Of a stretch of 41,050 bases of DNA, positions 1 through 41,050 are shown in pieces; the first letter of the stretch is position 1; every line of letters starts with the position of its first letter. The position numbers and the translations under genes were made by a program. The DNA lies in the IMG/VR virus record IMGVR_UViG_3300029309_000095, positions 1-41,050 of that record, one strand, 5' to 3'. Below the pieces are notes generated by a model. That model did not search any database. It saw only the letters and a list, made by a program, of their open reading frames with translations, and was not told where the DNA came from. This DNA comes from a virus.

Positions 1-3000
1 AAAGTAAATGGACCTAAACTGTTGTAATATGTAGCATCATGGTAATGAATTGTTTCGTAATGTTCAGGCATACTGTTAAGCGGTTTTCGATTAACAGCCC
101 TATCAGCAGTTGTACTTAACCAAGTACGACTTGCATCAGAATAAAACGTGTGAGGTCGCCCAAGATTAGGATTCCATAAACACAGATAAGCGTCAGCCAT
201 ATGAAGACTGTTAGTATCACGACTGCCCTGTAGTAATTGAGGTAACATGCGTGTAAAAATACTTGATTTTGATTCTTTCATCAATTTACCAGCAGGGCGA
301 AAATCATACGCACGAGTCAAACGAATCTTTGTTCCTACAGTAAGGTTATTGGTAAAGTTTGAAGATGCAGTAATAGTAAATCTATGTGGTTTATTCATGT
401 GTGAAGCATCATTACCACTGCGTTCAGTGTAGGTATGTGTACGTCGTATACCGTTAGCGTCGGTGTATTCCAACTTCATACCGTAATACGGTACTTTAGG
501 GAATCCTCTTGCGTCATCTACAGTGATAAGTGTAGAGGCTACTGCTTTAACAACCGCTACGGGCGATAGGCTGATGTTTTCTATTATAGTTGAATAAAAG
601 TCAGGGTGATTTGACGGATAACCTGCAAGTGTCAATTGCCCTGCTATACTTCCAGCACCAGCACGTATAAACTCGTAATAGTTGTCAATCTTGTGCCATG
701 ATAAATGGCGAAATCCTACTGCTGATGAATCTTCAGGACTAATCTTGTGTACAATAGACCACCACGGAATGTTGGTTGTAAAACCGGGTGTAGCATCAAT
801 AAACATACCGGGATGATATGGTAGGCTTCGCCGTATAAATGCGGGTGCTTCTGTGTTTTGTACACCCAACGCATTGTACAATAGTAGCGGAGGTATGTTT
901 GCCAGTTGTCCACCATAATCAGGGTCATGGTCAAGCATGACCTCATTGATAAATACCTCACAACCACGCACGTCAGCCATTGTTGTTTCAGCCAAAACTA
1001 AACCAAGTCCACCTGTGGCTGAATCAGGCTCACGTATACCAATAACCAACGCTACTTGTTGCCCAGTTAATTCATTGACTGAACCATCAGGTAATCCAGT
1101 AGCACCGCCATTTTCATGATAACCATGAAACTGTGATTTGTGTACATTGGGTTGTATGATAATTTGATATGCACCAACTTCCGATGGGTCAGGAAAGTGG
1201 TGTTTGAGTGTGTATGTAGCACCTGCTTCTAAAACAATAGTGTGTCCACCTTTTGAGTTTACAATACCTGCTTGTCCTTTTGAAGCCAACACACCATATC
1301 CATCGTATTTTACTTTAGTTTCAAACATAAGTGTAAATCCGCCACCGTGAATATCGCTCGGACCGCTTGGTGTTGCAGTCATTGAACCAAACGTTAGCAT
1401 AGGGTCATATCCGGGTATCTGTATTTGTGTAGCCGATGGAAGATTTGCTCTATCAATGCTTAGGGCAGTGTCTTGAATAAGGCTCTTTTCAAGATTCTTT
1501 TGAGTCGCTGAACGGTCTGCTCGATGTTTGAAGTAAAGTCCCTGATATGCGGGATGCGCCCAGTGTCCGGGTAACATAGCCTGTGTAGCGTTTACGAAGT
1601 GATGTCCCATGCGTGGTATTGCCATAGGTGTAAGTCGTGTTTTCTTATACGCATCATAACACAATACATTAGCCCCACCATGACCTGTAACATACATTGA
1701 ATGAGCCATATCAGGACTGTTACCGCTTACTTCTGCATGGTCACGGATTCGACGTGCCGCAAAGAATCGGTTACTACCAGCAGGTACGTAGTATGAAGGA
1801 ACAACACTGAATGAAGTTATGCTACTCTTAGCAACAATAGCATCGAATGCCGAGTCACCTACACAACCAGTAAAAGTGTTAGATGATATACCAGTAAACG
1901 AAGCAACGCCGCTTTCGCCAGTCGCATCATTGTATATGCGTAAGAATCGACGTGTACCACCGCCATCTTTTTGTGAATCACCGTATGCGTCACGGTATAA
2001 TGTCGTATTGATTGTTGCATTCACTGTTAAAGTAGTGCCTGAATATGATGAAGCGGTAAGCGCATTAGAGGTTATACCGTTAGCGTGTGAATAAAACGCT
2101 GGATAGCGATGCGTGTGCGAGTTACCGTTCTTGGTAATATGGAAGAATAAGGCTCGGTCATGCAGTTCATACGATGTCTTCAGTGGTGCATTGTTGGTTG
2201 CCGACTTCCAACCCTTTCGTGTCATATCAGGGAAGGCTTCACCTACGGAGTTTTGACTGATATGGTCATATTCGTGGTCGCTAAATGTCGGTCCTAAGCG
2301 TGGACCGTCTGTAGCGTCTGTAAAGATGCCCTCTATGCCCGTTTCGATGTTTGGACGTAGCATACCACCCGTACCCATTGTTTCGTTCTGATAGGCTTGT
2401 AGACGGTTAAATCCACTACGTACGATGATATTACCGGGGATAGCATCAGCATCAGGTAGTTGAATCTTCAAGTTTGGTTCAACACCACTTCCCGCTTCCG
2501 ATGGTGCTAACCCTTCGGCTGTACGGTCTGAAATTTGTTTAAATGAACGAATGATTGTACCGAACGGTGAGCCACCTTCAATTGAATGTTTTTGACCAGT
2601 ATCATCTACAACAGACAGGGCTAAGAATTGCAACTCTTCATTCGGTATCTCAAGCACGTTACGTAACTCATCAGGATGCCGAGCCGCAATTTGTGGATGA
2701 CTCAACTCTTGCGCCTGTATAATTGGGTACATTGCCGAGTTGGTTGTTTCAAATGAAAACCGACAATTACCAAACAATTTTTCACCAGTAATGTGTGGAC
2801 TTCCGCCTGATACACGAGTGATAAACGGTACTGCACCAAGACCACGAGCATTGACAGCAGGGAGCGATAAGTTACCACCATCCATACGTTTCCATACTAC
2901 ATTTTCAACGGAGAAATTCTTTACTGGCGAATGTTCAGCAAGTTGGAATGCATTCAAATCACCCTCCCAAAAGTTTCTTCCTGTTGCATATCGTGAAGTA

Positions 3001-6000
3001 ATAGAAGCATCACTGCTTGATATTGTGTACTTTCTTCGTAGGTTTCGTTCTACTCCTGTAATTGTTTCAAGATGTATGGAAGCGGGACTTTCATCAAGGT
3101 CATAAAACAAATCACCAGTTTCGTTAAAACACGGTTCGGCATTGAACAAAGTAGAATCATCTGCTAATGCTGCACCAAAATTGTACGCACTTGGGTAGGT
3201 AGCAGTGGTGTGTGCAAATCCGTTTGCTATCAAAGCCTCTATGTTGGGTCCAGCGTTAGCAGGTGCAGTAAATCGCTCAGGGTTGTGAATACGCTCATCC
3301 CATCGTGTAGTACCCGCAAACGTGATAGCGGTTGCGGGGGCTACACTATCGACATTTACCTTTGATGATACAGAAAGCCAATCTCCTGTTGCTTTTATAC
3401 CATCTCTGTCATGTTTTGCTACAAGTGCCATTTCACTTTCATACGATATGACAACAAAGGCCCGACTGTATACACCCTGTGGCATGTGAAGACTACGTGG
3501 TAATGCAAACGTATCATCGTCAATATCACGATATGTTACTGGAGAAGCACCTAAATTGGAATTTTCAGCACTATCAAATGCATAACCGCTATAGTATGAA
3601 TTTGATAAAGCAAGACCGTACTTCCATGTATACGGTGTCGTTATCACTGTTTCAGAATTTCCTTGATTGTTTATACGTTGAGATGCTTCAGGGGTGAAAG
3701 TAATTGGGTTGCTATGTGCAAGGTGACCAAACGCTGTCATACAACTATTGCTTGAACCGTAAGGGGAAAAACCAAGCATAGGATGCCATGCGCCTAAACC
3801 TGCACCATACTGCTCCGAACCTACCTTGAGAGAGTTAAGGTATGAATAACGCTCCCCTGCCCATCCTACAGCCCCTACAGGGCGAGTACGGTCAATAGCA
3901 TCGACTACACCGCTAAAGTGTACTTGCGTCATGTGGTCACGAGTCGAATCGTTTTCATTGTTGAACCGATGTACACCTGCTTTTGACCAAACATATACTG
4001 CACTTGGATTACCTCCACTATAGTTGGGGTGAGAAGAACCTACTGCGTACGCACCTCGTGCTACGTCATCGTAAGTTCTTAGGCTTTCCATTAATGGCCG
4101 ACTGGATGAACGATTTGGTGCAAGCAAGAAATGCACGTCAAAACCACCACTACCATCTGATACAACTTCTCGACTATGATAAGGTGCAAACGTAGGTATG
4201 TCACCCGAACCAACATTGGTCGTACCACCATCGGGTGTACGAAGCCATCCACATGCAGGTATTTGTTCGAGTGTCGCTTGAGTTGCGCTCCCAATGGTTG
4301 CTTTCAAAATTGTTTTAGACGTTACACTATCAATAACATAAGAACCGAATGACATCTCAACCCACCCATAACGGTCTTGGCGCATAGCGTTGCCCATTGA
4401 TGGTGCAAATGTTCCTCCCATTGCTTTGATAGCACTACTTCCGGGGAACTCGTTGATGGATTGACCAAGTATGGTTGCTAACTCTTCACCGTTTTGACAG
4501 CGTGTAGCATCGACTACAATAAATTCATCTTCATACAATGTAGCAATATTTTCATTACTTACACCTGTAACGAAATTGTTTGCAAGTTTTCCTGAAACAC
4601 GGAATGCTGATGGATGAACAATGTTGTGTCCTCGATTTATTTTGTAGTCGCTAATATCGTGCGGTGGGTTAAATGACAACTGGTTGTCCATCCAAGAACC
4701 ACCGGGGTGATAACCACCGTCCATGTGGAAGCACAAATCAGCACCCATAGCAATACCGTAGTACATTGCTCCTACGAATTTATACGGGTGCGCTTTGCGA
4801 TAATCTTCAATGTTTGATGTAGTTACACGTACACTCTTTGTGAAATGTTCACCGTAGTGTGAACCATGTTCAGGTCTTTGAATTAGCCCAGCACCACTCG
4901 TTGTCCCAATGTTTGGTACACCTTGTGCTGGTGACCAATTCCACGTTGTATTCCAATGAAATACTTGGCGAGCCGTTTGATAAGCGGCTGATGGTGGGCC
5001 GTATTGATTATCCGAATTTTTAATTTCATTTGGTAGGTTTTTACTGGCGGGTACTTTACTCCATGTGTTTCCAGTTGTAACAACATAACCGGGATGAGGT
5101 TTTTCATCTGTATTTACAGCCGCCATTTCTGTAAATGGGAAGGCTTGACCGGGACCAAAGATAATGTATGTCGTGTGTGTTTCACCCACATCGGTATCTT
5201 TGTATCGAGCGTTTGGATTTGCTACACGTAACACAAGTGGCGATGGTTTTTGCTGTACAATACCTGCTGTGTATCTTGCTTGTACATGGGCTGGTGTGTT
5301 AGGATGAGGCGGTTGAGCACCACCCGCTAAATCGGGTGAAAGTACATTGTTACGATTGGCTACTGGGTGCGTTAAACTGCCACGGTGTTGATTCAGTAAT
5401 GGTGTAGCGGGGAAGAATGCAAGCAATGCGTTGCAGTCTACAATAGCAAATGAAGTAGAAATCTCATTGGCATTTTGTATACCTGCTGTGCCTGTAGGTC
5501 CGTTGGAATATGGGTGTGTATAGAACGAAGAATAATCGTTTTCTGTACCATCGTTAATGTCCAACACTACACCGCTAAAACCACCGCCAAAATACAATGG
5601 TACTGAATGGTCGTTACTATCTATTGCCCCTCTAAAATACACAAGCGGTTCAGCATCAACAGCACCGTATGAACGACGACCACCAATTTGTTGTTGTCCA
5701 AAACGCATGAATATGTGGTCTTTTGCAATAAGTGTACCAGTAAAATTGGCTACCCAATCATCGTTTGCAAAATCATCTCTTTCCAATTTTATTTCTGTTA
5801 ATGAGTTTGAACCCTGTTCTGATACAAGTAATGCAAATTGTTTGTCTGTGTAGTAGAATCGTTTTCTTTCACCAAAAGATAATTCTTTACTACGAGAAAC
5901 CCCTCCACTATCAGTAAATGTTGCACTTTCTTGCCCTGCTGGAATAAGCGCATGAGTAATTGAATAAGATGATGAAGGTGTATTGAAAACTTTAGAAGAA

Positions 6001-9000
6001 GAGTTGTAATCATCAATGAGTATCATGTCATTGTTTAAAGCAGGTAAAATATGGTCACCGCTTGTGGATGTAAATGTTATTCCTTTCAAATTATTACGCC
6101 AAGTATCGACTGGTACAGGGTCGTTAAACGAATCAACAAGGATAGGTGTAGGGGTATTGGCGTGATACCCTCGTCCTTTTGTACGAATTTGTAGTACCGT
6201 TCTTGGAAGATAACCAGCATCAATTTGTCGATTTTTGTCAAGCAATGCATCGCTTATCGGTTGGTGTACAGCATCGGCTGATGAACTAAATGTGTAAATT
6301 CCAGTAGCGTCTTTTGAAAGTGTTTCATATTCACCGTATTCAAGGTGAGCCGCTTGAATAGAATAATCGGTGTGCAAACTTGAAGAAAACATGCGTGAGA
6401 TTGGTGTAGCACCACGCTGTGGATTATGTGAACGCACAATAATCGCATCACTGGCTACGCCCCATTCACCAAGCGTACGACCATCACAAGCGTACATGTG
6501 TCGTACATCAATTGCTATTCCATCTTCTTGATTTGGATTTGGATGATTAATTGCTACGTTGGTTGCAAATGCAAGAATTTCGTCTGTCATCAGCGTTGTC
6601 CAATTAATGCGTGATGATAGTAACACACGCATGGTATTGTCTGAAGCGTGAGGTTGCGTTTTTGCTACGTCTGTTACAGTACCACTGCTAACGTGATGAG
6701 ATGATGAGAATGATTCGCCACGTATACCGAAGAAAATATGTGTTCCAGTAATGTCATCCACAGTTCTTGATTCATATGATAATACATTACCAATAAAACC
6801 ATCTTGAGAAGTACCCGTAAATGTATCATGAAGATGAATAACACCGTTACTATGCGGGTAGCCAAGATAACCAAGTAAATCAGGATGATTTGCTAATGGT
6901 GAAGAAGAAGCACCAGTATTGAATGGTGCTTGAAACACGACAGTAAGTGTGTTTGCTGTGCCGTCCCATGTTACTTGGGCATCAACACCCGCATCTGGTG
7001 CATACATACCTCTCCATCGGTTACCACGCCATTTGGAAAGTTGAAGCCCCGATGCGTCCAAACGACCAGTTGGGTCACCCCAACCAAGCATATGTCCACC
7101 AAGAGAAAAGCCACCCATTGAAACATCGTCGTCATTGATGTGAACGATAATTTCATCTTCTAATGTTGAAGGTAATGTAGTATTGTCATTGGAAAAAGAT
7201 TGACCGAATTTACGGTATACGTATCGTACGCCATACCCTCTACCTCGATGGTCGGTAAACCTAAAACCATACAATGGTGAATCACCGATTGCATCTTCTG
7301 TTGTATCATTCGGATTAACGTGCGCTGTGTATGCAGTAATCGCAGTAGGGTCACTGTCGCCAAACTTGATGGCTTGACCGTACTTGAAGTCAAATCGCTC
7401 ATCGCCTCTACGACCAAAACCATGCGTGCCAGCATCGGGTGCAAAACCGGGTATTCCTGATGCTACAAGACCGCCGAAGTTGATACGCCCTACTGCTTGC
7501 TTACCTGCTCGCAATCCCTCAACAAGATTGGTTGAAAGTCCTTGAACTTCAAATGATTCATCCGACACTGTATTGTGATTGATACCACCAATTCGTGCCG
7601 ATACATTGCGGTTTTCTGATGAGTTGTTTGATTTACGGTTACCCACATCGTGATTGTTAGTAAAGGGTTCATCAGGCTCCTCTTGAAGCACGTACTCACG
7701 AAGCGTTGTAACAGGAGCAAAAGGACGACCATGCTTGTTAAGAGGCATTGGGGCTGGGTGCATGTTCTCACCCAGTGTTTCATCGGGCTGACACCAAAAG
7801 TTACGGAATCGGCCACCGTGTCCAATAAGAAATTGTGGCTTGTAGTTTGATTGACCCTTACTGTTGTCAAGCCATACACAGAAGTTACGTCCTGATGCAC
7901 CGGGTACAGTAGAGTGAATGATAATCGAAAAGCCTTCGTTTCCGTTCATGTCTTCAACAACACGCCCAATGTGAGCACGCACATATCCCATGTGGCTACC
8001 ACGGTCGTGAGTGTCAAATGCTTCATCAACAAACCACCACGGAGCAGGGTCAAAGGTCGAACCTGTAGCGGCAAAATCAGCATTGATATGTGCGCTACTT
8101 GGGTCTTTTGCTTCAGATGTAACGTCCTGTCGTACACCAATACGTGTAAGGTCAAGACTTTCGCTTTCACCGGGGTACTGTTGAGATGGACGACGAGCAT
8201 GAGTTCGACCGTTCTTTGCTCCGCCTTGATTGATTAGACGAACAATTTCACGAGTAGCGGCTTCAATATCCGTAACACCCTCTTTAACTCCAACTTCACC
8301 ACAATCAATGACCATGCGACGTACAAAGTCCATCTCAGTCCAATGCGGTAGATGTTCTAAACGGTCTTCTTCATGAGTCGCTAAATCGAGAGTAGAGGAG
8401 CGTATACCTTTCAAACTCAAAAATGCTGAAATACAACGTGTGCCATCAGGTGTATCGAACAACGTACTTGCGTCACGGAAACTAAACGTAGACGGATTTT
8501 TTGATAACCGATGCAATTTAAGTGCTTCAACAAATCTGTCTTTACTTGGTCGTCTTGTATTTTTGTGTTTTTCATTTGCCCAATACACCGATGCTACAGC
8601 AGGTTCGACACGAGGCAATGCGTTGTCACTCACAGCGTAGATGTTACTATTGTAACCATACATTAGTCCTGAATGTACAAAGTGACCGTGACCTTTACCC
8701 ATCAACTGTTTATTCTTACCCCTGTTGTTTGTTGAGTCGCTTATGTCTTCAATCAAGAAATTTGCATTGCTGTTTGCTATATCGTGTGCGTAGGCTGATT
8801 CAATAAACTTCGATTGTTGCGTACTACGCAAGTATTTGTTTTCACTTGGAAACCCATTGGCTACGTCGATTTGAGTTGTAAAGTAATGCGGTGCGCCACC
8901 ATTGTGAGATACCAAGAAACGGTCGAGTTTTAACACGCCACCCGCATGTACAATGTCACGACCAAACCCAATATGCGGTGTAGCCGCACTCGATTGAACT

Positions 9001-12000
9001 TGCATGTGTAGGTCATGGAATGCGATAAATTCACGGTCATGGGCTACATCGTAGAGCAATACACGAGCATGTCCTTCTGTAGCAAGATATGGGTCTACGT
9101 ACGCTACTCTCGGAATATCTGTGTATGTACTACCAAGCATTGATTCATAATTGATTTCAATTGTTTTGTTAATGTGTTGAGCCAAGTTTTGCGCTGTTTC
9201 TAAACACGTATCACCAATCAAAAAATTCTCAAGAGGGATTGAGTCACGAGGACGACTGGTAAGTGAACCACGTCCACCGTTGAAACCTTTCCAAACAAGA
9301 TGTTCGTTAAGCACACCACGGCTCTTACAAAACATTCCCTCTACAGCATGTGGATTGTTCATGGTCATGTTCATCCACACTGTGTCACCGTTTCGCATAC
9401 CACCTGCGGCATACGGGTTTAGCCATGTAGCGTTCAATATAGCATCATGGTCTTCGGGTATGACGCTATCAATAGACACTCGAATTTTATCACCAACTGC
9501 TACAGCACAAGCGTTGTTTGCTGTAAGCGTGATGACTGTGTTCGTTGTACTCCCGACTACATTAGAAACAATTGAAGACACTTTTCCAAGATAATCAATG
9601 TCACCTCCCGATATATCGTCAATGTACAACTCATCGTCTTTACGTATATTCAGTCCTACCGTATTTGATGAGGCAAGACGGTCAGATGCGGAAGTTGTAA
9701 TTTGAATGGATGTAGTAGTACTACTGGATGCGGCTACTGCGATTGTCCACTGTTCAGAAGTATCGGGAAGGAACGTTAATGCTGTGCGTTCACCTGTTAT
9801 TGAAGATGAAACACTTGCGGCTGAATGTAATGCCCTACCAGCACGTTTTAATTTTAAAGTAGCACCTTCAAGACCTGTAAGTGACGTATTTGCTGATTGG
9901 CATAGAACAACGTTCGGTTGGTCTGTTACAGCACCAGAAAACGATGATATACGTCCATAATATACCAGTTCATGAGTTGTTCCATCCGCTAAAATTATTT
10001 CAGCCGTATAAAGTAAATCACCTTCACTCAAATCGAGAGTATTGGTGATACTTCTTGAAATTTCAGTCAATTCGGGAAAATTACTTGTATCTTCAAGAAT
10101 AAGTGTATAGAGTCCACCTATGTTACCAGATGATTTGATTGTTGATTGGGCTACACCTGATTGCACTCTTGGTGCATGTGGATTGACAAGTGGACCTGCT
10201 TTGATTTCTATGGCACTAACGTACTGTCGAAGACCATAATCCAAATTACCGCCTTGTGTTTTGACGTTTGCATTATCGTAGTAGTACGGTGAACGTGCTT
10301 CATAATCAGAAGAAGACGTTTCTTTATCCGACGCAATAGGTACTAAATTTTCACTACGATAACCTTGTGCAATAAAAAGAGCAGTTTGCGGTACTGCCGC
10401 TTCAAAGAAACCCTTAGCATACGAACCTGATATGATACCGCTTGTACCGCTATCATTTTCATCTACACGCAAAAACCCATCACTACTTGGGTCGTTACGA
10501 TACATACACCATAGACCGTTACCCAAAAATGCTCTCCTAAATCGAGGTAATTTTTTCATGTTTGAGTACTCTAAGACAGAAGTATCAACTGGTGGAAACA
10601 AAGAAGGATGGGAAACGTAAATTTTGTAGAATTTATTTCCTGAATCATACACTACTTTTGTAATTGTTGTAGAGGAAACGTAATCTTGATTATTAATGTT
10701 GTATGAATAAGCCGATGACGCAGTACGGTCGGCTATCTGAATGTCATCAGCACGTCGTCCAACAGGTGTAGGATTCCAAGTGTGCGCTGTATATGTGGCA
10801 TCAATATGTATTTTCATGCTGTTGTCAGGTCCGGGGAACACATTTTCACTTTCATGGTCAAAAAACTGTTGAGGGAAGAACGGTATTTCGACCATTGCAC
10901 GAGTGCTTGAATACTGTGTGCCTAACTGATAGTCATGCGTTACTCCATCCATTGATTGAAATAATCGGTCATTGACTGTACTACCGTCCTGTGAGAGTGA
11001 GTCATCGTTAAAATTATCGTCGTTGTAAATGTATTCAGCAATGGTTTCAGTTACAGTTGCACCTGCTGATGCTGTACCACGTAGCACTCCCGTTTCCTTA
11101 GCCCACACATAAAAATTTGGTACAGCAGTGCCATCACCTGTCAAGAATCGTCCTTCGCTTACTGCATCAGCATCATTGTTGAATGCAAACCCAACACCAG
11201 TTTTTGATTCGTATAATGCGCTTGCACCGTCAGCGAGAAAAATACGCCCTTTTTGTGGAAAACAATACGTTCCCCATGAAACTAAATCAGGTGAATTGTT
11301 GTTGAGTGGTCGTATCATTAACGTGTTGCTAATACCACTTGTGTTGCTATTTGTGGCTGCTATCTCCGTCGCTTGTACAGCGCACATTCGTCGTGTTGAG
11401 CCGGGTAGACGCATTAACGGCGAAGGGTCGAAGGTGGGCTTGGTATTGACCGCCCCTTGACCGGGACCGCCAAGCGTGACAGTAACGACAGGCGCATTGG
11501 GTTCAATCTCTTTGACGACGTGAGAATCAGGCGAACCACTACCAAGCACATTGACGTTTTGCGATAGTGCGCTTTCAGCAATACCATGAATGGTTACCTC
11601 GGTAGTACGCATGTTACTGTCACCATCGACTTTTTCAGCGATGCTACGAACTCGCCCACGAGTCATAAGTTCAAGCAGTGTAAATTCTGATTGTTGTATA
11701 CTTGTCATGGTATTCAACTTGTTCAATTGATTCGTGCGATTTCGATTCGTAGGATGAATAAACAATTTTCCTTTGTTTCCATCCAATGTAAGAGTATTGT
11801 CAATGACATCAAACATTTCAAAGGTATGACTCTTCAAAGTCATTGGTGAAATATCAAATTCTCCAGTACTTGTTTTATCAGCGATTGGTTGTAATATACC
11901 ATTTGTGATAGTATTGTTTTCCAAACCTGTGCTTGGATTCAATAAAATTTTATGATAAACAGATTCATGTACAGCGTTATTGTGTGATTTATTGACAACC

Positions 12001-14231
12001 TTTGGTGGTGATGCAGGGATAGCAGTAGTATCGTTTACAGGAGTGTAATTGACAGGACAAGTAGAAAAATCAAGTTCGGCATCATTTTCTTCCCCACCTG
12101 TACTGTCGCCCAGCAGTGAATGTGGATTTTGTAGTGCTGTGCTTAGTGTGGTGTCCGTAGCACTTACATCAATGTAACCACCGGGTGAAAAGAGGACTGC
12201 ATTTGCAAGGTCACTGGTTATTACATCAATAACACGAGTACCACTACCTAAGTCAAAAGACCCTGCTGGTACAGTTTTTTCAACCATGAGCATTGGACCA
12301 CTAATCCCCATGCTTGCACCAGTTATGTCAATGGCGTTATAATGAATTTCAACAAATGGTGCAAGATTGTGAGAGGACTGTAATGCAGGTACTTTAAGCA
12401 AAGCAATGCGAGATTCTTTTTCGGGTCGTAAGTGGTATAATCTTGCATCAGCGTCATCGTACAGTAAAGGCACTGGACCTTTCAAGAAAAACGGTTGTGC
12501 ATCAAACGTAGCACCACCAATAGCAATAAGTTCTTTCTTACTTGCAGGTAAGCCGTTATTGACTATAGATTGAACAGGACTTGAATTGACAAAATTCAAC
12601 ACTTTACCGACAAAGTTTCCAGTAAAAGTGTCTATTTTACTGTTCATAGTAATTCCGTTACGAAGGTTAGATTGACTCGAATCAAAAGATAATGATACCA
12701 CATCAGCACTACCATCCATAAGTTGGTCTACACTCATTTCTGTTGGTTTTGGTAATTTTCGCATATATTCATGTCCAACAATATGCGTTAGTGCATGTCG
12801 TCCACTGTGTCCCACTTGGAATAAATCATCAAGGTGTGTAGGCCACGTTACGGCAAAAGGATTGTCCGTGTCTATACTGGATATTGCCATACGAGAGGAG
12901 TAAACTAAACCGTGATTCTCATGTTCACTTTCGTCCAATACCATTTGACCTGTACGGTCTAAAATTTGCGAACCATAGTGTGGAGGTTGATACGGTCGCC
13001 CTGTCCCATTATCAATCAATAAGTCGGCATTGACGACAACAAAGTAATTGTCCACGTCAGCCGTTCTTGAGTGTAGCAAACCTCGTAGGCCATTCGTCCC
13101 ATTTACAAAATCAACGTGTATGCTTGATATAGTGACTGTACCGTTGCTTCCGTTAATTGAGTGTAGACGCACCCGTTCAGGTGGTTTTTGATTAGGCTTG
13201 AATGTGTTTTGATTGATAGCCCCTGCGTTGATGAGCAGGTTGTAGGGCGTGTGTGCCACAGAAAGAGTCGTAGGAGTAGCAGGTGCAGTATACAAATCAT
13301 TGACTTTGTACTTCCCCATGCTGTACGGCGAATCAGTAAAGGTTGCAATAGGACTACTGCTGTCGTATGCTTTACCTGTTAGTTTAGCAATTAAACTTTG
13401 AGCGTCGGCTGTTGCAATTGTAAACGTCGTTGTGCTACCGTCTGTTGCGGCTGTCACCGCATTCATTGTGTAGATTGTTTCAACAATATCAAGCGGTTCT
13501 TCAAACCTATACATACCCGTTGTAGCATCTGTCATTGTAGGCATTTCAGGTGCAAAAACGTTCACACCCGCACTATCTGAAAAATGCAATGCTTCTATTG
13601 CACCACGAAATTGTCCTCCCTTACCACCGACGTAAATATGACCATCCACAGGTTTTGGACGAAACGATTCTGGAAATTCTTCAAAGGCAATACGTTCACC
13701 ATTAACGTGCATCTCCATGAGATTGTTTTTGTACGAACAGACAACATGATACAACGGTCGATGCTTAAAATTCAAACTGGTGGCTTCACCATATGTACTC
13801 GTGTCGAAACGGTTGTACGTATCGTGTATACCGCCAAATTCCTGTGAAGGGAACACAATACCGTCGTATCGTGTTGCAGTTTCAGTTGCACTTTTGATGA
13901 ACATACTTTTGTCACCCGAAGGCGTTTGCATCATTAACTCAAATATCGCTGGACCCGCAGTATCTACAGTACCAAGAGTAATACGAAATTGATTTTCTCG
14001 CTCGACAACTATTCCACCACAATCAGGTATAACCCATGCTTCAATTACAAAATCGGAAAATTCGGTTGCGGCTATTGAACTTTCAAGTTCTTGCTCACCC
14101 AGTGTTGTAATAGGAGTTTTCACACTACCTCGATGTACACCTGTGCTTGCAAAACGACTTTGAGGAATAACAATTGAATCAGACACACCATCGAAAAAGA
14201 AAGCATGACTTGTTCTTCCAATTGCGACCAT
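1..14231 (-). CDS. Giant tail fibre/adhesin with N-terminal LamG-like lectin domain, partial (runs off left edge)
   Basis: One reading frame starts at the ATG at 14229-14231 and has no stop that I can find down to base 3, giving at least 4743 codons; the C-terminus lies outside the window. A GTAGGTG ribosome-binding site sits 5 nt before the ATG and overlaps the stop of the preceding gene. Residues about 11-245 look like a laminin-G/concanavalin-A-like domain: FFDGVSDSIVIP near the start, then FVIEAWV (61-67), VNGER (176-180) and YVGGKGGQFRGAIEALHF (200-217). A second, weaker LamG-like stretch is near residues 4290-4460. The rest is Ser/Thr/Gly/Asn-rich and looks beta-structured, with no obvious transmembrane segment. 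Its place as last tail gene after the tape measure and distal-tail candidate points to host recognition. The fibre role is inferred; the open frame is seen. Confidence 0.85.
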   Translation of the reverse strand, partial: MVAIGRTSHAFFFDGVSDSIVIPQSRFASTGVHRGSVKTPITTLGEQELESSIAATEFSDFVIEAWVIPDCGGIVVERENQFRITLGTVDTAGPAIFELMMQTPSGDKSMFIKSATETATRYDGIVFPSQEFGGIHDTYNRFDTSTYGEATSLNFKHRPLYHVVCSYKNNLMEMHVNGERIAFEEFPESFRPKPVDGHIYVGGKGGQFRGAIEALHFSDSAGVNVFAPEMPTMTDATTGMYRFEEPLDIVETIYTMNAVTAATDGSTTTFTIATADAQSLIAKLTGKAYDSSSPIATFTDSPYSMGKYKVNDLYTAPATPTTLSVAHTPYNLLINAGAINQNTFKPNQKPPERVRLHSINGSNGTVTISSIHVDFVNGTNGLRGLLHSRTADVDNYFVVVNADLLIDNGTGRPYQPPHYGSQILDRTGQMVLDESEHENHGLVYSSRMAISSIDTDNPFAVTWPTHLDDLFQVGHSGRHALTHIVGHEYMRKLPKPTEMSVDQLMDGSADVVSLSFDSSQSNLRNGITMNSKIDTFTGNFVGKVLNFVNSSPVQSIVNNGLPASKKELIAIGGATFDAQPFFLKGPVPLLYDDADARLYHLRPEKESRIALLKVPALQSSHNLAPFVEIHYNAIDITGASMGISGPMLMVEKTVPAGSFDLGSGTRVIDVITSDLANAVLFSPGGYIDVSATDTTLSTALQNPHSLLGDSTGGEENDAELDFSTCPVNYTPVNDTTAIPASPPKVVNKSHNNAVHESVYHKILLNPSTGLENNTITNGILQPIADKTSTGEFDISPMTLKSHTFEMFDVIDNTLTLDGNKGKLFIHPTNRNRTNQLNKLNTMTSIQQSEFTLLELMTRGRVRSIAEKVDGDSNMRTTEVTIHGIAESALSQNVNVLGSGSPDSHVVKEIEPNAPVVTVTLGGPGQGAVNTKPTFDPSPLMRLPGSTRRMCAVQATEIAATNSNTSGISNTLMIRPLNNNSPDLVSWGTYCFPQKGRIFLADGASALYESKTGVGFAFNNDADAVSEGRFLTGDGTAVPNFYVWAKETGVLRGTASAGATVTETIAEYIYNDDNFNDDSLSQDGSTVNDRLFQSMDGVTHDYQLGTQYSSTRAMVEIPFFPQQFFDHESENVFPGPDNSMKIHIDATYTAHTWNPTPVGRRADDIQIADRTASSAYSYNINNQDYVSSTTITKVVYDSGNKFYKIYVSHPSLFPPVDTSVLEYSNMKKLPRFRRAFLGNGLWCMYRNDPSSDGFLRVDENDSGTSGIISGSYAKGFFEAAVPQTALFIAQGYRSENLVPIASDKETSSSDYEARSPYYYDNANVKTQGGNLDYGLRQYVSAIEIKAGPLVNPHAPRVQSGVAQSTIKSSGNIGGLYTLILEDTSNFPELTEISRSITNTLDLSEGDLLYTAEIILADGTTHELVYYGRISSFSGAVTDQPNVVLCQSANTSLTGLEGATLKLKRAGRALHSAASVSSSITGERTALTFLPDTSEQWTIAVAASSSTTTSIQITTSASDRLASSNTVGLNIRKDDELYIDDISGGDIDYLGKVSSIVSNVVGSTTNTVITLTANNACAVAVGDKIRVSIDSVIPEDHDAILNATWLNPYAAGGMRNGDTVWMNMTMNNPHAVEGMFCKSRGVLNEHLVWKGFNGGRGSLTSRPRDSIPLENFLIGDTCLETAQNLAQHINKTIEINYESMLGSTYTDIPRVAYVDPYLATEGHARVLLYDVAHDREFIAFHDLHMQVQSSAATPHIGFGRDIVHAGGVLKLDRFLVSHNGGAPHYFTTQIDVANGFPSENKYLRSTQQSKFIESAYAHDIANSNANFLIEDISDSTNNRGKNKQLMGKGHGHFVHSGLMYGYNSNIYAVSDNALPRVEPAVASVYWANEKHKNTRRPSKDRFVEALKLHRLSKNPSTFSFRDASTLFDTPDGTRCISAFLSLKGIRSSTLDLATHEEDRLEHLPHWTEMDFVRRMVIDCGEVGVKEGVTDIEAATREIVRLINQGGAKNGRTHARRPSQQYPGESESLDLTRIGVRQDVTSEAKDPSSAHINADFAATGSTFDPAPWWFVDEAFDTHDRGSHMGYVRAHIGRVVEDMNGNEGFSIIIHSTVPGASGRNFCVWLDNSKGQSNYKPQFLIGHGGRFRNFWCQPDETLGENMHPAPMPLNKHGRPFAPVTTLREYVLQEEPDEPFTNNHDVGNRKSNNSSENRNVSARIGGINHNTVSDESFEVQGLSTNLVEGLRAGKQAVGRINFGGLVASGIPGFAPDAGTHGFGRRGDERFDFKYGQAIKFGDSDPTAITAYTAHVNPNDTTEDAIGDSPLYGFRFTDHRGRGYGVRYVYRKFGQSFSNDNTTLPSTLEDEIIVHINDDDVSMGGFSLGGHMLGWGDPTGRLDASGLQLSKWRGNRWRGMYAPDAGVDAQVTWDGTANTLTVVFQAPFNTGASSSPLANHPDLLGYLGYPHSNGVIHLHDTFTGTSQDGFIGNVLSYESRTVDDITGTHIFFGIRGESFSSSHHVSSGTVTDVAKTQPHASDNTMRVLLSSRINWTTLMTDEILAFATNVAINHPNPNQEDGIAIDVRHMYACDGRTLGEWGVASDAIIVRSHNPQRGATPISRMFSSSLHTDYSIQAAHLEYGEYETLSKDATGIYTFSSSADAVHQPISDALLDKNRQIDAGYLPRTVLQIRTKGRGYHANTPTPILVDSFNDPVPVDTWRNNLKGITFTSTSGDHILPALNNDMILIDDYNSSSKVFNTPSSSYSITHALIPAGQESATFTDSGGVSRSKELSFGERKRFYYTDKQFALLVSEQGSNSLTEIKLERDDFANDDWVANFTGTLIAKDHIFMRFGQQQIGGRRSYGAVDAEPLVYFRGAIDSNDHSVPLYFGGGFSGVVLDINDGTENDYSSFYTHPYSNGPTGTAGIQNANEISTSFAIVDCNALLAFFPATPLLNQHRGSLTHPVANRNNVLSPDLAGGAQPPHPNTPAHVQARYTAGIVQQKPSPLVLRVANPNARYKDTDVGETHTTYIIFGPGQAFPFTEMAAVNTDEKPHPGYVVTTGNTWSKVPASKNLPNEIKNSDNQYGPPSAAYQTARQVFHWNTTWNWSPAQGVPNIGTTSGAGLIQRPEHGSHYGEHFTKSVRVTTSNIEDYRKAHPYKFVGAMYYGIAMGADLCFHMDGGYHPGGSWMDNQLSFNPPHDISDYKINRGHNIVHPSAFRVSGKLANNFVTGVSNENIATLYEDEFIVVDATRCQNGEELATILGQSINEFPGSSAIKAMGGTFAPSMGNAMRQDRYGWVEMSFGSYVIDSVTSKTILKATIGSATQATLEQIPACGWLRTPDGGTTNVGSGDIPTFAPYHSREVVSDGSGGFDVHFLLAPNRSSSRPLMESLRTYDDVARGAYAVGSSHPNYSGGNPSAVYVWSKAGVHRFNNENDSTRDHMTQVHFSGVVDAIDRTRPVGAVGWAGERYSYLNSLKVGSEQYGAGLGAWHPMLGFSPYGSSNSCMTAFGHLAHSNPITFTPEASQRINNQGNSETVITTPYTWKYGLALSNSYYSGYAFDSAENSNLGASPVTYRDIDDDTFALPRSLHMPQGVYSRAFVVISYESEMALVAKHDRDGIKATGDWLSVSSKVNVDSVAPATAITFAGTTRWDERIHNPERFTAPANAGPNIEALIANGFAHTTATYPSAYNFGAALADDSTLFNAEPCFNETGDLFYDLDESPASIHLETITGVERNLRRKYTISSSDASITSRYATGRNFWEGDLNAFQLAEHSPVKNFSVENVVWKRMDGGNLSLPAVNARGLGAVPFITRVSGGSPHITGEKLFGNCRFSFETTNSAMYPIIQAQELSHPQIAARHPDELRNVLEIPNEELQFLALSVVDDTGQKHSIEGGSPFGTIIRSFKQISDRTAEGLAPSEAGSGVEPNLKIQLPDADAIPGNIIVRSGFNRLQAYQNETMGTGGMLRPNIETGIEGIFTDATDGPRLGPTFSDHEYDHISQNSVGEAFPDMTRKGWKSATNNAPLKTSYELHDRALFFHITKNGNSHTHRYPAFYSHANGITSNALTASSYSGTTLTVNATINTTLYRDAYGDSQKDGGGTRRFLRIYNDATGESGVASFTGISSNTFTGCVGDSAFDAIVAKSSITSFSVVPSYYVPAGSNRFFAARRIRDHAEVSGNSPDMAHSMYVTGHGGANVLCYDAYKKTRLTPMAIPRMGHHFVNATQAMLPGHWAHPAYQGLYFKHRADRSATQKNLEKSLIQDTALSIDRANLPSATQIQIPGYDPMLTFGSMTATPSGPSDIHGGGFTLMFETKVKYDGYGVLASKGQAGIVNSKGGHTIVLEAGATYTLKHHFPDPSEVGAYQIIIQPNVHKSQFHGYHENGGATGLPDGSVNELTGQQVALVIGIREPDSATGGLGLVLAETTMADVRGCEVFINEVMLDHDPDYGGQLANIPPLLLYNALGVQNTEAPAFIRRSLPYHPGMFIDATPGFTTNIPWWSIVHKISPEDSSAVGFRHLSWHKIDNYYEFIRAGAGSIAGQLTLAGYPSNHPDFYSTIIENISLSPVAVVKAVASTLITVDDARGFPKVPYYGMKLEYTDANGIRRTHTYTERSGNDASHMNKPHRFTITASSNFTNNLTVGTKIRLTRAYDFRPAGKLMKESKSSIFTRMLPQLLQGSRDTNSLHMADAYLCLWNPNLGRPHTFYSDASRTWLSTTADRAVNRKPLNSMPEHYETIHYHDATYYNSLGPFT

Positions 14232-14239
14232 AACAACAC

Positions 14240-15427
14240 CTACAAAATCATGTTTGTTGCGATTAAAAGAATAGTGAATGAGTAGACGTTTGGTTCACCA
14301 CCAACTTGTACAAACGTTGCTTTATCAACAGCAACTTTCATTCCAGTAAACGTTACTCCCGAATCAGTAATATCAAAGTCAGTACCGGCTGTGCGGCCAA
14401 ACTTTGCAAAGTTTGTACTTTTTGTTTGAAACGCATGTGTACCAAATCCAGTGGTTGAGTACATTACTCTCGATAAATGTTTTTCACCAGTTGGAACATC
14501 AATAGAAGAGAGGTAGGGTAATTGTAAACCTATGATATAATGTGAAGGATGGCGGTCATCATCACCAATTACGCCTCTTCTCCACCTGTTTTGAGAATTT
14601 GAAAGAATAGCATAGAGTTGTTGCACAATATCACCCGCACTCAAATTTGCTGTAGAGGTGGCTTCGACTCCTTTATTCATCGTCGTCATACGTGGCTCGA
14701 AACCCGCCATTGTTGCGTGAGGATAATACATGTCATTTGTAAATGTAGAACCTGTAGGTACATTTGTAAACGTAATTTCAACAGCCATATTTGCGCCATT
14801 TTTACCACTGATAATTTGTGAATTTAATGTTGGGATTTCACTTGTAATTAGGTTGTGTAAACCCGTTGCCATTTCAGCCGCAGTTTTCAAAGCACTACCG
14901 TTGTGATAAGACAATATATACTCATCAGATGACGAAGTAGTATCAAACCCTGCGGCAGCGTTATTTACACCTAAAAATACTGTAAAAATATTTTTCTCTC
15001 CCCCTGTTACTGTGCCTCTCCAAAACTGTATGCGATTAAAATCAGCGAAAGTATCGTTATTCAATACACTCCCATCCAAATTATTGTATGCCCCTTGTGA
15101 GGCTGAAAAAGGCACTATTGAAGAAACAAATTGCGTGGAATGATTCAAATCCGTAGTGGCGGCTACAGAACTAAAATCAATGATAGCACTCGCCGCTTGA
15201 CCTGTCGAAGATAGTACAGCGTCACCGTCTGTTATTACGCCCTCAAGCGTAATGACGCTGTTGGTAAGATTCAGGTCGGCAGTTATTCTCGTAGAACCCG
15301 TAGCGGGGAGAGGTATTGCCATAACCTTCCTATCTATGTCAATCGACACACTGGTACAGGACAACTCATAGAACCGCCCGTTTTGACTTATTAGGCGCAC
15401 AGGAGTAGTGGAGTGTCCAGTGCTCAT
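14240..15427 (-). CDS. Putative distal tail / tail-tip protein
   Basis: This 395-residue protein begins at an ATG that overlaps the tape measure stop (ATGA), so it is probably translationally coupled. The N-terminal 60 residues (RLISQNGRFYELSC, then SIDIDRKVMAIPLP and SVITLEGVITDG) read as alternating beta strands, like the start of distal tail or baseplate hub proteins. The middle is Ser/Thr/Asn-rich, and the C-terminal third (FDITDSGVTFTGMKVAVDKA, then a hydrophobic end) is again beta-like. It lies exactly where tailed viruses encode the distal tail protein, between tape measure and fibre. I recognise no specific family; the role rests on gene order and general character. Confidence 0.55.
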   Translation of the reverse strand: MSTGHSTTPVRLISQNGRFYELSCTSVSIDIDRKVMAIPLPATGSTRITADLNLTNSVITLEGVITDGDAVLSSTGQAASAIIDFSSVAATTDLNHSTQFVSSIVPFSASQGAYNNLDGSVLNNDTFADFNRIQFWRGTVTGGEKNIFTVFLGVNNAAAGFDTTSSSDEYILSYHNGSALKTAAEMATGLHNLITSEIPTLNSQIISGKNGANMAVEITFTNVPTGSTFTNDMYYPHATMAGFEPRMTTMNKGVEATSTANLSAGDIVQQLYAILSNSQNRWRRGVIGDDDRHPSHYIIGLQLPYLSSIDVPTGEKHLSRVMYSTTGFGTHAFQTKSTNFAKFGRTAGTDFDITDSGVTFTGMKVAVDKATFVQVGGEPNVYSFTILLIATNMIL

Positions 15428-16665
15428 CCGTATCGACCTCGCATGGTTGTACCGCCGATACTACGTGACATCTCCTGTTGAATCATGTTACCAATCTCTC
15501 GTGCCAGTTGTCGCTTATCGGTGCGGTCGGTAATGCCATTGGCGTTTACATTGATGTTGAAAGTAGAACCGCCTCCGCCGCCCAAATTTGTACCTGCTAC
15601 AATAGTGTCTTTATCGTTGAGAGCAAACGAACCTTCGGGTCCACTAAGGACTCGACTGTAGCCCACTGGCCCCATGACTACATCATCGGCCACCATCGAC
15701 GCTACCCTATCAGTAACACCGCCGATAATGCTAAAACCGCCGCCACCACTTGCGCCCCCTCCTCCACTCATTTCTTTAAGCATATTGAAAGGTTTCATAA
15801 AAAAAGCAATAAGGGATTCTCCTAATTTTCTTCCTTCTTCTTTTATTTGCTGAAAAGCAATTACGACATTATCACGTATTGATGACGAAGCGTTTTTCCA
15901 AAAACTTTCTTCTGACCATTCAGGTTCGTCAGATTCTACAACAAATGCGTCCCAATCATCTTTGATTGCTTTTACACTTCCTTGACCATATTCTTTGGCG
16001 TTATTCCATTCTTCGTCCGTTAAGAACCACGGCTTAGTGTCTGTCGCAAAAGCAGCCTCCCAATCAAAATCATCCAAGTCTTTTGCATGGTCTTTAATCA
16101 TTTCATATGTTTCATTGGTCATCCAAGAAGGTAAATTCTCTACGTCGAGGTATGTGTACCATTCTTGTTTTGCGGCTTCTGTGCCTTTTGTTTTGAGTTC
16201 TTCCCAAAGCGCATTTGACATCCATTCAGGTTTTTCACCTTTTAGATTAAGCATACCGTCCCAATCTTGTGCGGCCATGACTGAAGATTCTTGTTCTAAT
16301 CGTTGCCATAGGTCGGCAGTCATCCATTCAGGTGTTTCTTTTAGGCTCAACATTCCGTCCCATTCTTTTGCAAATGCAGCCATAACAGCCTCATCGAGTA
16401 TTTTTGTTTTATCAATCATACCCCCCATCATTTCACTAAACTTGCCTCGAAGCGTTCCTATTGGGTCTGTAACAGCGTCAAAAACAGCCTTGAATGTATC
16501 TCCAATATTTTGTATTCCTTTCAAAACAGGGTCAATGAACGTACTTTTAAACCAATTCCACAATTCACTGATGGTGTTTTTGATTGCTTGACCTGCCATC
16601 TCAAAAGCCGGCCCAATCGCTCTTGCGGCGTTGGACATCGAAACAAGTGATGCAAGTGCTGTCAT
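15424..16665 (-). CDS. Tape measure protein, short, with Trp-anchored repeats
   Basis: The ATG at 16665 is chosen because GAGGGAT precedes it by about 6 nt; a TTG at 16677 in the same frame has no such site. The product has 413 residues. Residues 1-100 are helical and hydrophobic. Residues 101-270 hold five imperfect repeats of about 34 residues, each starting with a Trp (W102, W135, W169, W202, W238) and often containing PEWM or PSWM; the best copies share WDGML. A Gly-rich linker follows, then a C-terminus of the kind seen in tape measures (FNINVNANGITDRTDKRQL, then REIGNMIQQEMSR). It follows the tail assembly chaperones, as expected. At the usual ~0.15 nm per residue it would set a tail of only about 60 nm. 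Confidence 0.8.
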   Translation of the reverse strand: MTALASLVSMSNAARAIGPAFEMAGQAIKNTISELWNWFKSTFIDPVLKGIQNIGDTFKAVFDAVTDPIGTLRGKFSEMMGGMIDKTKILDEAVMAAFAKEWDGMLSLKETPEWMTADLWQRLEQESSVMAAQDWDGMLNLKGEKPEWMSNALWEELKTKGTEAAKQEWYTYLDVENLPSWMTNETYEMIKDHAKDLDDFDWEAAFATDTKPWFLTDEEWNNAKEYGQGSVKAIKDDWDAFVVESDEPEWSEESFWKNASSSIRDNVVIAFQQIKEEGRKLGESLIAFFMKPFNMLKEMSGGGGASGGGGFSIIGGVTDRVASMVADDVVMGPVGYSRVLSGPEGSFALNDKDTIVAGTNLGGGGGSTFNINVNANGITDRTDKRQLAREIGNMIQQEMSRSIGGTTMRGRYG

Positions 16666-16673
16666 ATTATCCC

Positions 16674-16946
16674 TCAATCAAAATCTTCCGGAAAGTTGTA
16701 ATCCAGTTTCACTATCTCCCTGTCACCGACTTTAGCCCTTAGTCGTTGTTCCTCTCTTCTTTCCTCTTCTCTTTTATTTTGTCGCTCTTTGATAACCATA
16801 GCCCATGTAAGTGATTGTTGAAAGAGTGGTCGTGGCATGGCATATACTTCGGCAAGGGATATGTTGTAATGTGTCGCTATGATGTACGCCCATTGTTGTA
16901 TTTGTAAGTTGTAGTCGTTGGGTTCCTCGTACTGCTCTTTCTCCAT
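16674..16946 (-). CDS. Tail assembly chaperone, downstream (T-like) part, expressed by -1 frameshift
   Basis: The 90-residue frame from the ATG at 16946 has no convincing ribosome-binding site (CGCAATTT precedes it). The same frame is open upstream through TTT TAC CAA CGT GAC CGA GTA GCG GTC ACG CAA TTT, right back to the slippery heptamer at 16979-16985 in the upstream gene. It is therefore best read as the second half of a frameshift fusion of about 220 residues. The protein is Gln/Glu/Arg-rich and helical: WAYIIATHYNISLAEVYAMP is followed by a highly charged helix (KERQNKREEERREEQRLRAK). In lambda-like tails such a gpGT fusion binds tape measure and tail tube protein during assembly. It sits directly before the tape measure gene. 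Confidence 0.75.
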   Translation of the reverse strand: MEKEQYEEPNDYNLQIQQWAYIIATHYNISLAEVYAMPRPLFQQSLTWAMVIKERQNKREEERREEQRLRAKVGDREIVKLDYNFPEDFD

Positions 16947-16952
16947 AAATTG

Positions 16953-16985
16953 CGTGACCGCTACTCGGTCACGTTGGTAAAATTT
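16953..16985 (-). promoter_or_regulatory. -1 programmed ribosomal frameshift site: A AAU UUU heptamer plus stem-loop
   Basis: On the minus strand the first chaperone gene ends GGA AAT TTT ACC AAC GTG ACC GAG TAG. A_AAT_TTT (16979-16985) is a canonical X XXY YYZ slippery heptamer in the zero frame. Five bases downstream is a perfect 8-bp stem, CGTGACCG/CGGTCACG (16953-16973), with loop AGTAG, which contains the zero-frame stop. A -1 slip moves the ribosome into the frame of the next gene, which is open through the stem-loop. Confidence 0.85.
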
Positions 16986-17335
16986 CCAGTCATATCCTCC
17001 AAAATCTCATTGGGTTTTGGAAGGACTTTTGCTATTTGGTCGCCTACGTACCCCTTGAGGTCAAGCAACTCTTCGGGTGTAAGCACAGGATTTGTTTCGA
17101 TAATCCAATGAGTGAAAGCGTATCTCCAGTAAGCCTGTAGGTCGAACTTTAGTGTACCATTGCCTTTGATTTGCATAAGTTGTCCAGTCGCCTCTTGTAT
17201 GTCAAAGTAGGATATGTCCTTGACCCACACTTCCATGTAAACGGATGGGTCGTCTTTATCCACTGCTATTTCATACTTCGTCGGCTGTTTGTTCTTCAAC
17301 AATAGGTTCTTGTTCTCCATTAAGGTCTTCTTCAT
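16961..17335 (-). CDS. Tail assembly chaperone, upstream (G-like) part
   Basis: The ATG at 17335 is chosen because GGAGAGG lies 6 nt before it; the frame continues up to another ATG at 17350 without such a site. The product has 124 residues and its first 20 codons overlap the acidic 3' end of the SAP-domain gene in another frame. The body (VYMEVWVKDISYFDIQEATG, then YWRYAFTHWII, then LTPEELLDLKGYVGDQIAK) fits small, mostly helical tail assembly chaperones, with Trp/Tyr-rich segments. It lies between tail tube and tape measure genes, the conserved place for lambda G/T-type chaperones. Most ribosomes should stop at TAG 16961; a fraction should shift -1 at AAATTTT and make the longer fusion. Confidence 0.8.
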   Translation of the reverse strand: MKKTLMENKNLLLKNKQPTKYEIAVDKDDPSVYMEVWVKDISYFDIQEATGQLMQIKGNGTLKFDLQAYWRYAFTHWIIETNPVLTPEELLDLKGYVGDQIAKVLPKPNEILEDMTGNFTNVTE

Positions 17336-17813
17336 TCGTTTCCTCTCCATTGGATGCGGCTACCTCTTCGGTAGGGGCTTCCGAATCACCGTCAAGGGCT
17401 ACCTCTTCGGTAGGGCTATCGGGTTCTTCTTCGGGAATAATACCTTCATCATTTTGCTTTAATCGCAAAACTATCTCGGCTTTTGTACCGTATACGGGTA
17501 GACCACGCTCTTTGCATAGGTTGCGTAGTTCCGCTACGGTGAGTGAATCGTACTGTAGTTCAGTAGGGAATGGGTTTGTATCAGCAGGTGGGGGTGCTAC
17601 TGGGTCGCTCTTGACCTCTACTTCTTCAACGACTTCCTCTACGGGTTTAGCAGGTTCTTCCACAGTAGTAAGAAGTTTAAGACCCCAGTCATGTATCGAC
17701 CGAATATTATCCAATGGTATTGATTCATCAAATGGTAACTCATTTACAAGACAAAACCATTCAGCATAACCCGCTAATCCCAATTTTCGACACTGGTTAA
17801 TTGAATAAATCAT
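17271..17813 (-). CDS. SAP-domain protein with acidic C-terminal tail
   Basis: This 180-residue protein starts at an ATG with a strong GAGGTGA site 4 nt upstream; the stop of the tail tube gene lies inside that site (TGAGGTGA). Residues about 91-122 form a SAP motif (LTVAELRNLCKERGLPVYG, then TKAEIVLRLKQ), a helix-extended-loop-helix fold that usually binds DNA or proteins. Residues 50-75 are Pro/Glu/Val-rich, and the last 55 residues are very acidic with a repeated PTEEVA unit. Its place just before the chaperone pair suggests a tail assembly factor or a linker, not a chromatin protein. The function is unknown. Confidence 0.75.
   Translation of the reverse strand: MIYSINQCRKLGLAGYAEWFCLVNELPFDESIPLDNIRSIHDWGLKLLTTVEEPAKPVEEVVEEVEVKSDPVAPPPADTNPFPTELQYDSLTVAELRNLCKERGLPVYGTKAEIVLRLKQNDEGIIPEEEPDSPTEEVALDGDSEAPTEEVAASNGEETNEEDLNGEQEPIVEEQTADEV
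17358..17415 (-). repeat. 19-bp direct repeat inside the SAP-domain gene
   Basis: The 19-base string ggctacctcttcggtaggg occurs at 17358-17376 and again at 17397-17415 on the plus strand, 39 bases (13 codons) apart and so in frame. It encodes the repeated PTEEVA unit of the acidic tail and looks like a recent tandem duplication within the gene. Confidence 0.85.
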
Positions 17814-17822
17814 ACTTTCACC

Positions 17823-19739
17823 TCAATACTTTAAAATGGTATCACGAGCAAGTACCTTGATACTCTTTGGCATAATCTTCATTGTACTCTTCATTGCACC
17901 TTTGTCATCAGGAATTTGCATTGGTGCTTCGACAATGTAGTATTCGTCAATAAGAATAACAATTTTTTCAGTATTGGAGGCAGAAGTACTCCCTCGTGCT
18001 TGCTTTTCAAATTCAACAACAATTTGATTGGTTGTTGCGCCTTCATCATTTACACTAAACGACGTACCTGCACGCATTTTATGGTAAAACACAGGGTCAT
18101 CAACAACAATCTCCATAGTCATCTCGTACGAGGTTTGACCCTCTACCATAATGGAAGTGTTACGACTACCCGCAAAAGGTACTTGAGATTCAGCCGAATC
18201 TGTAGCAACGTGTGTGTTATTGATGGTATGGAAACCTTGCATACCTGTCGAGCCAGTAAGACTGAAACTCAATACTTGCGCTACAGTAATACCAGCAGTT
18301 TTAATTTGTCCATTGTAAAACATAAATGGTTTTTGTGTACCAATACCAATACCTGATTTCAAACGCTCGGTTGCATTTTGTGCAGTATCATCAAACATAC
18401 GATGTGCGACATATCGACTTGTAGATGTACCGGGTGTATCAAGACGACCAGTGTCGGTGAACGTCAATGCCGAATTGAAATTAACAGACAATCGCAAAGC
18501 GGCATCATTATCTGTTGTAAGAGTAAAATCAGTTACTTTACAGCCACGATAAATACGTGTTAGTTCCTTTGAATCGGTTGTAGTACCAATCGCACCTGCA
18601 CCTGAAAACGCAACATCGCTTCGACGTTGAGATACTTCAAGACAAAATGAAGGTACTTCACTACGACCATACAATAGATGCGTAACAGAATTAGTGACTG
18701 TTTGACTTGTTGCGCCAATAGTAGGTGGATTTGTGCCGGATGTAGCATAATCCAACAAAAATACAGTGTCAGTACTTCCTATTGAACCTGAACTTTCAGC
18801 ACCCGATTTGTGATTAAATTTTAATGGCTCATCGAGATAAATTACATTATCAGGTTCAGATACACCAATAATACGACGAATTTCATAAGGATTTGCTTTA
18901 TCAAAATCCCTATCATCAATAGTCCTATCCCATGTACCTTGCGTAGCCGCATGGTCAGTGACAATATCCACTACAGTATCTTCTTCGTGTTGTATTAAAA
19001 CGTATTTTCCCGCAGCAAAATTTGTTTTTGAATGCACTGTTATGTGCGATTCACCAGCATGGGCGGCGGCAGTGAGGTAGGTGTTGGTACTTGAATCACC
19101 AATAGTTCCAATTATTTCGTTACCTAAACAATATTTCAACCATCGGGCTGAATGAAGATTAACCTCAAATGAACCACCTTCTGTAATGAACTTACCGGGT
19201 ACTTGCACCGAAGTATCTCGACCAAGCCCGACAACGTGGTATCTCTTCAAATCAACTTTTGTTTCAGGTAATGCAATTGCATTTGCAATTCCCAAAAACT
19301 GGTCAATCAGTAATGATTCACTTGGGTCAGCAGTATTACTTGCGGCTCCATTATAAGTATGATTAACAGTGTCCATTGGTGGTGTTTTGTAAGGTAGAAT
19401 AAACAATGTATCGCCTGAAGAAAAAGTTGTTGAAGCCATTGCTGGACTTAATTTAATCGTTGTAGCATCATTTTCAATAATGGTAAAAATTTTACCATCA
19501 GTATCAGAACCGAGTCCACTAAATGTGACTTGAGAACCTACCAGTGCATTTTTTGGATAATTTAGACGATGCGAAGAATCAAACAATACATTGTTTTGTT
19601 CCGATGAAAATGTAATTGTAGCAACATCACCACTGTTTGAGGCACTCATTGTAACGTCAGTACCATGACGGATAATCAAGCCCGTTTCCGGAGCAAATAA
19701 GACTTCTGAAACATCTCCCTTGTAGACTGTCGATGGCAT
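17823..19739 (-). CDS. Major tail tube protein, enlarged
   Basis: This 638-residue protein starts at an ATG with AGGTGAT 5 nt upstream. It begins MPSTVYKGDVSEVLFAPETG, a start typical of tail tube subunits, and reads as alternating beta strands with Gly/Thr/Ser turns throughout. It ends MKIMPKSIKVLARDTILKY. Tail tube subunits are usually 150-300 residues, so this one must carry extra surface domains, probably in the stretch around residues 200-350. It lies between the tail terminator and the chaperone genes, the standard position. No contractile sheath gene is adjacent, so the tail is probably non-contractile. The assignment rests on position, start and fold character; sequence identity to a named family cannot be judged here. 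Confidence 0.7.
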   Translation of the reverse strand: MPSTVYKGDVSEVLFAPETGLIIRHGTDVTMSASNSGDVATITFSSEQNNVLFDSSHRLNYPKNALVGSQVTFSGLGSDTDGKIFTIIENDATTIKLSPAMASTTFSSGDTLFILPYKTPPMDTVNHTYNGAASNTADPSESLLIDQFLGIANAIALPETKVDLKRYHVVGLGRDTSVQVPGKFITEGGSFEVNLHSARWLKYCLGNEIIGTIGDSSTNTYLTAAAHAGESHITVHSKTNFAAGKYVLIQHEEDTVVDIVTDHAATQGTWDRTIDDRDFDKANPYEIRRIIGVSEPDNVIYLDEPLKFNHKSGAESSGSIGSTDTVFLLDYATSGTNPPTIGATSQTVTNSVTHLLYGRSEVPSFCLEVSQRRSDVAFSGAGAIGTTTDSKELTRIYRGCKVTDFTLTTDNDAALRLSVNFNSALTFTDTGRLDTPGTSTSRYVAHRMFDDTAQNATERLKSGIGIGTQKPFMFYNGQIKTAGITVAQVLSFSLTGSTGMQGFHTINNTHVATDSAESQVPFAGSRNTSIMVEGQTSYEMTMEIVVDDPVFYHKMRAGTSFSVNDEGATTNQIVVEFEKQARGSTSASNTEKIVILIDEYYIVEAPMQIPDDKGAMKSTMKIMPKSIKVLARDTILKY

Positions 19740-19749
19740 TTTTTATCAC

Positions 19750-20199
19750 CTATGGTATCAATTCTGCGAGTATCACTACTTCTATCTGAAACGTCATACG
19801 AAATAGAATTTTGCTACGGTCACTTAGGTCGGTTCGTGTCTTGAATACTAACCGGTCAAAATTCGTTCCATCCCCCTTTCGCTTACTGTGGACAAGTCTT
19901 CGTATCTCGTTCTCAAGTAGTTCCAAGTGTTTCCTACCCTTAACTGTTCTCATGTCTACGGTTATGTTTATACGTGTTGTAACAAAATCATAGAACAGTT
20001 CAGGTGCTTCTTCGTTGTGCGCTGTTTCATAAAGTAATACGAAATCGTGTTTTTGTAAATCAAGACGCTTGCCGTGTTCAGGAGAAGTATCGGTAATATC
20101 CAAAACGACTGGACGAAAATTACCAGTGTTGGCTCGGTTCCAATCTGTTTTAAAGATGTCAAGCAGGGCCGTAAGACCTTCCTTCCACGTTGCAACCAT
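19750..20199 (-). CDS. Putative tail terminator / tail completion protein
   Basis: This 149-residue protein starts at an ATG with GGTGAT just upstream. It opens with an amphipathic helix (WKEGLTALLDIFKTDW). A central strand-helix unit follows (ITVDMRTVKGRKHLELLENE), and it ends with strands (KILFRMTFQIEVVILAELIP). This beta-alpha-beta layout and the size fit the gpU/gp17-like tail terminator fold, which caps the tail tube and joins it to the neck. It is encoded immediately before the tail tube gene, where terminators are normally found. The assignment combines position and pattern and is not certain. Confidence 0.6.
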   Translation of the reverse strand: MVATWKEGLTALLDIFKTDWNRANTGNFRPVVLDITDTSPEHGKRLDLQKHDFVLLYETAHNEEAPELFYDFVTTRINITVDMRTVKGRKHLELLENEIRRLVHSKRKGDGTNFDRLVFKTRTDLSDRSKILFRMTFQIEVVILAELIP

Positions 20200-20203
20200 G
20201 CTA

Positions 20204-20623
20204 TCACCGCTTCTTCAATCGTAGGCCGTATGTATCGCCCATCGGAACTCGACGTACTTCGGCTTCTTCGATGGTGTCTTGGTACGTTTTTAAGACAATT
20301 TCACCATTAACGTAGCGCATCCCGTTGTTTGCAAGTTCAGGGTGTATTCGTAACATGCTCTCGTCTGTTGCTTTCTTTAGCCTGTTTTCTTCGTTCTTGT
20401 TGAGAGGCAAGCCTTGTTGATTGATAATTTCACCATCTTTCATCATGAAACCAAGTGCGACGAGTTCGATGTTTTGCATACGTTGTCGCAGGTCAGGTGG
20501 GCTATTGACAAGTTGTTCAATGAGGTTTCTTTGAAAATTGACATCCTTCAATAGCAAAGCGTTGGCTTCTTCGTGGTATCTTTCGCCCTCTTTTGACCAT
20601 TCACGAATAGGACTTTTTCTCAA
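20204..20623 (-). CDS. Small helical neck-region protein
   Basis: The 139-residue frame starts with TTG, overlapping the adaptor stop as TTGA, with GGTG about 6 nt upstream (GGTGTTCAATTG). The protein is charged and mostly helical (EEANALLLKDVNFQRNLIEQ; NEENRLKKATDESMLRI). A short beta segment near the end reads GMRYVNGEIVLK, and the C-terminus is basic (YGLRLKKR). It lies between the adaptor and the tail terminator, where head-closure or neck proteins are encoded, but I recognise no family. Confidence 0.6.
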   Translation of the reverse strand: MRKSPIREWSKEGERYHEEANALLLKDVNFQRNLIEQLVNSPPDLRQRMQNIELVALGFMMKDGEIINQQGLPLNKNEENRLKKATDESMLRIHPELANNGMRYVNGEIVLKTYQDTIEEAEVRRVPMGDTYGLRLKKR

Positions 20624-22209
20624 TTGAACACCACCATTTCAATGTACTTCGGTAGGGTTCGGTCGATTTCAGATTGATACAATTGTATTTTACTGGTTAA
20701 ATCAACGTTTTGAGTACCTTCGGGAATCAACACGCTACGGTCATCAGCCATGAGCAATTCGATAGCCACCATCTTCGTACAGATGTCTTCAATGGCTTTT
20801 TCCAAGTAACGCTCACCATAAACGTAGGCTACCTTAATTGCGTTAAATTCAAAGAAAGGATAAGAGTTGTTGAAGTAAACAATGCCCTCTTCAAAGTCCA
20901 TCCACCAATCACGAAGTCGTGCGTTATCTCCACTGCTTGAACCACCTTGCAAGTCTACCAAAAGCGATTCTTGGGTGATTGTACCACTAATGTCGCCTAA
21001 TGCTGAACCAGTGACAACGACACATCCTGTAAAGGATGTTGCTGTTTTACCGGTATAACGAAACACTGTATCACCTTTGACACAAACACCCGCATCGACA
21101 AAGCCAGTTGTAGAGTCTACATTGACAGTAGTCGATACAATACTGGTTACAGTAGCCGTATTTGTTTGTGTTTGTGAGATTTCAATGTTGGAATTTGTTG
21201 TTACAATACTGCAACTCTCACCCGCTTTGACAGGACGCATTGAGGTTAATTTTACCACACCTGTACCATAATCGCTGTTTGCTGTTGCCAAGAACTCGTT
21301 ATGAACACCCACGTTTGACGTAGAGCCTTCCAATGTAAAGACTGGAGAAAACTCAACAGTTGCTTTGTTTACACGGTCTTCTTTGTTTACCAAATCCGCA
21401 AAATTTTGAGCCACTGTAGTAGCGTCAAAATCGTCACGCCATTGTCCTGAACCAGTACCTTGTACAAGAGAAGCAACACTACCATTACCGGGTGAAATGT
21501 AGATACCTGCGGTTGCCAAATCAGATACATCATCAAACTTGATACGTGCCTCCGCACCGCATATCTCTCGATAGTCATCACCCTGCCACAACTCGATGCG
21601 TAGCATTTGTTGGACGTTGCGGAATAAGAGTGGTGCAGTACCAACATAATCTGTATAATATCGTCGTCGGTATGGCTTGTAAGTATCGAAGTTAATGTAT
21701 TCGGCACTCACCAAGTAGGGTCGCCAAGCGTTGTGTGTTACGTTATCAATGCGGTCTTGCATCTTGAGGATAACGTGGTCTACTTTGGCTTTGGTTACGC
21801 CTCGTGTTTTACCATTGGTAAACGAGGCTTGATTCTGTACGTACCCATTGTCGGCTACCTGATATTCCGATGTTGTAATGGGTGAGGTTGTAAACGTAAT
21901 TTTGACATGACCCGTACCAGCAGTATCTCCACCTGTGCTTGCTCCTATGGCTGAAATCTCCAAGTCTTCTTTACCAAATGGGTCAGCATCGCTGTAGATT
22001 CTTACTTTGTCACCAACGGTAAAACCGTGATTACGAAAGTCTGTACCTGTAATGTATATTGCACCAGCATCACCATCAGCCGACATCAGTACGGCTTCTT
22101 GCGGTCCAATGTCAAGGAGGTCAGCAACTCTTTGGGCGGTTGTGTACACAGTAGCAGTCGGGTCGAGTGGCCTTGTTTCAGGTTCACCGGGTGAGAATAC
22201 TACTGGCAT
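20620..22209 (-). CDS. Head-tail adaptor (connector) protein, enlarged
   Basis: This 529-residue protein has an ATG with a strong GGAGG 7 nt upstream. The N-terminal part (TVYTTAQRVADLLDIGPQEA) and the C-terminal helices (YLEKAIEDICTKMVAIELLM, then KIQLYQSEIDRTLPKYIEMV) together resemble the helical HK97 gp6/SPP1 gp15-type adaptor that docks under the portal. Between them sit about 400 residues of beta-rich sequence. One segment has the YTGKTATSFTGCV pattern common in virion surface domains. Classical adaptors are 100-150 residues, so this looks like an adaptor with large decorations. It is the first gene of the neck-tail block. Confidence 0.65.
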   Translation of the reverse strand: MPVVFSPGEPETRPLDPTATVYTTAQRVADLLDIGPQEAVLMSADGDAGAIYITGTDFRNHGFTVGDKVRIYSDADPFGKEDLEISAIGASTGGDTAGTGHVKITFTTSPITTSEYQVADNGYVQNQASFTNGKTRGVTKAKVDHVILKMQDRIDNVTHNAWRPYLVSAEYINFDTYKPYRRRYYTDYVGTAPLLFRNVQQMLRIELWQGDDYREICGAEARIKFDDVSDLATAGIYISPGNGSVASLVQGTGSGQWRDDFDATTVAQNFADLVNKEDRVNKATVEFSPVFTLEGSTSNVGVHNEFLATANSDYGTGVVKLTSMRPVKAGESCSIVTTNSNIEISQTQTNTATVTSIVSTTVNVDSTTGFVDAGVCVKGDTVFRYTGKTATSFTGCVVVTGSALGDISGTITQESLLVDLQGGSSSGDNARLRDWWMDFEEGIVYFNNSYPFFEFNAIKVAYVYGERYLEKAIEDICTKMVAIELLMADDRSVLIPEGTQNVDLTSKIQLYQSEIDRTLPKYIEMVVFN

Positions 22210-22222
22210 ACATACTCCTCCC

Positions 22223-22960
22223 TCACTTTATTGCACAGTCAGTACACATGCCCATATTGTTTATCATAAACAAGTCATCTTCATCTTCTCGATAAATACC
22301 TTTGTAGCATCTTGGACAATGTGTGTCATATTCTCTACCATACATATCGTACGGGTCGTTTTTTATGACCATCCAAGCATCACGGAAACTGCTGATGTGG
22401 TGTACAGCCTTTCGAGCCATACGGTCCATGAGGTCATCCTCGCTTTGTGGGCTGTCGTCGTCTTCTTTTTCCTCGTCTTCTTCCCTATCCATAAATTGAC
22501 TGTCAGGCTTTAGATTGCCTGTCTCGTCCATGATTTCAGACATAAGTTTGTCTTGTGGAGTCATATCACGATTTCTTTGAAGAACTTTTTGTTCTTCAGG
22601 TCTAAGACTCATCAAATGGTCAAACACTTTTTGTTCTTCAGGTGAGTTACCAAAATTAGCATCAATAGCCGCTTGCTCTCCTGCTACATCAGGCTCACTA
22701 AGCGAACTTCCCAAAGTTTGCCCCTCAAAGGGTACTCTTTCGCCCATGAACTTGATATTGTGGGCTTCAGGATTCATCACCATGTCCCTCATGAGTTTGT
22801 CACGGCCTTGTGTGAACATGTCACCAGTAGGGCTTTGACCGCTTTCACGCATTTGGTCAGCCATCATTCGGTTTGCAAGTTGTTGCAAGCGCATCTCTTT
22901 GTCGCCTTGCAACACCTTTTGTCGGTGTGGTGCTATTGCTTTTACAAATACTTTACTCAT
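22223..22960 (-). CDS. Acidic, Met-rich protein with C-terminal zinc ribbon
   Basis: The ATG at 22960 is preferred over the in-frame ATG at 22984, because GTGAT precedes it and the upstream gene stop (22965) overlaps that signal. The 245-residue product starts MSKVFVKA. It is helical and Met/Gln/Asp-rich, with a repeated PEEQKV unit, then an acidic stretch (DREEDEEKEDDD) and a zinc ribbon with CPRC (C215, C218) and CTDC (C239, C242). It lies between capsid-associated small genes and the adaptor. I do not recognise the family. The start resembles that of the small zinc-ribbon protein at 32933-33106. Confidence 0.7.
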   Translation of the reverse strand: MSKVFVKAIAPHRQKVLQGDKEMRLQQLANRMMADQMRESGQSPTGDMFTQGRDKLMRDMVMNPEAHNIKFMGERVPFEGQTLGSSLSEPDVAGEQAAIDANFGNSPEEQKVFDHLMSLRPEEQKVLQRNRDMTPQDKLMSEIMDETGNLKPDSQFMDREEDEEKEDDDSPQSEDDLMDRMARKAVHHISSFRDAWMVIKNDPYDMYGREYDTHCPRCYKGIYREDEDDLFMINNMGMCTDCAIK

Positions 22961-22964
22961 TAAA

Positions 22965-23255
22965 TCACGCTCGTTTGGTTTCATCTCGATGGCCTAAGTT
23001 GTATTCCATAGGTTTGTCGCAAGCCCCGCAGGTTTCTCTCCACAGGAAGTGAAGAAAGCCGCAATGCGTGCAACGTGTCCCTGCTCCGATGTTAAGCACA
23101 TCACCGATATGACGATTACGGTTGCGTTGAGCACTCGTTACCCCTGCTAAGGGATTATCTTTTTTGTCGGCTACGTTACTTACGTCAAAGCGTACGCCTT
23201 CTTTGTTGGCACGAGCCATGTCGCTTAGGTCAATGTTGCGTACTTCAAAGCCCAC
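22965..23255 (-). CDS. Small zinc-ribbon protein
   Basis: This 96-residue protein starts with GTG; GAGGTGA lies 5 nt upstream and its TGA is the stop of the preceding gene (TGAGGTGA). The N-terminal 60 residues are charged. A zinc ribbon follows with CTHC and CGAC (TRCTHCGFLHFLWRETCGAC), and the end is polar. It is encoded between the capsid accessory genes and the adaptor. No family is recognised. Confidence 0.7.
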   Translation of the reverse strand: MGFEVRNIDLSDMARANKEGVRFDVSNVADKKDNPLAGVTSAQRNRNRHIGDVLNIGAGTRCTHCGFLHFLWRETCGACDKPMEYNLGHRDETKRA

Positions 23256-23264
23256 CTACTCACC

Positions 23265-23468
23265 TCAAGCGAGTTGGTAAAGGACTACGATAAACGTGTT
23301 TCCAAGCACCGTAATGCATTCAGTACCAAGCACTGCGTTGGTTGCACTCGCATCGCTTACTGCTTGAATAGCAGTGTTGATGGTCGTTTGCAGTGTGCTC
23401 AAGTCACTAAACTCTTTTGGTGAAAGAGGTCCAATAATCTTTGAACCGACTTTGGTTAGTGCCGCCAT
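23265..23468 (-). CDS. Small hydrophobic-tailed structural protein
   Basis: A 67-residue protein, MAALTKVGSKIIGPLSPKEF onward, rich in Ala/Thr/Ser. Its C-terminus is strongly hydrophobic (CITVLGNTFIVVLYQLA) and could be a final beta strand or a membrane-like helix. The ATG has GAGGTG 7 nt upstream, but both the site and the ATG lie in a perfect 17-base inverted repeat (23467-23483). It is part of the run of small genes after the capsid gene; a minor capsid or cement role is a guess. Confidence 0.65.
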   Translation of the reverse strand: MAALTKVGSKIIGPLSPKEFSDLSTLQTTINTAIQAVSDASATNAVLGTECITVLGNTFIVVLYQLA

Positions 23469-23483
23469 GAGGTGTCACCTCAT
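23467..23483 (-). promoter_or_regulatory. Perfect 17-base inverted repeat covering stop, ribosome-binding site and start codon
   Basis: The plus strand reads atgaggtgtcacctcat, a perfect inverted repeat with 8-base arms and one central base. On the mRNA it can fold as a 7-bp stem with a 3-base loop, pairing the GAGGT ribosome-binding site with the region of the next ATG. It includes the stop of the 89-residue gene and the start of the 67-residue gene, so it may make the second gene depend on translation of the first. Confidence 0.6.
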
Positions 23484-23749
23484 CGCTTTCCTAATGCCCA
23501 CCAAGTACCGCTTACGTTAGCACCTGTGACTAAGGTTAAGGTCGTGCCTACGGTTGCATCAATTTCAGTAGTGTGTACTGGTGCTGATGCTTCGCCGGCA
23601 TTGTTACCTGCTGCAAAAATTGCGTTCAAATGCTCGGAAAGGTCAATATCTCCTCCACCTGTACCGCCGTCATTAACATAGGTTCCAGTGACAAGGAGTA
23701 AGTCTCCCAAGTAGTGCGGTCGTGCGTCAATCGTTGTTGTAAATCCCAT
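23480..23749 (-). CDS. Small beta-rich structural protein
   Basis: This 89-residue protein (MGFTTTIDARPHYLGDLLLV onward) starts at an ATG with GGAGATG upstream. It has alternating short strands, a Gly-rich loop (NDGGTGGGDIDL) and a Thr-rich end closing with GTWWALGKR. Size, composition and position, three genes after the capsid gene, fit a decoration or minor capsid protein. No family is recognised. Confidence 0.65.
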   Translation of the reverse strand: MGFTTTIDARPHYLGDLLLVTGTYVNDGGTGGGDIDLSEHLNAIFAAGNNAGEASAPVHTTEIDATVGTTLTLVTGANVSGTWWALGKR

Positions 23750-23769
23750 TATTGTTCATCTCCTATAAT

Positions 23770-24111
23770 TTATTTTGTTGCTTCCTCTTCTTCGGATGGA
23801 TTTAGATGTGCCTCAACGAGTTCAAGTGCCTTCGTTTTGGTCATGTACCCGCTTGGTGTATCAACGTTTTGTTCATTCAGCCAATTAAGTATATCCTTTC
23901 GACTCCATCCGGAGTCAGGAATGCCATCATTACCACCGTCTACGGTTATTCCTTCATCACCTTCAATCCTAAAATGACTCAATGGAAGCGAATGTCGCCA
24001 CTCATTGAGCCACTCTTGGGTTACTGGTACAGACTTTTCCCGAATCCATGATTCAGGTGAATCCCTGCGTCTTCGTTCAAAGAACGGACCAGTGTAGGTT
24101 ACCGTGGGCAA
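23770..24111 (-). CDS. HeH/SAP-like helix-extended-helix protein
   Basis: This 113-residue frame starts at TTG with GAGG a few bases upstream (GGTGAGGTTCCTTG). The first 30 residues are basic (FFERRRRDSPESW). Residues about 70-105 (GWSRKDILNWLNEQNVDTPS, then GYMTKTKALELVEAHLNP) resemble the HeH/SAP/Rho-N class of small helix-extended-loop-helix domains. The tail is acidic (SEEEEATK). HeH-like domains occur in several virus head-gene clusters near the capsid gene, often in head-tail joining or capsid-linked proteins. The actual role here is unknown. Confidence 0.65.
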   Translation of the reverse strand: MPTVTYTGPFFERRRRDSPESWIREKSVPVTQEWLNEWRHSLPLSHFRIEGDEGITVDGGNDGIPDSGWSRKDILNWLNEQNVDTPSGYMTKTKALELVEAHLNPSEEEEATK

Positions 24112-24123
24112 GGAACCTCACCA

Positions 24124-24609
24124 TCAGTTGAGTAGGAGTACAGTTACCTGTACTACTTGATTTGCCGATTCTGATTCCAAGATAAGACAAGGCAATGAGC
24201 CAGTTGTTGCAAGAGGTGCGACTGTTGCATCTGCACCTGCGTTACCTGTGTTGGTCATTGTTGCTGTGACATCTTTTGCGGAAGTTGCCGAAGCGAGTCC
24301 GACAATTCCCATGATTTTCGATGCACCTGCTGAAAATACCAAAGGTTCAACGGTTGTCGCTTGTACAATGTTTACCGTGAAAGTAACCATTCGTAGACTA
24401 CCTACTGCGTTACCATCGGTGTTTTGTGCGGTGAAACCAGTGAGGGAACCGGGGTATGAACCACCTGCGTTACCACTCAACCAACCTGTTTCATCAACTG
24501 GTGTTCCTGTTCTCATGTCCAAATCCACAAGAATGTCTACAAGTGTAAAATCGCTATCAGCGACTTTGATGCTTAGACCTTTTTCTGTTACTGTTGTTGT
24601 TGCTACCAT
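24124..24609 (-). CDS. Putative capsid decoration (cement) protein
   Basis: This 161-residue protein starts at an ATG behind GGAGATGATG and is the first gene after the major capsid gene. It is rich in Ala/Thr/Val/Gly with alternating strands (LRMVTFTVNIVQATTVEPLV; QVVQVTVLLLN at the end) and has almost no charged helices. A small beta protein immediately downstream of the capsid gene is the usual place for a decoration or cement protein. The assignment is by position and composition only. Confidence 0.55.
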   Translation of the reverse strand: MVATTTVTEKGLSIKVADSDFTLVDILVDLDMRTGTPVDETGWLSGNAGGSYPGSLTGFTAQNTDGNAVGSLRMVTFTVNIVQATTVEPLVFSAGASKIMGIVGLASATSAKDVTATMTNTGNAGADATVAPLATTGSLPCLILESESANQVVQVTVLLLN

Positions 24610-24637
24610 TTTTCATCATCTCCGTAATTTTTTATCC

Positions 24638-25738
24638 TCACTTCAAATCCCGAATGGAACCGTGACCTCCAAAGAAAGTAGTCCAAAGTTCTCCCATTGT
24701 GCGGTACATACCTTCTTGTCCAAGACGGTTGATAGCGAATGGGTCGCCAGTTTCAATTCCGGACTCAAAGTACTGCGTAGGGATTGCAGTGGAGAAGTAA
24801 AGGTAATCAGTGTCAAGGAAGTACATTCGACTGATAGTATCAGTTTGAATATCCTTAGAAGGAATAATTGGTACACCGTTGTAAGTAGCAACGATGAAAC
24901 CTGCTTCAACACCGGGTACACCCTTTACACCGTTGTAGGTAGGGGTGACACGCTTCTCTTCCATGAATCGCTGTTGCGACTGGAGGAGTTGCTGTAGACG
25001 CATAAGTGTGTCATATCCAGTAAGGATAACCTTCGGGTTACCACCACGAGTCCAAATCTTTTGGAAGAGGTCGTCAAGGTGGTCGAGGGAGAGCACACGG
25101 TCAGTACCACTGTTCTCGTTGTGTTCAGCGAGGGACCAAGAGTTGGCACTTCGGTCGATGCTGTAAATGTCTTCGTTTGCGGAAGCGGATGCTCCAGTGG
25201 TAACACGGTCGAGTGACTCGAAATCGTTACCTGCGGCAGTTCCCTTGTCAGCAGTCATCATTCGGTTGATGTGTTCAGCGTGGTGCTTACCCATCTCTTC
25301 CTTGAGGATTGCTCGAATGTCGCCAAGTCCGTCGTCCTTGTCAGCAAGGAACATTGCCGTTTCGCTCATATCGAATGTGTGGACAATCGTCTTTGGTTTT
25401 GCAGCAATGTGCTGGAAGATAGGCTTGGTGGTGTCAGGTAGTGTAGCGTTTTCAGCAACACCGCCGCCAACTGTGAAAGAAGGTCGCTCGGTGATGACTC
25501 GCCATCCACTGCGCTCCCAAGGTCGCTTTGGTAGAATGGAGAAAGCGTTGAACTCTTGGTTCAACTGGCTCCAAACCTTGCGTCCGTAGATTGCTTGGTA
25601 TGTACCTGCGGTCGTAGACAGCATAGGTGCGTCAGCCTTGAGTAACTCGCTACCGGAGTAGGAGTAACCCATGGCGTTACCTGCGCCGTAGTAATATCGT
25701 TCCATGTCTGTAATGCTTCGGATGTAATCTCTTGCCAT
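24638..25738 (-). CDS. Major capsid protein, HK97 fold
   Basis: The ATG at 25738 is preferred because AGGAG lies 9 nt upstream; the in-frame TTG at 25747 directly abuts it. The 366-residue protein follows the protease/scaffold gene, as in HK97-type head modules. The N-terminal arm reads MARDYIRSITDMERYYYGAG. Later segments fit the HK97 layout: an E-loop-like region (WRVITERPSFTVGGGVAENA), then a helix (DIRAILKEEMGKHHAEHINR), then P- and A-domain strands around GGNPKVILTGYDTLMRLQQL and the end TMGELWTTFFGGHGSIRDLK. There is no separate N-terminal delta domain, which agrees with the scaffold being supplied by the gene before it. Family assignment is by gene order and pattern. Confidence 0.85.
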   Translation of the reverse strand: MARDYIRSITDMERYYYGAGNAMGYSYSGSELLKADAPMLSTTAGTYQAIYGRKVWSQLNQEFNAFSILPKRPWERSGWRVITERPSFTVGGGVAENATLPDTTKPIFQHIAAKPKTIVHTFDMSETAMFLADKDDGLGDIRAILKEEMGKHHAEHINRMMTADKGTAAGNDFESLDRVTTGASASANEDIYSIDRSANSWSLAEHNENSGTDRVLSLDHLDDLFQKIWTRGGNPKVILTGYDTLMRLQQLLQSQQRFMEEKRVTPTYNGVKGVPGVEAGFIVATYNGVPIIPSKDIQTDTISRMYFLDTDYLYFSTAIPTQYFESGIETGDPFAINRLGQEGMYRTMGELWTTFFGGHGSIRDLK

Positions 25739-25756
25739 ATTCTTCAACTCCTAATT

Positions 25757-26620
25757 TCAGGCTCCCCTCAACGTTTTGCTTGCAAGGTTGTGTACCTCAT
25801 CCCATGACATGTTACCCAAGTCTTGGGTTGATGGTATCTCAACATTTGCGGAGGAAGCAGACTTTGCAATGGTGTGGCTCTCGGTGCTCAAATTATCAAT
25901 GCGCTCGGAGAGGTCACCAATAGACTTGAGGACTTCTTCAAGAGGTCCACGAGCATCAAAAGTGCTTCGGTCTGCTTCTTGCTTCTCGATTTCGAGTTCT
26001 TTTGCAAGTCGCTGGGAAAAGTTTGCTTCCAAGTTGTTTCGGAAGTTTTGTTCAAGAGATGCCGCTTTGTATACTTCGTATGCATTTTCAATGTCGGCTT
26101 GGGAAACATTGCCTTCATTGAGGTAGCCCTTTGAGAGTTGTGCTGGACCCATTGCCCCAGCAGGTTGCTTACCGCCACCTGCTGTAAGTGCGGAAATAGC
26201 ACCAGTAGAAGGAGAACCACTTTCTTGTCCTCGTCCACGTACTTGACCACCGAAGTAATCAGCACCATCGACGGAATCAGGGTTGTCAAATCCACCAAGT
26301 TGAGCCTTAGCCAAATCATCAAAGTGAGCACGAGCCTCGTCGGTATTAACACCAGCAGATTTCAACGTGTTTTCCATCCAGTCAAGGTATTCGGATGTAA
26401 TAACATCGCCAAAATCTTCACCTTTCATGTACGCCATTTTGTCGTCGTCTTTCTTTTCTTCTTTCATGTCTTCACCATCTTTCATTTCTTCTTTTGGTTC
26501 GTCATCTTTTTTATCCTTGATGTGCTCACGGAGTTGAGGAGGTATTTCTCCCTTTTCCATTGCATCAAGTCGGGCTTCCAATCGTTCCATAACGCTGTTC
26601 AAATCAACTTCATTTGTCAT
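25757..26620 (-). CDS. Nested scaffold protein, in-frame internal start in the protease gene
   Basis: AAAGGAGGA lies 8 nt before an in-frame ATG at 26618-26620, just after the protease domain ends. This is one of the best ribosome-binding sites in the window, and translation from it gives a 287-residue protein equal to the C-terminal part of the protease-scaffold. The layout matches lambda C/Nu3, where the scaffold is made from an internal start in the protease gene. The product is acidic (a D/E/K-rich stretch at residues 205-232 of the full protein), mostly helical, and ends in the MSWDE-H peptide. That two products are made is inference; the internal signal is seen. Confidence 0.7.
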   Translation of the reverse strand: MTNEVDLNSVMERLEARLDAMEKGEIPPQLREHIKDKKDDEPKEEMKDGEDMKEEKKDDDKMAYMKGEDFGDVITSEYLDWMENTLKSAGVNTDEARAHFDDLAKAQLGGFDNPDSVDGADYFGGQVRGRGQESGSPSTGAISALTAGGGKQPAGAMGPAQLSKGYLNEGNVSQADIENAYEVYKAASLEQNFRNNLEANFSQRLAKELEIEKQEADRSTFDARGPLEEVLKSIGDLSERIDNLSTESHTIAKSASSANVEIPSTQDLGNMSWDEVHNLASKTLRGA

Positions 26621-27136
26621 ATTTGTGTCCTCCTTTAGTATACTGAATTGTGCTTCAGGGTTAATACCCTTCTCACAAATAGTAATTTCATGCAATTCCA
26701 TTTTTGAAATCTCTTGGTAGTCGCCTTTGATATTGTCAGACTTTCGCACTCGCTTGAATGCTTGTCCTCCAATTGAGAATCCACGAAGGTTACCCTTGCG
26801 AATCTCGGCGGCTACTTCACGAGCCTTCTCAATGTCATTGCGGAGTTGAACAACAACAAACATGCCAGTGTCGTCACATTCGGACTTCCACATTCGGCCA
26901 TTGCTGTCTACGTAAGAATCCAAGACTTCACCGACTTGGATGTTTGAGTGAGCCAATTGTACGTTGCGGTACTTTTCACTCTTCATGAACCCGTCAAATG
27001 CATCCCTTAGAGCACTACGAGTAATAAGGTCGCCTTGCTTATCGACAAGTTCGACCGATGCATAACCTGCAACAACCAAGTCAGACCCACTCTTAAGGAG
27101 AGCGATGTCCATAGAAGGTTGCTTTAGCGTCAGCAT
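25757..27136 (-). CDS. Prohead maturation protease fused to scaffold
   Basis: This 459-residue protein has two parts. Residues 1-170 form an HK97 gp4-type (U35/S78) prohead protease. VVAGYASVELVDKQGDLIT marks the first strand, H63 lies in LAHSN, S121 in GFSIGG is the likely nucleophile, and MELHEITICEKGINPEAQF (146-164) is the conserved last strand. Residues 173-459 are acidic, helical and coiled-coil-like, as in scaffolds, and end in MSWDEVHNLASKTLRGA. The ATG at 27136 has no ribosome-binding site and lies 24 nt behind a TTTAAATA box, which suggests a leaderless transcript. A second strong start inside the gene (26620) would release the scaffold alone. The major capsid gene follows directly. 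Confidence 0.88.
   Translation of the reverse strand: MLTLKQPSMDIALLKSGSDLVVAGYASVELVDKQGDLITRSALRDAFDGFMKSEKYRNVQLAHSNIQVGEVLDSYVDSNGRMWKSECDDTGMFVVVQLRNDIEKAREVAAEIRKGNLRGFSIGGQAFKRVRKSDNIKGDYQEISKMELHEITICEKGINPEAQFSILKEDTNMTNEVDLNSVMERLEARLDAMEKGEIPPQLREHIKDKKDDEPKEEMKDGEDMKEEKKDDDKMAYMKGEDFGDVITSEYLDWMENTLKSAGVNTDEARAHFDDLAKAQLGGFDNPDSVDGADYFGGQVRGRGQESGSPSTGAISALTAGGGKQPAGAMGPAQLSKGYLNEGNVSQADIENAYEVYKAASLEQNFRNNLEANFSQRLAKELEIEKQEADRSTFDARGPLEEVLKSIGDLSERIDNLSTESHTIAKSASSANVEIPSTQDLGNMSWDEVHNLASKTLRGA
26629..26635 (-). promoter_or_regulatory. Strong internal ribosome-binding site (AAGGAGG) for the nested scaffold
   Basis: AAGGAGG lies 8 nt upstream of the in-frame ATG at 26620 and inside the protease-scaffold gene. 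By contrast the gene's own start at 27136 has no such site. Confidence 0.75.
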
Positions 27137-27160
27137 TGAACTAACGATTCTTTGTAACCA

Positions 27161-27168
27161 TATTTAAA
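27161..27168 (-). promoter_or_regulatory. Archaeal-type TATA box (TTTAAATA) for a leaderless capsid operon
   Basis: TTTAAATA on the minus strand lies in the 38-base gap between the stop of the 1914-residue gene and the protease ATG. Its end is 24 nt from the ATG, so an archaeal start site 25-28 nt downstream of the box would fall at or next to the ATG. No ribosome-binding site is present. Together this fits a leaderless promoter for protease, scaffold and capsid. Confidence 0.6.
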
Positions 27169-27174
27169 CCCGTA

Positions 27175-30100
27175 CTATACTTTGGAAAGTACAGGTTCAT
27201 CGTCTTTGAAGTCCAAACTAAGGTGCTCACCCTCTTCGGTATCTGTTTCAACAGGTTTGAAGTGTTGCGGTTTTTTCTTTTTCTTAGGCTCAATATCATC
27301 GACTCGTTGATGATAGTCAGGTAGATTTTGTTCATCAGTAAGTTGCGTAGGTCCAGCAGGTGATTCAACGGGTGTTCCTAAATCTATACCCAGTCCCTTC
27401 GGTCCAGTCCATGTCATACGTTCTTTCGCAAGTTTATCCAATGTGCGTACAATAACTTCCAATGCTTTTTTCTTGTCTTCGGGTTTGAGTAAGATATTCT
27501 CATCATCTTCTTCGATGATACCTACTGAATTTTCCTCAATACGCTTCGCTGATGGCTTCTTTGGCATTTCAAGGTCTTCGACTTTTGATTTCTTTTGCAA
27601 TTGGCCGCTAAACAAAAGCGGAGCAAGTGGACTCCAAAACGGCTGTAGGCTTTCAGCCAGTGTTACACTGTAGTCGTTTTTGTACAAATCACCCATTGTA
27701 CTCACTGGAGAATGCACGTACCACATATCACCGACTTCATCGACTTGGTACGTTACAGTATCAATGTCCTTTAGAATAACGTGTAAACCATCTTCATCGT
27801 ATTCAACATCATGTGGGATATTGATAGGTAGGTAACCTTTGGTTAGCAAGTCAAGCGACTCGGTGCTCGCTGGACCTTCACCCTCACCCTCACCTTCGAT
27901 TTGACGAATCTGTACAGTGTAAACGTTTTTTTCACCACGAGTCTTCTTGGTAATACCGCTTACCGATGCTCGTACAATATCACCAACCTTGTACGCCTTT
28001 TGCTCACGTCGTGCTGTACCTATGTCCATGTAGTGCTTACCATCAATAGTAACGGCTCGGTTTTGCAGTCCTTCATCATCAAGCAGTGGACCTGCACCCA
28101 ATTGGTATGTGTACGGTCCATTGCCTCGTCGGTCAAGTACAATGAAGTTGTAGTCACGAGTCGGTCGGTACAATATCCACTTTGGATGTCGATACTCACC
28201 TTTCATGTATGTGGATTTAGAATCACGCAACAAGATGTTATCGTGGTCATCTTGCATTCGCTTGACAGATTCTTTCAAGCCCTCATTGTCTGTCATTTTT
28301 GTATCGTGCGGTCCGGGTACAATGACATTCTCGTGACTTTCAAATTGTGAGCGAAGAATCTTGACACGCTCAAACAACAGCATGTCGCTAATATCATTGT
28401 TGTCGTAATTAATAATATCAATAATATTGAGGTCTTCATCCCCCATAATTCCGTCAATAGCGTAGTTTTTGTCGCTTACCTTCACCAGTGCTTCACGGTG
28501 GTTCTTGCGAAGACCAACCTTCTTACCCTTCTCATTCAAGGCAGTGACTTCATCACCGTTCTTAATGAGCATGACACGCTTACCATCGTACCATTTTGAT
28601 ACGACCCATGAACCACTAAATCCACGTAGGTGTTCTAAGTCACTCATTTCAAAGATGCGATGCATTGGTCGAATCAAAGGAGTCCACTGGGGGTCTTCTT
28701 CTTTCATCAACAACTCATCAGGATTAAGCATTCCTTGAATAAACTCCGTCATTTCGTTGAGAGCCAGCCTGTTCGGGTCTTGTCCAATTGGTAGGAACGT
28801 TTCAGGGTCAAGACCAAAGATAGGTAGATTGCTTTCTCTTGGTGGTGGGGCATTACCCCATACTTGTTCTCGGACATCTTTACCATGTACCATGTCGGTA
28901 AGTTCGTGTGGCACAGTCATGTACAATCCCTCTTCGACATTTGTACCCGCTACCATTTGACCATCGGCTGTAAACTCAACACCAACTGATGGTGCAGCGA
29001 GCCATCCACCGTGATGTCCACCTGCATCAAACGTATCAAAGATACTGTAATTGTTAGGATTAGGCGCACCAACAGGCACTTGTGTCATGCCGGGTCTTGC
29101 GCTAATGGAAGTTGTGGGTTGTTCCATTCGTCCTTCCTGTTCAACCATTGGATTGTAATGCAATATTGTGTCCAAATTATTTCGTGTCGTAGCAGCGATT
29201 TGAGGAAGACCTTTTCCTGATGAACCACGTTTGTATTGTTGAGCACCGTGTACATCGTTTTCAATCATCTCCAATCCATTCGCATCAGCAAGTGCTGTGA
29301 ATGAACCACCCATAAGTTGTTTTACACGACGTGGTAATGAGTGTAATTGAGGGTATGACTTAAACGCACTTGGTTTCTTAACCTCCGAGTAAATGGTATC
29401 GAGCGCACCATGATACCCATTTTCTTGAGCCAACTTTGAGAAACGCATTGCGTCGTTCAAATCTTTATCATCTTGTTCAAGTATACTTTCATCGTGAAGG
29501 TGTGTAATATCGCTGTTGTGCAAGTCAGTTACATTCCCATGCATCAATAGTTGATTGACTGTAGAAGCAAACAATGGTGTGTTCATTTCATTCGACCTGT
29601 CGATAATTGAACGAGCATGTTCTTTCATTTCAGGAGTCTTTGGTAACGCCAGTGCTTCAAGCACTTCTTCCACGCTCATGTTACCGTCTACTTGGAATCC
29701 ATGCTCTTGCAAATGCGATGCTACATTTTGATGAAAGTTATCGTTTGCAGGGGGTTTGTCGTACGTTATATCATCAAATGAAAGACCGTAACCAAGTGTT
29801 TGCAATCCGTGTACATCGTGCGGTACATGTGTAATGTATCGTTGTGCGTCACGGAACATGCGTGCGTTGTTGTCAATAAATTTTTGCGGGTCGTTTGGGT
29901 CAAAAGCGGTAGGGTCAGCCTCAAGCATTTTTTCTTTAATCATCGGTGCAACTTGTGCTACCAACATACGATGTGCTTTCTTGAGGTCTTCTTCACGTCG
30001 TTGGTCGATTTTCCAATGCGATGTCATTTTACCTTGAGTGCTTTCAATGGCTTGTTGTTGAAGCGAGGTTAATTCAGCAACCTTTTGAGAAAGTTGTTGC

Positions 30101-32919
30101 TGAATAATTGGTTTGTCAATATCATCTGCCTCAACCATACGCTGATTCAAATCATCAACTTCTGCTTGCAGTTTTTCTTCTTGCTCAAATGCAGGGAGTG
30201 CTCCACCAAAACTTAAACCACTGGTAACAGCATCAAGAAGTGTTGGCTTCTTATGCTTAAACGAGCGACTACGACTTGACAAACTTATCAGTACATCATC
30301 CAAGAAGTTATCAACAATTTGCTTTATTGGGGCAGTTTCATTTTTGTTAAAACCTAAACGTTGGTACAGGTCTTCAAAATCCTCTTTTTCTAAATACTCC
30401 ATAATAGCCTTTGGATTTGTTGATTGAATGGTTTTTGATATTTCAGTTAAGAAACGCAATCCTTCACGTTGTTCACTGCTTTGCAAGTAGTCTTTGACTT
30501 TACCAAATGATGGTGATGGAACACCCCACCCTAAATACGCAAGCATATCTTCGGTGGTTTCACCACCACTTACTGGTTGAGCATCTCGTATGAAATCGTT
30601 GAACGATATAACTGATTTTTCTGTAGGGTTGTTTAAGTGATTAAATCGACCCAGTTGCATAATTTGTTTGTGAGTGTCTTGTGCATTATTGACAATATGC
30701 TTATCGCTTCCATATGGTGCATAATTACGATACGAACCGTGATGTATGAATGGATTTCTTGTAAGTACACTGTTAAACGCTTTGAGATGAGGTTGATTTT
30801 CAAACAAATCTTTTCGCTCACCATCAGTCATATGCCGTATTGTAAATTCGTAGGGGGCTGAAAGCGATGATTTGTGTTCAGTAAAATTGTTTTTCGACGT
30901 TTTACCTTCTTTAAATCCTGATTTTGATGACGCACTTGGTACGGGTCGTGAAACATTTGACGGTGAAAGTATATTTTGAATTGTTTTAAATTCATTATGA
31001 TAAACATATTTTTGTGAGTTTTTATCGTATTGACCGTGTTCTTGAGAGTGTTCAGGCATGAAGTGAGCACCCAAAGAAAGATTGTTTTGATTTGGTACAA
31101 TAACAGTTTTTTCACCACTATTACCAAAATCATGCATTTCACCGAGCAACGATACGCTGTCATCGTCTGAAGTAGTAGCATGAATAATTTCGTTGTACGT
31201 AGGTAATGTCATACCCGCACCACCTATGCCTTGAAACGGCTTGGACCAAAAAGAGCCAAGACCGTAAGTGTGTCTTCCGTCTTCACTTGTGCGCCAATAC
31301 GAAGGCTTGTCTTCACTTGGTGCTGGACCATGAACGGCTTTCAAAAACGATAAGTGCTTACGAATATCTTTTTCTTGTTGTTGTAGATTCATAGACGAAG
31401 AAGCATCTTCCTCGATATTTTCAATCCAGTCAAGCGGTACGAGTGGACCATCCATTTTCCCATAAACAGGGTGCATCGAAAGTGGTTCTCTTGTTTTAGG
31501 ATGAAAACCTGCCATGTACAAAATGTCTTCAATAGGTAATCTTGCATGGTCTACTTTCATGGTTCTTTTACCAAATTGTGCTCGTTCAGCATCTTTCAAC
31601 TGCTCCCATTCCAATTCAGGAAGTTCGCCTGTTTTGTGAAGATTAAGTCGTGGTAAAAATTTCATTCTTTGCTTGTAACCTTTCCCAGCGTCTTCTCGCA
31701 TTCCATTGTACAATTCATTGATTTCATTAAGAATAACATCAGCAATAGAATCATCGTTTGAACCGTATGGAAGATGCGCTCCTCTTGCCATACCTGATTG
31801 TAAGAAACGACCTGCTTCACTTGCTTCATAATCGGTATCGTTGTCTTCTAATCGAAGTGAAGCATTGCGTCCTAACATTCTCGGACTTCGTACAGCCCAA
31901 TTCATTTCAGGTGTTTTTCGCATAATCGCATTGTGCGTAAAACGAGCCGATGGAACTTTTTGACCGTTTGGTAATTCAATCAAGTGATTGTCGTCTACAC
32001 CTTCACGCATACCTTTCATAACCGCAGTACGTTCTTCAGGTGACAACCACTCAAGTCCAAGCATGTAACCGTGATGTCCTAATGCAGTTGGATGAATTTT
32101 GTAATTATCATCAAGTACTGTATCTTCACTTACCCATTGCCTTGCTCGGTCTTCAAAATGGTCTTCACGCAGTTTTTGAAAAACATCCTTTGGAGTCATA
32201 CCCATTGCAAGATATTCATCTTCTCGTTCTGTGTTTTGTTTTTTCCATCGTTGAAAATCACGTTGGTAGAGGTCTTTTTGATGTGAAAGCATTGAGCCGT
32301 TTTGCAAAATACTTCCAAGTAGTTTGAATGTTTTATCTGTTCCTTCGGGCTGAAATCCAAACATTAACGGGTGTTTTTCTTTAGAAAGTTCGCTTAAGTA
32401 ATCCTTTTCCATTTCTTTTTCTTCATCCATGTAGCCACCAAGTGTATGCGCTCGGAGCATTTCAACATAGTGCGGCATACCTGTTACAGAATGCATACGA
32501 AGAAGCGGGTGATTGGCAGGGTGGAACGGAAAGTGATACTCTTTGTATGGATGACCTGCTGTTGGGCGGTACACAGGCCACACGGAGTGGTGGTCAGCGT
32601 TTTTCTTACCACGTTGTAAACCATCAACCCAAATGTGGTTTGTCAAATCGTCTTGTGTGTCTTGCGTATTGAGAAGCAATCCCGCACCTGTGTCTGTTCC
32701 AGTTTCATATTCTTGTTTAAAAGAATCTTCTCCCTCTTCTTTTTCTTTGATAATCGCATCAGCGATTGAATATAGCGATGTGTAGATAATTTCACTTGGT
32801 GCTTTTTGCATGGATTGCCATGCAATAATGTATTCAGCAGCATTACGTTCAAGGTCAAGTTTGTCGTCCAACGATTTTAGTAAATCGGCACTTGCAATAT
32901 CAAGTTGGTCATACGACAT
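27175..32919 (-). CDS. Very large head-region protein with degenerate DNA-ligase-like (NTase + OB) module
   Basis: This 1914-residue protein has an ATG with GGTGA about 5 nt upstream. Most of it is unrecognised: a His/Met-rich N-terminal 1000 residues, with a coiled coil near 905-955. Residues about 1425-1672 align in pattern with ATP-dependent DNA ligases: SKWYDGKR (1441-1448) for motif I, YAIDGIMG (~1487) for motif III, then NILLRDSKSTY for IV and KWILYRP for V, followed by an OB-fold (YKVGDIVRASVSGITKK, then YTVQIRQI). The nucleotidyl Lys is displaced (K-W-Y-D-G instead of K-x-D-G). The Glu residues of motifs III and IV and the motif V Lys are replaced, so catalysis is unlikely. The C-terminal 200 residues are Lys/Glu-rich. 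It lies between portal-associated genes and the capsid operon, so an internal head or ejected protein is possible. Confidence 0.75.
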   Translation of the reverse strand: MSYDQLDIASADLLKSLDDKLDLERNAAEYIIAWQSMQKAPSEIIYTSLYSIADAIIKEKEEGEDSFKQEYETGTDTGAGLLLNTQDTQDDLTNHIWVDGLQRGKKNADHHSVWPVYRPTAGHPYKEYHFPFHPANHPLLRMHSVTGMPHYVEMLRAHTLGGYMDEEKEMEKDYLSELSKEKHPLMFGFQPEGTDKTFKLLGSILQNGSMLSHQKDLYQRDFQRWKKQNTEREDEYLAMGMTPKDVFQKLREDHFEDRARQWVSEDTVLDDNYKIHPTALGHHGYMLGLEWLSPEERTAVMKGMREGVDDNHLIELPNGQKVPSARFTHNAIMRKTPEMNWAVRSPRMLGRNASLRLEDNDTDYEASEAGRFLQSGMARGAHLPYGSNDDSIADVILNEINELYNGMREDAGKGYKQRMKFLPRLNLHKTGELPELEWEQLKDAERAQFGKRTMKVDHARLPIEDILYMAGFHPKTREPLSMHPVYGKMDGPLVPLDWIENIEEDASSSMNLQQQEKDIRKHLSFLKAVHGPAPSEDKPSYWRTSEDGRHTYGLGSFWSKPFQGIGGAGMTLPTYNEIIHATTSDDDSVSLLGEMHDFGNSGEKTVIVPNQNNLSLGAHFMPEHSQEHGQYDKNSQKYVYHNEFKTIQNILSPSNVSRPVPSASSKSGFKEGKTSKNNFTEHKSSLSAPYEFTIRHMTDGERKDLFENQPHLKAFNSVLTRNPFIHHGSYRNYAPYGSDKHIVNNAQDTHKQIMQLGRFNHLNNPTEKSVISFNDFIRDAQPVSGGETTEDMLAYLGWGVPSPSFGKVKDYLQSSEQREGLRFLTEISKTIQSTNPKAIMEYLEKEDFEDLYQRLGFNKNETAPIKQIVDNFLDDVLISLSSRSRSFKHKKPTLLDAVTSGLSFGGALPAFEQEEKLQAEVDDLNQRMVEADDIDKPIIQQQLSQKVAELTSLQQQAIESTQGKMTSHWKIDQRREEDLKKAHRMLVAQVAPMIKEKMLEADPTAFDPNDPQKFIDNNARMFRDAQRYITHVPHDVHGLQTLGYGLSFDDITYDKPPANDNFHQNVASHLQEHGFQVDGNMSVEEVLEALALPKTPEMKEHARSIIDRSNEMNTPLFASTVNQLLMHGNVTDLHNSDITHLHDESILEQDDKDLNDAMRFSKLAQENGYHGALDTIYSEVKKPSAFKSYPQLHSLPRRVKQLMGGSFTALADANGLEMIENDVHGAQQYKRGSSGKGLPQIAATTRNNLDTILHYNPMVEQEGRMEQPTTSISARPGMTQVPVGAPNPNNYSIFDTFDAGGHHGGWLAAPSVGVEFTADGQMVAGTNVEEGLYMTVPHELTDMVHGKDVREQVWGNAPPPRESNLPIFGLDPETFLPIGQDPNRLALNEMTEFIQGMLNPDELLMKEEDPQWTPLIRPMHRIFEMSDLEHLRGFSGSWVVSKWYDGKRVMLIKNGDEVTALNEKGKKVGLRKNHREALVKVSDKNYAIDGIMGDEDLNIIDIINYDNNDISDMLLFERVKILRSQFESHENVIVPGPHDTKMTDNEGLKESVKRMQDDHDNILLRDSKSTYMKGEYRHPKWILYRPTRDYNFIVLDRRGNGPYTYQLGAGPLLDDEGLQNRAVTIDGKHYMDIGTARREQKAYKVGDIVRASVSGITKKTRGEKNVYTVQIRQIEGEGEGEGPASTESLDLLTKGYLPINIPHDVEYDEDGLHVILKDIDTVTYQVDEVGDMWYVHSPVSTMGDLYKNDYSVTLAESLQPFWSPLAPLLFSGQLQKKSKVEDLEMPKKPSAKRIEENSVGIIEEDDENILLKPEDKKKALEVIVRTLDKLAKERMTWTGPKGLGIDLGTPVESPAGPTQLTDEQNLPDYHQRVDDIEPKKKKKPQHFKPVETDTEEGEHLSLDFKDDEPVLSKV

Positions 32920-32932
32920 ACTTTCACCGCCA

Positions 32933-33106
32933 TCATAGCGGCTGGAATGCTGGACATGCGTGAATATCCATTCCCATCATTTCAGGCATTCTGCAACCGT
33001 TTTGTTGTGTTGCACCGCATGTACGACAAATTGTTGGTACTGAACGTTGTTCGCTCATTTCACGCATCATTGTTTTGGTCGATGCTTTTACCAACACTTT
33101 TCCCAA
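32933..33106 (-). CDS. Small zinc-ribbon protein
   Basis: The TTG at 33106 is chosen because AGGTGG lies 5 nt upstream; an in-frame GTG at 33115 directly abuts the previous stop and has no such site. The 57-residue product begins MGKVLVKA, like the MSKVFVKA start of the protein at 22223-22960. It carries Cys residues as CRTC, then NGC and HAC (ICRTCGATQQNGCRMPEMMG, then MDIHACPAF), a likely zinc ribbon. The function is unknown. Confidence 0.65.
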   Translation of the reverse strand: MGKVLVKASTKTMMREMSEQRSVPTICRTCGATQQNGCRMPEMMGMDIHACPAFQPL

Positions 33107-33115
33107 ATAAACCAC

Positions 33116-33730
33116 CTATTGTTTTCGCTCGCCCATTCTGTCTTCTCTATCTACACCGCCACCAGCGTGTGGATTCATACGAGTTGAAAGTTGCTCCATG
33201 TTAGTTGCATCCTTACCCTTCTTTTTCTTTGGTACATCTTCTGTTTCGATGGTCTTACCGTTGGTGGTAAAGTAACCACTCTTAGTTTGTCCACCTGATT
33301 CAGCCATGAAAGCAGGGTTTACGTCTGTAATTTTTTCAGGTTTGTAACCGGGTTGGGCTTTAGCCATTTTACCACCGCAACCCATTTTCATACAGCCGCC
33401 TTTTTCCATTTTATCACCACAGGAAGGACACTTTTCGCCTTTTTCGACTTTACCGTGAACTTTGTCACACTGTGCTTTTTCTTTTGCTGAACATTCGGAG
33501 TATTTTTTACCAAAGTTTTTCATGCAGTATTTGTCTTTGGTAGCCATGTCAGCCTTAGCCATCTTGTGACTTGGCATACAACCTGCTTTCATACACATTC
33601 CCGCTTTATCCAATTTACCATCTTTACAAGTAGGGCAATCTTTTGCTTTCATTAGTTCCAATTGATTAATTCTTTGTTCAAGTTCCCTTGCTTTGATAAG
33701 TAAAGGGGCTTCGCTAAAACGTGGCTTCAT
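33116..33730 (-). CDS. Cys/Lys/Met-rich multi-zinc-ribbon protein
   Basis: This 204-residue protein starts at an ATG overlapping the previous stop (ATGA). After a helical start (residues 1-28) it has two related Cys clusters: CPTC with C46 and C51 (residues 32-51), and CPSC with C113 and C118 (101-118). Between them is a third Cys group (KYCMKNFGKKYSECSAKEKA, then QC). The spacing CxxC...C-x4-C is repeated, which suggests an internal duplication of a zinc-binding unit. The C-terminal 80 residues are polar and low-complexity (VPKKKKGKD). It is basic overall, so nucleic acid binding or packing inside the head is possible. No family is recognised. Confidence 0.7.
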   Translation of the reverse strand: MKPRFSEAPLLIKARELEQRINQLELMKAKDCPTCKDGKLDKAGMCMKAGCMPSHKMAKADMATKDKYCMKNFGKKYSECSAKEKAQCDKVHGKVEKGEKCPSCGDKMEKGGCMKMGCGGKMAKAQPGYKPEKITDVNPAFMAESGGQTKSGYFTTNGKTIETEDVPKKKKGKDATNMEQLSTRMNPHAGGGVDREDRMGERKQ

Positions 33731-34068
33731 TGTTTCATCTCCTGTTCTTTTGCTGTTGCGGCCATTTCATGAATTTCATCCCAAGACATTATGTGAAACT
33801 CTTCGTTAGTTTGTGGTACAGATGAAACTGGGTCACCCTTAAGAATTGAATCGTTTTCCATATCGGCACGAAGTGGGTCAAATCCCAAATCCATAGACAA
33901 TGGAGTAGATGTTGAAACCAATCCCATCTTACGTAGTAACATCTTTGGGTTGTTGATGGTTGCACGAAGACGCTCATTTTCTTGCTTAAGCAATGCCAAG
34001 TCAGAATCCATGTTCTCCATTTTTGTAATGAGAACACTCATCAACTGCTGTGCATCGCTGTCAGCCAT
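33727..34068 (-). CDS. Coiled-coil protein ending in the same MSWDE-H peptide as the scaffold
   Basis: The ATG at 34068 is preferred because GAGGT lies 8 nt upstream; an in-frame TTG at 34077 directly abuts it. The 113-residue product starts with a coiled coil (LMSVLITKMENMDSDLALLK, then QENERLRATI). A hydrophobic middle follows (MLLRKMGLVSTSTPLSMDLG). The last 20 residues are MSWDEIHEMAATAKEQEMKQ, which matches the scaffold C-terminus (MSWDEVHNLASKTLRGA). It is encoded two genes after the portal. A plausible role is a second capsid-binding assembly factor or minor scaffold linking portal and capsid. Confidence 0.7.
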   Translation of the reverse strand: MADSDAQQLMSVLITKMENMDSDLALLKQENERLRATINNPKMLLRKMGLVSTSTPLSMDLGFDPLRADMENDSILKGDPVSSVPQTNEEFHIMSWDEIHEMAATAKEQEMKQ

Positions 34069-34073
34069 AGAAC

Positions 34074-34427
34074 TCAACCTCTTCGTCCAAATGTTCCACT
34101 TGCAGGTCGGAAGTTACTTCGAGATTGTCGGCTTGACATTGTACCTGTAAGACGATTACCATTAAGCGGAACATAATTGTCTTTCTTTTGGAATGTGTAC
34201 GGTGCTACTCCGTTTACATAGATGTCGAGCGCACCTGTTTTTGTAGCCGCATTTTCAGCCTTGAAGATTTCAGTTTGTAGGTCTTCAAGCAAAAAGTCCG
34301 ATAGTTTCTGTACTTCGTTTAAGTGCTGTTTTGCAAGACTACCATCTCCTTGTTCAAGAGCCGTCAAGAAAGCCTTGTTTGCTTGTTCCATTTTACGTGC
34401 CATTGGGTGCATTTTTAATAAATCCAT
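34074..34427 (-). CDS. Small helical protein downstream of the portal
   Basis: The ATG at 34427 is chosen because AAGAGGGG lies about 6 nt upstream; the frame extends to an ATG at 34451 that has no such site. The 117-residue product is helical for its first 70 residues (MARKMEQANKAFLTALEQGD, then LAKQHLNEVQKLSDFLLEDL). It has a short beta segment (ALDIYVNGVAPYTFQKKDNY) and a basic Ser/Arg/Gly-rich end (SSRQSRSNFRPASGTFGRRG). The position suggests a portal-associated or head protein; no family is recognised. Confidence 0.6.
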   Translation of the reverse strand: MDLLKMHPMARKMEQANKAFLTALEQGDGSLAKQHLNEVQKLSDFLLEDLQTEIFKAENAATKTGALDIYVNGVAPYTFQKKDNYVPLNGNRLTGTMSSRQSRSNFRPASGTFGRRG

Positions 34428-34472
34428 AAGAACCCCTCTTGTTTGTGTCATTGTATACTTGTTTAAAGAGTT

Positions 34473-36263
34473 TTACCGCCCTCTCGGTCTACGAGCATTC
34501 AATAATGCGTTTGAAACGTTTTGCATTATAGAAGGTTCAGGTCCACGTTGTTGAACACTCGAAATTGGTGAACCGCTTCCCATTGTACCACGTCGTTGTG
34601 GTGCTACTGGACCACGATTACGTACTCCCATACCCTCACTACCGGGTTGTAGCGGTGGTGCAATACCGGGAGGAAGTTGTCGTGATTGCGGTGGCACTCC
34701 GCCCATCATTTGTTGTGGCATTCCACCCATCATCTGTGGCGGCATACCTCCACCGGGTGGCATTGGTGGCATACCTCGACCACCCATCATCTGTGGTGGC
34801 ATACCTCCGGGTGGAGGCGCACCACCGGGTGGTGGTGCTGGAGCAGGTGGTGGCTTACGATAAACAAACCGCACATCACGATTCGATGGGTCTTCCAAGA
34901 GTTCGGGTTGGAATCCGAGTTGCGCCATACGTTGTGCAACGTTGAGTTCTTGTTCATCTCGTCGTAGACGTGTAATTTCATCCTCTTCTTCGTTTGGATA
35001 AAGTGTGAGTTTCCAATCATGAATGTTCATTTGACGAAGTAGACGTGGGAACAATACTTCTGTGTACACCTTTTGACCAAATTCGACAGCACGATTGGTA
35101 ACAAGTATTTGCAAACCTTCGTTGTTTAAGCCACCCGACTTACCGTTATCAACCATGAAGATTGAAGATACACCGTAGAAAGCCGCTATGCGATTACGTA
35201 TCTCGTCACGCACAGCGATATACTGCATTTCTTCAAGCGTGTCCATAAATTTAATCCAATTGACACCACCACGACCCGATTGTGATTCAATACCAACACG
35301 AGGAATATAGTGCGGGTCACGTTCCAATTTTTCATCAGTGGCCTTCCAAAACGCTTTCATGGATTCAAGGTTATCTGTTGTAACAGATATGACACCTTTT
35401 GGAATACGGCGTTTTTGATACGCCGTGTAAATGTAGTTGTCCATTGCCGTCAATGTCATGGCTTGTCGCCACATGGTATTGACAGGAGAGCGACCGTACA
35501 ATTTTGATGGATTGTATTTTGAAACATGCAGTACTTCTCCTTCAACAAAGTACTGGGTCTTACCGCTACCCGCCATATTGACGTAATGGACATCATGTAA
35601 GTCAGAACCACATATTTCGCACGTATCATCTTCGGCGTGGGTCTTTACTTGGTCACGGTGTATCAAACAGGTCTTGTATCGACCGCCACGTACACCACGT
35701 TTATCAGCAACAATACGCATGAAAATAGGGTCACCACGCACCATTTCTTTGACTCGATAAAATTGTACTTCTTTGGTTTCAGGGTCAATAAAGTACTCCT
35801 TTACCAAAATTAAAAATGCGTCGTCAATGATGTTAAGGTCATTTTCAACTTCATGGAGTAGGTGGTGAAACGATTGTTCCATGCTGTTTTCTTGCTTAAG
35901 CAACCACTTTGCGTAGGTTAATTCATCAGAGTCGGGTTTACGTACAGCACCACCACATTCCTTGCAAACATCCATTTCTTGTTGATATTCTTCATCACAT
36001 TCTACACATTTTACAGTGAAACGCTTTTCCCAGTAAAATCCACGTCGAAACATTTCTTGACGTAGTTTTGAAAGTACAGTACGAAGAATAAGTGACTCAT
36101 TACTTACTGCAAACAATGCAGGGAGTGTAATACCCTGCGCCATAACAGGTTCTTGAATACCGCTTGACCAAAGCGGCATAGTTGGTGTAGGACTCTCACG
36201 ACGACGGAATGGACTCCCAATAGCCGATAGGAATCGTGAGATTCGTCCTTGTTCTTCCGCCAT
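34473..36263 (-). CDS. Portal protein with two zinc knuckles and a Pro/Gly/Met-rich tail
   Basis: The ATG at 36263 overlaps the previous stop (TGATG) and has GGAGG 7 nt upstream; a GTG one codon earlier is too close to that site. In the 596-residue protein, LYGRSPVNTMWRQAM, RDEIRNRIAAFYGVSSIFMV and the region after it are the conserved portal core that lines the DNA channel. Two insertions look zinc-binding: C86-C89-C100-C103 and C199-H202-C215-C218. Residues from about 470 onward are low-complexity, with repeated GGMPPQMMGG units, and end basic. The portal forms the dodecameric DNA gate that docks the terminase. It is encoded downstream of the terminase, as usual, but separated from it by five genes. 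The zinc knuckles are not a standard portal feature. Confidence 0.9.
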   Translation of the reverse strand: MAEEQGRISRFLSAIGSPFRRRESPTPTMPLWSSGIQEPVMAQGITLPALFAVSNESLILRTVLSKLRQEMFRRGFYWEKRFTVKCVECDEEYQQEMDVCKECGGAVRKPDSDELTYAKWLLKQENSMEQSFHHLLHEVENDLNIIDDAFLILVKEYFIDPETKEVQFYRVKEMVRGDPIFMRIVADKRGVRGGRYKTCLIHRDQVKTHAEDDTCEICGSDLHDVHYVNMAGSGKTQYFVEGEVLHVSKYNPSKLYGRSPVNTMWRQAMTLTAMDNYIYTAYQKRRIPKGVISVTTDNLESMKAFWKATDEKLERDPHYIPRVGIESQSGRGGVNWIKFMDTLEEMQYIAVRDEIRNRIAAFYGVSSIFMVDNGKSGGLNNEGLQILVTNRAVEFGQKVYTEVLFPRLLRQMNIHDWKLTLYPNEEEDEITRLRRDEQELNVAQRMAQLGFQPELLEDPSNRDVRFVYRKPPPAPAPPPGGAPPPGGMPPQMMGGRGMPPMPPGGGMPPQMMGGMPQQMMGGVPPQSRQLPPGIAPPLQPGSEGMGVRNRGPVAPQRRGTMGSGSPISSVQQRGPEPSIMQNVSNALLNARRPRGR

Positions 36264-37561
36264 CACAATCCCTCCGCATAACCACCTATGGTATCAACGT
36301 CTACTCCCCATTTGTTTAATAACGATTCGGATTTGGTTTGATGGTCTTTCCAATTGGTAAATGTCACCAGTTGGTACAACTCATTCTTACGCAGTTTATC
36401 CTTTTCATCAACGTAAGCGAGCATCGCTTTGGCTTGCAAATCTTTCAAGCGCATATGTGGCATAGAGTGTTTTAGTACGTGCCGAATGTCATCTTTGGCT
36501 GAAAAAATAAGTCGGTGAATTGATTTTTGCGTATTCTTTGCAACTTTTTGGTCAGTCACCAAACGACCACACCCAACAGCCTTTTGCAAATCTTCACACA
36601 ATTGTTTACCCATGTTTCCACTGGCAACAAATGTTACACGAGGGTCACCACGTTCTGAAATAAAGATGCTACCATCAGAATCAAGAGAACCCGCCATGTA
36701 ACCCCATATATCTTTGATAATCAAACCGTGAGAACCAAATTTAAGATACGTACTTCGTGATGTTGCTTTGTAAACATCGTATTCTTCACCATATAATTTA
36801 AGCAAAGATGCCATTTTATTGACGGTCATGTTTTTTTCAAGATGACCTACACCTCGCCGTATAAGTTCACGACTCGATAATGGTCCTTCTTTTTCCAAAA
36901 TATCAGATGCAAACTCAAGTGCTTGAACATCAACGTGTGGTAAATTATCGGTTTGCTTGAGTACATTACGCCACATTTTCTTTGCATCTTTTTGTAATTG
37001 ATGAGCATTGACCCATTCTTCTTGGTCTTCGGATGTCCAGTCCACTTTGTCATTAAGTAAATTCAAAACTGTATTGGCTTTCAAAAATTGTTGGCATGCT
37101 TTTTGTAGGCTTACAGAACGACTTTCGCCAAACTTTCGCAATGACTTTAGCAATTTATCGTTAAGTCCTAAACTTTTGATAACTTCATCAAGACCATTAG
37201 CCCAAGTCAATTGTTTGATGGTTGCTTCGACTTCCATTGCTTTGAGCATACGTACGTCGGTGATAATTGAATCATACAGGTGCTTGTTGGCTTTATCGTT
37301 ACGACGGGCTTTACGGCACTCACGAATAATATCGTTTGCACTTTTACCCCATGTCGATTCAAGCCACCCATCACCGTTTTTTGCAAACGAGTATTTCTTT
37401 AAATCTTCTTTAATCATTAAAGTAGAAGAAACTTCGACTGGTAAATTTTCATATGAAAAATGTGGGTGTTGAGATAAGGCTTTGACGACCATGTTGGAGA
37501 ACTCATCAGAAAAATGAATAGGCACATCATAGGTATCGCCCACAAATGCACTACCCCACAT
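36263..37561 (-). CDS. Helical protein with winged-helix-like segment and C-terminal LAGLIDADG endonuclease domain
   Basis: The ATG at 37561 is chosen because GGAGAGG lies about 5 nt upstream; a TTG at 37582 is possible. The product has 432 residues. The first 215 are helical and unrecognised. Residues about 216-275 (LEFASDILEKEGPLSSRELI, then KMASLLKLYG) look like a winged helix. Residues 287-395 are a LAGLIDADG domain: MAGSLDSDG (289-297, catalytic Asp at 296), then GSIFISERGDPRVTF, and RLKDLQAKAMLAYVDE near the end, a sequence typical of this family. Only one motif is present, so it would act as a dimer. It overlaps the portal start and sits in the packaging cluster. It could be a homing endonuclease or a recruited packaging or regulatory factor. 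Confidence 0.8.
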   Translation of the reverse strand: MWGSAFVGDTYDVPIHFSDEFSNMVVKALSQHPHFSYENLPVEVSSTLMIKEDLKKYSFAKNGDGWLESTWGKSANDIIRECRKARRNDKANKHLYDSIITDVRMLKAMEVEATIKQLTWANGLDEVIKSLGLNDKLLKSLRKFGESRSVSLQKACQQFLKANTVLNLLNDKVDWTSEDQEEWVNAHQLQKDAKKMWRNVLKQTDNLPHVDVQALEFASDILEKEGPLSSRELIRRGVGHLEKNMTVNKMASLLKLYGEEYDVYKATSRSTYLKFGSHGLIIKDIWGYMAGSLDSDGSIFISERGDPRVTFVASGNMGKQLCEDLQKAVGCGRLVTDQKVAKNTQKSIHRLIFSAKDDIRHVLKHSMPHMRLKDLQAKAMLAYVDEKDKLRKNELYQLVTFTNWKDHQTKSESLLNKWGVDVDTIGGYAEGL

Positions 37562-37586
37562 ATTGACCTCTCCATTGACCAATCAT

Positions 37587-38429
37587 TTAGTCCTTTTTCT
37601 TCTTTACACCGACTTTCTTTGGTTTAGCACCAATGGCAATTACCATTACCATGCCTTTCTTACCTTTCATGTCTTTCTTGTCTTTCTTTTCATCTTTCAT
37701 TGCTTTCACCATTTTATTGTGTCTAAATACAGGAACAGGTGTATCACCGTGTCCCATTTGTCGTAAGGCTTCCATTCGATGTCCACCTTCTTGAAATCCG
37801 CTAAACTTGTCATTTCTAAAACCAAGTTCGGGCATACCTATGGGCATTCCTCCCTTAATCCCTTCAATAATGCGAGCAATGTTTTCACGACTCCCACCAT
37901 GCTCGTTAAATTGCCTACCGTCCCATCGAAACTTAGCATCATTGCTTGGTACAGGCGGTAAATCAAACTCATCGGCTTCTCGCTGTAAAAAATCAAAATA
38001 CTCATTGGGAGTCATTTGAGTTATTTCATCACCCTTACCCCAAGCATACGGTTGATTACCAATAACTGGTTCACTGTTGTCAAAGTTGTATGCCATACGA
38101 AGACCGGGTACATCAGTATCAACAATTGGCATTTTGACAATTGTTGGTTTACCACCTACGCCCTGCTTTTTTGCTCGCTTGCGTTTTGTAGCCGCACGCT
38201 TTTGACCTTCACTCATCGAGCCACTGGTCTTTGGAGTCTTACTTGATACTTTGACGCTTGGGCGACACTTTGGATAACCTTTGCTCGATTTATTGGCCTT
38301 ACTACGACCACACGGAGGATGCGTACCGTCTTTTTTCTTACGTGAAACGTCTACCCACTTTTCCTTGAACCAACGGTTCAAGTTCTTGATAACAAGAACG
38401 TCATTACAGCAAGAACAGCGAGTACTCAA
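37587..38429 (-). CDS. DUF5872-like plus ParB/sulfiredoxin-like two-domain protein
   Basis: This 280-residue frame starts at TTG with AAGGTGAT about 6 nt upstream, which supports the unusual start. Residues 4-8 carry a Cys cluster (RCSCC). Residues about 20-90 (WFKEKWVDVSRKKKDGTHPP, then CGRSKANKSSKGYPKCRPS) match the basic, Cys-containing domain I know as DUF5872, found in phages and large viruses. Residues about 150-226 contain FQEGGHRMEALRQMGHGDTP, the core of the ParB/sulfiredoxin-like fold (G-x-HR-x2-A). The last 50 residues are Lys-rich. In phages, ParB/Srx-like proteins can be nucleases, kinases or adaptors. DNA handling near the terminase is plausible but not shown. Confidence 0.7.
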   Translation of the reverse strand: MSTRCSCCNDVLVIKNLNRWFKEKWVDVSRKKKDGTHPPCGRSKANKSSKGYPKCRPSVKVSSKTPKTSGSMSEGQKRAATKRKRAKKQGVGGKPTIVKMPIVDTDVPGLRMAYNFDNSEPVIGNQPYAWGKGDEITQMTPNEYFDFLQREADEFDLPPVPSNDAKFRWDGRQFNEHGGSRENIARIIEGIKGGMPIGMPELGFRNDKFSGFQEGGHRMEALRQMGHGDTPVPVFRHNKMVKAMKDEKKDKKDMKGKKGMVMVIAIGAKPKKVGVKKKKD

Positions 38430-38433
38430 AAAA

Positions 38434-38610
38434 TCACCTTATGCCGACCATCTTTTTCATTTGTTTCATTTTATTTTTTTGTTTATCAAGTAGTGCATAA
38501 CAAGGACACTTTGGTGATGTAGCCGAGCACTCCATTACACCTTTTATCATACACACACAAGGTGTTTTTTCAGTTCCACCACAACAACATGATTTACGTT
38601 TTAATTTCAT
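38434..38610 (-). CDS. Cys-rich microprotein (58 residues)
   Basis: The ATG at 38610 overlaps the stop of the preceding gene (ATGA), and the gene ends inside the ribosome-binding site of the next one. The product begins MKLKRKSCCCGGTEKTPCVC and continues MIKGVMECSATSPKCPC, so about nine Cys lie in the first 40 residues, followed by a Lys/Met-rich helix. Probably a metal-binding protein. No family is recognised. Confidence 0.65.
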   Translation of the reverse strand: MKLKRKSCCCGGTEKTPCVCMIKGVMECSATSPKCPCYALLDKQKNKMKQMKKMVGIR

Positions 38611-38795
38611 TTTTTCTTCCCCTTTTTCTTACGGAACTTACCACGGCAGTATTGCACAGCCCATCCATTAGCATACGCCGATGGATAAACCTTGAACTTA
38701 CGTTTCGCTGCCGCTTTACCTTCAGGGCATAATTTCTTTTCAAGCATGTCCCATGCTGATGTCATTCCTATACAATGTTCACAATTACAACTCAT
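38607..38795 (-). CDS. Small basic Cys-containing protein (62 residues)
   Basis: The ATG overlaps the stop of the 42-residue gene (ATGA). The first 10 residues hold CNCEHC. The middle (AKRKFKVYPSAYANGWAVQY, then CRGKFR) is a short basic motif I have seen in phage and marine virus proteins near packaging genes, but I cannot name a family. The end is poly-basic (KKKGKKK). Nucleic acid binding is likely; the role is unknown. Confidence 0.7.
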   Translation of the reverse strand: MSCNCEHCIGMTSAWDMLEKKLCPEGKAAAKRKFKVYPSAYANGWAVQYCRGKFRKKKGKKK

Positions 38796-38920
38796 TTCAT
38801 AGCCTCCGGTTTACCATGTGTTATCCAGCACAATTTGCAGAATCCAAACGGTTTATCTCCATCTTTGTAACATATACCGCAGTACATGAAATGATGATTA
38901 CCAAGATGTGTTGTATTCAT
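38792..38920 (-). CDS. Zinc-ribbon microprotein (42 residues)
   Basis: The ATG at 38920 overlaps the terminase stop (ATGA) and the gene's own stop overlaps the next ATG, so it sits in a translationally coupled chain. The product contains YCGICYKDGDKPFGFCKLCW, a clean CxxC-x10-CxxC zinc ribbon, and ends GKPEAMK. Its size is below most gene-finding thresholds. The coupling and zinc motif make it a credible gene; the role is unknown. Confidence 0.65.
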   Translation of the reverse strand: MNTTHLGNHHFMYCGICYKDGDKPFGFCKLCWITHGKPEAMK

Positions 38921-40398
38921 GGTATCATCCACCCGCCTGTTTTCTTACCACCTACGGTGTTGTCAAGCCAGTCACCAAATCCGGGCATCCAGTCATCAAG
39001 CAAAACAACTGTACCACGAAACTCTTTCGTACCCCAGTTGGCTAACGCCAATGCCATAGCCAAGTCATCGTGTGTACCAACTGATTCTAATTTACCGTTC
39101 TTTTGCATACCAAAACGATTGAGTTCTTGTTCAAGTTTATGTGTAAAAGTACGGCTGCGTTCGTCACCATACGGTGTGCGAATTTGACCTTGTTCAAACG
39201 CCATCAGCAATGACATAAACATGCTTTCTTTGCGCTGTCGAGTTGTCATAAATGTCTTGATTGGAATGTCGTCACGCATCTCTTTCAGTTCAGCCGCAAA
39301 CATGCGCTGGAAGTTGTTACCTTCAAGTTCAATCAAATCAGGCTTGAAGCGATTGTTGAGCAACAGAATGTGTTTCTTTTGCGCCGCACCACCCAGTCCC
39401 TTCTCGTGTACAATGCCTACGATTTGCTTAACATTTTCATTAGGAGGTGTACGAAGCACCATCATTGCGGTAAAGTCAGCGTTCTTGTCCGATGCAATCG
39501 CTGTGTCCCATCCGATGAAGTGTTGTCCAAAGATTCCTACAGCCTCACCCTCTTCATCGTAATCGGTTTCAGCCCTGTCAAGCAATACCAAGTTTTTATC
39601 ACGAGCCTTTTCCAATATGTCATTTGGAAACATACTTGCAACGTCGTGAATTGGTTCACAAAGATACTCACGAGAAAATTGAATTGCTGGCATAGAAAGT
39701 CTTCTGTGGTCAAGTGCCTCAAGATTCCACCGTTCAGGCCATAGTGCTTCACCCTCATTGTTGATAGCAGGGTATGTTTCAACAGTGAAAGCATCTCTTT
39801 CCTCCAGTTCAGCATACAAATCGTTGTACGAAAACGGTGTACCAACAATCATCATGCGACCAGTGTGGTGCAGCACAGGAAGCAAAACACCATAGAACCA
39901 ATCAGCCGCACGTTGCAATTCAGTACCCGTCGTACCCCAAAGAATATCGTCGCATACAACCACATCGGGGTGGAACCCACGAGTACCTCCACCAACCGAC
40001 TTTGCCATCATTCGGCTTCCGTTTGCAAACTCGAAATATGTTTTTCTCCACGGTCGGCCTTGTGGAATTAATTCACGTAGAATGGGTGTAGATTCAATGT
40101 TGTTGCGAATAAATCGCATATGCTCAAGCGTCTGTTCCAGTGAGTGTGAAAAAATCATGATGTGCGTTCCGGGTCGAAATGCCGCTATCCATAGAGCGTA
40201 CGACATAAAGAACACAGACTTACCGTGGTCACGACTTGCTTTGACACAGTAGTATCGGTTTTCTTCTAATCCCTTATCCCAACATTCATGATGATGTGAG
40301 TAATCAAATCCGAGTATGTTTTCAAAAAAGTATTGAAATGACTTTGCCGACATCTTCGCATCCATTTCATTAATGAAGGCTTGAATGTCTTCGCTCAT
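38917..40398 (-). CDS. terL: Terminase large subunit (packaging ATPase and nuclease)
   Basis: This 493-residue protein has the full set of large terminase motifs. The ATPase domain carries the Walker A-type loop ASRDHGKS (54-61), the Walker B strand VVVCDD (146-151) and the coupling motif GTPFS (186-190). The RNase H-like nuclease has its acidic residues in GWDTA (D298), LIELEGNNFQ (E357/E359) and THDDLAMAL (D444/D445). It pumps DNA through the portal into the prohead and cuts the concatemer. Length is normal for the family. No intron or intein interrupts it. No clear small terminase is seen next to it; one of the small neighbours or the LAGLIDADG protein may fill that role. Confidence 0.95.
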   Translation of the reverse strand: MSEDIQAFINEMDAKMSAKSFQYFFENILGFDYSHHHECWDKGLEENRYYCVKASRDHGKSVFFMSYALWIAAFRPGTHIMIFSHSLEQTLEHMRFIRNNIESTPILRELIPQGRPWRKTYFEFANGSRMMAKSVGGGTRGFHPDVVVCDDILWGTTGTELQRAADWFYGVLLPVLHHTGRMMIVGTPFSYNDLYAELEERDAFTVETYPAINNEGEALWPERWNLEALDHRRLSMPAIQFSREYLCEPIHDVASMFPNDILEKARDKNLVLLDRAETDYDEEGEAVGIFGQHFIGWDTAIASDKNADFTAMMVLRTPPNENVKQIVGIVHEKGLGGAAQKKHILLLNNRFKPDLIELEGNNFQRMFAAELKEMRDDIPIKTFMTTRQRKESMFMSLLMAFEQGQIRTPYGDERSRTFTHKLEQELNRFGMQKNGKLESVGTHDDLAMALALANWGTKEFRGTVVLLDDWMPGFGDWLDNTVGGKKTGGWMIP

Positions 40399-40402
40399 TT
40401 AC

Positions 40403-41050
40403 TCACTCTCGCATTTTAAAATATACATCAACTGCAAAAGCACCTGCTTCTTCAGGGGTCATTTTGTACAGATATGTTCCCATTGTGTCAAACAAATCGT
40501 GTATAAAATCGTTGGATGACTTTATTTGATTACGAAATGCAGTTCCTATTTGTTGAACATTCGTAGGAGGAGTAGTAGATGGCATTGGTACTGCATACGG
40601 TCCAGTCTGTCCAGTCTGTCCTACGTATTGATTTTGAGTTCCTATTTGTTGTCTAAATGCATTTCCAACGGTTTGTGGGTTATACCCAGCCTGTTGTGTG
40701 GTTTGACCGGGAACATTAAATTGTGGTTGTGTCAGAATATCGGGGTTAAATGGTATTGGTTGCTGCTGTGCAGGTTGCTGTGCAGGTTGCTGTGCAGGTT
40801 GTTGTCCTGTTACAAACGAAGGTGCTTGGGGTTGTTGTGCTTTTGGAACTTGTCTTACATTAACAGGTCCACTTGGACGTGCTCCGGCTGTTGATGTAGT
40901 AATCTGTTGAGGACCGAATCGTGATTGTTCTTGTTGCACAAATCGTCTTGCTGCATTATTTCTCCCTGCAACTGAATCTCCTTCACCAAAATTCTCATTG
41001 TAACCTTGACTAAATGAACCAGTTGGGTCAAGTCCTTCGTACATTTGACC
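40403..41050 (-). CDS. Gln/Pro-rich protein, possibly cut at its N-terminus by the window edge
   Basis: The frame is open from the right edge (GGT CAA before an ATG at 41044), so the true start may lie outside. From the ATG it gives 213 residues. Residues 1-120 are low-complexity and Gln/Pro/Gly-rich, including PAQQ repeats at about 81-94. Two similar units follow: VGNAFRQQI (126-134) and IGTAFRNQI (166-174). The last 40 residues look folded and helical (DFIHDLFDTMGTYLYKMTPE, then AGAFAVDVYFKMRE). It ends 4 nt before the terminase. A disordered protein with a C-terminal binding segment fits what is seen; the role is unknown. Confidence 0.65.
   Translation of the reverse strand, partial: GQMYEGLDPTGSFSQGYNENFGEGDSVAGRNNAARRFVQQEQSRFGPQQITTSTAGARPSGPVNVRQVPKAQQPQAPSFVTGQQPAQQPAQQPAQQQPIPFNPDILTQPQFNVPGQTTQQAGYNPQTVGNAFRQQIGTQNQYVGQTGQTGPYAVPMPSTTPPTNVQQIGTAFRNQIKSSNDFIHDLFDTMGTYLYKMTPEEAGAFAVDVYFKMRE
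40765..40800 (-). repeat. 12-bp tandem repeat, three perfect copies
   Basis: The unit gctgtgcaggtt is repeated three times without mismatch at 40765-40800. It encodes the PAQQ repeats of the Gln/Pro-rich protein. It is in frame and is a coding microsatellite, not a CRISPR array. Confidence 0.9.

Follow-up and report, generated by a model that had tools for sequence, protein, structure and literature searches.

A predicted -1 frameshift with an upstream Shine-Dalgarno-like element in the tail assembly chaperone genes of a probable marine archaeal virus

All recognisable genes of the 41,050-base viral record analysed here (the window) lie on the minus strand, to which the coordinates given below refer. 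Two overlapping reading frames, G and T, are found in a row of genes with the order tail tube-like protein, SAP-domain protein, G, T and tape measure protein. The probable tail tube protein (17823-19739) was recognised by its position and by a match to Phage_tube_2 below the curated cut-off (E 0.0012), the SAP-domain protein (17271-17813) by Pfam (SAP, E 3.5e-12), and the short tape measure protein of 413 aa (15424-16665) by phrog_58, tail length tape measure (E 1.7e-4), as well as by its position after G and T. Ribosome-binding sites of the GGTGA or GGAG type precede several of the genes. G is the zero-frame ORF at 16961-17335, and the ATG at 17335 assigned to it by the initial annotation is a sensible start, with the probable ribosome-binding site GGAGAGG (17342-17348) 6 nt ahead of it; an alternative in-frame ATG is present at 17350. 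G begins within the 3' end of the SAP-domain gene, in another frame (17271-17350), and the probable ribosome-binding site of G likewise lies inside that gene. Downstream of the tail genes, an ORF of more than 4,743 aa (3-14231) runs off the end of the window and perhaps encodes a giant tail-fibre or adhesion protein. Another large ORF of 1,914 aa (27175-32919) is located between the portal and the protease/MCP genes, an unusual place for what its weak ATP-dependent DNA ligase domain match near the C-terminus (E 0.0055, below cut-off) and its KWYDGKR motif recall.

The assignment of G as a zero-frame tail assembly chaperone is based on its sequence, its homologues and a fold match. The structure model of G (mean pLDDT 87) matched, in a Foldseek search of BFVD, the tail assembly chaperone of HHTV-2 (Haloarcula hispanica tailed virus 2; E 1.1e-5, TM 0.63) and a Bacillus phage tail assembly chaperone (E 1.8e-4), while the top BFVD match carries no name. 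No match for G or T was obtained in the fold search of the PDB, Pfam returned no match to G, and tblastn of the G-T fusion against named phages found nothing; in PHROGs, G gave a weak tail assembly chaperone match (phrog_25860, E 0.015). As modelled, G folds like tail assembly chaperones, which sequence libraries alone would scarcely reveal. The initial annotation had named the two frames as such chaperones, and both the fold match and the position between tail tube and tape measure genes are in line with this.

The 3' end of G reads ...TTG GAG GAT ATG ACT GGA AAT TTT ACC AAC GTG ACC GAG TAG and contains the slippery heptamer A_AAU_UUU in phase (16979-16985), followed by the 5-nt spacer ACCAA (16974-16978) and a stem of 8 bp closed by a 5-nt loop (16953-16973). 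The stem arms, CGTGACCG (16973-16966) and CGGTCACG (16960-16953), pair perfectly, and the loop AGTAG (16965-16961) holds the zero-frame stop codon TAG of G (16963-16961). T is the -1 reading frame at 16674-17006, which opens 21 nt 5' of the heptamer, is read after the slip as FYQRDRVAVTQF... and ends with TGA at 16676-16674. Since the -1 frame is open solely from 17006 to 16674, a shift into it is possible only within the 46-nt overlap. The first ATG of T itself is found at 16946, about 15 nt beyond the G stop, and is not preceded by any SD-like sequence. The initial annotation had described the heptamer, the 5-nt spacer, the 8-bp stem with the stop in its loop, the continuation of the -1 frame from the heptamer into the next gene and the missing ribosome-binding site of T, and these are confirmed. 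Its inventory of signals stood as regards heptamer and stem and overlooked a further element, GGAGG (16996-17000), a putative internal Shine-Dalgarno-like stimulator that ends exactly 10 nt upstream of the heptamer. Canonical XXXYYYZ heptamers occur 144 times in the window when both strands and any phase are counted, and only one of them, A_AAU_UUU at 16985-16979, has a perfect 8-bp stem at a distance of 4-9 nt. The layout of heptamer and stem is thus real and beyond chance. Rfam gave no match across the window or at the frameshift site.

Scans of viral contigs yielded 195 loci with a G homologue, which comprise 96 distinct sites, and thinning at 90% identity left 55 relatives. T lies in the -1 frame at each of the 195 loci. 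Two ORFs in different frames would likewise result from an indel error in sequencing or from decay of a former single G-T ORF, but this explanation is refuted by conservation, namely by one register in 195 loci from many assemblies, by selection on synonymous sites and by covariation, and its probability is negligible. The initial annotation had named, as evidence against a frameshift, homologues in which heptamer and stem are missing and the two genes stand apart with good ribosome-binding sites of their own; no relative with a cleanly separate T was found, and all of them keep the -1 overlap.

Each of the 96 sites has a TTT codon suited to slipping close to the 3' end of G. The two codons ahead of it are GGG GGG at 65 sites, GGG GGT at 13, GGA AAT at five and GGA GAT at four, and the remaining nine sites show five other kinds of codon pair. 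Most relatives thus have GGG_GGG_UUU or GGG_GGU_UUU at the slip site. AAATTTT is invariant within the clade of the window, and the exact combination of A_AAU_UUU and stem is a feature of this clade and not universal. Of the features that the initial annotation had proposed to align among homologues, the open -1 frame was recovered at every locus, while the heptamer varies and the stem is mostly absent outside the clade. Of the variants, G_GGU_UUU and G_GAU_UUU have been described as shift sites (PMC5009743). G_GGG_UUU is not a standard two-tRNA slip site, which suggests that the P-site tRNA would slip alone. In four relatives (L221, L224, L225 and L246) the slip site is GGA GAT TTT, where re-pairing in the P site would be poor. 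The run of six to seven G at the site in most relatives makes it conceivable that RNA polymerase slips and inserts a base, so that the ribosome would not be involved. We consider this extremely unlikely, as the window clade has AAATTTT, one relative (L014) has four G only and others have GGAGATTTT, all of which are short for such slippage, and as an SD-like element at ribosomal spacing together with a stem after 5 nt are signals addressed to ribosomes.

Translation of T as a separate gene from its own ATG at 16946, by termination and reinitiation after G and without any frameshift, was weighed against the pattern of conservation. The short distance between the G stop and this ATG would suit reinitiation, and at 17 of the 96 sites an SD-like sequence precedes a start codon in the T frame, this start being in nine cases a GTG that overlaps the stop; at these nine sites reinitiation of T may be conceivable. 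By contrast, three relatives (L064, L067 and L089) lack any ATG, GTG or TTG over the initial 200 nt of T, and no ATG occurs before +70 in 87 of the 96 sites. In T, L064 and L067 share about 50% identity with the window. Moreover, homology of T among the relatives begins at the slip codon, and the protein is conserved from there onward. In close pairs, 68% of the substitutions located from the G stop to +134 fall on third positions of the -1 frame, the corresponding value for G in its own frame being 74%. Judged by these substitutions, T is under protein-level constraint ahead of its first ATG. Reinitiation would also leave heptamer, stem and SD-like element unexplained, and the ATG of the window lacks an SD; we therefore regard it as very unlikely. 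The -1 frameshift proposed by the initial annotation is supported by the common register of the 195 loci, by the covarying stem and by the three relatives without an early T start.

The upstream GGAGG was analysed in the 55 thinned relatives, where the predicted pairing with the archaeal anti-SD had a mean of -7.9 kcal/mol compared to -3.5 kcal/mol in synonymous shuffles (z -15.4), whereas six control windows elsewhere in G gave z values between -0.8 and 1.5. The strong pairing at the site is due to codon choice: glutamate is encoded by GAG in 42 of 45 cases as compared to 26% elsewhere, and alanine by GCG in 26 of 34 cases as compared to 10% elsewhere. Kinship among the relatives makes the P values for this element too small, and a set thinned at 80% identity gives a like picture. 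GGAGG is located at exactly 10 nt in 26 of the 55 relatives and some SD-like motif is present in 48 of them. From this codon usage, the SD-like element is seen to be kept by synonymous selection. Its distance from the heptamer is within the range of 9-14 nt upstream known for stimulatory SD sequences of -1 shifts in bacteria (PMC5009743), as in frameshifts of the dnaX type, which are stimulated by an internal SD. The complementary anti-SD GGATCACCTCC ends the 16S of the Poseidoniales assembly in which a related virus lies, an assembly that may or may not represent the host of the virus in the window. It is unlikely that the frameshift is real and GGAGG a mere by-product of codon or amino-acid preference without any role. 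Such a by-product would be in accordance with the lack of an SD-like motif in seven of the 55 thinned relatives and with the haloarchaeal virus HCTV-2, in which A_AAA_AAC is found without an SD-like sequence, but GCG and GAG, nearly fixed at the site, are in the minority in the rest of these genes, the z value of about -15 is accompanied by flat controls, and the exact spacing of 10 nt is common to HVTV-1.

The stem downstream of the heptamer is supported by its fold (-13.7 kcal/mol, z -3.4) and by covariation. It is found at the same position, with the stop in the loop, in the clade of the window and in the distant L068 lineage. In this small alignment of five distinct rows, three of the eight stem pairs have changed on both sides, the third pair being seen as U-A, A-U and C-G, and all 40 cells are paired; sliding the stem partner abolishes pairing. 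On the evidence of this alignment, the stem covaries through compensatory changes in the window's clade. Across the 55 thinned relatives, downstream structure was hardly above controls (mean z -0.79 versus -0.58 to +0.10), and neither folding nor RNAalifold revealed a stem common to all relatives, the stem being restricted to the window's clade and the one other lineage. A different group (L134, L111, L122, L135, L151, L158 and others) has a 10-bp hairpin about 17 nt past the slip codon. With 80% of its cells paired and some covariation, this hairpin was considered as a stimulator and is not claimed as such, as it overlaps conserved E-x-F-L codons and is too distant for a classical stimulator.

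The virus itself is most readily placed by its MCP. The only named relatives of the MCP in the phage collection come from viruses that infect haloarchaea or two methanogen-related lineages, the closest being those of haloarchaeal viruses; the MCP of the window has 36-37% identity to those of HVTV-1 and HCTV-5, with 37% to HVTV-1. In a collection with one genome per species, the only MCP relative found was on a contig from an uncultured Poseidoniales archaeon (61% identity; L252, CACGHY010000002.1, Poseidoniales AG-422-I20), on which ORFs resembling portal, protease and MCP follow the order of the window when read by eye. The G profile found nothing in the tail-chaperone region of this contig, part of the downstream locus being masked. 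The presence of this related virus in a Poseidoniales assembly provides a link to a probable host group and, together with the haloarchaeal MCP relatives, is in agreement with the archaeal origin proposed in the initial annotation. By these features the virus may belong with the magroviruses (Magrovirales; PMC12999244), tailed dsDNA viruses of Poseidoniales related to Druskaviridae. Frameshifting is not mentioned in the magrovirus paper that was covered.

Several known systems share parts of this arrangement. For the tail chaperones of HVTV-1, HCTV-1, HCTV-2 and HCTV-5, -1 frameshifting was predicted before (PMC5009743; PMC8211752), and GenBank has a joined CDS for the -1 overlap of HVTV-1/HCTV-5. 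HVTV-1 and HCTV-5, which are Haloarcula viruses (Druskaviridae), resemble the virus of the window in being archaeal tailed viruses with a related MCP and a -1 overlap, in carrying GGAGG 10 nt ahead of the heptamer, and in a 63-column alignment with the G profile, which takes in the ...PQP....ED.. end (E 8e-5, probability 60%). They differ from it in the heptamer G_GGA_AAG and in having no strong stem. The reviews covered make no mention of their SD-like element. HCTV-1 has the weaker GGGGAG as SD-like element. As a separate observation, in HHTV-2 (L250, KC292024, 30609-31552) the -1 frame that overlaps the 3' end of gene 47 continues into gene 48; gene 47 is a tail assembly chaperone by its BFVD name, the annotation shows no frameshift here, and a search for a canonical heptamer found none. 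In phage lambda, the heptamer of G/GT is G_GGA_AAG. The two lambda ORFs likewise overlap, are flanked by the tail tube and tape measure genes, and undergo a -1 shift shortly before G ends (PMC5009743), while their host is bacterial and no sequence similarity to the window was found. In E. coli dnaX, an SD-like element upstream, a slippery heptamer and a stem-loop downstream are combined in the same manner (PMC5009743); unlike in the window, the heptamer is A_AAA_AAG, the stem is longer, the ribosome is bacterial, and the shift, with an efficiency of about 50%, shortens the product. The alpha-L-fucosidase gene fucA of Sulfolobus represents an experimentally studied -1 frameshift on an archaeal ribosome; it is a cellular gene with an A-rich slippery site, rare codons and a putative stem, and no SD-like stimulator is seen for it in the passages covered (PMC8211752). 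In the literature covered, no paper was found that describes stimulation of an archaeal frameshift by an internal SD, and the upstream SD-like helper is apparently a third element unreported for archaeal frameshifts.

Taken together, it is very probable that the window stems from a magrovirus-like tailed virus infecting marine (Poseidoniales) archaea and that G and G-T serve as its tail assembly chaperones, with G-T produced by a -1 slip aided by three signals. Following this, we propose that most ribosomes would read G and terminate at the UAG at 16963-16961, and that a minority would slip back one base at A_AAU_UUU and continue in the -1 frame, giving a fusion of G plus T of about 220 residues. 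During elongation, the anti-SD of the archaeal ribosome would pair with GGAGG, the heptamer would allow the tRNAs for Asn and Phe to re-pair, and the stem of 8 bp, which follows after 5 nt, would hinder the ribosome. By analogy with lambda, G may coat the tape measure protein and T, within G-T, may recruit the tail tube protein. What the sequences show is the layout, its conservation, selection on the SD-like element and covariation of the stem, from which we infer slippage in the cell, its rate, the share of each signal and the roles of the two proteins. The evidence argues strongly for use of the signal by archaeal ribosomes, which the initial annotation had anticipated as a notable case; it is less of a first than that annotation supposed, given the earlier predictions for HVTV-1 and HCTV-1/2/5 (PMC5009743; PMC8211752). 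By comparative sequence evidence, the site is a new and well-supported case of predicted archaeal tail-chaperone frameshifting. We further consider it fairly probable that anti-SD pairing by elongating archaeal ribosomes serves as a programmed frameshift stimulator, that the SD-like element 10 nt upstream is ancestral in the tail-chaperone genes of archaeal viruses, marine as well as halophilic, and that it causes most magrovirus-like viruses to use slippage at the non-standard G_GGG_UUU, where the P-site tRNA alone would re-pair fully.

For annotation, the finding is a correction, as gene callers would shorten or omit T. Recoding in archaea is known from very few cases, and here a frameshift signal has been retained across roughly 100 distinct sites of viruses that infect an abundant order of marine archaea. 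The arrangement suggests that a trick of bacterial viruses is also used by archaeal ribosomes, and it opens to direct test the question of whether archaeal ribosomes, while elongating, scan the mRNA by means of their anti-SD and can be shifted by it, as bacterial ones can.
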